Assembly: GCF_025698545.1 (NCBI RefSeq) | Contig: NC_068576.1 | Span: 56,890,094-56,954,093, forward strand | Length of the DNA stretch: 64,000 nucleotides | From: Gossypium raimondii | Taxonomy: Eukaryota > Streptophyta > Magnoliopsida > Malvales > Malvaceae | Direction of reading: 5' to 3' | Part shown: piece by piece, positions 1 through 64,000 of the stretch | Layout: each line of letters opens with the position of its first letter | How positions within the stretch are numbered: position 1 is the first letter of the stretch | The notes under the pieces: generated by a model | Databases searched by the model: none | The model's input: the letters and a program-made list of their open reading frames with translations, nothing else | Told to the model about the DNA's origin: nothing | Program-made: the position numbers and the translations under genes

Positions 1-2
1 CG

Positions 3-62
3 GTTTACCGGAAGCTTGCCGGAAAGGATGTTGTGTTTGAGTTACCCGGTACAGTGACATAG
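3..62 (+). other. Possible 3' end of an upstream gene (partial)
   Basis: Frame 3 reads 19 codons from the window edge to a TAG at 60-62 and ends in the residues ELPGTVT. The stretch is richer in G+C than the AT-rich DNA that follows, which would fit a coding end followed by a 3' UTR. I do not recognise the family and the piece is too short to prove coding. It could equally be non-coding. Confidence 0.25.
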
Positions 63-486
63 ATAGATCCTTTTCAAGTGTATTGACACTTCGTGTTTTG
101 GTCTTCTTTGCCTCCAAAACTGTTTTGTTGTAGTGTATCTTAAAATTTTGGCATTCATTTCATTATATAGTGCATCAAGCTGAATGTTCAATTAGGAAAA
201 CAGCTATAAAATAGAATTTATCATCTTGAAGAAAACGGTTGAGGGGTTGGTAATTGATTACCAGTCTTAGCTTATCAAAGAGCGGCTCATCAGGCTAGAA
301 GTTCACTCAACTAAGACCCACTTAAAAGTTCTTCCTGTCACATTCTAAATCTCTTGCAGTTTTGTTATCAACTCTTGGCCGCGGGAGACCTAAATTAAGC
401 TCGTTAATTATATAAGTTTTTTCTATCACTCAAAAGAAGTTAAAACTATTTTACATATCACCACTCTATTAAAATATTTTATAATC

Positions 487-925
487 TTATACATTTTCTG
501 TAAAACTCTCTAAAACTATCATTAACGGTTCTTGGTATACTGTGTGAATCGCTTCTAATCTCCAAAACCATATTTTATATCAACATAAATGTTAAAAAAG
601 AAAAAAGAACAAAACCCAGTTCAATACCCTTGTCTGGACCGATATACCTGTCAATTCTCGGGCCAACTAATCCAATCAATCTGATCCAATTCCAACAACA
701 TTCTATCAAAATCCTTTATGATCATTATATTCTTTGTAAACTCTTCAAAACCATCACTAACAGCATTGAATATATAATGTGAACCGCTTTCAACCTTCAA
801 AACCATATTTTGTATCAACAAAAATGTTTTAAAAAAAATCCAGTTTAATACCCTTATCTAAACCGATACAATCCTCAGTTCCTGATCCAACTGGTCCAAT
901 CAATCATCTGAACCAGTTCCAAGAA
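487..925. repeat. Diverged tandem duplication, unit about 240 bp
   Basis: Two copies lie in tandem at about 487-715 and 725-925. Both contain the order 'gtaaactct..aaaacc', 'tgtgaa(t/c)cgctt', 'aaaaccatatttt', 'cagtt(c/t)aataccctt' and 'ccaatcaat'. The copies differ at many bases and by small indels, so the duplication is old. Confidence 0.7.
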
Positions 926-3814
926 CCCTTTTACAGGTGAGTAATGTGGGGGTCTCTAAATATGTGGATCAACCACTTTTAAGGACTTCATTGTCTTCAG
1001 CTCTGATTCCCTATCGTCCAACACGAGCCAGGTCGACAACACATAGCCAAACACTGCTCACATGCCATTGCCCAAACTTCACTTATGCACATTAGGTAAC
1101 TTGTCCTTAACCCAAATAATATAACCTAACCTAAGGTCCTCATCTATTAGGGTCCCATTTTACTTTTGAACATCTCCATCGGCCTCACAATATTGTTTCA
1201 AAAAATGGGTCTGAACATATAGATAAAATAAGAGTTGAAAAATCAACATTTTCTATCTGCCCCCTGGTGAAGTAGGGTCAAGTGGATATTGGACCTCATA
1301 TCCATAAAGGGACCACTTTTTTGGCTAGGCTCTGTTCCCTGGTTTGGGATCTTTGGTCACTCTTGTTTACACTTGCATTCACCATAAGACATGGACACAA
1401 CTACTGGTACCATTCCTTTCCTCCAAGATCGCTTCCGGTACAATGATGTTGGGGGTTGCAGATACTGTGATTCGATTTTATAATGGTGATTATCTGAATC
1501 AATTGAATTAAAATAGTAAAATGAATTTGAAACGATGATATTATTACAAAATATTGATCATTCTTATGCCTTTGTTGAGTCAATGTCTATTGTACTAAAA
1601 CAGTGAAGATTCAAAAAGTACTAGATTCCTGCATTAATTTTTAAGATGGTGCCATTTTGTCAAAACTTTAGAATAAATTTCGTTACTAGTCTTTGTATTA
1701 TTTATAAATTGTGGATTTGATTCTTCTAGTTTGGTCATTTTAGTCATCATATTTTTCAATTTTAAAACTTCAGTTATTATCAAATAGCACTTATTAAATT
1801 CATTAAAATAAGTTAATCTATTTCCAAATTTTGATGTGGTAAATGTATTAACCCGTGTAATGCCATATTAGTTTGTTGTTTCCACATATTACAAAAAAAA
1901 GATCCAGATAATGAATATAACTGTTGTCGTTTTACGTCAAGATTGAAATTTTGAAACTCAAGAATTATTAAGGACTATGAATGATCGAATTGAAGAACAT
2001 GAACTGAATTTACAACTTTAAGCATAGTACAAGACTAACAGGAGAATTTAACCAAATGGATTTAGCTGTTGTTATTTGGGTCATGATTGGAATTTCAAAA
2101 TTTGAAAAGTTCTATATTTAAATCCACAAGTGATGCATATTACAAGGAGTAATAGTAGAATTTAACCTTTCAAACTATATTTTGACTAAAAGGCCTCAAA
2201 CATTGTATTATTTCGGGATCTAAGAGGGGAAATGAAATATTTAACCCAAACATTCTATTGGAGGGATAGAAGGTGGATGGCATGTCTTCAAAGACCTGGT
2301 TCAAATGCCAAACATCTCATCACAATTATTTTCTAACCAGTCCCAAAATTTGTAAGAAATTAATAATTACAACATAGAGGGACCCCTTTGTATAATTTAA
2401 GACAAATTTGGTTGTATTAAGTCAATCCAGATATTGCACTTCTCCCCCTAACCACAAATATATATTTTTAATTATAGATATTTGGAGCTGTTTTTCCATT
2501 AGTAATATTTTTTTGAATTAATGTGTTGCAATTATGATTAGGACAATTTTTTATCAATTTTTTAATATTAATTTAAAGAATCCATGTGGAGTCATATGCC
2601 AAGTGGAGATTGTGTGTTTGAAATTTTCACCACCATTTCAAGAATATAGATTGAGACAGTAGGTGGGGGTGGGGGGAGGGGGTTACTTCAATTGGTGCAA
2701 CATTTATTTTTAATGTTCTTCAATCATTAATTGCTTTTTTAATTATATTTATGGATAGATATTAAATTGAGACGTGTTGTTATTTTTGGGCCTATATTTA
2801 AAGCTGAATAAGTTGATTTCAAAATTTAGTTTAAAATAAATGCTGTGGCTTTCAAATAGCACAGTATGTTTGAAAAATTACAAGGACTAAATTGTAAATG
2901 TTTGAAAAAGTACAAGGACTTGGGGTACAATTAGACCTAAGGAAAAATGAAAAAGCTTCACCGCCCATATCTATAATGGCAGATGGTGGGACTGGGGAAG
3001 GGCGAAAACATAAATGTTGAAAATGTGTTTTCTTCTTTACTTAGCTTCAAATTTAACCCAACAACACAAAAGGAGGACGAAGGTAAAATATCAATTTCAA
3101 AATTTGTGAAAAATAACAACATAATAAAAGCTTTAAATTCAACACCCAAAAAGGTGAAAACAAAATATGGTTTCAAAAAGGATTAGCTTACCTAAAAGTA
3201 GATTTCAAATGGTTTAAAGTGGATGACATGGGAGAAGAATGGTTCCTCACACCTTGTTTATTTATTTATTTATGTGGAGGAATTTTATATGAAGGGTTAA
3301 TTTAAATGATTCTATCAAGTTTTTTTTTTATATTATTTAATTTCATCCTTGTCAAAAAGATTGGTATTTTGGCATGATATAAATAGATTTATCCACAAGT
3401 TATTGGCTAAAATAGTAGTGATTTTGTCAAAAATTTGTTTTTTTTTTCTTTTAGCAATGGTTAAAATTCTTATCTTGCACGTAAGTTATATGGTTCAAAT
3501 TCTGCCATCCGTTTAATGATTCCATCTCTTTAAGGCGAGTTAAGTGTTTTTTCTCTTTGTTTCTCATGTAGTAGTATATGTATATTTATATACGATGAAT
3601 ATTGTTCACTGACATGATGTATTAGTTAGGTAGACCTCATACATATAGACACGTATCATTCTTTGGACTAAACACATGTTCATAAGATTTTATGCGAGCT
3701 CGGCTTGTACGTGTAACTCCGTGGGAAAGCGAGCTTGACCTGCAAACCTGGCCTGCGAGTTTATAGTGATCGGTGATGATAATTATCCTAACAAAGTGAA
3801 TTTAGAAATTTTTT

Positions 3815-4000
3815 AAAGGGAGTCAAAATTAAATTATAATTTTTTTGTAAGGTTAAAAGTGTAATTTTATATTGTACTAACTTATGATTTTATCATTTAA
3901 AAAGAACTAAATAGAAATGTTTTTATATTTTAGGAAGTCAAAGTACAATTTTACTAATTATTTAGGGACTAAAAGACCAATTTATCAAAATATCCAACAC
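3815..4000. repeat. AT-rich dispersed repeat (family G), one of about seven copies
   Basis: Phrases of the type 'gaggtcaaa(a/g)t(g/a)taattttat(c/t)at' and 'aaatttttaaggggcc' recur at about 3815-4000, 5755-5985, 23836-24065, 37100-37290, 39605-39840, 57280-57560 and 58205-58445. G+C-rich ends such as 'cccttcgcccctg', 'gtgcttgcccctt', 'gattcgcctctgg' and 'gcgaggccctgcc' mark one border. The copies are short, diverged and non-coding, and the edges are approximate. Confidence 0.6.
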
Positions 4001-4612
4001 ACCGTAGTATAAAAATTTTTTTTAAAAGTTGATTAATTTTTTCAAATAATGTAAATTGACATGGTCATATGTACTCATATTGGTGGTTGAGACGGCAATT
4101 CCAAATAGTCAATTTTACGTTTAGAAAGGTTCAACCTTTTTTTTTCTTGCAAAAAAGAGAGTAAAATTTCTTAGCATTAAATTCTCAACTATTCCCATCA
4201 TTTGCGCCGTGTTTCTTTGATTCCTTCCAAAGAGATTAAAAAAATTTCTTCCTTTTGTTCGATTCATGTTTTTTTTTTCTTTGCCTATGAATGAAAAAGA
4301 TAAATCCTTTCACAGCTTTCTCTCTCTCTAATTTTCCATCAAAATTTTGCAGAAAAACATGTACATATTTGTGTCTCATCATATCACTGTAATTTTATTG
4401 AACATATCCATTATTAAGACAAAGCTGGTCTTTTGTCTATATTTCCTCGAAATCCACATAAAATTCCAGTCACTCTCCTTTTTTTGACTTGTTTTTTTCT
4501 CTTTTCTTTTTTCAGTTCAAAGAATCTTTGTCAATGTTCAAAATCAAGGCTTCAAATTTCTTCCCCGCCTGCCACTATTGAATCCTTTTCCCATTTCCTC
4601 AAAAACCCTTTT

Positions 4613-4662
4613 TTTTGTGTGTGTGTGTGTGTTAAGAAATTAAAGCCAACCCCCCCCCCCCC
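4613..4662. repeat. GT microsatellite and poly-C run in a 5' leader
   Basis: A (GT)n run at about 4616-4632 is followed by a run of 13 C at 4650-4662, which ends 7 bases before the likely start codon at 4670. Both lie in the probable 5' UTR of the DUF1645-type gene and are likely to vary in length between individuals. Confidence 0.85.
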
Positions 4663-4669
4663 ACAAATT

Positions 4670-5353
4670 ATGTGTTCTGAAACAAGTCCAAGGGTGTCTT
4701 TTTCTCATGATCTAAGCCAACCAACAATGGAACAACGTGAACAACGAAGAGACACAAAGTTGTTAGAACAGCCGCCTTGTTCGGATTTCGAGTTCAACAT
4801 TTGCACCACCAGCTTCGACCAACAACAATGGTCATCAGCCGATGAGTTGTTTGCTAATGGTATGTTACTCCCTAAAACAGTAACCCCAAAATATGATGCC
4901 ATTGCCCCATCACTTGTTTCACTTCCACCACGGCCTAAATTGTCCATGGCTGATGATGTAAGAAAAGACATGGTGGAAAAAAAACCAGTTTCCAACAAGT
5001 CTATTTGGGGTTTTAAAAGAAGCAGCAGCCTCAATTGTGATGTTAAAAAGGGACTAATTTGTTCCTTACCCCTTCTTTCGAGAAGTAATTCAACCGGTTC
5101 GGTTTCGAGTGCGAGTTCGAAACATAAGCATAGTTCACCAAAGCTACCATCATCATCATCATGTTGTAATGGTTATCAGTTTCCTCAAAAGCCTCCATTG
5201 AAGAAAAACCATGGGAATTGTTCATATGGTAATGGTGTTAGAATCAGTCCTGTCTTGAATGTGCCACCTCCTTACATCTCTAAAGGAACAGCCAACCTGT
5301 TCGGTTTAGGATCCTTTTTACGAAATGGGAAAGTCAAGAAGAGCAAGAAATGA
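4670..5353 (+). CDS. DUF1645-family protein
   Basis: This is an intronless gene for a 227-residue protein. The start chosen is the ATG at 4670 (MCSETSPRVSF). The frame stays open upstream to 4433, but that extension runs through T-rich leader, a GT repeat and a poly-C tract and looks untranslated. The N-terminal part has the phrase FEFNICTTSFD followed by SADELFANGMLLP, the hallmark of the plant DUF1645 family. The middle is Ser-rich (SSSLNCD, SRSNSTGSVSSASSK), and the C-terminus is basic (FLRNGKVKKSKK). No signal peptide or membrane segment is visible. Family members are sometimes annotated as membrane-associated kinase regulators or stress-response proteins, but their biochemical role is unclear, so I assign none. 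Confidence 0.82.
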   Translation: MCSETSPRVSFSHDLSQPTMEQREQRRDTKLLEQPPCSDFEFNICTTSFDQQQWSSADELFANGMLLPKTVTPKYDAIAPSLVSLPPRPKLSMADDVRKDMVEKKPVSNKSIWGFKRSSSLNCDVKKGLICSLPLLSRSNSTGSVSSASSKHKHSSPKLPSSSSCCNGYQFPQKPPLKKNHGNCSYGNGVRISPVLNVPPPYISKGTANLFGLGSFLRNGKVKKSKK

Positions 5354-6764
5354 ATTTCCTTACATGATGTTGGATTTTTTTTTCTAAACTGTTCAATATT
5401 ACGATGAACAAAGAATGGAAAAGTTATGGCATATGTGTTGATGCATATCTTTGAAGTGTGACAAAGCTTAGGAGACAAGAAAAAAACAGGTACCCTTTTC
5501 TCTCATGGCTTGTTGGAATCAATTGAAAAAGAAGGTTTTGGCCTTACTAGTTCACAATTATGTAGATAAAAAGAGGGTTTTGATTTTGCTTATATGAAAG
5601 ATTTCTCTAATGTTTTTGTTGGTGTTACCATTTGTTTTTTCTTTGGAATATGATGCTGTTGATGTTGCCCTTTATGGATATTACTTGTTTGTATTCTAGC
5701 GTATGATACACTTATAATCTAATCATGGACCATTTTGGTTGTTGGTTGTCCGGAGTGAAGCTAGAAAGTTTTTAGGGGCTGAGATTAAGTTAAATATTGT
5801 TACGAGAGCTAAAATGTAATTTCATCATTGTATTGGTTTATATTTTTATGGTTTTCAAAATGATTAAATCGAAATTTTAGTATTTTTAGGTGCCAAACTA
5901 TAATTTTATCATATATTAATCTAAGATTTTATGAATTTTGAGAGTCTAAAGCTGCAAATTTTCACCACACCCTTCGCCCCTGTTAGATGCCTTAGCAATG
6001 GCCCTTTGTTTCTTTTTTAGTTTCTTTTTTCTTTGCTTGTTGTGCCAGCAAATTCAAGTGTAGGCAATTTGTAGATTCTTGCAAGGCAAGGAAATTAAGG
6101 CTTTTTTTTCCACTCTTTGCCCCCATTATTCCATCATTTCCCTTTAATATAGAAATATTGATTGCGTGCATATTTAATTATCCATGTTGAATTAGATTTC
6201 GAGTTTTCTATTTATTTAGAGCAATTTCTTTTCTTGTTAAATTCAAAGGTTAAAATATGCTTTAAGTCTGTGTTGTTCGTATATTTGAAATTTAATCCTT
6301 CTACTTTTATTTTAAAGAACTCTCTACTTTTAGGATTTAAAATGCAAATTTAATTGTTAACATTGTTAAAATTACTCTATCAAATTCATGTTCATCATGT
6401 TTTGTGATATAACTACCAAATGAGTATTTTTATATTATTTCAAAGTGTCACCAGTGAATTTAATAGAAAATTTTAATAGTGCTAACAGAGTATTGATAGT
6501 TGAACTTGAATTTTAAAATTTAAAAAGTAGTGCGACTAAATTCCAAATATACGAAGAGTAGTATTTTCACTCTCCGTCGGAAAGGTATGAGGCATAATAT
6601 ACAAAAAGATAAATGGTACATGAACTCATTGCTTGATAAAAAAAATTAAATCATTAGTGAATTTTATTATGAAAAGTGAAAAACTTTCACATCCAAACCC
6701 AAAAAAGAAGAAAAGAATTCATTTGAGTCAGTCTCTGAGTGTGTATTATTCTTGTAGGAGTAGT
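5354..6764. other. Intergenic, convergent gene ends
   Basis: This stretch lies between the 3' ends of the DUF1645 gene (+) and the QWRF gene (-). It holds a copy of an AT-rich dispersed repeat at about 5755-5985, with 'ttttaggggctgag' at one end and 'cccttcgcccctg' at the other. I see no gene. Confidence 0.5.
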
Positions 6765-9758
6765 TTATTGGTACATGAACCCATTGCTTGCAACTGAATA
6801 AGCTGAGCTCTTAAACTGCAGTCTTCAACCTAAAAAAAACACAGTAAGCAATCGTTGTACGTGTACACATTCAAGTGAATAAAATTCCAACGCACATATA
6901 AAAATGGTTTTGAGTGGTGCATTTTCATAATGGGGGAAGGCCAAACCTGAAATGTATTGGTTTTATAAAACAAATCTCCACATTCTTCAATAACAGCTCT
7001 TTCTCCTATTGCCACTCTAGCCAATTCTGAAACTGAACTTTCCATTTCCTCAGCCTGCATTAAAAGGACCAAATTGCATCAATGTTTGTCACTTTTCTGT
7101 GAGGTGTTTTGCATGTTTTGAAAATCGACCTTTACCTTTGGCATAAAGCTTTGAACATTGGAAACTATCATTTCCATCATTTTTATTGCTGAAGTCATTG
7201 CTTCCCCTACCTCTCTTGTATCTACCTGCAAATAAACATATAATAAGAAACTGAAATTGCTTCATTTGAATAAAATGATGAACATACAAAAATGGGAAAA
7301 AAAAGGGTGGAAATATGTACCTTAACATTCCCATTGATTGGCAGTCTAAGAGAAATGTTCAACAAAGATTGAATAGCTTCTGATAAAGAATTTAAGTAAT
7401 CTCTTTGGAATGTAGACCATTCTTCTAGATATGGCATCTAAAAGGAGACCAAAAACAACATGTAAAACTTTGTGTGTAAATAACGTTTTAATTTCATAAA
7501 ATGGCGGTCAATAAAAGTACCATAGGAGTCAGATTACAGTTTACCCTCACTATTCAAAAAATGGAAAATTATCCCCTATATATTAGATCAAAGAGCAAAT
7601 CTGTCTCTTTTGTTAAAAATTTTATCCATTAGTACTGTAAAAAACTGATGTTGCTAACACGTGGCGTGTCCACGTATACCGCATGTTAATGCATAGAGAT
7701 CGGTGTTTAATAGTAAAAATGAATGAAATTTTTAATAAAAAACCAATTTACTCTTTGATCTAATGTACAGAGAGTAATTAGTCCACTTTTTGAATAAAGG
7801 GGAAAAAGGAAATCCAACCTCCAATACTTTTACCAGATGTGGTCTTTATGGAATTTGATGCATTACTAACATCTGTAATTAAGGATAATGACACATAGAA
7901 GTACGGTAACTTAAGATGCACGGAGAGCATTAACATCTATTGTCAAATAATTACACTACATGTAAATGCTCTTAAGGCCTATGTTGCACCACCTCTTTAT
8001 GTTTGAGAATGGTTATGGAGATATGATCTTCCAAGAATACACCAAATACCCGAGTCCAAATAACACAAGACAATGCGAACCGATTAAAGGGAGTATAGGG
8101 AGTATGGGAACATGAACTATCTATGATACAAAATCAAGCTAAACCAAAGCAGTAATGCAAAGTTTTAAGGACCAAAAAGGAATGTGTATATACCACAGGT
8201 GCATGAATGCAAATAAGATCAACACAAATTTGACCAAATTTACAAACTTACATGAGATTCTAGAATATTTGATAAGGTTTTCATCCTTTGTAGTAGTTGA
8301 AGCTCCATGCGTTTCCTTCTCACACAATCATACAACTCTGATATCTTCACCTCAAGAGAATAAAGTATTCTCTAATAAAAGTGGATCAAATCATCATAAA
8401 GAAACAGTGAGATGCTTAATTATATCATAAACAAGTTCCTACATGATCTAAAACATACGCGTATGAAACAAAAAAAACTGAAGTATACCGATCAAAACCA
8501 TTTCTTAAACAAACAAGAAGATACTATATGAAGTTTTGATGAGTTGACTAAGGTGAAAGTATCATGGAGGCCCTTGTAGTCGGATTACATTTTTCTCCAT
8601 TTACTAAAAAAAACGAGTACATTAGTCCTCCATCCATTTCTGCATGGACTAATTTTTTTTTTTAACTAAAAAGGTTAAAATGTAATCTGATTCTTTGTAT
8701 AAGGGCCTCCATGGTACTTTTATCATTAACTAATGAACATTTCACAATAATGAATTGATGTAACATAATAAGTTGCATATGTTAATAAAAGAAAGAACAT
8801 TCAGAGCATAAGGCCTAACCTCAGTTTCTCTTTTCTGAATTTGAGTAGAGTTTTCTGCCTTGGCGTTAGCAAATCTCCATTGTAAATAACAATTGTAAAG
8901 CAATTTCAAGGAATGTAAATCCTCTTGATGACGAGAAATTTTCTTTGATCCCCTTACTGTATCAGTCCCATGCTTTGTATGAGAAGGGACTGGTGGTAGT
9001 GAAAATGGAGTCACCTTAGCAGATTTCCCCTTCATTAGTCCATTAGGAAGATGAAACAGAGAAGGATCGGAACTTAATAGTGGCGAATTCAAAGAGCGGG
9101 AGAGTTTGAAAGACGGCTCGGCACCGTCGCCGTTGTTATCCGCCTCAGGCAATGAGGTGCCTAAATCTATAAGGGACAGAGCAGTACGGCCAGACTCATT
9201 GACAGAGGGTTCTTGAGAAGAAGATGAAGAAGCGTTAGGTTTCGATGATAAACCGATCCCACTTGATTGCAACAACTTGGCGGCCGCAGATGCCTTTGCC
9301 GTCGCCGGAACGTTGGCTGTCCGGTGGTTTAATCTTATTGTTGATGATGGTAATGATGAAGTTCTTTCAATAGTAGGCGTATCTGGCCTTAAAGGCGTAT
9401 TATTTGCTGTGCTTCTCCCAAATAATTTGCTGGTATCGCTATAAGTTCTTGAATGGCGATGCTTCTTTTGAACGGTAGTTATATTTATGAACGGCGATTC
9501 AAGAGAGGCTCTTGGAGTATCACAAGGGGCAACGGCGGGGATGTTCTCGTCAACCTCCGGTTCCGATTGCTGTCTCTGCCGCTGCAAATGGTGTTGCTTT
9601 TGAAGTGGAGATCTCGAATGGTCGCCGGAAGAATGGGAGGATGATACCGGAGACATGAACCTGGAACTGACTTCTCTTACCCTCGGCCGCCGCTGAGGAG
9701 GGATGGGAACGGCAGGCGGCGGCGGCGGCGCCGCAACTTCTTCCGTTTCAACCGGCAT
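6765..9758 (-). CDS. QWRF motif-containing protein (EDE1/AUG8-type microtubule protein)
   Basis: Six exons on the minus strand join in frame: 9758-8820, 8371-8252, 7437-7321, 7225-7136, 7054-6947 and 6830-6765. All introns are GT-AG, and the product is 479 residues. The N-terminal 280 residues are Pro/Ser-rich and basic, with PRVREVSSRFMSP near residue 25, a sequence typical of this family. The signature QWRF is at residues 293-296 (NCYLQWRFANAKAE). The later exons form a conserved helical domain with VRRKRMELQLLQRMK, MPYLEEWS and VSELARVAIGERA. QWRF proteins include ENDOSPERM DEFECTIVE 1, AUG8 and SNOWY COTYLEDON 3, which bind microtubules; AUG8 and EDE1 act with the augmin complex in spindle and phragmoplast. 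The sequence looks closest to the EDE1 branch, but the exact orthologue is uncertain. Two small transposon-like insertions sit in introns 1 and 2. An MSA motif and two G-boxes lie upstream. Confidence 0.93.
7513..7833. mobile_element. MITE family A, copy 1 (QWRF intron 2)
   Basis: The left end reads aaaagtaccataggagtcag and the right end cctccaatacttttac, forming an imperfect terminal inverted repeat. The interior shares 'atattagatcaaagag' and 'tgttaaaaattttatcc' with the copy at 16674. It lies wholly inside intron 2 of the QWRF gene (8251-7438). No ORF is present. Confidence 0.7.
8556..8720. mobile_element. MITE family A, short copy 2 (QWRF intron 1)
   Basis: The ends are almost perfect inverted repeats: aaagtatcatggaggccctt on the left and aagggcctccatggtacttt on the right, about 165 bp apart. 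It lies in intron 1 of the QWRF gene (8819-8372). It is the best-preserved copy of the family and has no ORF. Confidence 0.85.
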
Positions 9759-9885
9759 TGAAAGGATCTATTGAAATCAGATCGATCTCTGTGTGCTAAT
9801 AAAAAATTTCCGATCACTAAACCAAAAATGATAATTGAGTGAAAAAAGATGGTACTATTTTCATATTTTGGTTAGAAGAAAAAAT

Positions 9886-9895
9886 AGCCGTTGGG
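9886..9895 (-). promoter_or_regulatory. MSA element upstream of the QWRF gene
   Basis: The minus strand reads CCCAACGGCT, a full match to YCYAACGGYY. This mitosis-specific activator is bound by three-repeat MYB factors in G2/M genes. It lies about 128 bp upstream of the QWRF start codon. Use in this gene is inferred from position and gene type. Confidence 0.6.
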
Positions 9896-9922
9896 GCAAC
9901 GTTCGAGTTTTCAAAAGTGAAA

Positions 9923-9944
9923 CACGTGATCCGATGGGCACGTG
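9923..9944. promoter_or_regulatory. Paired G-boxes
   Basis: Two CACGTG palindromes at 9923-9928 and 9939-9944, 16 bp apart, lie about 165-186 bp upstream of the QWRF start codon. G-boxes bind bZIP and bHLH factors. The pairing may be meaningful, but no function is shown. Confidence 0.45.
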
Positions 9945-10486
9945 ATTTCTAGCACATTCACGGGTCTTATTATCACTGGTGGCCCAGCCCACGTAAACTA
10001 AAAAAAACATCCTATTAGACCTGTTAATTGGGCTCATATATGTTGGTTTTGGGTCGGGTTAAGGTGAATATACTTGAGAGGTCCTTCTATTGTAAGTATC
10101 TAATCAAATTAGTTCTTTTTCTATTAAATGGATAAATTTAGTCTCTATATTATTAAAAGGAATCAAATAGGGTCAACTTAGAATAGAATTATAATTTAAT
10201 ATTTAAAAATATATCATTTACTATTTAACAAAGTTAATATTTTTGAAGTTTTATGGTTCTATAAATGAAATATTTTGTTTGGAATTAATTTGTAAATTAA
10301 AAATAAATTTAAAGACAATTTTTATACAACAAATGTTAGCTCTGTTACAACTTAAACTTATTTGATTTTTTAATAGTATAGAGACTAAATTGATTCATTT
10401 AATAATAGAATGATTAATTTAATCCAATCCTATAAATATCGATTATTTTCTTCTCCTATTACTACACATCTTTTGTTTTGTTTTTA

Positions 10487-10870
10487 CGGGTTAAATGATT
10501 ATTTAGGGCATGAACTTGACAACAACTCACATTGGGGCTTGAATTTTTTTTATTCAAGTTAATCCCCAGACTTGGTAGTTATTTTCATACGAAGGCTTGA
10601 ACTAGGCATTTGTTTCTGCGTTGTGGCTTAAATTTCTTTTTTATTCAACTTAGTCTCTGAACTTAATAATTGTTCCCAGATTGTAGCTTGAACTTACAAT
10701 TGTTCCTACATTGAGACTTAAGCTTCAGGGTTTTTAAGAAAATATCATGGGCCTAACTTAGATAAAAAAAATTAAACATGAAAACAATTATAAAGTCCAA
10801 AAATTGACTTTAATTTAAAAAAATTAAACTCTAATATAAAAACAATTCTCAAAAAAAAATTAAAAGTTAA
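10487..10870. repeat. Repeat family B, copy 1
   Basis: It begins gggttaaatgatt and contains several variants of 'cttgacaattgttcccacattggggcttgaac', as in the copies near 44661 and 54772. The right end is degraded, so the boundary is approximate. No ORF is present. Confidence 0.55.
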
Positions 10871-11165
10871 AAGAACTCTCATGTCCCTAACTTATAACCC
10901 AACATCCTTAGCACAGTCCAAACTCTCAAACCTCCGATCTAAAACGTAAACAGTGATTACTTCTAGAATAATAAAAAATACATTGTCCAACCCGTAATGA
11001 AATTATAAAAATAAATAAGTTAAAAGATAAATTATTGTCCAAGCCTACTTTTGTCTCCTCACTTTCCTTCCTTTGAAACATGAAAATACATTTTTGTACG
11101 GCCGAATGCTGAAAATCACTATGCGACCATTTTTCCAAAGCTAGAAAGGAGCTACAAAATAATAA

Positions 11166-12113
11166 TTGGCTTAATTCAAGATTTGGTCCTTAAAGTACAC
11201 CTTTTTTTTTTATCTTGGTACCTATATTTTTTTTACCAATTTGATACCTAAAGTATGTCTCCATTATATTTTTAGTCTATTTTTTATTGATGTTAAAAAT
11301 ATTTTTATAGCCAATCACAAAGTGCTACGTGATGTCTTTATGTAGAAAAAAATATTTTTTATTAAATGTATATACAAGCAAAAAAATATAAAAATAGAAA
11401 TAAACATATAAAAATAAAATGTATTTATAAAATATAAAAACATATAAATTGTAAAAATTATAAAAATAAAAGTTACAAAAGAAATACGAAAAGAAATTAG
11501 TTAAAATTAATAATATTATTAAAAAATGTAAAATTATAAAAAAGTTTAAAATAATTTTTATAAAATATATATTTCTAAATTTCTAAAAGATATTTAAATT
11601 TCAATTTTTTGCAATTACTTGAAATATATATATATATTTTTAATTTTTATATTTTCTTTGACTTTTAAAATTATATATTTTAGAATCTTATAAAAAATTG
11701 TGTTTAAACTTTTTAAATTTTTATATATTATATATGGTTTTTAGTTTTAATCAATATAATATATAATACTAAAAAATAAAAAAAAGGACACGTGGTGTGT
11801 TCTAATAATGCTACATGACCGACTAAGGACTGTTCAACGCTCAGTCAACACAAGTTGACTATTGGTCAAAGTCAATATTTTTTAATATTTAAATACTTAA
11901 TATTATAATTTTCTATTTTCTAATTTCAAATTAATATTTTTATTTTAAATAAACTTAATTGCCACATGACATTGTTTTCATTGGCCAAAACATTTCATGT
12001 AGTGCTTTTTCATTAGCTAAAGTTGCCTAATAATTTTTGTAAACGTTGGTTACAAAATGAATCAAAAATAAAAAATGAGTATACTTCAGAGGCTAAATTA
12101 TGAATTAAGCCAA
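11166..12113. mobile_element. Non-autonomous terminal-inverted-repeat element, about 0.95 kb
   Basis: The left end reads TTGGCTTAATTCAagatttgg and the reverse complement of the right end reads TTGGCTTAATTCAtaattta. The identity continues loosely for about 35 bp. The interior is extremely AT-rich and codes for nothing. I could not fix a target-site duplication. Confidence 0.65.
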
Positions 12114-13215
12114 AATAACTCAATGGATGATGAGCTAACAAATACACAATAATTTATCTCTTATATAAATTTTTTTACACAATCGATACCTTTTACATTC
12201 ATTTTACGAGATTAATCCTTTCGAGGTTTTTATTATCTTTCTTAATAATATCATAATCTAATATTCAAATACGAGTTTTACAATTGAGAGTATTTATATA
12301 TACTTTTATTACTCATTCCATATATACACTTTTCATTTGGTTAAAATATACTCTAAGCTTATACATTATTTGTAAGTTAGTCGGTTTTTATTTTATTTTG
12401 AATAATTTATTTTTAATTTAAAATATAAGTTCAATTATTAAAATCGTTTAAATTTAAATCATTACAACGTTATATTTCTTTGGTACAGTTGTTCCAAAAT
12501 TTAAATTTATTTTAATATATGGTTGAATAGTTACAAAGTAGAATAAAATCAATACAATATAAAATTAATCTATGGCGATAATAATAGTGACTCTTGAAGT
12601 TAAGTATTCAAGGTCCTAATGCCTCGACTTTGCCAAAAATACTAAAGCTTCATTTGCCCGTGATATAATTTTTAAGATAAAATAAGACATAAATTAGAAA
12701 AATGAAAAAGAAATCCACTATTAAAGTTATTATGAGGGAAATTAGAACTCTTAATTAATACTATAAAACAAAGCCTGCTTTACGTTCCTCAATTCATGCA
12801 TATAAAAAATACCCCAAAATTTCAAACAACCGCATCATCAAATATTACGAAATCGGGGCTAAATTGGACCTAATCATTAAATTCATGTATCAAAGAGTGA
12901 AAAAATATAAGTACCAAAATGAATACAATTGACAAGTGTAGGGGTCAAAAATTATATTAACTCTTGCATGATTGTATCCAATTCACACAATGAATGTCAT
13001 CATCCTCTGTCGTTTCTCTCATTAAAGTAAAGCAAAATCCGAAAACAAAAAAGAAAACAAAAAACGCCCCCCTTCCTTCTCCAATCCAAAATTTCCCGAG
13101 AAAATTTCACCTTTTCTGTCAATCCCCAACCCTCAAAAACCTCCCAAATGCCAAATTCCATCAAATAACCCTAAACAATCAAACACCCAAATCCCTTTCC
13201 CTTCATAAATCCCAA

Positions 13216-15993
13216 ATGTCAGGTCCATCACTCATGGATTCCTTATTTCAACGCACTTTAGAAGACCTAATCAAAGGTCTAAGACAACAACTGATCGGCG
13301 AACAAGCTTTCATTTCCAAAGCCCTTGAAGAAATCCGCAAAGAAATCAAATCTACTGACCTCTCTACCAAATCCACAGCTCTTCTCAAACTATGTTACCT
13401 CTCCAATCTTCACTTCCACGACATGTCTTTCGCTGCTTTCCATGCCTTAGAAGTCCTTTCCTCCCCTCGTTTTTCCCATAAAAAGATAGCTTACCATGCA
13501 ATCTCACTTTCATTCCATGATTCAACCCCTGTTCTTCTCCTTATAACGAATCATTTGCGCAAAGATCTCACCAGTACTAATGAGTTTGAAGTAAGTTTAT
13601 CTCTTCAATGCTTGTCTAGAATCGCTAATGTTGATTTGGCTAGAGATTTGACCCCTGAAGTTTTCACTTTGTTGTCTAGTAATAAGCTTTATGTTCGTAA
13701 AAGGGCTGTGGCTGTTGTTTTAAGGGTTTTTGAGAAATACCCAGATTCTGTTAGGGTTTGTTTTAAACGTTTAGTTGAGAATTTAGAGAATTACGATCCT
13801 CAGATTTTGTCTGCTGTTGTTGGGGTGTTTTCTGAACTTGCTTGTAAAGATCCCAGATCGTATCTTCCTTTAGCACCTGAGTTTTATAAGATTTTAGTTG
13901 ATTCGAAAAGCAATTGGATCTCGATTAAGGTTTTGAAGATTTTCGCTAAATTAGCTCCTCTTGAACCGAGGTTATCAAATCGGGTGGTTGAACCGATTTG
14001 TGATCTTATGAGGAAAACCGGGGCGAAGTCGTTATTGTTTGAGTGTGTTAGGACTGTGGTTACTAGTTTTAGTGAGTATGAATCTGCTGTGAGGCTTGCG
14101 GTTGGGAAGATTCGGGAGTTTTTGGTGGATGAGGATCCAAATCTTAAGTATCTCGGATTGCATGCACTTTCGATTGTAGCCTCAAAGCATTTATGGGTGG
14201 TTTCGGAGAATAAGGAAGTTGTAATCAAGTCATTGAGTGATCCGGATCCTAATATAAAGATTGAGTCGTTGCGTCTTGTGATGGCAATGGTATCTGAACA
14301 TAATGTGGCTGAAATTTCAAAGGTTTTGGTCAATTATGCACTTAAATCGGATCCCCTGTTTTGTAATGAGATACTTGGTTCTATTCTATCAACTTGTTCT
14401 AGGAATGTTTATGAGATTATTGTTGACTTTGATTGGTATGTATCACTTCTTGGTGAGATGTCAAGAATCCCGCATTGTCAGATGGGAGAAGAAATTGAAA
14501 ACCAGTTAATTGATATTGGTTTGAGGGTCAAGGATGTTAGGCTGGAACTTGTTCGTGTTGCTCGTGATTTGCTGATTGATCCTGCTTTACTCGGAAACTC
14601 TTTCTTGCATAGGGTATTATCTGCTGCTGCTTGGGTATCCGGAGAATATGTTGAGTTCTCAAGGAATCCGTTAGAACTTATGGAAGCATTATTACAGCCT
14701 CGTACTAGTTTGTTGCCACCGTCTATAATGGCAATTTACATTCAGTCTGCGTTTAAAGTGTTAGTTTTTTGCCTACATACTTGCTTTGTGCGAGGGGGAA
14801 GTACCGCTGGAGTTTCGGCATCTGCGTCGTATGAATCGTTTGATGATCTGTCCATTGAAAATGGCGCGGGTTCAACTGTTGCACATGGTCAGACATGTAC
14901 ATCAGCTCCTATCACCAATGAATCCATTGTTAACCTATTGAAACTGGTTGAATTAGCTTTGAGCCCTCTATTAGGAAGCCATGATGTGGAAGTACAAGAG
15001 AGAGCACGGAATTTGCTTGGCTTTGTTGATTTGATAAAATTAGAAGCACTGAATTCTTTGGGACAAGAGGAAAATGATTCGGAACAGAAAGGAGTGGAAG
15101 CTACCAAAATCATCAGACTGGTGCACGATGCCTTTTCCAAGGAGCTCGGTCCTGTCTCTTTAAGTGCCCAAGGTAAAGTTCCTGTACCAGATGGGTTAAC
15201 GCTTAACGAGAACCTTGGTGATTTGGAAACAATATGCAGTGATATTGAACTACCTTCATCGAACACATTTTCTTTTGGATATCCTTCTGAGGAGAAGGAT
15301 GTGTCGTCTTTCTCCAACCTTCAGATTAAAGAAGACTCGGGACAATCAAATGAGTCCACTTCTTTGTTAGCGGAGCACCGTAAGCGCCATGGGTTGTATT
15401 ACCTTCCTTCGGGGAAAAATGAAGTAATTTCAAATGACTATCCACCTGCCAATGACCCCGCATTACAGGGTGATAACAATGATACTGCCAGTGATCTTGT
15501 TAAACTCACGGCAGAATCACTTGTTCCGAAGAGAAAACCAAACCATAGCAAGCCTAGGCCTGTGGTAGTGAAATTGGATGAAGCGGATGAGAAACCTGTT
15601 GCAGTAAAGCATCCCGAGTCTAGAGATGATTCACTCTCGGGTGCTGTTCGTGACATTCTTTTCGGTAGTGAAGATATTCTACCCACTTCATCTCGAAGCA
15701 ACCTTCCTAGTAGCAATAGAAAAGGGAAGGAAAAACAACACATGATTACTCAAGTTGAATCAAAAGAAAATGTAGTTGGTGATGGAAATTCTAGTTCGAG
15801 AAGGAGAAAAGATCATAGCCATGGTAAAGAGAGAAGACATAGGAAGAAAAATGCTGAGGAAAGAAATGAGACCGATCGGAAAGAAAAAGAGAGTAGTAGT
15901 AATCACCCCAGAAGGCATAAATCTCGACAAAGAGCCGAGGAGCCTTTAAAAGTTCCTCCACAAACATCGGTGATTCCTGATTTCCTTTTATAG
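13216..15993 (+). CDS. AP-3 complex subunit delta (delta-adaptin)
   Basis: This is an intronless gene for the large delta subunit of the AP-3 adaptor, which in plants works in vacuolar sorting and vacuole biogenesis from Golgi/endosomal membranes. From the ATG at 13216 (MSGPSLMDSLFQR) the product is 925 residues. An in-frame ATG at 12994 would add 74 residues that are Lys/Pro-rich and unlike adaptins, so I prefer the later start, close to the roughly 870 residues of the Arabidopsis protein. The adaptin N-terminal helical-repeat domain fills about the first 600 residues (LEDLIKGLRQQL, STKSTALLKLCYL, LYVRKRAVAVVLRVFEKYP, DPNLKYLGLHALSIVA). Then come an acidic/Ser-rich hinge, LLAEHRKRHGLYYLPSG, a Lys/Arg-rich tail and the conserved ending VIPDFLL. 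As usual for plant delta, no large ear domain is visible. Confidence 0.95.
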   Translation: MSGPSLMDSLFQRTLEDLIKGLRQQLIGEQAFISKALEEIRKEIKSTDLSTKSTALLKLCYLSNLHFHDMSFAAFHALEVLSSPRFSHKKIAYHAISLSFHDSTPVLLLITNHLRKDLTSTNEFEVSLSLQCLSRIANVDLARDLTPEVFTLLSSNKLYVRKRAVAVVLRVFEKYPDSVRVCFKRLVENLENYDPQILSAVVGVFSELACKDPRSYLPLAPEFYKILVDSKSNWISIKVLKIFAKLAPLEPRLSNRVVEPICDLMRKTGAKSLLFECVRTVVTSFSEYESAVRLAVGKIREFLVDEDPNLKYLGLHALSIVASKHLWVVSENKEVVIKSLSDPDPNIKIESLRLVMAMVSEHNVAEISKVLVNYALKSDPLFCNEILGSILSTCSRNVYEIIVDFDWYVSLLGEMSRIPHCQMGEEIENQLIDIGLRVKDVRLELVRVARDLLIDPALLGNSFLHRVLSAAAWVSGEYVEFSRNPLELMEALLQPRTSLLPPSIMAIYIQSAFKVLVFCLHTCFVRGGSTAGVSASASYESFDDLSIENGAGSTVAHGQTCTSAPITNESIVNLLKLVELALSPLLGSHDVEVQERARNLLGFVDLIKLEALNSLGQEENDSEQKGVEATKIIRLVHDAFSKELGPVSLSAQGKVPVPDGLTLNENLGDLETICSDIELPSSNTFSFGYPSEEKDVSSFSNLQIKEDSGQSNESTSLLAEHRKRHGLYYLPSGKNEVISNDYPPANDPALQGDNNDTASDLVKLTAESLVPKRKPNHSKPRPVVVKLDEADEKPVAVKHPESRDDSLSGAVRDILFGSEDILPTSSRSNLPSSNRKGKEKQHMITQVESKENVVGDGNSSSRRRKDHSHGKERRHRKKNAEERNETDRKEKESSSNHPRRHKSRQRAEEPLKVPPQTSVIPDFLL

Positions 15994-16673
15994 CATTAAA
16001 CTTTTTTTCTTTATCCGCCCATTGGGAACTGCTTGAGAGAAATTGGCTAATGATATATCCCCTGTGTTCTGCCTTCTTGCGCTCTTTGGGTCAGTTCTTC
16101 TGTAAATTTATACTTTGTTTTTTTGTTTTTATATTTGGGGTTTATGGTTTATTGAAAATTTGAACACTGGGATTGTTTATGTTACTCATTTGGAAATTCA
16201 ATTTTGAAACATTCTGGCCCCTTGATACTTAAAAATGGATATATATCTGTGCATGTACTCATGTTGGATCTGGAAATGATCAAGCATCATATAGACATTA
16301 TTTAGTTAACAAATTATGCTATATTCGCCATATATATGTGTGTATATATTATCATCAGTATCTTCATGCTATGCATGTACTTGTCTTAGATGCGGAAATC
16401 ATAGCATCATTGTAAAACATTATTCAGTCAACAAATTGGGTTTGGTAACAATCTGAAAAGGATTAGTAGAAAGTTGATGCTCGCATGTTGTGGGGTACTG
16501 TTGAGGATTTAGTATTGTGGTGCTTTTGTTCTCCAATGGCTGCCCTCGCATTAGATGCAAACTGGGTTCATCCTACTGATTTTGCTGGTATGTTAGAATA
16601 TGCTTGGAACAGTGGGGGAATCTATGTTTCCTGGATTCAAAAGTGCACGTGGGATATGAATATTTGTCTCTAT

Positions 16674-17028
16674 AAGTACCATGGAGGCTGTTGAATATTT
16701 GTGCACAGTGGTACCAGGAGTCAGATGCATTTTGCTCCTTCTGCTCAAAAAACGGACAAATTAACTTTTGTATATTAGATCAAAGAGTAAACGGGTTCTG
16801 TTAAAAAATCCATCTATTTCTACTGTTAAGAATTGGTTCCCGTATGTTAGCATGAGGTATATTTTTTATCAATCATGTTAATTTTTAACAATAGATTTAG
16901 ATGTTCTTAGCAAAAAGAATCAATTTCTCTTTTAATTTAATGTATATAAACTAACTTACCTATTTTTTTCAGTTAATGGGGTAAAATACAATCTGACTCT
17001 TAGTATAAAGGTCTTCATGCTACTTTTA
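16674..17028. mobile_element. MITE family A, copy 3
   Basis: The left end is aagtaccatggaggctg and the right end gtcttcatgctactttta. The interior contains 'ggagtcagatgcattttgctcc' and 'atattagatcaaagagtaaa', matching the intronic copies. It lies about 0.7 kb downstream of AP-3 delta. Confidence 0.7.
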
Positions 17029-17286
17029 TGTTTATGTCCAATAAATGCTTGGTATCTTTTTTAAAATTATCCCTTTGATCTATGTTGACATCTTGACAAA
17101 TGGCCTAAAATACGTCAATTCAACTGATGGTGTTTGGCAAAACTTTTAAAAAAATTTTGATAAAAAGATTTTTTCAATTCATCTCAATTGAGGAATTTAG
17201 ACTCTCTAAAAAAATTGGCAATTTAATTCCTATTACTTTCGAAAGTGAGCGACTAAGGGTAATTAATCACAGCATTAATATTTTCT

Positions 17287-17391
17287 ATCAATTGTGCATA
17301 TAATTTTGATTGGTATAATAATAAATTTAGCTTTCAATCAATTGTGCATATAATTTTGATTGATATAATAACAAATTTAGTTTTCAATGTT
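17287..17391. repeat. 50-bp tandem repeat, two copies
   Basis: The unit begins atcaattgtgcatataattt and occurs at 17287 and 17337. The two copies differ at a few bases (for example ggtataataata and gatataataaca). Confidence 0.85.
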
Positions 17392-18526
17392 TATATATTT
17401 TGTCATTTTGGCCTTAATTCTAAAAATTTTAACAAATTTAATCTCAACATTTACACAAATATTGCATAAAAATTTAATAAATTAGGACTAAATTGACAAA
17501 ATGTGTAAACTTTAAAAGTTAAATTTGTTATTATATCAAATACAATCATGTACAATTAATTAAAATATTAATATTGTGATTAATTGTCTTTAATTGCTCA
17601 AAATGTGCTAACTTTTAAAAGGGATCAATTTACTCAATCAAGATTGAAATAAAAGAAATAAAAAATTAATTAGTTGGAATACGATAACTATTGGTATGCA
17701 AAAATAAATCCAAATTTTCTTAATATTTATTTTCACAAGCAATGGACGAAAATAATAAAGAAATGATAACATAAAATTATATTTATTTTAGTTTAGGTGT
17801 TAGTTTCTTAATTTCTTCCACTTAAAAAGAAAAGAAAAACTGTGTTGTATTCCCAATCACTCGCGTGAAATAAAGTATCATAAGATGTGTTATTCATGCA
17901 AAATCAAATGAAATTAATTAAAATTCGTATTATATATACATGTATTTATATATTATATGCAAGAAAAAGGAAATGATAAGTAAACTTGCATCTGACACCT
18001 TGTATAATATTTGAAGAAATTTGATTTCTAAAGAATACAACCTTAAGAAGATCTCTACTACTATATCCCATATTAAAAACCTGATTTTAAGCAGGTCAAG
18101 TTTTATATTGATTGTAGGGGTTTGTTATTTTATGCATTATGTACAAGTTTAAAAGCATTTACCTTGTTTGCGCGAGGAATTCTATTTTATGAATAGGAAC
18201 GAGGTTACAGCTTGATGATTATGTTGAATTTAAATTACGGATTGTACAACTAAAATTATAGTGAACTATTCTCTAGATAAAATTTCATAGGCCTACGAAG
18301 TTTTTGTCCATCTCTATCTTGTACTAGTTAGTTAGTTAGTTAGTCTAGTTGCAATTGAATATGCATCTAAAAGGCAAAATTAACAAGCTATTATGAGACA
18401 CTGTGGCTTTTTAACCTGACTTGTGGAGTTAAAAAACTCCACTAATGTATTAAATAACAAGATTTATATTATTATTTTATTACACCCTAAAACCAAATGA
18501 TATCATTCTAGACGATTAAAGTACAT

Positions 18527-18735
18527 GGGAGGTCCCTATATTATAGGGACTAGATAAAATTAGTCCTCTATTACTATTAAAAAGAATCTCCAATTGAAAT
18601 AGAATTATTCAATTGTAGTTAAGTTTTAAACATATTAACTCTGTTTAAATATACCTTATTTGATTATTATGTTTAATAATACGTTTGATAATAGAATGTT
18701 AATTTAATCAGGCCCCTATAATAGAAGACCTCTCG
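18527..18735. mobile_element. MITE family C
   Basis: The left end gggaggtccctatattatag and the right end ctataatagaagacctctcg form an imperfect terminal inverted repeat about 210 bp apart. A related but more decayed copy occupies about 10074-10440. There is no ORF. Confidence 0.65.
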
Positions 18736-18881
18736 AAACATTCACCTATTCTAAATAGGTTGGTGAAAATTTTACTCCATCGAAAATATACAATATAATA
18801 GTAAATCAAATAAACTAGGTTCAAAATAATTCTTTAATTCAAACTAATGTATCGTTTTATTCACGATTCCAACCTATTAAA

Positions 18882-18961
18882 TTGACTTGGTATCTACTAC
18901 CATGGAATTAACCCTAAATAATAAAAAACAAATGATTGACTCAAAGGTTAGTCGACGTCAA
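18882..18961 (+). promoter_or_regulatory. W-box / TGACG cluster upstream of the SARD1-like gene
   Basis: Three TTGAC W-box cores lie at 18882-18886 (+), 18936-18940 (+) and 18957-18961 (-). The last overlaps a TGACG core (18956-18960, minus strand), the type bound by TGA bZIP factors. They lie 240-320 bp upstream of the start codon. WRKY and TGA control of SARD1 is known in Arabidopsis; its operation here is inferred. Confidence 0.5.
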
Positions 18962-19201
18962 AGTCATTGCAGTATTATATATATATATATTAATTTACAT
19001 AGGTTAGTACGTGGCTATTACACTGCTGTTTCCTCTAACGTTCCAAGAACCTTCTTTTTTATTATTAATTTTTTTGAACTCTCCTGTATTTAAACTCCAT
19101 TTTCGCCTTCACACCATTCTTAAACCCATTTCCTCTCCTCTCTCCCTCCTTTTTGTTGGGTTTCAAATATCTGGGAATTAATAAATACTCAGCTGAAAAT
19201 A

Positions 19202-22200
19202 ATGGCGGCTAAACGGATTCTTAGCAACCCATTTTCCGACCAAGCCGATGAGCCGAAGGAGAAACGGACGAGACCTACCTCTTCTTTTACTTCGTATGTT
19301 TTACCTTTTTTTTAAATTATTATATGGTTGATGGGGATTTCTACATCACATTTCTCACCATTTTACGGTGAAAGTAAGAGATCGCAACTATTTTGTTTGG
19401 TTGGTTAAATCGGTTTTTATCATAATTTACAAAAAGTTATTTAAGAAATGTATAATTGAAGCAACTTTAGGTTGATGAATTTGGTTGGTTAAACAGTCTT
19501 GAATAATATATATATTTTTAAATAATTAAAAATATTAAATTAAATTATTTTTCTGATTAGATCGGAATAATTGACTGAAAATAATCAATAAAATTGAAAA
19601 CCATTCAACTCACCCAAAAACGAAATTGATTAACTTCATCGTGGTTTTGATCTCAGGCTTGGTTTATGTTATATAGGACTTTAGAAGTTGAGATAATTAA
19701 ATGAGATTATATTTGATGCGATAGTTATTTTTAATGGGATTGCAACACTACTTGTCAAATCATGTATTATCTCTACGGTCTTTGTAATGGCATGTATTGT
19801 ATACCCATTTTGTCTTAGAGATATTATAATTTCACATGATAACATTTAAATCTTTTTACATGGTTTTATATTATTTTAAGATGCAATTTTACATATTTTT
19901 TAGTTTTTGATTTAAAATTGTTAATTAGAAATCTAATTTTTTCTTATCTCTAATTGTTTAACAGTGTGATTAGGGAAGCTGTTATGGATAAGTGTTTGAG
20001 CACAGCTCTGGAACCAATCCTTCGAAGAGTGGTATATTTATATACTTTTCATTGCATCAAACAAAATATTTTGGGAAAAAAAAGCATTTTTTAAAGGATA
20101 AAAGTTAAATCAATATTAAAGACATGCGTGTTGGTTCAATTTCGATTTTCAACGTTTTATTTATTTATTTTAGATTTATTGATTTCATGTATTTCTAAAT
20201 TTATTTAAATAGAATGGTTTTTAAAAGTTTTGAAATTAGTTAAGTGGTTGTATAATTTAAAATTTCGTATAAATAATAAAATTTATAATAGAAATAATGA
20301 ATTTATTCTTTAATTTAACAAACTTCTACTTTCACCCTTGAAAATCTTTATGATATTGATACCTAATACATTTGCAGGTGCACGAAGAAGTGGAGCGTAG
20401 TCTTCGAGCTCAAATCCGTTCTTTCAGCAGGTCTCCATCGCTTCGAATCCAAGCACCGCAACCGTCAACTCTCAAGCTCATTTTCCCTAAAGCTCTTACC
20501 GTACCGATCTTTACCGGCGGCAAGATCGTGGATGAAGAGAGCAATCAACTTCGAGTAATGCTTGTTGATACAAGGGGAAACCAAACGGTTCTTTTCCCAA
20601 GCCCATTTAAAGTAGATATCGTGGTCCTCGACGGGGATTTTCCGTTGAATGGTAAGAATTGGAGCAGCGAAGAGTTCGATCGGTACATCGTGAAGGAAAG
20701 AACCGGCAAACGTCCCTTGCTCGCCGGTGAATTGGTTGTCACGGTGAGGGATGGAGTCGGTTTGATCGAAAATATTGAATTTACGGATAATTCGAGCTGG
20801 ATCCGGAGCCGGAAGTTCAGAATTGGCGCGAAAGTTGTGGGAGGGAGCTGCCAAGGTGTACGGATTCGAGAAGCCATGACTGAAGCTTTTGTCGTGAAAG
20901 ATCATCGTGGCGAATGTAAGTTTTCGTCGTTCTCCATATTTATACCGAAATTTTCTTTTCAAATTTTCATAATCTTCTCTTCATTAAGGTTCTAAAGAAG
21001 GTTAGTTAGTTCCATAAAACATGTGATTAAGATCTTGAAGATGAGCTTAATTAGAATCAATCTTCATTCCATTAAACATCTAAAATAATTTTAAATTTTA
21101 AAATATTCTAATTGAAGTTGTTATAATGTTGTATTAATCAATTTCACACATCAATTTAATTTTGTTAAATGTCAAATTAGATATGACGTAGAACATTTTT
21201 AAGATATATAAATTAAATTATAAATATGTGTAATTTTTGTTTGTTCTCACAATATCAAATAGATTTTGAGTTTGAATGATTAACTTAATCTTTTGCTGAG
21301 TTTAATTATTTCTCATGTTTATGTTTTTGTTTTCAACTTTCAATTCAACAATTTGATAAAAGCTGAAAAATGCATATAGATTGTATTCTTTGATGAATAT
21401 ATATTTGAATTACATGAAAAAATCTTATACAAAATAATTGTTAATATATTGAAGTATACAAGAAACATCATCCACCAACGTTAGGAGATGAAGTTTGGCG
21501 TCTAGAAAAGATTGGTAAAGATGGAGTATTCCATAAAAGGTTAGCCTCTGAGGGAGTTCACACGGTGCAAGATTTCTTGAAAATGTGGGTCGTCGACCAT
21601 GCCAAGCTTAGAACTGTAAGTATTTTGCAAGCACTTGTCAAAATTTGTGTTTGCTTTTCTTTTATATATATATATATATAAATCATAAATATAACTCGAT
21701 TCTTGGAACAGATTTTAGGCCCTGCAATGTCAGAGAAAATGTGGAATGTGACAGTCAAGCATGCTAAAACTTGTGTTATGGGGAACAAACATTATGTTTT
21801 TCGAGGACCTGATTACAAAGTCTTGTTGACTCCCATTTGCCAACTTGTGAATGCAGAGATTAATGGAAGCATATATACTACTCACAACCTCAGTGACATT
21901 AACATAGTAAGTGTTAGTAATTGGCTTTATTCGTAAATTAATCACTGAATTATAACTCGAATTTTATATTGGTCTTTAACTTTCTTTTTTTTCTGTCAAA
22001 AGTATATGATGTCTGATAACAATATATCACGTGTCCTTTTCTTATTGATTGATATTGTTTTTCTTGAGTAAACAGAAGAAAATGATAGTTTAGAAATTAC
22101 TTTACGGAAAAAAAATTTAAGGACCAAACTGAAAATTGGCTATAGTTTAGGAGCCAATTTATTTATTTGTTTTGGGTCCTAATGGCATTTGAAATTACAG

Positions 22201-22881
22201 GCATATCTTGAGAATTTGGTGAGAAAAGCATATGCAAATTGGTGTTCCTTGGAAGAGATAGAAGGAATTTCCGATGAAATTGGCCTTCTCACACATGGTA
22301 ATTCATTTTCCATGGAATTTTCGTAACACAAAACTTGAGTTTTTTTGGGTCGGATTAAATGCAAAATTGGCCCTTAAATTATATCATTTTTCCCATTTAA
22401 GTACCTAAAGTTTTTATTTATTAAAAATAATACTTAAACTATCAATTTATATCATTTAACCCCAGATCACGTTACTAACCAATAAGAACGTGATACATGG
22501 CATGTTTTTATTGGATGTCATATATTTTGTTTTGGATAAAATGAGACAAAATTGATAGTTTAGATACTACTTTTAACCAAAAAATTAGATACCTAAATGA
22601 AAAATAATTTAATTGAAGGACCAATTTTGTAAATAAGAATTTTTAAGTAGTGATTTATAAAAAAATGTTACACAGGCGATCATCCCAATCATCAACAACC
22701 CATGGTGGGATCATATCAATACAAAGTGTATATGACGGATCGTTTGATCGAGGGATATATACAAAACGAAATGCAAGCAAATCGGGAAATAAGTCCGATA
22801 TATTTCAATACCTCAAGTGAAAATGGGGTTAGGCTGAACATGTTTCCATCGAACTCGGATGATGATTTGACATGGGGTTAA
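19202..22881 (+). CDS. SARD1: CBP60-family transcription regulator, SARD1-like
   Basis: Seven exons join in frame: 19202-19293, 19965-20031, 20378-20915, 21455-21615, 21712-21906, 22201-22297 and 22676-22881. All introns are GT-AG, and the product is 451 residues. A short basic N-terminus ([17 protein letters not shown]) precedes [15 protein letters not shown] and the conserved CBP60 DNA-binding region: [41 protein letters not shown] (from residue 188) and the join RGELYKKHHPP across exons 3-4. Then come [13 protein letters not shown] and a C-terminal helical part. CBP60 proteins are nuclear; SARD1 and CBP60g bind the ICS1 promoter and drive salicylic acid synthesis and systemic acquired resistance. 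Length and several phrases ([18 protein letters not shown]) point to SARD1 rather than the longer CBP60a-f proteins, but orthology is not proven. SARD1 itself lacks calmodulin binding, and I see no clear C-terminal calmodulin site. Confidence 0.9.
21935..22168. repeat. MITE-like insertion in intron 5 of the SARD1-like gene
   Basis: The left part reads 'aattaatcactgaattataactcg' and the right part 'gaaaattggctatagtttaggagccaattta'. The ends are partly inverted and the interior is non-coding. It lies within intron 5 (21907-22200). The boundaries are approximate. Confidence 0.45.
22361..22632. mobile_element. MITE-like element in intron 6 of the SARD1-like gene
   Basis: The left end gcaaaattggcccttaaatta is inverted with the right end aattgaaggaccaattttgt. 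The interior is non-coding and includes a stretch about avoiding or matching phrases such as 'ataagaacgtgatacatggcatg'. The element lies wholly within intron 6 (22298-22675). Confidence 0.65.
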
Positions 22882-23073
22882 ATTGTGAAAACTGTTATCA
22901 ACAAAAGTTGGTTACATAAGTAAAACATCTTAGAAAGACGAAAATTCAAACCTTGAATATATATTATTAGAAAGAATAGACATAGGCAGTAAAATAGATA
23001 TAAGAAGTTGTGTAAAAAAGTGAAAACTGTTGAAGCATTTACTTTTTTTTTTTATTGAACGAGAAGTATTTAC

Positions 23074-23360
23074 TATTAGGATTGTAAATGAATTGAACAT
23101 AACAAATAAACTTTTGTTCATCTTCATTTGTTTATTTTTAAACTTGTTCGTGTTCAGTTTGTGTTTATAAACGAGCCAATAAACAAACTTGTTCGTGAAC
23201 ATAGACGAACCGAACACACCTCTATTCGTGTTCGTTTGTTTATTAAACGAACATAAATTTTTTGTTCATACTCGTTTATTTAGCTTAATAAATGAACATA
23301 AACAAACGTTATACGAACGATTCACGAATAGTTCATCGAACGTTCTATTCATTTACACCT
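23074..23360. mobile_element. Short terminal-inverted-repeat element (hAT-like MITE?)
   Basis: The left end ggattgtaaatgaattgaac is inverted with the right end gttctattcatttacacctc. The interior is built of many short alternations of GTTCGT/ACGAAC and GTTTATT/AATAAAC, so the whole unit can fold on itself. Superfamily placement is a guess. Confidence 0.7.
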
Positions 23361-24096
23361 CGATTTCCTATTACATGTAGGAGGAACATATACAAGTTGC
23401 ATATGTAATTTACTGTTATTTATTTTTAATTTTCTTCCCCTACTTTCCAATGCTATCTTGTCACAAGAAATAAGTTGGAATACCGATTTGAAGAATGATA
23501 TTAAATTGGTTAGATTGAGAATTAGTACGGATCAATTTAATTGGTTAAAAAATCGAGACTGAAATATTTTTAAAATTTTTAATTGAATCGATTGAACTGA
23601 TCAAATTGATTTAATCGACGAATTGATAGTTTAACCGATTCAACCACCAATTTAATTTTAAAAAACATTGCTTGTGGTTGATGCTCCTTCTAATTAAATA
23701 ATCAATGTTGACAAAGTGAAGAAGAAATGTTGAGGTAAAATTTTAGAGAGAGCTTTTCAATATACATATAGTAAAATTATAAGTACATACCGAAGTAAGT
23801 ATAAAATAGATAAATGTAAAGGAAAGGTTAAATATTGTTTGGGGGAGCTGTGATTATGTTATAAATATAAATATATATTTGAATTAAAATATAATATATT
23901 AATTTATATTTTCATAATTTTTAGAAGGATTAAATCAAAAGTTTATTATTTTTGAGGTTAAACTATAAATTTATTATATATTAACTTATAAATTTATAAG
24001 TTTTTTAGGGAGCTTAAAACATAATTTTTCCAAATTTTAAGGGGTTATAGCCATTGCCTATCCCTCCCTTCGTCCTTGCATAAATGGACAAATAAA

Positions 24097-24163
24097 CAAA
24101 TAAAGGCTAAACGAAGGTGTTTAAATAAAGGCTAAACGAAGGTGTTTAAATAAAGGCTAAACC
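24097..24163. repeat. 25-bp tandem repeat, about 2.6 copies
   Basis: The unit aaataaaggctaaacgaagg plus tgttt is repeated in direct tandem. The first two copies are identical and the third is partial. Confidence 0.9.
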
Positions 24164-24656
24164 TTTTAAAATGGTTAAACACTAAATATATTTTCAAAAG
24201 TGCTCAAATAAAAACTTTTTAAATGTTGTATATTAGGTTTTAAATTATATTTTTATTATTTTCTTCTTTTCAAATAGCAACTGATCTACCGTGCGTTTTA
24301 TTTTAAACATACCAATATTCACATAATTTTATATTATAAATCGACTTAAAGTGCATGAAAAAAATTCTTATATGAGCATATCTAAAAATGTTTGATCCTT
24401 ATATGACCAATTCTTAAAAGGTTTGGCTCAAATTTGACCATAGAGAGCATTTCATAAATATAATTTTGAAATCTTGGAGGGGCCGTCTAGCAAAATTACC
24501 GCCTTTATTTTTGTTCTTTTGTGTTGGGCAAAGTCCCAAGTAAATCAATCATTAAATTAGTTAATACAAAATTAAAAAGCCGTTGTTAAAAACTTGAAAG
24601 CCGGTCCCGCTTCTAACCCAACGATAAATAAAGCGAACCATATCATCGATAACTCG

Positions 24657-24664
24657 GCGCCAAA
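24657..24664 (-). promoter_or_regulatory. E2F consensus upstream of the kinesin
   Basis: GCGCCAAA on the plus strand reads TTTGGCGC on the minus strand, a full match to the E2F consensus TTTSSCGC. It lies about 45 bp upstream of the MSA motif in the likely promoter. Function is inferred. Confidence 0.5.
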
Positions 24665-24701
24665 TGAGAAAAATAAAGAAATAATGACGAGAAAATGAAC
24701 T

Positions 24702-24711
24702 AGCCGTTAGG
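24702..24711 (-). promoter_or_regulatory. MSA element upstream of the kinesin
   Basis: The minus strand reads CCTAACGGCT, a full match to YCYAACGGYY. A second AACGGCT core lies near 24588-24594 on the same strand. NACK-type kinesins are G2/M-phase genes and are classic MSA targets, so the motif fits the gene. Confidence 0.65.
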
Positions 24712-25472
24712 GACCCTAAATTTCAAATCTCTTTCTTCAATGGCTTTTCAATTTTTTCCCCATTAAAGACAAAGCTTCGAATTTTTTTTTTCTCTAAATC
24801 CAATAACTCCCTCTCTCTTTCTTTCTCTTTGTACGCTCCCCTACTGTTTAGAAGTCTTGATCCAGAAACTTCAGTAAGTTTTTAAATTTTAAATTTTAAA
24901 TTTTTTCTGGTTTTTGATTTGGTAATTTTTGAGCTGAAAATGGAAAATAATTGAAGACAAGTGAACTTTCCTTTCAAGAAACTGGATTAAGTTGAAGATT
25001 ATAGGGGGAAAGAGGCTTCGTTTTTTCAGCTAATTGGAAAGTTTCTTTTGGTACAACGATGAATAGACCATAACTTGGGTCCAATTAGAAAGTTTCCTTT
25101 GATGCTATGCAATGTGCGATTTGCTCAGATGATTTTTTTTTTAAATATTTATTTTTATCATTCTCCTAACTGAAGAACTTTGAATTTACCTTTGATTTAC
25201 TTAATTTTGTTTCTAATTTAGTACAAGTAATGAAGGATTTGGGATATTTCAAAGCGAAACTTCTTTTTTCAGCTTTCATTCACTAAATCTTTTAGGGATT
25301 TATAGATTTATATTTTCAGTTTTATCCATAATTTGCTAAGTGTTCTTAGATTGCAAATTGGCTAACGATTTGTTTATATTTTGCTGATTGTTTCCATTTC
25401 CAGTTCATATTTAAGCATTTCTTTTGGTAGGTTTTCAAATTTAAAAAGACAAAAAGGAAGTAAAAGAAAAAT

Positions 25473-28400
25473 ATGACAGTCAAAACACCAGGAACCCCAA
25501 GCAATAAGATAGATAAGACACCAGTAACAACCCCTGGAGGTCCAAAATCAAAGGAAGAGAAGATTGTAGTTACTGTAAGGTTAAGGCCATTAAGTAAAAG
25601 GGAGCAACTAGCCAAAGATCAAGTAGTATGGGATTGTGTTGATGACCATACCATTGTTTCTAAGCATCCTTCTCAAGAACGCACTGCTCAGCCATCTTCT
25701 TTCACATTTGGTAACTCTTTAACTACATATTATTTATATAGTTGGTTTAAGTTTTCATTGGAATTTGGTGTTTGAGGTTCTTCTTTCTTTCTTTTGTTTG
25801 CTCAGATAAAGTGTTTGGACCTTCATGTTTGAATGAAACGGTGTATGAAGGAGTGAAGAATGTTGCTTTGTCTGCTTTGGGAGGCATAAATGGTATTTTC
25901 ATTGTATTATTATCTTTTCTACTGATTACTGTTTTTGTTCCCTTTATTGAACCACTTGAGTCATGTAATTTTTTGTGCAGCTACTATATTTGCATATGGC
26001 CAAACCAGCAGTGGGAAGACATATACAATGAGAGGAATAACAGAGAAGGCTGTCAATGACATCTATCAGCATATAATGAATGTGAGACTGAGCTTCCCTT
26101 GAAGTTTAACTATTTTTTTCTTGTTGCACACAAGATGGCTGTGGATTTCTTAATTATTCTGTTCTGTATTTGAAATGCAGACACCAGAGAGAGATTTTAC
26201 CATTAAAATTTCTGGATTAGAAATTTATAATGAGAATGTTAGAGACCTGTTAAATTCCGAATCTGGCCGCAATCTCAAGCTTCTAGATGATCCGGAGGTA
26301 AATGGCCTTTAACTTCTTTTCATAGGAACAAAGCACTTATGCTTTCAATCCTCCTCCTTCTGTCGTTTACTATATTTTTGTCTGTTTAATCTATGCTTGT
26401 AGAAAGGTACTGTGGTTGAGAAGTTGGTGGAAGAAACAGCAAGCAACGATCAGCATCTAAGGCATCTAATTAGCATTTGTGAAGGTAATTAATGAATCAA
26501 TTGTTTCGAGTTAGCAGACCTTTTCCTTCTTTTAAATGCGAGTCTAATTGTTTTACCGGCATTTGTAGCTCAAAGACAAGTTGGAGAAACTGCCCTAAAT
26601 GACTCTAGCTCACGGTCACACCAAATAATAAGGCTGGTATGAATGAGGATTTCTGTTGGTTTTGTTAACATGCTCAATGATGTATGGAAGCTAATCCATA
26701 AATTTATTTGGCCAACAATGTAGACAATTGAAAGTACTCTTCGTGAAAATTCTGATTGTGTGAGATCATTTGTTGCAAGCCTGGTAAGACTGTATCCCTT
26801 CTCTTCCTTAGCCAATAAAATGAATAAATGTGAGCTGTACAATCCACACTTGCTTTACTATTTGCATGAATTATTGTTGCTGATGACAATCTGTTGGGAC
26901 CAACACTTGTAGAACTTTGTGGATCTAGCTGGAAGTGAAAGAGCTTCACAAACAAATGCCGATGGTGCAAGGCTCAGGGAAGGCTGTCATATTAACCTTA
27001 GTTTGATGACCCTGACAACTGTAATCAGAAAACTCAGGTAAGAATCGATCTTAAAATATTTCTTGTTCTGAATATTCACTGTATTTAGCATTTCATGGGA
27101 GACAATAATGAAATGAACTTCAAAACTAGACATATTTTAAGTTCTATTATCATTGTGTTCATGATTGACTGATCTTTCTTTGCAGTGTTGGAAAAAGAAG
27201 TGGTCATATACCATATAGAGATTCGAAGCTTACTCGAATATTGCAGCATTCACTAGGTGGAAATGCACGAACTGCCATCATATGTACTTTGAGTCCAGCA
27301 CTAAGTCATTTTGAACAATCTCGTAATACTCTCTTCTTTGCTACCCGGGCAAAGGAAGTGACAAATAATGCACAAGTCAACATGGTACTTATCGTTTTTT
27401 CATTCATGCTTTACGAGATTGACAAGAATTTCCTAATGAATTGACATGAAACCTTTTTGGAAACTTTGCTAGGTTGTTTCAAATAAGCAATTAGTCAAAC
27501 ATCTGCAGAAAGAAGTAGCCAGGCTAGAAGCTGAGCTTCGCACCCCGGATCCATCTAGGGAGAAGGACTTGAAAATACAACAAGTAAGTAATAACTATTC
27601 AAAATTGGCTTCATCTTGAATCGATTTATTTCATACTGTAACTTGAAGCATAAGTAATCACATTTCTTGTGTTTGCTCTCTAGATGGAAATAGAGATTGA
27701 AGAGCTAAAGCGCCAAAGAGATCTCGCACAGTCTCAAGTCGATGAGCTACGTAGAAAACTTCAGGAAGATCAGCAGGTTCCGTCACTTTTCCTTCTTATC
27801 TCTCTTCCCCTTTGCACTCCCTTTAGTTCTGGATTCATTTCAACTTACTTGCATGTGTTTATTTATTCAGATTTCAAACCCAATTGAGTCACCAAGTCCA
27901 TCTGTCTTCCCCTTTGCTTCTTATCTCTCTTCCCCTTTGCACTCTCTTTATTTCTGGATTCATTTCAACTTACTTGTATGTGTTTATTTATTCAGATTTT
28001 AAACCCAATTGAGTCACCAAGTCCATCTGTGAAGAAGTGTCTATCGTATTCCGATGTGTTGTCTCCAAAACTTGATGGAAAGGATCTAGGCTGTCATGAT
28101 AAAACAAGAAAAACAATGTTGTTGAGGCAGTCTATGAGGCAATCATCAACTGCTCCTTTCGCACTTATGCATGAAATTCGTAAACTCGAACACCTCCAAG
28201 AGCAGCTAGGAGAAGAAGCAAATCGGGCTTTAGAAGTACTTCAGAAAGAGGTGGCTTGTCATAGACTAGGTAATCAAAATGCAGCTGAGACAATTGCCAA
28301 GCTTCAGGCAGAAATAAGGGAAATGCGTTCTGTCCGGTCAGACCCGAAAGAAGTTGAAGTTGGAGCAGCTATAGCTCCTAACAAAAGTGTTAGTGCTAAC

Positions 28401-30089
28401 CTTAAGGAAGAGATAACAAGACTTCATTCACAAGGTAGTACAATAGCTGACCTTGAGGAGCAATTAGAGAATGTTCAGAAGTCAATAGACAAATTAGTAA
28501 TGTCTCTTCCAAGTAATCAAGAATCCAACTGTGAAGCTACCCCCAAAACAAAGAACCAATCTAAAAAGAAGAAGCTGCTTCCTTTAACGTCAAGTCACGT
28601 TACAAACCGGCCGAATTTTATAAAATCTCCATGCGCTCCTCTGTCAACCTCTCGGCAAGTTGTGGAGCCTGAGAATGAAGAAAATAGACCTCCAGAGGAT
28701 GATGACAATGTTTCCAAGGACACTATCATCGAGTTCGAGAAAGAAACACCTGTGAAGAGTGAAGACTGTGGAGATGTTACATCAAAGGAAGGCACTCCAG
28801 GATATAGACGTTCAAGTTCAGTCAACATGAAGAAAATGCAGAAAATGTTTCAAAATGCAGCTGAAGAGAATGTACGAAGCATACGAGCATACGTAACGGA
28901 ATTGAAAGAACGTGTTGCTAAACTGCAATACCAGAAGCAGTTACTTGTTTGTCAGGTAACAAACACAAGTGCCTTGCCGTTATGATGCCTTACATTTTTC
29001 TCCATTTATCTAGTTTTTGACTTGCTTCTTTTAGGTGCTTGAGCTAGAAGCAAATGAAGCAGCCGGATACAATTTAGAGGACAATGAGAGTGAAATTGAA
29101 CATGAGGAACCCCAAGTTGCATGGCATGTAACCTTCAAAGAACAAAGGCGACAAATCATTGAATTATGGGATGTCTGCTATGTCTCCATCATCCATAGGA
29201 CACAGTTTTATCTGTTATTCAAAGGAGACCCTGCCGACCAAATATACATGGAAGTGGAACTTAGGCGCTTAAATTGGCTACAGCAACATTTTGCAGAACT
29301 TGGAAACGCAAGCCCAGCAATAACAGGAGATGAACCCACAGTGTCATTATCATCAAGGTTCACTTTCATTCTCTCTTTCTCTCAACCACACAATAACACA
29401 CTTCGGTAAAAGTAAAATGGAGCCCTACTAGGAGTCAGATTGCATTTTGCATCTTCTACTAAAAAATAAGCAAATTAATCCCTGTACTAGTTAAAAAAGT
29501 ATATTGGTATTTTCTGTTAAAATTTTCATCTATTTGTACCATTAAAAACTTGCATGGCTGATGGAATAACCAGAGAGTGATATATGGCATGCCACGTCAT
29601 GCTAACGTACATGAACTAGTTTATAAAGTACAAGAACTACTTTGCCCAATTTTTAAGTAGGGGGAGCAAAATGCACTCCCACTCAGAGTACAGGACCTTC
29701 ATGGTACTTTTCCCACACATCTCTTGTTGCATCTAATTGATTATGTCTATTTTATTCACAGCATCAGGGCCTTGAAACGTGAAAGGGAATTCCTTGCAAA
29801 GAGGTTGACCACACGTTTGACTTTCGATGAGAGAGACGCATTGTACATTAAATGGAACGTACCACTTGATGGAAAGCACAGGAGACTACAATTCATAAAC
29901 AAGCTATGGACTGATCCTCATGATCCCAAACACATAGAGGAAAGTGCTCAGATAGTGGCAAAACTTGTAGGGTTTTGTGAAAGTGGTAACTTGTCAAAGG
30001 AGATGTTTGAGCTTAATTTTGCACTACCAGCTGATAAGAAGCCTTGGATGGTAGGGTGGAACCAAATCTCAAACCTTCTTAATCTATAA
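25473..30089 (+). CDS. NACK-type cytokinesis kinesin, TETRASPORE/NACK2-like (KIN-7)
   Basis: Fourteen exons join in frame: 25473-25710, 25806-25892, 25981-26081, 26181-26297, 26403-26484, 26569-26636, 26724-26783, 26913-27037, 27186-27384, 27473-27583, 27684-27776, 27996-28955, 29035-29357 and 29762-30089. The product is 963 residues, the usual size for NACK kinesins. The N-terminal motor has the P-loop GQTSSGKT (115-122), switch I NDSSSRSH (219-226) and switch II DLAGSER (255-261). Coiled coil follows, then the conserved C-terminal NACK domain ([32 protein letters not shown]) ending ISNLLNL. NACK kinesins bind and activate the NPK1/ANP MAPKKK at the phragmoplast midzone and are needed for cell-plate expansion. 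The C-terminal phrases ([29 protein letters not shown]) favour the TETRASPORE/NACK2 branch over HINKEL/NACK1. The acceptor of exon 12 is duplicated, and the 3' UTR is duplicated too. Confidence 0.94.
27792..28030 (+). repeat. Tandem duplication of an intron/exon junction in the kinesin
   Basis: A 114-bp segment occurs at 27792-27905 and again at 27917-28030, an offset of 125 bp, with only a few differences. Each copy has the same acceptor context (atttattcag) and the first 35 bases of exon 12 (...[10 protein letters not shown]). Only the second copy leads into the rest of exon 12 in frame. Splicing to the first (27871) would run into a TAA at 28000-28002. Confidence 0.92.
29408..29711. mobile_element. 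MITE family A, copy 4 (kinesin intron 13)
   Basis: The left end aaaagtaaaatggagccct is inverted with the right end aggaccttcatggtactttt. It shares 'ggagtcagattgcattttgc' and 'gcaaattaatccctgtac' with its relatives. It fills most of intron 13 (29358-29761), so the intron may owe much of its length to this insertion. Confidence 0.8.
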
Positions 30090-31605
30090 GACAAAAATCA
30101 TCTTGTAAGTACTTTTCTCATTTCTGTATATGTAAATGAATTTTTGGAGTCCTTTCTCCAATGTTCTTTGTGACCATTTGATGAGCACATTGTCACTTGC
30201 TGATTGTTTTGAGGTATTCTTTGTATTCTTCATGTTTCAATAATAGAATTTGCTTCATTTTGATGTCAATGAACGTTTCACAATGCTAAGCTATTTTTCT
30301 TTTTTGGCTTTGTTTTCTGGGTTATTTGCACCAGATGTCCCAAAATTATGGTCCAAATTTCAGATTGGTCCCTAAACTTTTCCCATTTCTGTATATGTAA
30401 ATGAATTTTTGGAGTCCTTTCTCCAATGGTTCGTGACCATTTGTTTTGAGCACACTGTCATTGCTGATTTGTTTTGAGATATTCTTTGTATTCTTCATGT
30501 TTCAATAATGGAATTTGGTTCATTTTGAAGTCAATGGAATGTTAAGCTGTTTTTCTTTTTTTGGCTTTGTTTTCTGGGTTATTTGCACTAGATGTCCCAA
30601 AATTTTGAGTCTTTAAAGAACTAATATCATATCAATTTGGTCCTTTCATCAACTATGGCACTATGGCATGCTTGGATTTAAGACACTTGGATCAAATCTT
30701 TAATATATGTATACCTATTGCATGGATAACTTAAATCAAACATGTTAAAAAATGCATGATATCATTATTCAAGTTGTCAATGTGATAGGCACAAACATGT
30801 TTAAAATTTTATGTATATATTGATCATATCCGAGCTAAAATTTAACATCCAAAGTGACAGTTAGATCGACAAAAAGATTTAACTGATACGATTTCAATTA
30901 AAATGTTTCGAAATATAAGGACTAATTTAGAATTTATACCATAATTTGGATACATCAATGCAATTATCCATTTTAGGTCAGGTCCATTGCAACAACGAAA
31001 GGGTTCATTGATATACTTTGTCTAGAGTAATTTAAAGAAGAGAATTAATATACTTGTTTGGTTTGAGTTTGGCTTGAATTTGATATCTAAATTAAACAAC
31101 GGTACGTGACTCAATGAATATTTGACATATGTGCTTTAGTAAAAAGAACATAGCTATTTAATTGGAGAAAAAATTTAGATATCAAATTAAACATTAAAGC
31201 CAAACTCAAGTGCTTAATTGGAAAAAAAAACTCAAGTATCACATTTAAAAATTAATGTACCAATATAAATATTGAAACCAAACTCATGTGCAATTAAGAC
31301 AAAAAGAAACACTTTAATACCAAATTAAACATTAAAACCAACTCAAGTACCAAATAATAGATTAACCCAAAAAAATAATCTAATAATCCAACACTGATTT
31401 CCATTAAATAAATTACTTCTTCAACAACTAGTAGTACATGATATAGATTTCACACACATTAAAAAAACAGTGAACACATTGGTGAAATATCACTTTAACC
31501 CCCCAACATATTGTTTCCATCACAGACTAAACCACATAGTTCTTTTTTTCACTACAAACACCAAAACAAAGATATTATACCACAGCACAACTTGAGTTTT
31601 TTCTT
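30090..31605. other. Kinesin 3' UTR and intergenic region
   Basis: The first 520 bp hold a tandem duplication of the kinesin 3' UTR. The rest, up to the nsLTP gene on the opposite strand, is AT-rich, with dispersed-repeat phrases such as 'accaaattaaacattaaaacca' recurring loosely near 31180-31350. I see no gene. Confidence 0.5.
30119..30606 (+). repeat. Tandem duplication of the kinesin 3' UTR, unit about 265 bp
   Basis: The segment starting catttctgtatatgtaaatg occurs at 30119 and again at 30384. The match extends through 'ttcatgtttcaataatrgaattt' to 'tgggttatttgcac(c/t)agatg'. The copies differ by small indels and substitutions. Each carries the same candidate polyadenylation region. Confidence 0.88.
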
Positions 31606-31899
31606 TTAGCATTTAGGGAAGGGAGTACCACAAGTGCTAGCAACTTTCCTTGCATTTGGGGTATTAATGAATTTCTTGAGATTAGGGTTCTTCAGATATT
31701 GGCAAAGGCAAGGCTTTTGCTCTTTGATCTTACTGCAACATAACTTTGATGGTGGAGATGATGATGTTATGGCACTCACACATGAGCTCAGCTGTGTTGG
31801 GCTACATGTTACAGCCACTGACACCTTTGCTTCTGCCAGTAGGAGGAGGACCACCACTGCTGCCGCTGAGAATACCGCCGTATAGGATGCCTTCTTCAT
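31606..31899 (-). CDS. Non-specific lipid-transfer protein, type 2
   Basis: This is an intronless gene for a 97-residue secreted protein. Residues 1-30 form a signal peptide with a Val/Leu/Ala core. The mature part of about 67 residues has the eight-cysteine pattern C-C-CC-CXC-C-C at 32, 40, 54, 55, 64, 66, 90 and 97, with the CLC spacing of the 7-kDa type-2 nsLTPs. These small four-disulphide proteins carry lipids in a hydrophobic cavity outside the cell and are linked to cuticle, suberin and defence roles; which role this one has cannot be told. A TATA box (TATAAATT, minus strand, 31994-32001) lies about 95 bp upstream of the start codon, giving a leader of about 65 nt. The gene faces the kinesin gene tail to tail. 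Confidence 0.94.
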   Translation of the reverse strand: MKKASYTAVFSAAAVVVLLLLAEAKVSVAVTCSPTQLSSCVSAITSSSPPSKLCCSKIKEQKPCLCQYLKNPNLKKFINTPNARKVASTCGTPFPKC

Positions 31900-31993
31900 G
31901 ATGATGATGCCCTTTGTTCTTGTGTTTTTTCACTCTCTATGTGTATATAGCTTTGATGTTTTTGCTATGGGAGGTATGGTGGGTGTCCTTTGT

Positions 31994-32001
31994 AATTTAT
32001 A
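31994..32001 (-). promoter_or_regulatory. TATA box of the nsLTP gene
   Basis: TATAAATT on the minus strand, about 95 bp upstream of the start codon, is in the right position for a promoter. A weaker TATATAC lies nearer, at about 31943-31949, but would leave almost no leader. Confidence 0.55.
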
Positions 32002-35000
32002 GGGTGGAGGGTGTTGGGTGAAAATGGAAATTTAAGATGGAAAATAGTGGCAAATTGCAATTTTCATGTAGCATTTAGAGAGAGAAAAAGGGGGGGGGGG
32101 GAATGTGAAATATACATTCAGTTTTGGCCCACTTATTTTTATGATTAAATCGGTGGGGTTTACTAAACGAAGAAAATGCCTAAATAAAATGAAGGTGTGA
32201 AATCTAAGCATACAAGTGAAAACTACTTGACCTAATGATTTCAGTTCACTTTATCTGACAAAAACAACCATCAAATGATTTCATGAATGTATAGCTATTC
32301 TATTTTTCTATTACCATTCCAATTTCACCCACAGTGTTGATCAAGTTGTCCACAATATGGTGCGGAATTAATGAAAATGACACTGTATTTTAGCATAAGC
32401 TTTTTTGGCATAGAGTCAAAAGTTAACAGATAAATTTGACAAGGATAGCCACCGAAATGAGGTTTTTCCCTTGTCTTGTCGATAAGAAACCACATGTCTT
32501 ATATGCTAACATGTCCTGCGAAATTGGAGGATTTTAAAATTATTTTTATATAAAACATCATGTTTAATTTACAGTAACATCATGAGAAGTGTAGAAAATA
32601 ATTACAATAAAAATGATTATTACATAAGATATTAAATTTTACAATAGAGACAGTTCACACCATGAGAGGTGCAAAGAGATGTGAAGGATCATTAAACTTA
32701 GAGGTTTTGGAATATGTAGGATGGATAGTTAAGCAGATTAAGCAGTAGGTCTCTTTTGTCATTTTACCTCAGTGATGAGGTATAAGGGATAGGGGTTGGG
32801 TGTGGGTGTGGGTCGCAGCAGCGGAGTTCCCTCTCCTTGAGTACAATGATAGGGCGAAGTGTGTCAACTGGAGGCATTTTAGGAGTTGTGAAGGGATTAA
32901 ACAAAAGTGTTTGCTGGATATGATGGATTGAAAATGTCGTTAGGAACCTTTGCCAATATTTTGTAGATTATTGTGTGGGTTTATTGAGTGTGATGCTTAA
33001 GCGAGGCCATAAGGTCGAGCTCTCCTAGTGAAGCTATGGCAAAATTATTATGTATCGTTAGTCTCTGTAATGATTAATTATTTCAATAACGTGAGTCTAT
33101 TGTTGTGAAAAAAGATTTATGTTCTTAACCTAATTTATATTAATCAGATTTCATGTTCTTATTGAACATTAAATTGTAACTTATTGATTAGCGGTCATCT
33201 TCCCGAAAATGAAAATAAATCATGCAATTATTATCATCTTATAAACATTGGTTACACTTACACAATGATAAAAGAAATTTTGGATTTATATTTTACTAAA
33301 ACAATATCAACATTTTAATTTAATTTAATTTAATTTAAATGATTATCAATGATATATAGTTTATGAGAAAAAATTTGACATTAAGCTTTACAAAAATACA
33401 AATTAAACATGGTACGTGGTAGTCATAATTTTCTGTCCACATTGTTTATAATTAAAGTTGATAAGATCATAATCACTTTTTTTATTTTCAAGTCCTTGTA
33501 TTCTTTGTATATTTGTTTTTAGATTTCAAAATTCAGTTTCAATTATCATTAAAATTCTTCTATCAAATTCATTGATTTGATATTTTAAAATTTTAAAAAA
33601 TACTTACTTTAATAGTCATGTAACAAAAGAAAAGACGTAATGAAATTGAATTTAACAATTAAACTTACGTTTTCAAACAAAAAATTAAAAGGCTTAAATT
33701 TCTTAAAACAAAAATAGAAGGACTAAATTTTAAATGTATAAAAAGTACATGTACTTTTAACCTTATTAAACTCTCCTCTTAATTTATTAATTCCTTTTGA
33801 CAAAACATTATATCTTAGGTCATTTTCAGAAAATACACCGCTAATTTTTATTCAGATCAATTCAGTCCAATGGTTCATTTTAAAAGAAAAATTTAAAAAT
33901 CCGTACTGATATTGGGCTTTAATGATGATATGTACATGCCACAACCAAGGCATGAATTCTGATGCTATGATTAACTCCTCATTGCAATTATTTACTGCAA
34001 TTATTACTTTTCTTTCTTGAATTCCTTTTTTTTACTGCAGGTAAAAAGTTTTTAATGGTCCATTAAATAATTTTATTAAACGTCTCTCAGTATTTTCTTA
34101 TTTAATTAAATGTGGATTTATGTATAGTAAATAATTTATATTATTCAAGTTTTTACTGATATCTGGTGGTTCAAAATTTTAACCCATTGAATGTTATTGG
34201 AAGATCCTCTAAGTAATTTAATTTTAAAATAAAATCAAATAATTATTTTTAAGGATTTGAACTTAGGTGCATTGGAATTTTAGAATCTCAATTTTACCGA
34301 CACAAATAAATGGAATTTTAGAATCTCAATTTTACCGACACAAATAAATTGTTAAGTAATAAAATTATTTTTGTTTTTATTACATCTTCAAAAATTATGA
34401 TTTCTTTTACCCAAATAGTAAGTCTACCATAACACGAGAGATGAGCTCGTCAAAGTGCTGTATGGCTATAGACTATACATAATTTTACAATTTTTGAAAA
34501 ATATTTTTAGAAATTAAAATAAATATTTCGAGCGAACCGTGAAACCCGTATTTGGATATCAACAAGTTTATATAATTGGACTGCTAAAACAAAATCTAAT
34601 TTTAAAGTAAAAAGTTGGACTGCTTGAAATAATAGCATGGGCCTATAATTGCACTTTAAATCTTCACGCCTTCCATGGCATCCGTTGTTGTTTGCAATCA
34701 TGATCTCACTTTTGGCAAACCCCTATCTTCCTTTTACACTTGTTCTTTTCCACCTTCCCACCTATTATTATTATTATTTTCATAGTTATCAATATCAAGG
34801 TAAATATTTTTTAAATTAAATAACAGGTGCGATCGATTTGTTGGTCCGCCAATTTGAATTTTAAATGTTTTTAAATTTTTTCATATATACACACGTGGAT
34901 ATATATAAGTATTCATGTGCAGGAATTAATTTTAAAATGATTAGTTGTTTTTTTTGGCAGAAATAAAAATGGATATAAACAGAAATGATGGAAACAGCCT

Positions 35001-36130
35001 GAAATGCAATTTGGATATAAATGAATGGTAAAAGCAGTCACTACATACATAGATAATGATTAGGCATGCTCATTGCATTTCCTATTCTGCAAATCTACAC
35101 CCAACCACACCTGCCTTTATTAATAATAATGACCCACGAGAATTATAATGCATTTTTGTAAGTAAAAAGCATTATCAAAATTTTGTATTTTGATATCAAT
35201 GCCTAGAATGTAATTATAATTCCATTTTAAATTTAAATATAGTAAAAAAGTAATTACAAAACTTGAGACATATGTGAACTTAATTATTTGGAAGAGTGAG
35301 GCCCTAGCTATAAATTATGATTGATTATTATTCCTAAAAACCTTACTATTGATGGTCCCCAAGGCAAAGGATTATTTTGCAATTAAATTCAATCTTGTAA
35401 TTGAAGCATCCCAATGATCAGGGAATGCAATTGTAGCCCAAATTTCTAAATTGGTTGTAAAAAATTTAATGCTATTAGTTGGGGGTAGTTTGTACTTTAT
35501 CCGCCCTAAAAAAAAATTACAATAGATATATATTTCTTGTGAATAAGTTTATTCTTAAAATTTCAAGTGATTTTGATTTTAAATCAAGTCATTTTGAATT
35601 CTTATCATTTTATGTTTAGAACATTTTGGTTCGGATTAGTTTTGAGTTTGAACCAATTTAGATTTGAGTCTGACAGATTTATATTGTTAATTTTTTATAA
35701 TCCAATCAAGTTCTGTCATGTTTAAAAAATTAATTAATCCCTCCACGTCATCATTTTTTCACATCAACTGGTTCTCTGTCATTATTTTTTTAATGTTAGG
35801 TGCCACGTTAGCACTTAACCGCTCGCCAAGGACTTCGATAGAAAAATAAATTTAAAGATTCAATTGGGTACCAATCATGATTTAGAGGAAACAATTTATT
35901 GCACTTTTTGAGGAACAGCTTAATTAAAATTTTAATTATTTTGAGAGGAATTATTTGGCATTTTAGCCGATGAAAATAAACTATGTATTTAAAGAACTCT
36001 AGTGATAACGTGTTTCATAACCTAAAACAATGACTTTAAAAGTTGTATCAAGCCCATTAATAGCTTTTAAGTCACTACACTTGAAAACCCCCTTTTTGTT
36101 GATAAAATTAGGTCCAAAATTTCATCTACT
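32002..36130. other. Long AT-rich intergenic region
   Basis: I see no gene. It holds a run of G near 32091-32101, an unexplained G+C-richer stretch at about 32640-33060, a (TTTAA)n-like tract near 33315 and a 38-bp tandem repeat (34273-34348). The remainder is ordinary AT-rich intergenic DNA with short poly-A/T tracts. Confidence 0.45.
34273..34348. repeat. 38-bp perfect tandem repeat, two copies
   Basis: The unit begins tggaattttagaatctcaat and ends cacaaataaa. It is present at 34273-34310 and again, unchanged, at 34311-34348. Confidence 0.93.
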
Positions 36131-36277
36131 TTGCAATTCATTTCATTGATACATTTTAATTATAGCCCCCCACAGTTCAATTTACTTATATTCTTCTCAT
36201 TTCGCATAATGCCCTTATCTACCATAATCTCTTTCATGCTAAACATAGAAGCTGCTAAAGTTCCGATTTGTTTGAGC

Positions 36278-36550
36278 ATGAAGAGGTACATGAAGAGGAA
36301 AAAGTACCACAAGCTTAAACGAGTTGCCTCCACTAGGGGTACTAGCCGCCACGGTGATGACGAAAATGAGACGGTTTTGATGTTGGGGGAGCGTCGTCGG
36401 AAGGGGATGATCAAAGGCAAAGTGAAGGTGCCATTGAGGAAATGGAGAGATGCATATGTGGAGACTATGCTTAGTTTTGCTGGCCATGTTGCACAGCTCA
36501 ACAATGGTAATGTTTATTTGTTAAGAGGATTCCAAATGCCTGAATGCTAA
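36278..36550 (+). CDS. Small basic protein of unknown function
   Basis: An intronless reading frame gives 90 residues from the ATG at 36278 (MKRYMKRKKYHKLKR). Upstream in-frame ATGs at 36209 and 36236 add hydrophobic residues with no clear meaning. The protein has a strongly basic N-terminus and, after KVKVPLRKWRDAY, a C-terminal part, VETMLSFAGHVAQLNNGNVY. That layout (basic head, then 'W/F-x-D-A-Y-x-x-M-x-x-x-A-x-x..LNNGN') resembles small uncharacterised plant proteins I recall only vaguely. Base composition rises in G+C here relative to the flanks, which supports coding. The function is unknown and the start uncertain. Confidence 0.55.
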   Translation: MKRYMKRKKYHKLKRVASTRGTSRHGDDENETVLMLGERRRKGMIKGKVKVPLRKWRDAYVETMLSFAGHVAQLNNGNVYLLRGFQMPEC

Positions 36551-39500
36551 TTCCCAAGGTTTTGGAGATTATTAGTACCTAGCAATGTGAATCAAATTTT
36601 AAATACGTGTGTATTTAAGTCATATACAATTTGGATATGACGTGTTAAGAAAAACAACTCTAATAAATTTGTTTATGTTATCTATTTTTTAACATGTTAG
36701 AATCAAGTTGTTCATGCAATAGGTACGCGTGTTCATAATTTGATTTATGTGTTTTAAATATGTTTCACGTGATGCTCCCTGATATAATATTAGTACGGTT
36801 TGAAGTTTAAGAATCAATCTGAAACATGTGTGATAATTTAATGACATTTGATGAAATTAACCCTAATTCTTTATAGTAGCTGATAGCAACTTTCTAAATT
36901 TCGTTTTAGAACTAAGTATTTTCATGTGAAGACTTTATCATAAACCACTGCATGTGATTCCAATAAAAGGCCTACTAATAGAGTGTGTTGGGTCAAGCCT
37001 AGTTGGATTAGCATGTAGTGTTGTTTAAAGTTTGACTCCATAAATTCAACATCAACTTCAATCACTAATTCAAAATATTAATCTTTAATATATTGTTTTT
37101 GGGTCAAAATTTTAGGTGAAAATTAAATTATAAATTTTTGAGATGTCAAAATTCGTAAATATATATATTTTTTATAATTTCATTATTTCTGAAGGGACTA
37201 AACATAATTTCTTTTATTTTTAAGAGGTCAAAGCGTAATTTATAATTTGATTATATTTGAGGGAGGGGTGCTTGCCCCTTGTATTCACCATTGCTTTGGG
37301 TTTTTGAACATTTAGGTTTGAATTTCATTATGTGTATAATGTGTGAGTTTTCAGTCTCATCGCATACATATGCCATGCATGTATGAGTTTTGTCTAGATT
37401 CTTTATTGTTTTATATCTTATATTGATTTAATTCATCCTTATAGTTGTATGAATATATATCTCTATTTTTGAAAGGAATATTTTTATATATTTTATTAAA
37501 TTTTCATTTTCATCCAACAATAATCTCTCTGAGTAATTAAATACATGTATGTATATAATCTTAGCTCAAATTACTTTTTTATCCATTAATATTAAATACA
37601 TATTTAATTACTATTCACAAATTAATTATCGTATTTAATGGGTGAGTTTACATAAATCATATATTTAATAAATGAAAAAAAGTAACGGATGGATTTTAAC
37701 CCAAGCTTAAGTTATTTGTTTAACAATTACAATATGGAGAGGTGATTTTCATACCAAATTTTGATGTGATAGTTGTTTTCATGTTCCTTTTATTGTTATT
37801 TCTAACACTATCACGTATAATGCAATTACGAGACGTAATTTTAATCAAAATAATTTACAAACTTTGAATTGGCCTGGCACATTAATACTTCTAATTACAA
37901 TTAAACTCTACATTTATCTAAAGTTTCATAACATTTTATAAGACGCAAGTCTCTCATCAGAAAAAAAATAAAAGCTGAATTGGTAAAAAAAGAAACAGTT
38001 GATCCATAACATCCCCAACAAGAATTGTCGCTCATTGCGAGAGGCTCTATTATCTACACAGCTACAATCAAAATATCCAACATTATTCTTGACCTCAAAT
38101 TCTATCCAAAAACTATAATCATTCCGGACTTAAAAATCAATGTTATTCTTCGACGATAAACTAATTATTCGCATGGGTACAATAATCATGAAATGTAGAA
38201 ATATAAAAATATATAAAAATCATATATAAAGGAAGAGGATATAAGTCAAAACTAATAATATTAAACTAATTTCTCCTCTCATATTATATTACAAAATTAT
38301 CTTAATTTGTAACCTTTATTTTAAAAATTCATATGATTATATTTTTTAACATATAGCATATAATACAGTCCATATTTGACTTTACTTGTTGAAATATTCC
38401 CCAATGGGTATTAAATTTGCCACGAGACATAAAAATCCGATGAAATTTATTTATGTTAAGATGAATTCAATTAAGCAACAAGTAACAAAAAATAGCGGAA
38501 TAAATTGAGAAATTAGACATACAAATTTAACGCGGAAAAACCCCTCCAAGGAGGATAAAAAAAAACTATGGGTAAATATAATTTTACTATAATGGCAAAA
38601 GAATAAAGAGTACAAAAGATGGAGATAAAAAATTAAACCCCGAAAAATCTAAAAACAAATAACCCTCAAAACGTAAACACAAAACAGTTTATTTAACATA
38701 TATATGCCAAAATTATTATGAAAAGAGTATAAAAGAGAGAGAATAATAATAATAATAATTAATAATGAAATTATTTTAATGAAGGGATTTTAGGTAATAC
38801 AAAATCCAAGGGTGGTTGTATTATTGTGAAAGCAATCCTTAACAACTCCTTTATTTTTATTTTTTCATCTAATTTAGCTAACCCTTAACTAATTAAAATT
38901 TTATTATATAATTAAATAAAAGACACGTATATATATTCTTCAACAAGAGACAGCAAAATTTTAATTCAAGCTTTCTCCTACTCCTTACATTCATCATGCA
39001 TCCAACCATGACCAAAGTGACAGATTGTTAACATGTAATAAAAAAAAGAGATTGTTAACATGTCTTAATCTACCCTTAAAAAATTCAACATATTTGGTGT
39101 CTCTAAAATTTTGAAACTCTCCTACCTTAGAAAATTTTTATTATTTTTAGTTGGTTGGATGCCCTTCGATGTGCAGTCCATTGACTGGCTATAAGATCAA
39201 CAACTAACAAAATAAAAAAATATATGGTAGTTTGAATATATCAGATTCCCAATTTGGTTTTTAACGTTTTCTTTAAGAATTGATTTCTAAATTATCTATT
39301 TTATTCTTTTGACAAAATAAAAAATAAAACTTTAAGGACTGACTTGAAATTTGAGATATAGTTTAGGAGCTATTTCACTAATAAAACCCTTTAACTTTAA
39401 CAAGTTGGTATTGTTTCTAGGTTAAGCTAGAGCAGGATTGTCTTGTCGAAAAAGACTGTGTGGTGCACAACCATCTATCAAGGGGACATGAATATCCACA

Positions 39501-40289
39501 TTTGGTAGGATTTTAGCCCAAGCCCTTAAATTGCATCAATGAGCAAGTATGCGACAATGCACGAACCTCTTAGTAGGTGGCGTCAAACGTGGATGCTAAA
39601 GTGAATTTAAGGGGGCAGGCACTCAAAATGAAAAATTTTCAATTTAGTCCTTAAATATGAAATTTTAAATTAATATATGGTAAAATTTTACTTTAGCCCC
39701 CATAAAAAATAATTTTTTTATTTAATCCCTTTAAAAATGATGAAATCATAAATTAATAAATGACAAAATTATATTTTAACTTCTAAAAAATTTATAATTT
39801 TATTTCAAACCCACTAAAAAAAATTTTAGATTCGCCTCTGGTTGAAGTCCTAGCATCAAGCGAGGATATCCACATCCCATTTGTAGGTAGGTAGTGCACC
39901 ACGAATTGTCATTTTGGTAAGGTGCTTCCATCTTGTGAGCCTAGGCCTCTTGCATCTTCTTCAGGCACTTGGGCTCTCATTAGAGTTAAGAGACAATATC
40001 TCAACTCGACACAAAGACAATATTAATCTGTAAAAGGATAATATTTTGAAGACTTCTCCAAAAAGAATCTACCCCTCAATAGTACTCTGCTCATATATAC
40101 AAACTCTCAAAATTACATTACAATATAGATTGTTTGTCTCACTATAGAAATATAACCAAAAAAATATCGTGGGGAGCAATAATTCCCCAAAAGAATCCTC
40201 CATTATTGTCCTTCAAAATATAGTATCCCCAACCTTTGATTCGCCGCCTTTTGAAAATGTCTTCACATCCCTTCCTTTCATCTTCATAT
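36551..40289. other. AT-rich intergenic region
   Basis: No gene is seen. It includes an AT-rich dispersed repeat at about 37100-37290 ('gggaggggtgcttgcccctt'), a segment at 38395-38760 with no recognised features, and a nested repeat area at 39420-39930. In that area 'gtggtgcacaacc' and an inverted 'ggtagtgcaccac' flank another dispersed-repeat copy (about 39605-39840). Confidence 0.45.
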
Positions 40290-40292
40290 CCA

Positions 40293-40304
40293 TATATATA
40301 TAAA
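40293..40304 (+). promoter_or_regulatory. TATA box of the GT61 gene
   Basis: TATATATATAAA lies about 40-50 bp upstream of the start codon at 40342, which would imply a very short leader of about 15-20 nt. The position is plausible, but no transcript evidence exists here. Confidence 0.45.
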
Positions 40305-40341
40305 AGTTGAACGCAGTTAAAGTTTGCAGAGTGGAAAAAAA

Positions 40342-42556
40342 ATGGGTGAGAAAATTAGGTACGATACAATATTTGCTAGAAGCTTTAGTCGATATGACCA
40401 GAAAAAGTTAGGATATGGAGCATTTCTAGCTTGTTTTCTTATTGCATTGAGCTTCTCCACTGTCTTCAAGCCTTATTTGGGTCCTTTAACTGTAAATAAG
40501 AGACTATCAATCAATGATGGTTTGAAGATGGTAAGGGCCAATGATACAATCAGCTCTAATGCAACATTTTTTAGTAATGTTGTAATTAGCTTTAATGCCA
40601 CCGTTGAAATGGTTAGTGACGGTTCGAGTAATATGAGTTCAACGTCGAGAAATTACACGATCGGTTCCAGTACGAGCAGTTCTAAGACGTTGGGATTCAA
40701 TTACACTAATGGTGTAATACGGAATGATACAAGGTTGATGCCAGTGTTAGAGATCAACAATGGAAGCAGTTCTCAACAAGGACAGGGTAAGTGTATGTTT
40801 TGTGGATGTGTTGAGGGTGAGTCAACTCTTTCAGGAGAAGTTTTTGAAGTGTTGATTGTTGGATAGTCAATCAGTCCCTCAACAATCGAAAGTATTGTCT
40901 CTGTCTTGGAGTTTTGTCCCTAACCTTCACGGAGAGCCGTGTATGATTCACGGAAGGGGTGTCTCGATTGATGGAGATATTAGTATAGAGCGTGTGAATA
41001 ATTATTGAGCTACTTGAGAGTAAGGTGACTCGAACCACTAACCTAAGTGGTAGGCCAAGCCTCAGGTTGATGGTTCAAGTTGACCTGTACTCAATGGACT
41101 TCATTATTATTCACACACCGTATATTAACACTTCTCCCAAACCTTTCAAGTCATATTTCTACCAACTGAGGTACTCCCCTCCGTGGCTTTCCACGGTGGC
41201 TGGGGATAACACCTCAACATGAAGACAATACTTTCAGTTGTTGAAAGACCGGTCGACTGTTCAATTGAGAAGAGTTCGAAGACTTCTCCCGAAATAGTCA
41301 ACCCACGCTCAACAAAATTTAAAACCCATGTTGAAAACTTAGGATTGTTAGTGATTCTGACAAATATTTTTTTTTTTAATTTTGATTGATTAGGTGGCGT
41401 ACCAGAGAAAATAATAGAGCCAATTTGCAATATTGAAGGAAGAACAGAGTTTTGTGAGATGAATGGAGATATAAGGATCAATGGGAAATCCTCTACGGTT
41501 TTGCAAGTTGGTATGATGACTGAAAATAGTTCATGGATTATCGGTCCGTATGCTCGAAAAGGAGATCGCGAGGCTTTGAGTCATGTAACAAAATGGAGGG
41601 TGAAAACCGGGGTAAAGGATGGTGACAACGGAGTGCATCAATGCAATCGGTACCATGGAGTTCCGGCTGTTGTTTTTTCGCTTGGCGGATATGCGGGGAA
41701 CAATTTCCATGACTACACCGATATCATTATTCCTCTTTATCTAACATCTCGACGGTTTAACGGAGAAGTGAAGTTTCTTATCACCAACAAGAACCCATGG
41801 TGGATCAACAAGTTCAAGACCATACTACGAAATCTTTCCCATTACGACCCAATCGACATTGATAATGAACAACAAGTCCATTGTTTCCCAACCGTGATCA
41901 TCGGCCTAAAACGCGACCCTAAAGAACTAACCATCGATCCATCGAGATCACCTCATTCCATGAAAGAATTTCGACAATTCCTTAGAACAACGTACTCATT
42001 GAAAAAAACCACCGCTGTAAAACTAACCAACAACAATCGAAAAAAACGACCTCGTCTCCTCATCCTTTCAAGGAAAAAAACACGAGCCTTCACCAACACA
42101 AAAGCAATCGCGACAATGGCAAGAACCTTAGGCTACAAGGTAACCATCGCAGAGACCGATTCAAACGTAGCAAAAGTAGCTGAAACCATAAACGCTTGTG
42201 ATGTAATGATGGGTGTCCACGGTGCTGGGTTAACCAACATGGTTTTTCTCCCAAGCAACGCAATCTTAATCCAAATCGTACCCATCGGTGGGTTCGAATG
42301 GTTAGCACGAACCGATTTCGAAGAACCATCGAAGGGCATGAACTTAAGGTATTTGGAATATAAAATTAAAACAGAAGAGAGTACATTGATTCAACAATAT
42401 CCACCCTACCATGAAGTTATAAGGAATCCAGGTGCAATTGCAAAACAGGGTTGGGATGCATTTAAGGCAGTGTATTTACAGCAACAAAATGTGAAGCTTG
42501 ATATACATAGATTTAGACCCATTTTGTCAAGAGCTATTGAGCTTTTACATGAGTAA
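40342..42556 (+). CDS. GT61-family glycosyltransferase (xylan arabinosyl/xylosyltransferase-like)
   Basis: Two exons, 40342-40786 and 41394-42556, join in frame to give 535 residues. The start is the ATG of MGEKIRYDTIFARSF. This is a type II Golgi protein layout: a short cytosolic N-terminus, one membrane anchor (LGYGAFLACFLIALSF, about residues 30-45), and a Ser/Asn-rich stem with many N-glycosylation sites (NDT, NAT, NMS, NYT). The catalytic domain in exon 2 has SLGGYAGNNFHDYTDIIIPL (about residues 245-264), LLILSRKKTRAFTN and MGVHGAGLTNMVFLP (about 420-434), all typical of the DUF563/GT61 fold. GT61 enzymes in the XAT/XYXT group add arabinose or xylose to xylan; the exact sugar and linkage cannot be read from sequence. 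The intron contains a foldback of about 500 bp. Confidence 0.93.
40800..41320. mobile_element. Foldback element in the GT61 intron
   Basis: The left arm (tgttgagggtgagtcaact, from about 40809) is inverted with the right arm (agtcaacccacgctcaaca, to about 41314). The pairing continues inward: aaagtattgtc at about 40890 with gacaatacttt at about 41223, and gtgtgaataattatt at about 40992 with aataattattcacac-like sequence at about 41103. The centre is near 41060. The element lies entirely inside the intron (40787-41393). It resembles a long-hairpin MITE; I see no ORF and no certain target duplication. Confidence 0.78.
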
Positions 42557-43913
42557 GTTATTATAAACTATATTCAATCATTTTTCTTCAATGTATAGTG
42601 ATTAAAGAAGTGTAAAGAGTGAAATAGAATCATATATATTTTTTATTGGGGATAAATTTTTTTTGTTTTTTAAATAAACATTTGTATTATCAAAAACCCA
42701 GTCTTAAAAAAGAAATTCATCATTCATTTGGGGTCTAATGTTGATATTTGGGCTCAATAATTTGTTTGGGTTAATTTTCAAAATCATGAAAACGTGAAGC
42801 CCATTGGTGATTTAATTTTTTGGATAAACTACACTAGTAGTCACCTAACTATTAGTAAATTTTGTTTTTGATAATCAAATTATGAAAAGTTACAAAATGG
42901 TCATCCAACTATTCAATTTTATTTAATTTTTTGTCACAAGCTAATTAACGATGACAACTTTTAAATTGACATAATAGTAACTTTAACCCTCAACATTGAG
43001 TTTACAGATATAAATGAAAAAGGTCATTTAGGGTATGCCTGGGTGAATCGGGCTTGAACTCAAGCCTGAATTCTTTTTTTAGAATGGACCTTGACCTTAT
43101 CCATAAACACTTATACTTCCAAATCTCAATAATTTTTTGTTTTTAAATGGTAAATCCATCAATGAAGCCTTAGTTGTGTTGACAAGATTGAGGTTTTAAG
43201 GCCAATTAGATTCAAGTCCCACCCTATGAGCATTATTTATGGACTAGCTAGTTAATTGAGCCAACTATTTGAGCTCGAAATATTAGTCTTGGCTCAATTA
43301 GCTACCTAGCCCATATATATTGTTCAAAGGGGTGAGACTCAAATCTACTTTAGTCTTAAAACCTCAATCTTGTTAATACAATTACAGCAACATTGATGGA
43401 TTTACCCTCCGGCGTAAAAGCAAAAAATTATTGAGATTTAAAAATAGAGATGTTAATGGGTCAAATGAATACCCATTTTAAAAGAAAAAATTAGACCCAA
43501 GCTCAAGCTTGATGGACTGAAAGTTTAAAGCACATATTTCAATTAGGCCAAACTTCAGCAATTATACGGTGTCAAGTACATTACTCCTTCGCTTTCCAAC
43601 AATAACATCAAATTTTACCATATGAAAGTGGCTAAATTTTAGCCTCTAAAGTTGCCATTCCTTGGGAGCAAACACATTTTCATATGGTATACACAGGGAA
43701 ATAAATTCAACTAAAAGCAAATAAAGATTTGCTTATACACTATGTAGAATGTTTAAAATGCTGAAATTTGTAGCAGTTTTGCCCTATACAAAAGCCATTG
43801 TCAACAAGCACTTGGCTCAATAGTAAGGTTGACAGACTAGGAACTTTGAGATCACATGTTCGAATATCATAGATTCATCGCCATGTTTGAGTCCCATGCT
43901 TTCCTCGATACAT
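42557..43913. other. Intergenic, convergent gene ends
   Basis: This stretch lies between the 3' ends of the GT61 gene (+) and the WAT1-like gene (-). It contains diverged inverted segments near 43070-43480, where 'aatctcaataattttttg' and 'caaaaaattattgagattt' face each other, along with 'catcaatgaagcc' and 'cattgatgg'. This may be another foldback of about 400 bp. No gene is seen. Confidence 0.5.
43071..43446. repeat. Inverted repeat of about 370 bp
   Basis: On the left, 'aatctcaataattttttgtttttaaatggtaaatccatcaatg' is inverted with 'cattgatggatttaccctccggcgtaaaagcaaaaaattattgagattt' on the right. Further inward, 'gttgacaagattgaggttttaag' faces 'ttaaaacctcaatcttgttaa'. The arms match well over about 100 bp each. 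It is non-coding and looks like a hairpin-type MITE. Confidence 0.75.
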
Positions 43914-45885
43914 TTATGATTTATTTCTTTCATCTTGTATATGATCTCCAATTTCAGGGTCAATAAGAAGATGTTGCTTCAATGTGTCTTCATCAATGGC
44001 TATATTTCCAATTTTTTTCTCCTCAGTTTTACCCCATAGTACCAAATAAAGGCCTACCACTATCAGAACTGCACCAAATACACTACAAGGACCAAAAAAA
44101 GAATATATAAGTGAAAAATATGCCATGATCAATGCATAGCTAACTTAGCTAGTTCCCTTTTTTTTTTTCATACCATCCAGAGTATAATTTGTCGCCGAGG
44201 ATTACGAACGCCATGATCGCGACTAAAAGCATCTGTAACGGCTGGAAGATGGCAACAAAAACAGGGCCAACTTTGTGGATACACCATGTCTGAAGAGAAA
44301 ACACTATACCAGATGCCACTATTCCCTGACAAAACACACACACACATACAATAACATTACGTGAAACAGAAGATATTTATGTATATGTTTCAGATCACGC
44401 AAAACACTGGGAAATACATGTACATACAGCATATAGAATAGTGAAAAGCTCTTCCATTGATTGGATTTTCCAATTATTGAAATCTGTTTCCACAAATGCT
44501 GCTATAACCAGGAACTGGATTAGTCCAAAAAAGCATGTGAATGAAGTGAGTGTGAGTTTTGCTGGATACTTCTTCAATACAGGTGCCTGCAATTCAACAA
44601 GGAAAACCTGCCAACTTCAATGATCATATACTACATATATATATGTGTGTGTGTGAGAGAGTTAAATCAGGTCTGAACTAGGCAACTGTTCCTACATTGG
44701 GGCTTGAACTTTTTTTGTTCAGGTTAGTCCCTGAACTTGACAATTGTTCCCATATTGGGGCCTAAACTTGACAATTGTTCCCACATTGTGGCCTGAACTA
44801 TAAGGTTTTCAAGGAAATATCATGAACTGACTTGGAAAAAGAAAAAGTTCAAACTCCAATGTGAGAACAATTGCTAAGTTCAAGGCCAAACTTGGACAAA
44901 AAAAAAGTTTAGGCCTCAGGTGAGAATAGTTGCCAAGTTCAGGCCTTAAAAAATGATTTAACCCTATATATGTGTATATATATATATCATGCATGTATAG
45001 ATGGATTGTATAGACGACTATAACCTGAAAAACCAACCAACCAGCCCAGGATAAGCAGTGGCCGAGGAGGTAAATGCATCCCAAAGTCCAATTCTGCATA
45101 TTGTTTGATTGGTGTAATAGAATGGGACCTTTATAGAGAGTAATTACAGTGGCACCTCCTACACTTACAATGGTTCCCAACACTTTAGCCAATCCATCTT
45201 TTCTTGCAATATTTATTTGCTCAAGTCTGCAAAAAAAGAAAAAAAAAAAAAAGAAACAAGAAAAAAACATTACCATTGTTCTTATGAGACCATACATATA
45301 TACATACATACATACATACATACATACCTTAGAGCTGAAGCCGCAAGAAAAGTAATTGCAGGAACTGAGTTTTGCATTGCTGAAGCCAATGTTGGAGATG
45401 CATAATATAAACCCAAAATGTAAAATCCCTGGTTTGCTGTTATTCTGAAGTAACATAGACTATATAAACATATATACATATATATAATAAGCTCATAAAC
45501 AATGAAGAGCGCCTATTATGGTAGCTAGTGTTTTCATCTTACCCCAGTAATGCCAAAAGGAAGAACTGAACCAGCAATGAAAAAGTAAGGGGTGGTCTTT
45601 CTTTCCTGAAAGTAATTAATTGATGAACATTAAATACTGTACTATTGTGAACTATTCAATAAGCAAAAAAGTTTATATAACAAGGGCTTACTTTTCCAAG
45701 AAATAAGCAAAGGGACTCAACAAAAGCAAAGCAATGATATTTCTATAAACAGGATAAACTACTTTGCTAACACCAATATTAAGTGCAACCCTTGACACAA
45801 TATGGAACCCTGAAAAGCATAATTGCAATGTAACTAATGCTAGAACAAGTTTCATTTTGTATGAAACAGTACTATTTTTCCCCAT
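43914..45885 (-). CDS. WAT1-related EamA-type transporter
   Basis: Seven exons on the minus strand join in frame: 45885-45692, 45605-45543, 45444-45328, 45226-45025, 44586-44428, 44325-44174 and 44082-43914. The product is 351 residues. Features follow the WAT1 (nodulin MtN21/UMAMIT) family in order: LVTLQLCFSGFHIVSRVALN, VYPVYRNIIALLLLSPFAYF, ITANQGFYILGLYYASPTLAS, NSVPAITFL, ATVITLYKGP, NWTLGCIYLLGHCLSWAGWL, then APVLKKYPAKL and VGLYLVLWGKTEEKK. Two EamA repeats with about ten membrane helices are expected. Arabidopsis WAT1 is a tonoplast auxin/amino-acid-related transporter needed for secondary walls, with 389 residues; this copy is shorter at both ends. It is WAT1-like, but whether it is the orthologue cannot be settled. 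The donor of intron 3 lies in a GTAT microsatellite. Confidence 0.92.
44661..44966. mobile_element. Repeat family B, copy 2 (WAT1-like intron 4)
   Basis: The left end gttaaatcaggtctgaactag faces the right end aggccttaaaaaatgatttaac. The interior repeats 'acttgacaattgttcccayattggggcc' several times on both strands. It lies wholly in intron 4 (44587-45024). Confidence 0.7.
45296..45327 (-). repeat. (GTAT)n microsatellite forming a splice donor
   Basis: On the minus strand the exon ends CTCTAAG and the intron continues GTATGTATGTATGTATGTAT, a tetranucleotide run of about seven units. The GT donor of intron 3 of the WAT1-like gene is the first unit of the run. Confidence 0.88.
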
Positions 45886-45941
45886 TATTGCCTGCTTATC
45901 ACTTTGGTTGAGGCAGTATCACAAATACATGGTTGGCATAT

Positions 45942-45953
45942 GCTTTTATAAAC
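45942..45953 (-). promoter_or_regulatory. TATA box of the WAT1-like gene
   Basis: The minus strand reads TTTATAAAAGCA about 60 bp upstream of the start codon at 45885, implying a leader of about 30 nt. It is a good match to the plant TATA consensus. Confidence 0.5.
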
Positions 45954-48617
45954 AAAACCATGGGGAAGAACCATTTTTTTTTTCTAAAAGCACATGCAAA
46001 AATAATCATGGCAGTGGAAGGACATTTCAATCATCTGGTCTTAAACTTCAACATGGATTTTATTTTCCATTTTGACTTTAATAATTATATAGGCAATTTG
46101 ATACTTATACTTTTTTCCACTTTTATCCTTAAATTTGGTAATTAGATTCATTTTTGTCCCTAAATTTAAATTCTATCAAGATTTGATGATGTGATTAGCA
46201 TTACTGAAACAAAATTGGATTGAAAGTAATGGTCCGAATAAAGGGTTGAACTAATTAATTCAAAAACTGCTTGAAATTGGAAAATCGATAATTGAACATG
46301 TTGAACGAGACTAATAATTTATTTTTGTTTTTTTATATTTTATAAATTTGTAATTATTATTGATCTGACAATTGAACCGATTAAACAGGTTGAATGAAGA
46401 ACTAGTGGTTTGACTTATTTAACCACCAGTCTGGTTATTAAAACACTGAATGCGACACTCTGAGATCATACCATTATCACCTGAAAATTTATATATATAT
46501 ATATATATATATATTAATTTTTCAAGTTTAAAGACCAAAATGGATTTAATTGTTAAGTTCAAGAGCTAAAGTTACCCAAAAAAAAAAATACAAGTACCAA
46601 AATAAACTTAATTATCAAATTCAGGGATCAAAAATTATATTATCCTAATTATATAATTTCAATTTTCTTGGGGAGACAAAGAGGAGATTTAGCATGTTGG
46701 ACAGATATTAGGGAAATTTTGTTTCACATTTGATTTCATGTTTGGTATAACTTCTGCAAAAAAGAAAGAACATGTTTGTTCTCATCTCAATTATTGAAAA
46801 ACTGTAATTGAAATTGATTTACTTTTTTTCTTATTTTTGATTGGCCACATTGAAGAAACATAGAAACAAACAAAGCTTGAAGAAGATTCATGTATGTGTG
46901 TATCTATATTTTTGCTCGAAAAAGATAAACCAGAAAATTTTTTAGTTAAAGAGAGGAAAAATCTAAGATGAGATTCATGAACCTATTTATTGAGAACCAG
47001 TGGGAATATTCTTGCCCTTTCAATTTATATATATAAGATGTAATCATTTGTGGAACATGGTGTTGTCCAAAATGGTTCATCATTGGCCTTGACAGAGATG
47101 CTGCTGTGTTGAAGAAAAAGAGTTGGGAGAAATTTTGGAGACATGTTTTTATTGTATAAATTATCATTTGAAGATCTCAGCACAAGTGGGGGTGAGATAC
47201 TACTGAGTTTATTACCAACTTTATTACAACATGGGTTAAATGTCCATTGACTTAAAAAAGACCAAATATACTTAAGAATACACTTGTGGGATTTAGCTGT
47301 ATTCCTTGATTATTACAATAGGTGAACAAAACCATTACATGTAGAAGAAGAACCTTCCAGGTTTTCTAGTAAGTTGCCGATAGTGTTTTTATTCATTTTA
47401 CTGTCTGAATTTAACATTTTTCAGATCAAAATCTTTCAATAATGTTAACTTTAAATTTTAAATTTATTTTAAATATCGAAGAAAAGAACCCATCAGTTAT
47501 TATTTTAAATTGCAATTTCCAGCTATGCTTTTGTTGCAAAAGTTGTAAAAGGAAATTTTGGATATATATGCACATTAAATAAATCAGTAACATGAGATTT
47601 GAATTTATGGTTTAGGGAGTAAATTTTTAAGCTTGAATTATAATAATTTACTTAAATTTGACTTGTTAAAGTTTTAAAATTTTCGACATTTTAACTTTCT
47701 TAAATTAAAATTAAAATATTAATGACATAAATCAAATGAGTCAAATTAAATAATTCCATCGATTTTAAAATAAGTAAAAGCATTAAAATATTAATGACAT
47801 AAATCAAATGAGTCAAATTAAATAATTCCATCGATTTCAAAATAAGTAAAAGCTAACGTTTTGATCACTTAACTTTAAAATGTTACAAAATAATCATTAA
47901 ATTATTCAAAAGTTTTTATTTAAATCATTAGTTGTTAAGTTTTTTTTTTTTATAAAAAAATCTGGCTAGTGAGTTCCAAGTGGTATTCAACGACTGATAC
48001 GCTGGATCAATACCCATCGATGAGTAGAAGAACATAACTTAGATCCAAATCAATCTAACGATCAATGTTGGGGATCGGAAAAGAAAGTTGTTTAAATTTT
48101 GGGCTGGAGATTCGTAACATTTAAAATTGTTTATAAGGAAAAAAATAAATTGTAGAAGAGAAGGGCAATGGGAGCTTTCAATTGGTGTAAGCAGTGCAAA
48201 CAAATAAGGTTATACAATCGCGACTTTAACAATCCAATGACTTAAATGAAAACTTTCAAATAATTTAATGATAATTTGGTAACTTTTTGAAATTGAGTAA
48301 ACAAAATATAAACTTACTAATAATTTAGTGACCTTAAATGTAATTTACTCAAAAATTTTAACAAGTCAGGCCCAAAAGAATTCATTTGAAAATATTGCAG
48401 CCAAATTAGTCCAAAACATGTGAAAAATGATGCTTGGGATTTAAGATCCAAGTAAAATTTATTTATATATTTATAATTAAAAAATTTAAATATCTACCAA
48501 GTTATCTTTACTCGTGTAATTCTAATTTATTCAAAAGCTGTAAAATTATATAGTGTTTGATTATATAAAATGGATATAATTTGTGGCTCACTCTATTATT
48601 TTTTCTTTATTAATATT
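45954..48617. other. Intergenic region with simple and tandem repeats
   Basis: No gene is seen. It contains an (AT)n run at about 46490-46514 and a dispersed repeat at about 46120-46640 related to one at 52180-52560 ('accgattaaacaggttgaatgaagaac'). It also holds a 72-bp tandem duplication (47710-47853) and low-complexity AT-rich DNA. Confidence 0.5.
47710..47853. repeat. 72-bp tandem duplication
   Basis: The unit beginning attaaaatattaatgacata occurs at 47710 and 47782. The copies differ by a single base that I can see (gattttaaaat and gatttcaaaat), so the duplication is young. Confidence 0.92.
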
Positions 48618-48622
48618 CAATG

Positions 48623-51535
48623 TGTCGAAATCATTTTTAAATTTTGAAAAATGGAGATCGACTTTTGAAAATAAAATGGGAATGGGAGTCGCCACTGATC
48701 TTTTATTGAGGTGTGATCGGTTCACCATTAAAAAATGATTTTAGGTCTGCGAATTTTGAGAAAACAGGTTCGGGAGTCGGTTACGTACGAGGAAGGGTTA
48801 GCACCCTCGTGACGCCCAAAATTGGTACCGAATTGATTGTTTAATGTCTTAATGTCGAAATTTTGAAAAGATTTTAAAATACAATCCTTTTATCTTGAAT
48901 AAAATGGATTGAATGATAAGGCTCACTTATTTCAAAGGAATAAATTGCCACACTCAATAAGTTAGAGTGCAACATTTCAAATCCTCAAAATTAAGTTTAT
49001 CTTTTGACTTTTAAAAACTATGCATTTTGAGAAGTATATTTGATTATTTGGATCAAATGAGAAAATCAAAACCCAGTAAGTTAGGGTTTGATTTCCTCGA
49101 AATTCCTAAACACCAAATATTGCCTTTATTTTTTTTTTTAAATCGAGATACAAAATGTCATATCCAGTAAGTTAGGATCCAACATTTTGAAATCTTAAAA
49201 ATTTTATTTTTAAAAGTGGTATGGTTTCGATAAAATGTACACTTGATTACCTAAATTCATCGAGAAGAATTGAAGCCCAGTAAGTTAGGGCACAATTCTC
49301 TCAAGAACTTATGAACACCAAGCCTTTTTAGGAAATATGAAATAAAATGATCATAGTGCTTTAATAAAATACAACTCTTACAAAGGAAACACGATTGAAT
49401 AACAATATATAATGTAAAATATACAATTCAGTAATCTAAATAAAAACGAGGGATAATAAACAATGGATGAATTCAAACAAAATGGCTACAACAATTCTTA
49501 TCATGTTATGCAAATACCAGTCCTAATTGCCAAATATCAAATGAATTAAATACCACAACATTTATTAATAACAACATTTATAAGCTAAAATATTCATACA
49601 TGAACTCAAAATGGACGTGAAACAATATGATACAACATTGGATAATAGTATTTAAAATAGATTTGAAACAAATAATATATTTATTAATTTACCCTAAATA
49701 ATGCCTATAAAATAACCATGTAAAAGTCTCAATACATATATAATTTAAAATAAGTAATCACCTAAATAGGTTTTGAAAGAAGTAAATTATGAATGAAATC
49801 GACTTAACATACATATATAGATATAAAATACTTGAAATTTATAATCATAATAATATCAAACATCAAAACAAAAAAAATATTTTTAAAATAATTTAATAAC
49901 ACATATAATGGCATTTAAAATGTTATATAAAAAAATAAGTTATAACACAAAATAAATTATTAAAATATGTACAAAGTATATCAAATTATTATGAAAGCAT
50001 TTTTTATATATATAGACGATTTAAACATATAATGATATAGGGTTTGAAAATAAAATGATAAATTTTAAAACAATGTATGATAAACTCAAAACATGTTAAT
50101 AATAATTTGAAATAACAATATGTTGCATCTTAAAATTATATTAAATAATAAATTTGAAAACAATGTTAATCCTAATATTTAAAATTTACCATAAATAAAC
50201 ATATTAAAATAGATACTAAGCTAATTTTAAACCAAAAATCATATTTATAAAATTAAATGAATATTATGATTAATAAGAATAAAAATTTTAAAAAAAGAAA
50301 TAATTAAACCGAAATTACAGCATTTAAAACACTAAATTTACAATCAATCGAAATCCTGAGGACTAAAGCAACAATTAAAAGCATAAGTTCAAGAATTCAA
50401 ATCGAAAACGTCGTCGTTTGACCATGAACCAAATTGAAACCAGAATAAACTATATAGTATACATCGAAAACTATAGAAAGCCAGATTAGAATGATATAAA
50501 ACAAAGGAGGACTAGTTGCGCAAATAAACCAGAAAAGGCGGACGCGGATCCTTCCCGTGTCGAGCCACCGCTGGTCGTCAGTTATTTAAGCCAAAATTTC
50601 TGATAACCCTCATTTCAGCCACCCCTTTTTTTAAAAAAAAATTCAAAATAAAAAAAAACCTTTCTTCTTCCCTAAACAATCCGGCTTTTAGGGTCTCCTC
50701 AACGCAGCCATAGCGCCACCTTGAACGGTGGCCAGCGTTGCGCAAAAGGGGCGTTCCAGTCCCTGTTTCAAGACCCGATCAAAGACCAGATTCATTTGGT
50801 GCAAGGATCGAGAGGAAGAACCCCCTAACTCTACCTTTCGGGGCTGATTTCACCGATGGGCAAATCCCGACTGCGGCGCAACCGAATGATGAATCGAGTA
50901 AATCCTCCCCCATTTCTTGTGTGTATATGTATGATTAAAAATGAACGAACAGAAAAGAAAAACCGAAAGTAAAAAAAAAAGCGAAAGATGCAGAAAAAAA
51001 GAAAATCAATCACCTTCTTTCAATTTTTTTTATTTAGTATGTGTGTATTAAAAAAGGGGAAAAGAGCCCTCTTTTACAGATTCAAAAACGGCTTTATATA
51101 GCCGGATCCAGAAAAAAAAAATCCAAATACATCCCTTTTTTCTCTCTGCCCTTTCTGCTATTGTTGTCTGCTATTTTTTGTCCGCATTTCCTTATTTGCT
51201 TGCGCTCTTTGTGTGTTGTTGGTTTTCTGCAAGTGTACGGAGGTCGTACGGTGACGTGGAGGGCAATGCACGTGCTAGGGAAGGTCCTGGTGGCTGCGGT
51301 GCTGGAGGCTCGCGTGCGGGGAAGCGGCGCTGGGAGCTTCTAGGGTTCCCAGCTTCTGATTTTGCGTTGGGCCGCTTCGGTTTTGGGCTAGGGGTATTCG
51401 AGTTTGGTTTTGGGTTGGTAATTTAGGTTTGAGCCATATCGATTTGGTCTGTATGATTATGGACTGCTGGACTTTTAATAGTTTTGTTTTTATTGTTATT
51501 AAAAAAAATGGGCCGGGCAAATATTGGGTCTTACA
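48623..51535. mobile_element. Probable solo LTR, 2.9 kb
   Basis: The element starts TGTCGAAATC and ends GGGTCTTACA, i.e. TG...CA, and is flanked on both sides by the 5-bp duplication CAATG (48618-48622 and 51536-51540). No second LTR, gag or pol coding sequence is found, so the simplest reading is a solo LTR left by recombination. The 5' part has the phrase 'gggagtcgccactgatc' and 'cgggagtcggttacgtacga', which I associate with very long LTRs of Ty3/gypsy Tat/Ogre-like elements; that is recall, not a search. It contains 'agtaagttaggg' repeats near 48954-49290 and a G+C-rich block at 50500-51420 with a TATATA at about 51093. Confidence 0.75.
48952..49290 (+). repeat. Degenerate internal repeats in the solo LTR
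   Basis: The phrase (c)cagtaagttaggg or a near variant recurs at about 48953, 49072, 49163 and 49275, spaced 90-120 bp. Each is followed by a similar 'attt(c/t)..aaatcct.aaaa' or 'cctcgaaattcctaa' context. This looks like an old tandem array of about 110-bp units. Confidence 0.7.
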
Positions 51536-51540
51536 CAATG

Positions 51541-54284
51541 CATATTTAATCATCATTCATAAGTTAATTTTTACATTTAACAGATGGATCCTACATGAAT
51601 CCTACACATTTGAATGGTGATGATTATTATATTGGATAGGGATATATAGTGTAGATCTGTTCATGGGTCGAGCTACCCGGCTAGGCCCGAAAAATAGACT
51701 TGGATAAAAAATTAGTCCCGTTTAAAATATGAATTGGGCTCGGACTTGAACATTTAAGGCCTAAGCTTGGCCCGAGCCTTTTTAAGTTTATAATAATTTT
51801 TATATATTATGTAATTTATAACACATTAAAAGAATAAACCTATACTAATTATATAATATTACTCTAATTAAATATTAAAATAATGTTAAAATAATATAAT
51901 ATAAATTTTAAAAAAATAAAAATAATATGGGTGGGCCTAAAATGGGCTTGGATTAGTCTTTTGCAAATATGGGCGAGACTGGGTAAAATTTTAGACCCAT
52001 ATTTCGGGTTGGGTTGGGCTAAGCTTGGGCACGAATAAAGTATGGTAATATCATGCTTAGGCCTAGCTCGACTCGACCCATGAACACCTCTAGGATAATT
52101 TAGCCAAGTAAATTTGGCTTTATATTTTCTTTTTCTTTTTTTAGATTTTTATGAATTTTTAATTATTTATTTAATTACTGTTGGTCTGATGGCCAAACCG
52201 ATCGAATTGAGAACTAATGGTCTAACTTGTTCAACAATTGGTTCGGTTATTAAAATACTAAATATGACACTTTGATATTGTACCACATCATCATCTATTT
52301 CTTTTTCTTTTTAAACTTAAGAGTGTCACATCATTAAACTTTCAGATTTTTTATATTTAGGGATCAAAATAGACATAATTGTCAAGTTCGGGGTCAAAAT
52401 TACATTATCCTCATTTTTTTTTTTTGCGGTCACAATGAACTTAAATGAATAACAATTTTAAGTTTAAGAGTCAAAATAAATAAAAATTTAGAAACCAAAG
52501 TAAACTTCTTTACTAAATTTAGAGGTCAAAATTATATTATCCTTTTAAATATTAATGGATCAAACCTTGTTATCCTCCTATTAAAAATCAATCTAAGTAA
52601 CTTCAAAAATTTGATTTTGTGTTATTTTATACGTGAAATTTTATTTGATTCAATTTTCACGACTCATTGACAATATTATACGTTACTTGCACAAACAACT
52701 ATATTAATCCAATATATATTCATTTCCTCAAATGTGTATAGTTGAATTAAAATTAAAGTTTCATCTATACATGTGAATTATGATTCAAGCTTCATATATA
52801 TATAATTGCACCAAATTAAATTTTATATATCAATTTCCACATTAGACCAAAGTTCATGTATAAATTTAATATTTATCCCTTTTATTTCCTAAAACCTTTT
52901 AGATCTGTTAATTCTATTTTTATAATGAAAAATAAATCTCTGTTAATCCTTTTTTTTTTTTCAAGTTGTTTAGCATTTTCCTCAAATTTTCATATCTTCT
53001 TGTGTACCCTAGGAAAGGGGTAAGGAAAAAAAAGGAGCTTTCAAGTGTTAGCTGTGGGGGCGAGATTATAAATACATTCAGTTTGGATGGGATATGGGAC
53101 TTAATTTTCAGCCATAACTATATCAATTGGTTATGGTGGTGGAGACCTATGAAGTGGGGAAAATATAGACAAAGATTATATATAATGAGATGAAATTGAC
53201 AGTATAATATTATGCATTATCAAATGAACTAGATAACCGTCTATGATTCCAACAATTAGATGAAAAAAATATATATACAAGGTTGATCAGCTGACATCCT
53301 ATGTATATATGCTGCAGCAACCAAGCTCCCATTCTCTCTGTATTGCAAACAAAAATAAAAATCGATAATTGTCATACCTACCTCTCGTGAGTCCGAATCA
53401 CTACATAACTTAAATAGTCATTCTCTAAAGAGGACAACTCATACGTAATATGACAAAATTAACATTAATAAATTTATTAACTTATAAAAAGTCTGGAACT
53501 AATATGTAGGGAATACGCGGTATTACCTCTAAACAATCAAGAGAAAAAAACCCCCTTAAAGGCTATTAAGCAACAATAAAAAGGGTCAATATACCTTCTC
53601 CTCTAAGGTCTATCTTAATCCACCTTCGACTTTTCACTTTCCAAATGAACCGTTACAAATCATCGTAACTTTAATCATATTTCATAAGATGGACATGAAA
53701 AATACTAAAAAAAATTAATTAGCGTTAATGCAGTAATTGCAATTCCATTTCCAAGCTTGAACTTTCAAGGGAGCGGTGGTAGTACTGAACATGGATCAAT
53801 AAAAGTCTTCTTCTACGGAGCCGAAAAATGAATATGTCGGCTATATTTATACATGTTATGCTCTATTATACCATGGATAAAAACATAGAATTTTCCACAA
53901 GCAAGTGGTACCCTTGGATAAGGGGAATCACTTTAATGGTAATATCTAACAAGCATATAAAAGCATAGCATCCGAATTATTTTGACAAAAACATCACCAA
54001 GACTTATCCTCAAATTTGTGCGTAAGCTACCTGTATACGGAAGTCAAAAAAGACAAGATAAACAAAATTATACCAATCGATGTTGATGTTGGAACCTAAC
54101 ATGAACTTACATATGTTGAAGATCAAATTACATGACGAAGACCATCATCAATCTCTTAGTCCTGTAATAAATCTGTAAATTGCAAAAAAAAAAAAGTAAA
54201 CCACAAACAACAAAACCCATACATACACAGAAGAAATGTAATTCAACGGGTTTAGGGTTTAAAAGAGGGGCTATGAAAGGTGAT
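51541..54284. other. Intergenic region upstream of solo LTR end to MIR157
   Basis: It contains a terminal-inverted-repeat element (51654-52095), a dispersed repeat (about 52180-52560) and AT-rich DNA. The stretch 53270-54280 downstream of the MIR157 hairpin (minus strand) may include the rest of its primary transcript. No protein gene is seen. Confidence 0.45.
51654..52095. mobile_element. Terminal-inverted-repeat element, about 440 bp
   Basis: The left end tgttcatgggtcgagctacc is inverted with the right end gctcgactcgacccatgaac. The interior contains 'gggctcggacttgaacattt' and 'ggcctaagcttggcccgagc' and is partly palindromic. No ORF is present. Confidence 0.78.
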
Positions 54285-54368
54285 GATGACAGAAGCATAG
54301 AGAGCACAAAGGAGTGGGATGCATGCACATAGGCAACACCATCATCTGTGCTCTCTATCTTCTGTCAA
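54285..54368 (-). ncRNA. MIR157: MIR157 precursor hairpin (miR156 family)
   Basis: The minus strand carries TTGACAGAAGATAGAGAGCAC at 54368-54348, identical to mature miR157. It is followed by a loop and the star arm GTGCTCTCTATGCTTCTGTCATC at 54307-54285. The arms pair along nearly their whole length, and the stem extends outward (ggaggcactggtgat facing atcacctttcatagcccc). The phrase agatgatg just after the mature arm matches known plant MIR157 precursors. miR156/157 guides cleavage of SPL transcription factor mRNAs and holds plants in the juvenile phase. The primary transcript probably starts near 54570 from the TATA box at about 54598-54610; its 3' end is not visible. There is no protein gene here; a 66-codon frame across the star arm is a by-product. 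Confidence 0.96.
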
Positions 54369-54597
54369 CAACAATCACCAGTGCCTCCTCTTCAACCAAC
54401 ACCTCCCATATATACTATATAATATTATAATTATATATATGCTCCTTGAACTAATGTTTTCTCATCAAAAGAATCATTATAAAAAAGACCATAAATGTTA
54501 CTTTAATAGGAAAATGTTCCCTAAAGAATGAAGTGAGAGAGTGAGAAAACATATAGGAAGTAGGGGGTGCTCTATAGGAGAAGAGACCCATAGGCCT

Positions 54598-54610
54598 CCC
54601 TATTTATAGG
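54598..54610 (-). promoter_or_regulatory. TATA box of MIR157
   Basis: The minus strand reads CCTATAAATAGGG, a strong plant TATA box, about 230 bp upstream of the mature miRNA. A start about 30 bp downstream would give a leader of about 200 nt before the hairpin, typical of pri-miRNAs. Confidence 0.65.
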
Positions 54611-57600
54611 AAGAAAAAAGGGTTTACCCACTTAAAGATAATTGGATGTTTCTAGGAGTGTGTCTCTCCATTTGCTAATCCTTTCTCTTTCTATTTTACG
54701 GCTATAATGTTAAAACTTGTATCTCCTTTTCAAAATGCATCTTCCCTTGTTTCATTCTTTAAAATTCATTTAGGGTTAAATTATTATTTGGGTTTAAATT
54801 TAACAATTATTCTCACGCTAAGATTTAAATTTTTTTTGTTCAAGTTAAGTCCTACACTTTACAATTGTTTTCACATTGGAACCTGAATTTTAGGGTTTTC
54901 AAAGAAATATCAACAATTAACTTAAACAAGAGAAAAGTTTAGATCCCAATGAGAGGATAATTAACTTGAATAAAAGAAAATTTAGACTTCAATACGAGAA
55001 TAATTGTCAAGTTCATAACTTACTTAAACTAAAAAAAGTTCAAGTACGAGAATAGTAATCAAATTTAAAGTGAAAGTAATTTAATTTAATTTTTTTACAT
55101 TTTAAACCCATAACAATCCAAAGGGTACAAGTACCCCTTTTTTTTAGAGGGTTAGATATATGTACCGTGTGAATTAAAATTTGTGTTTCTTCTACAACTA
55201 AATTGAAAACAGATTTTTCGGTTTCAATGATCTTGTGGCAGCTTTATAATAGGACATGCCATGTGAATTTGATATATATATATATATATATAAAATATGA
55301 GAATGCATGATTTGTGGCTGTAAAAATGATCTTTACATCATTTCAGGTAAGTTGTTAAGATATGGCACCCATTTTGTTGTTGACTTATCAAGAATCCACA
55401 TGTGAGACCCACCATGCAAAAAATATTAATATTTATTCATGAATTTTCTATTATTTTTATTTTATCAAGCAATAAGATTGTATTGTTTATTAACGGTGCA
55501 TCAAATATTCATCCATTCTTTATATTCAGTTAATTGTTGCGAAATAATTATTTATCGCCACAATATTAAAAAAGATTTTGTTTCAATTTAAGTTTTATAG
55601 TTAATTAAATTTGAATTTCATTGATGTAAATGGTAAGAATAAAATTATATATTATGGATAAATTAGTTTAAACTAAATATAATATATATTACAATCAAAA
55701 ATATCTTAAGAATTTTAAAATTATTACTAAATAAACATTTAACAAATCATAAATGTTATATTTCTATTGCTCGATTAACACTATTTTTGAAATCTAAACT
55801 CATATTCTAAAGATCAAACCCAACTTTTAGAGGAACAGATAATTTTATCCCAAAAATTTGTAATTTTGTTATAACTTTATTTCGACTTTTAAACCAAATT
55901 TCTGACTTTTAACTTGAGTGCATTTCAAAGACATTAGCAATTCCCCAGAGAGCATCCCTCAACACACATATCTTATCTTGTATCTGTAGTGTTGCACGCT
56001 CTTGGAAAGAATAAAGATGGAACCAAAATGGGGCGGTGGGTTCTAATTAAAGATGGCTACACGTTTTCCAAATAAAACCCTAGATCCCTTGACTACGTGT
56101 CAAGACCCTATACATAACCTTCCCCATTTGGGTTCACCACATGAACCCCATGCATCATAAAATATCTTCACATTGCTTTCTTTCTTTATTTCTTTCCTTT
56201 CCACATTGAGTTGGGAGATTCCATCTTAATTAGGTTTATGTTTATGCATGAGAATGCATGATTTGTGCAAATATATGTTAAACAAGGGCGAATTAAAAAG
56301 AATTAAGCAAGTGTTTGAAGCAATAGTTTCACATTTGGGGGAGGAGAGGCTAGGGCCCCTGACTCCCTCCCTTAGTCTCTGATGTTAAAGTTTTATACGA
56401 GGATTATTGCATTAATACACTAAATAGTGATATGTTTGGATTTCTTTAAAACAATTTTTTTGTAATATTGTTGAAGGGATTGACTTTTTTAAAAGAAATT
56501 TCTGAAGTATCACTTATCATTTATCAGGAAAAATCTTCTTGAGTTATGCAAGTCGATCAACTCTGTAAATCAGATTCTTTTGACAATACTCATATCACGA
56601 AAAATAAAATCCCCACCCAAAAAATAATATACTTTTAATCGTTGGAAAGCCATTTACTTATTTAACAGATAACATTTCCAAAATTAAATATAAAATTTCT
56701 AATTTCTTACTGTATTATCTTTTGGGTATCAATATGAAAAGAAATAGTGATTTTTCAATGTGGGATATGGGGCCCAATATCCCAAAGAATGCACGCATTT
56801 GCCCTTTTGGGGGGGGGGATTGAATACTTTTGAAGTTTGTTCTTTTCCCCTTTTGGATAGGGTCTATTGATGCTGCTGATGATGATGATGCAATTGAAGA
56901 ATTTGTAGTCTGATTGGTTGCCAGCAAAAGTGATGGGGTATTGCTTTGATTGATCATTGGTTCCCTCTTTGGAACTGTTTACAACCTCTCCCCCATATTT
57001 CTGATCCATCTATCATTTCTATCTCTTTGACTATAACTCTTTGTGTTTTCTCAATAAAAAAATTATTACAAAATATTGAATGCTTCAATTTCCAGAGCCT
57101 TCAAGCAGCCCTACTGGCGTCCAACTCACGCTAAATCGAAATATATTTCCACCTAAATTAAAATTAATTCTGATAAATTTATATACGATCATATTTGGAC
57201 TCCAATCATTAAGGTTTTAAGATAACCTAAAGTCTCATTGGTAAGTCAAAATTCATATATTTTTCATAATTTTACCGATAAGTCAAAATTCATAACCATC
57301 AACAAGAATGAAGTCAAAAATTTTATTTAGGAGGTCAAAATTAAATTGTATATTTTTATGAAAATTAAAATATAATTTCACAATTTTAATAATTTATATC
57401 TTTATAATTTTTAAAAGACTGAATCAAAATTTTATCATTTTAGAAGAGTTAAAATGTAATTTTACTATTTATTAAATTAAAATCTTATAGATTTTAAAGG
57501 GTCAAAAGTAAAATTTTTCATTTTAGAGGCGAGGCCCTGCCAGTCTCCTGGCGCCGCCCGATATTCTCTATATTAATTTTGCAATTCATGGCAACCTTTT

Positions 57601-58810
57601 TTTTCGAAATTCAAAATTATCCTTTTCAATAACATCATTTTTACAATTCCAATTTAAATCTTCCTTTTGAGAATGCATCACACCCGACACTTGTTTTAAC
57701 AAATAAAGAAGTTAATTTGGAAAGGATTAGTGCTTAAATTTTATTAGAAGTGCTTTAGGGTGACGAAGCTATTGATAAAACTTTCGTGATAATTTATAAG
57801 TTTCATTAAAAATTAATGACATAACATAATTATAATTACATATTTATAATTTTTTTCTTTTAAAGGTATATTTATTTAAATAAATAAATTGTCGAGTTAT
57901 ATACTAATTCTCTTATTAGTCCTAAAATAATATCTAAACTATTGATTTTGTATTAATTTATCAAAATTAATATCAATCTATCAAAACACAGCATAAGACA
58001 TACTTATTGGACGTGATTTGTATATTAGAATTAAATGAAAAAATTAAAATTTAAATATCACTTTTATTGGAAATCAATTTATTAATAATGCAAAAGAAAT
58101 AAAATTAGGGCTAGAAAAAATTATAACTTTTACATTATCACCAAAACGGATTTATTTTTCGTTATTTTGAGGGAATTATACAAAGGCTTCGTGTTATCAT
58201 CTCAACAGTATCATGGAAGGGTGAAGTTATGAAATTTTTTTAGTGGTCGAATAAATTATATTTTTTAATAGCTTATATCTTTATAAATTTTAAAAGATTA
58301 AATTAAACATTTATCATCTTTAATGGGCCAAAGTACAATTTTATCTTTACTATTTTAAAATTTTAAAATTTCTAAAAGACCTAAATAAATAATATTCTAT
58401 TTTAGGGGGTCGAACCCCTGTCAACCCCTTAACTATGCCCTGGTACCATGCCTTAATAGTCACCTTCAAATTGTGTGACCACTCATTTTTAGCATATTAA
58501 AAGCTTTGTTCATGTAGACCTAGATTTTTTTTCTTTCTTTTCATGGAATATGGATAACAATAAAAATCATCATTACTAGTACAATCAAGGTGAGGTCCTC
58601 TATATTCAATAAATGTTTGGTTTTATTCAAAAGTTGACTTAAATTATAAATTTTGTCTTAATTTATCCATAAACAGTACCAAATAATAAGAACATGACAC
58701 GTAATCATGAGATATTGTATGATAGTTGCTCATCCCATCCCTTAATAATGTGATTGGGGGTTCGATTCCCGCTCATGAGAATAAAGCACATTTCGTGATT
58801 GGCCATTTAT
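54611..58810. other. Intergenic region with repeats
   Basis: It holds family B copy 3 (54772-55085), an (AT)n run near 55267-55290 and AT-rich dispersed repeats at about 57280-57560 and 58205-58445. A tRNA-like T-arm phrase (gggggttcgattccc) lies at about 58755, next to the copia insertion. The first several hundred bases belong to the MIR157 promoter. No protein gene is seen. Confidence 0.5.
54772..55085. repeat. Repeat family B, copy 3
   Basis: It begins agggttaaattattatttgg and carries 'ttgttcaagttaagtcctac' and 'caattgttttcacattgg', as in the other family B copies. It lies about 160 bp upstream of the MIR157 TATA box. Confidence 0.6.
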
Positions 58811-59438
58811 TGTTATTACAAAACTCCGGTAAGGAAAATCTCGAACACACGATCGGAACTCGAAAAGAAAAAGAAGAAATAGGACAAGGCTCCAAGGCGT
58901 GTATCAAGCCACTATCTTTAAGGTTATATTCGCCCCCACTTATCTTCAGTGTGCAAATGAGTTCCAAGCAAATTAACCTCGAGGATACAATGAAGCCAAT
59001 GACTATTTGCGTTTTGCAGCGTGAGAATAGTCCACTATGCAATCGAGTAATGTGTAACAAAACTCAATTTCTACAAAGGATTTACTGCAGTAATACTTTA
59101 TAGAATAATCTAATAATATTAGAAAATGAAGGAAAAGAAGAAATAATATTAGAATTTGTTGATATATTTCCAAATGAAAACCCATTCCTATTTATAGGAA
59201 TTTTCTTGTCTCTTCATAGAGACATCTTTCAATAGGTGTCTTTATGAATAAATATATAATAATAATTATTCATTTAATTTTGTAACTATTCAAATAATAT
59301 TTTTGAATAATTATAATTCTTTTTAAAAATCAAATGATATAACTTTTGACCAATGACCAAAAGATTTATCTTTTGATTAATTACACCCATTCATTTATAG
59401 TTATTGGGATACTATAAATATTTGAAAATGTTCCAACA
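58811..59438 (-). repeat. 3' LTR of the copia element, 628 bp
   Basis: On the minus strand it starts TGTTGGAACATTTTC and ends GTAATAACA. It is preceded by a polypurine tract (aaaatggggggagat, 59439-59453). A TATA-like CTATAAATAGG lies at about 59187-59197 on the minus strand, so U3 is about 240 bp. The inner start of the LTR shows TG and the outer end CA, as expected. Confidence 0.9.
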
Positions 59439-60117
59439 ATCTCCCCCCATTTTAGATTTTGATATTCTTGGAAATCAATTTGCATAAATAAAGGTGTCTT
59501 ACGATTGAACCTTCACTTAGTGAAAAACATGTTAAAGTTAATCGAAATTGCATGGTAGACTAAGCTTTGAACCAACTATTCCATTTGATTAACTGAACAC
59601 ATCTCACACAATAATTTCAACATCAGTCAATGCTTAGTATCTAGGGACACTATTATGGCCATGTGTCTATGTCCTCTTTTCATGAGTGCTGTCAGAGCCA
59701 AGCCCTTAAGCTCCTAGAAGCGGCCACACTTCCACTCACATAGGTAGATCCCATCAAAAGTGTTCTCGTAATTATAACACTCTAACATATTTATGTTATG
59801 GGTCCATTAAGAGTATATTACTCATCCTTCCCTTATCATTACGGGTACCTAGCACTTTAATCTTAGGATGAATTTATTTATAGTGCTAACAGTCACATAC
59901 TAATGATGTACTTTGTCTCATTGAACTCAAGACTTGATGTTATACCAAGCGTTGAGTCGAGTTTCCATCATGGGTGACTCTAATTAATAGGCTTGAGTCC
60001 CATCCCTTTTAAGGTCCTTTTTACTGCATCTCTAGCAAGACTTTTTGTCAAAGGATCTGCCAAATTTTCACTTAACCTCACATAATTAATAGTGATCACT
60101 CCATCAGAGATTAATTG

Positions 60118-61831
60118 TCAGACATAACTATGTCTTAATCCAATGTGTCTAGACTTTCCATTATATACTTGGCTATATGCCTTTGCTAGAGTAGCATCAC
60201 TATCACAACAGATAGAAATAGGTGAAATTGGCTTAGGCCATAAAGGTACATCATAAAGCAAATTTCTTAACCATTCTGCTTCTTTAGATGCAGCAGCTAA
60301 TGCAATAAATTCTGCTGTCATGGTGGAATCAGTAATACATGTTTGTTTCTTGGAACCCCAAGAAATGACTCCTCCACCAAGAATGAAGATCCATCCACTA
60401 GTAAATGCATGATCTTCCAAACTTGTAATCCAACTAGCATCCGAATACCCTTCTAAAACTGAAGGATATCCATTATAACACAATCCATAGTTAATAGTTT
60501 TCTTTAAGTACCTAAGTACTCTATTCAAAGCTTGCCAATGCAAACTACTTGGATTGCTTGTGTACCTACTCAATTTTCCAACAGCATATGCAATATCTGG
60601 TCTTGTACAAGTCATTATATACATAAGACAACCAATTAGACTTGCATATTTCAATTGATCAATTTTCCTACCAGCATTAGATACTAATTTTAATTGAGGA
60701 TCCATGGGTGTAGATCTTGGTATACTGATTGAAGAGATCAAACTTTTAAGCACATTTTCAATGTAATGTGATTGTGATAAAGCTATAGTGCTTTCATCTC
60801 GGGTTATTTTAATCCCAAGAATAACATCTGCTACACCCATATCCTTCATAGCAAAGTTGTTTGATAAGAATTTCTTTGTGTTTTCTATTTGTTCCAAATC
60901 CGTGCCAAAAATGAGCATGTCATCTACATATAAGCAAATTATGACACCCTTTCTATTATCAAATTTGCTATATATGCACTTATCGGATTCATTTATTTTA
61001 TAGCCATTAGCTAAAACAACCTTGTCAAACTTTTGGTGCCATTGTTTTGGTGCTTGTTTAAGCCCATATAAAGATTTAACAAGCTTACATACCTTATGCT
61101 CTTGTCCTGGAACAACAAATCCTTCCGGTTGCTCCATGTATACTTCCTCTTCCAATTCACCATTTAAAAATGCAGTTTTAACATCCATTTGGTGAACAAC
61201 CAAATTATATATAGAGGTAAGTGATATTAATAGTCTAATTGTAGCAATTCTTGCTCTTTGGAGCATAGGTATCAAAGTAATCAATACCTTGTCTTTGTGT
61301 AAAACCTTTTGCTACCAACCTTGCTTTAAATTTATCAATGGTTCCATCGATCTTCATTTTCTTTTTGAAGATCCATTTACAACCTATTGGTTTGGAACCT
61401 GGTGGAAGATCAACTAAGATCCAAGTTTGATTTCCCATTATTGAATCAATCTCATCATTTATTGCTTCTTTCCAAAAAGCAGAGTCTTGAGATTTCACTG
61501 CCTCTTCAAATGTAATAGGATCAGATTCGGTATTATAACAATAATGTATCTTATTGCATATACTTTTACCTTTTCCTTCTACAAGAAACATAATGAAATC
61601 TGGTCCAAAATCTTTTACCTTTTTAATCCTCTTACTTCTTCTTAATTCTTGACAAGATTCATCATTATTATCAATTTGTTTCAATGGAATCTCATTCTCT
61701 TTTGAAGAGTGAATCAATTGTTGTGGTTGTAATTGTCTTGATATAAAATTAAATCTATTTTCATCAAAAATAGCATCTCTTGATTCAATAACAGTATTAA
61801 TTGAAATTGAATCATTTGGTTCAATTACCAT
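60118..61831 (-). pseudogene. Copia reverse transcriptase and RNase H, broken
   Basis: Two overlapping open segments, 61831-61235 and 61284-60118, cover the reverse transcriptase and RNase H. The first has the entry to the RT domain ([32 protein letters not shown]). The second has [28 protein letters not shown], the catalytic YVDDM, and RNase H phrases ([24 protein letters not shown]). A frameshift lies at about 61260, where the first frame leaves the family pattern just after FDTYAP. A TGA at 60118-60120 stops the RNase H about 50 codons early; homologous coding sequence continues in the same frame beyond it. Confidence 0.9.
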
Positions 61832-62047
61832 GAACCTATATGCCTTGCTATTATGTGCATAACCTATAAATATGCATTCAATTCCTCTTTCACCTAACTT
61901 TTTACGTTTAGGTGTTGGAACTTTTACAATAGCTTTCTACAACCCCAAACCTTCAAATAATTAAGGTTTGGTTTCCTTTTCTTCCATTGTTCATAGGGGT
62001 TATTTTAGTTTCCTTATTAGGAACTCTATTCAATATGTGACAAGTCA

Positions 62048-62389
62048 TTAGAACGACTTCTCCCAAAAACCTTGTCCAAGACACGAATATGATAACATTG
62101 AATTTACCATTTCAGTCAAGACTCTATTTTTTCTTTCAGCTACACCATTTTGTTGTGGTGTGTAAGGGGCTGAAACTTGATGGACAATTCCAGTGAGTTC
62201 AAAATAACTTGGATTATAGTATTCTCCACCTCTATCCGATCTTAAGCACTTGATAAATGATTCACACTGAAGTTCAACTTGATTTATAAACTTTAAATTT
62301 ATCAAGCGTTTCATCTTTTGAATGCAATAAATATACATAACAATATCTAGAACAATCATCAATAAAAGTAACAAAATATTTCTTTCCAC
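62048..62389 (-). pseudogene. Copia integrase core, partial
   Basis: The segment carries RSDRGGEY (second catalytic Asp) and APYTPQQNGVAERKNR (catalytic Glu), the hallmark of the copia integrase core. The first catalytic Asp region upstream is in another frame, so at least one frameshift lies near 62300. The frame also ends early at 62048 instead of continuing to the RT. Confidence 0.85.
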
Positions 62390-62486
62390 CTAATGTAGGA
62401 GTATTTGCAAGTCACATAAATCACTATGTATCAAATCAAGCAATTTTGTTTTCCTTTTAACCTTAGGGAAAGGATTTCTTGTAATT

Positions 62487-62699
62487 TTAGTCAACATACA
62501 GTATTGCATTTTTCAATATTATTATTAAAAACAGAATTAAATCTAATTTATACATGTCATTCAATTTTCTATAATTCAAATGACCTAATCTATAATGCCA
62601 CAAACAAAATGATCCAACCATATAAGCGAAATTGTATTTTATTCTTATTAATAATATTAAGTTTGAACATGCTTTCATACATATACCCTTTTCCCACAA
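62487..62699 (-). pseudogene. Copia GAG-pre-integrase zinc-finger region, partial
   Basis: The phrase LWHYRLGHLNYRKL carries the H...H of the integrase N-terminal HHCC finger. Frames shift on both sides, so this is a remnant of the polyprotein. Confidence 0.75.
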
Positions 62700-62777
62700 A
62701 AATTCCTCCCTTAGACAAAATAAACTTATCGCCTCAAAACAAGTTTGAAACCAAACTTATTCAACAGACTTCAGACA

Positions 62778-63137
62778 CTAAATTTTTCCTAACTTCGGTA
62801 CATAATATACATCATTTAAGGTTAAAACCTTTCCAGAAGTGAATTGTAGTTCAACAGACCCTATGCCTTTAATTGTTGCGGTGGAAGAATTTCCCATGTA
62901 CAAGACATTGTCATTTTCACATTGTGTGAACTTTGTGAACATGCTTTTGTCTTTGCACACATGTTTGGTTGCTCCGGTATCAATCAACCATGTATTATCA
63001 TCTTGTGCCATATTAATTTCAGATATCATTGCAACGAACTTTTCGTTATTATCAGCCTTAGAAGATGATTTCTTCTTTAAAAATCGACATTCATTCTTGA
63101 AATGTCCCGGCTTTCCACAATGATAGCATGAGCCCTT
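62778..63137 (-). pseudogene. Copia zinc knuckle and aspartic protease, partial
   Basis: Just downstream of a TAA (63138-63140) the same frame has CYHCGKPGHFKNEC, a CCHC zinc knuckle. The protease active site WLIDTGATKHVC and VYYVPKLGKI follow. The frame ends at 62778. No start codon is expected, since this belongs to one polyprotein. Confidence 0.88.
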
Positions 63138-63881
63138 TTATTTCTTTTTGAACTTAGGTGCTCTATCAGCCTGATTGAACTTTCTTTTGAATAGTTTAGT
63201 AGTCTGTACTTCCTCCGTAACATGTACTTTGGCATTTTCAGAATTTAGGTTCTGATCTTGTTTTCGATACTCTTCTTCAATACGAAGATAATTTGCCAAA
63301 GCCTCAAGAGATATTTCCTCTTTCTTATGTTTTAGACTTCTTTTAAAGTCTTTCCAAGATGGAGGAAGTTTGTCTATTATAGAGGATACCACAATCATTT
63401 CATCCATTTTCATATCATATTGCTTAAATTGATTCAGCATCTTTTCAATATCACGAAATTGTTCCATAACAGAACGACCATCAACCATTTGATAATTATT
63501 GAAACGACTGACAAGAAATTTCTTACTTGTAACATCTTCGGTCATGTATCTTGCCTCCAATTTGTCCCATAATTCTTTAGCGGTGACGTCGTTTTGGTAG
63601 GTGTCGAACAAACCATCAGATAAACCATTCAATATGTGGCCCATGCACATGTAATCAGCATTGTCTCATTTTTGTCTTTCTCGGGTTGCAGCAACAGATT
63701 CGTTTTCATTCTCTTCAGGTCTTGGAGTATCCAAAACATAAGCAATCTTCAAAGTTGATAACAAAAAGTGCATCTTTTTCTACCATCGTCGAAAATTGCC
63801 ACCATCAAAACGATCAAGTTTAACAAAGTTGGAAGCCAACTCCCTTAGTGTTCCACTTTCATGTGTTGTGGTAGTCATCAT
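63138..63881 (-). pseudogene. Copia gag, interrupted
   Basis: The gag frame opens with tandem ATGs at 63881 and 63878, only 16 nt inside the LTR. It is interrupted by a TGA at 63666-63668 after 71 codons and ends at a TAA at 63138-63140, just before the zinc knuckle. Typical gag phrases are LARFNNY-type segments such as KKFLVSRFNNYQMVDGRS and IVVSSIIDKLPPSWKDF. The protein cannot be made intact from this copy. Confidence 0.88.
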
Positions 63882-63897
63882 AATATAACCTTAAAAT

Positions 63898-64000
63898 TGT
63901 TATTACAAAACTCCGGTAAGGAAAATCTCGAACACACGATCGGAACTCGAAAAGAAAAAGAAGAAATAGGACAAGACTCCAAGGCGTGTATCAAGCCACT
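63898..64000 (-). repeat. 5' LTR of the copia element (inner 103 bp only)
   Basis: The sequence from tgttattacaaaactccgg to the window end matches 58811-58913 with a single difference (caagac here, caaggc there). The rest of the LTR lies beyond the window. Confidence 0.93.

Follow-up and report, generated by a model that had tools for sequence, protein, structure and literature searches.

The window analyzed here, a 64,000-nucleotide stretch of Gossypium raimondii DNA, contains a kinesin gene of 14 exons on the forward strand (Table 1). The exon model, obtained by picking GT-AG sites by eye from the sequence alone, is translated into a protein of 963 aa without any internal stop when exon 12 is taken to begin at position 27996. 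Comparison to Pfam revealed matches to Kinesin (3e-101), DUF3490 (1.4e-71), and Microtub_bd (1.6e-23). The Kinesin domain (PF00225; residues 36 to 351) is complete, covering positions 1 to 327 of the 327 positions of the profile, and the C-terminal DUF3490 domain (PF11995; residues 781 to 943) covers positions 2 to 160 of 161. The top two matches of the motor to solved sequences (best 60 of 157 matched) were CENP-E motors (1e-72 and 9.8e-72), which places this motor in kinesin-7. We take the DUF3490 tail to tie the protein to the NACK kinesins and the N terminus to resemble that of NACK1. The combination of a kinesin-7 motor, a DUF3490 tail, and a NACK1-like N terminus suggests that the gene encodes a plant NACK-type cytokinesis kinesin. 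The sequence-only reading had proposed a cytokinesis kinesin, and the Pfam and CENP-E matches support this identity as that of a kinesin-7 with a DUF3490 tail. According to the excerpted text of PMC1434745, NACK1/HINKEL and NACK2/TETRASPORE of Arabidopsis are kinesin-7 proteins with a role in cytokinesis; that text makes no mention of a duplicated acceptor. The same reading had labeled the gene dose sensitive, for which no support was obtained here, the title of Tanaka 2004 (as cited in PMC1434745) describing the two Arabidopsis NACK genes as functionally redundant and essential for cytokinesis. A search of viral contigs with a 115-aa query from exon 12 revealed no relatives, with 3 pattern matches.

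Elsewhere in the window, matches to QWRF, Calmodulin_bind, and Glyco_transf_61 were found in open frames (Table 1), and the Calmodulin_bind frame presumably resembles CBP60. A single open frame of 999 codons at positions 12994 to 15993 (+) matches Adaptin_N (2e-82) and, judged by eye, may be an intronless gene for an AP-3 delta subunit-like protein. Pieces of a copia-type retrotransposon are located at 60118 to 61936 (-) and 63138 to 63665 (-), with RVT_2 in two open reading frames, an SH3-like match in one, and a third frame that is gag-like by eye. Outside the kinesin gene, two-copy tandem repeats are present at 47710 to 47853 (72 bp; 98%) and at 34273 to 34349 (38 bp; 100%). Neither Rfam families at gathering scores nor tRNA genes were found in the window.

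Table 1. Coordinates of the features of the window discussed in the text
Feature	Position	Strand	Remark
QWRF match	8742-9767	-	Open frame
Calmodulin_bind match	20360-20995	+	Open frame
Kinesin-7 gene, putatively NACK type	25473-30089	+	ATG-to-stop coding span; 14 exons, GT-AG model
Kinesin-7 exons 1 to 7	25473-25710, 25806-25892, 25981-26081, 26181-26297, 26403-26484, 26569-26636, 26724-26783	+	
Kinesin-7 exons 8 to 14	26913-27037, 27186-27384, 27473-27583, 27684-27776, 27996-28955, 29035-29357, 29762-30089	+	
Intron 11, full-length splicing	27777-27995	+	219 nt; 94 nt once the 125-nt offset is deducted
Upstream repeat copy	27792-27905	+	Intron 11 end plus 35 nt of exon 12 sequence
Upstream acceptor, first base after	27871	+	Adds 125 nt; 470 aa ending at TAA
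Junction stretch TCTTCCCCTTTGC	27905-27917	+	11 nt separating the copies plus one base from each
Downstream repeat copy	27917-28030	+	Productive acceptor (predicted) and exon 12 start; 110/114 identical to upstream copy
Donor-like GTATGT	27976-27981	+	Downstream copy only; upstream counterpart GCATGT at 27851
Downstream acceptor, exon 12 first base	27996	+	Frame kept
TAA in upstream-acceptor frame	28000-28002	+	Stop after 470 aa
Glyco_transf_61 match	41390-42556	+	Open frame

The boundary between intron 11 and exon 12 lies in a segment that is present twice, as a direct repeat. The 114-bp repeat at a 125-bp offset reported by the sequence-only reading was recovered to the base, the two copies being identical at 110 of 114 positions. 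Slightly wider boundaries were returned by a repeat search (27783 to 27905 and 27908 to 28030, with 94% identity). Tandem Repeats Finder, run over the whole window with a minimum score of 80, placed the repeat (27788 to 28030; period, 125; score, 451) at the top of 13 rows. A chance repeat was ruled out, since the best 114-base match in five simulated Markov-1 sequences was 59 to 61. For lags of 20 to 2,000, the runner-up 114-base self-match in the window was 92, at position 30119 with a lag of 265. This match belongs to a second direct duplication, located just past the kinesin stop codon (30119 to 30270 versus 30384 to 30535), in which 92/114 is the best stretch and the middle part is out of register; a match at a lag of 257 starting at 30282 (68/114) hints that this duplication continues. 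The repeats at 27792 and 30119 indicate that the kinesin locus underwent at least two local duplications.

The four differences between the copies of the intron 11 repeat (upstream/downstream) are 27820 C/T, 27826 G/T, 27852 C/T, and 27875 C/T. The downstream copy therefore contains T at all four positions, and the upstream copy contains C or G. A false local duplication introduced by the assembly is very unlikely, in view of these differences, of the extra stretch present at the junction, and of the lack of N in the window. The divergence between the copies is 3.5% (95% interval, 1.0 to 8.7%; JC, 0.036), which, with a rate of 7e-9 per site per year, corresponds to an age of 2.6 million years (1.2 to 7.2 million years for the four rates used); this age is not firm, because it depends on four differences only and because the copies might derive from unlike haplotypes.

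The 13-nt junction stretch TCTTCCCCTTTGC recurs at 27803 and 27928, once inside each copy, which makes a clean unequal crossing-over less likely. Simple head-to-tail copying would not leave TCTTCCCCTTTGC at the join. We infer both the direction and the mechanism of the event as follows. A replication or repair slip would have duplicated approximately 114 bp, running from the 3' terminal part of intron 11 to 35 nt into exon 12, and a short intron-derived piece would have been inserted at the join of the copies. The copying strand would have jumped back over a short distance twice, first into the TCTTCCCCTTTGC stretch and then slightly further upstream. The recurrence of the 11-nt junction could fit template-switching repair, although such a match might also arise by chance in this pyrimidine-rich sequence. 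As a result, intron 11 would have been lengthened from 94 to 219 nt and would now contain a nonfunctional duplicate of the beginning of exon 12.

The duplication provides the donor located after 27776 with two near-identical acceptors, before 27871 and before 27996, at the positions deduced in the sequence-only reading. Joining of the donor to 27871 and to 27996 defines introns of 94 and 219 nt, respectively, so that the upstream acceptor keeps the donor spacing of the shorter intron. The last 18 intron bases and the first 4 exon bases are identical at the two sites. In the acceptor matrix, the upstream and downstream sites scored 8.90 and 9.36, ranking 12 and 11 among the 335 AG sites of the gene (12 training sites included), and they beat the leave-one-out scores of 10 and 11 of the 12 other acceptors, respectively. 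The acceptor and donor matrices, built from 12 and 13 sites of the kinesin gene alone, rank sites only roughly, because the training sites are few and the leave-one-out scores vary widely (-6.45 to 11.01 for acceptors and -0.96 to 11.14 for donors). A candidate branch point, CTTAC, is found at the same distance in both copies, with its A 23 nt upstream of the AG end. The last 50 nt contain 27 T residues for the downstream acceptor and 25 for the upstream acceptor. Only two of the 13 donors score lower than that of intron 11 (CAG/GTTCCG; leave-one-out score, 3.05), and this low score could favor irregular splicing. According to RNA folding predictions, the downstream branch-point candidate would be more paired (0.78 versus 0.50 to 0.64 upstream) and the downstream acceptor core would be more open (0.33 versus 0.39 to 0.46 upstream). 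The predicted local structures of the branch point and of the acceptor core point in opposite ways and do not decide the choice of the site.

Only the downstream acceptor keeps the reading frame, since use of the upstream acceptor shifts it by adding 125 nt. Translation bore out the earlier claim that the shifted frame runs into the TAA at 28000 to 28002; the next stop in that frame is a TGA at 28030. The resulting 470-aa product lacks DUF3490. The TAA is located 953 nt upstream of the exon 12/13 junction, exon 12 ending at 28955. By the usual rule, a premature stop triggers nonsense-mediated decay when another exon junction is located well downstream of it. The position of the TAA therefore leaves the upstream-spliced mRNA open to this decay, by which the transcript would probably be eliminated.

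The trinucleotide score of the 125-nt extension was -0.47 bits/nt, with ranges of -0.02 to 0.64 for the 14 exons and -0.73 to -0.17 for the 13 introns, in a comparison that is mostly in-sample, as the model was trained on the same exons and introns minus intron 11 and positions 27996 to 28030. The extension is intron-like, which argues for the downstream site being the productive one. Our preferred reading, to which we assign a probability of about 0.75, is a passive tandem duplication with the downstream acceptor as the main site. Full-length kinesin would be obtained by splicing of 27776 to 27996, and the upstream acceptor, devoid of any regulatory role, would be skipped or would be used in a minor share of the transcripts, whose premature stop would lead to their removal by nonsense-mediated decay. 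The intron-like extension, the slight T excess, the slightly higher score, and the need for a full protein favor this main use of the downstream site. Counting against it are the strong score of the upstream acceptor, its first position, which first-AG scanning would favor, its original donor spacing, its branch-point candidate, the low score of the intron 11 donor, and the stronger pairing predicted for the downstream branch-point candidate. In addition, the 35 nt of exon sequence in the upstream copy are still exon-like (0.163 versus 0.035 for the downstream counterpart). In the excerpted part of a Drosophila study, decay is argued to hide poorly spliced new introns from selection (PMC2809761).

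The near-equal local strengths of the two sites, together with a frame and a TAA position that suit decay, are also what would be expected from a productive/unproductive switch, in which the acceptor ratio would be regulated and the upstream site would lower the kinesin dose via nonsense-mediated decay. We consider such a switch, which had been raised by the sequence-only reading next to a silent upstream site, improbable, since the extension is intron-like and since a frameshift of this kind would follow from two of every three duplication lengths, so that the frame pattern says little by itself. A working dose control, with the upstream acceptor used in most cells to produce decayed transcripts and the downstream acceptor used in dividing cells, would amount to a one-step mutational switch and appears very doubtful.

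If the upstream acceptor were instead dominant, this gene copy would be a damaged allele, hypomorphic or null, surviving via heterozygosity or a redundant paralogue. First-AG scanning, which data are said to suggest in plants too (PMC3017782, in excerpt), combined with the earlier position of the strong 27871 site, would favor that acceptor. In the same source, a single-base intron change in RPT5b is associated with 12 to 25% mis-splicing and with the unequal redundancy of two gene copies. A damaged allele is nonetheless unlikely, as the 963 codons are otherwise uninterrupted and the domains are complete despite the 3.5% divergence of the repeat copies. This divergence suggests that the gene remained functional with the duplication present, although it could be older than the duplication itself in the case of recombination between two unlike haplotypes.

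Additional candidate splice signals are present in the repeat. The upstream copy contains an extra AG at 27825 to 27826 (TTTAG), lost in the downstream copy via the G/T difference. The corresponding acceptor at 27827 scored 4.26 and was set aside, since a 50-nt intron would remain and the site precedes the CTTAC candidate. Recursive splicing is unsupported, since ATTTC, and not GT, comes directly after the upstream acceptor. The donor-like GTATGT of the downstream copy scored 5.55, inside the range of the 13 donors of the gene, and could delimit a 105-nt exon (27871 to 27975) that has no stop codon and would keep the reading frame when joined to exon 13; this joining would drop exon 12. The 105-nt exon is a purely hypothetical curiosity. 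The GT dinucleotides at 27888, 27896, and 27904, within the exon-derived segment of the upstream copy, scored -6.87, 0.56, and -9.72, respectively, with the same small matrix. Two real donors (-0.96 and -0.07) fall below the 27896 candidate. A 33-nt mini-exon ending at the 27904 donor is disfavored, since the score of this donor is below those of all 13 real donors.

A tandem duplication across intron 1 and exon 2 has been described in a potato RNA-dependent RNA polymerase gene, in which GTAAG, derived from the exonic segment, served as the donor of a new intron, as shown by 106 RNA-seq reads (PMC4974935, in excerpt). The kinesin gene resembles this precedent, so far as the excerpt describes it (PMC4974935), by the presence in a plant gene of a direct tandem copy of an intron end and an exon start, by differences between the copies (ten positions in potato and four in the kinesin gene), and by the inheritance of a branch site, a pyrimidine tract, and an acceptor by the second copy. 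Unlike the potato gene, the kinesin gene has an exonic part devoid of GTAAG, in which the sole in-frame GT is very weak. A longer single intron is therefore expected. Birth of a new intron of the potato type, with a 33-nt mini-exon (27871 to 27903) or with the 105-nt exon joined to exon 13, would share the geometry of the potato case, would involve exons that are both in frame and open, and could rely on GTATGT or on the GT at 27896. We nevertheless regard it as extremely unlikely: the in-frame donor of the 33-nt exon scores under every real donor, the 27896 donor would lead to a 25-nt frame-shifting exon, the 27976 donor would omit all 320 codons of exon 12, and the donor in potato was GTAAG (PMC4974935).

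Duplicated 3' splice sites have likewise been described in plants for snapdragon FAR and grass OsMADS3; according to the excerpted source, both duplicated sites work in OsMADS3, and seemingly only the new one works in FAR (PMC7261849). These duplications involve 3 nt and keep the frame, whereas the kinesin duplication adds 125 nt and shifts it. In Arabidopsis RPT5b, the acceptors of intron 7 also compete, use of the minor one leading to a frameshift and a premature stop, but the competition is associated with a base change proposed to create a branch point rather than with a duplication, and it is the downstream acceptor that is used less (PMC3017782, in excerpt). Among the NACK1 literature matches listed, no duplicated acceptor in a NACK kinesin was apparent from the titles and the openings of the abstracts, which is not proof of absence. 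Tandem duplication over an intron-exon boundary is a known kind of event, and the potato, OsMADS3, and FAR precedents make the kinesin case another member of it.

If real and old, the duplication would provide a natural test of how the plant spliceosome chooses between near-identical acceptors 125 nt apart, which differ mainly by their position and by the downstream exon content and of which only one yields the complete protein. The kinesin gene would also add to the plant examples of introns that tandem duplication reshaped without making a new one.
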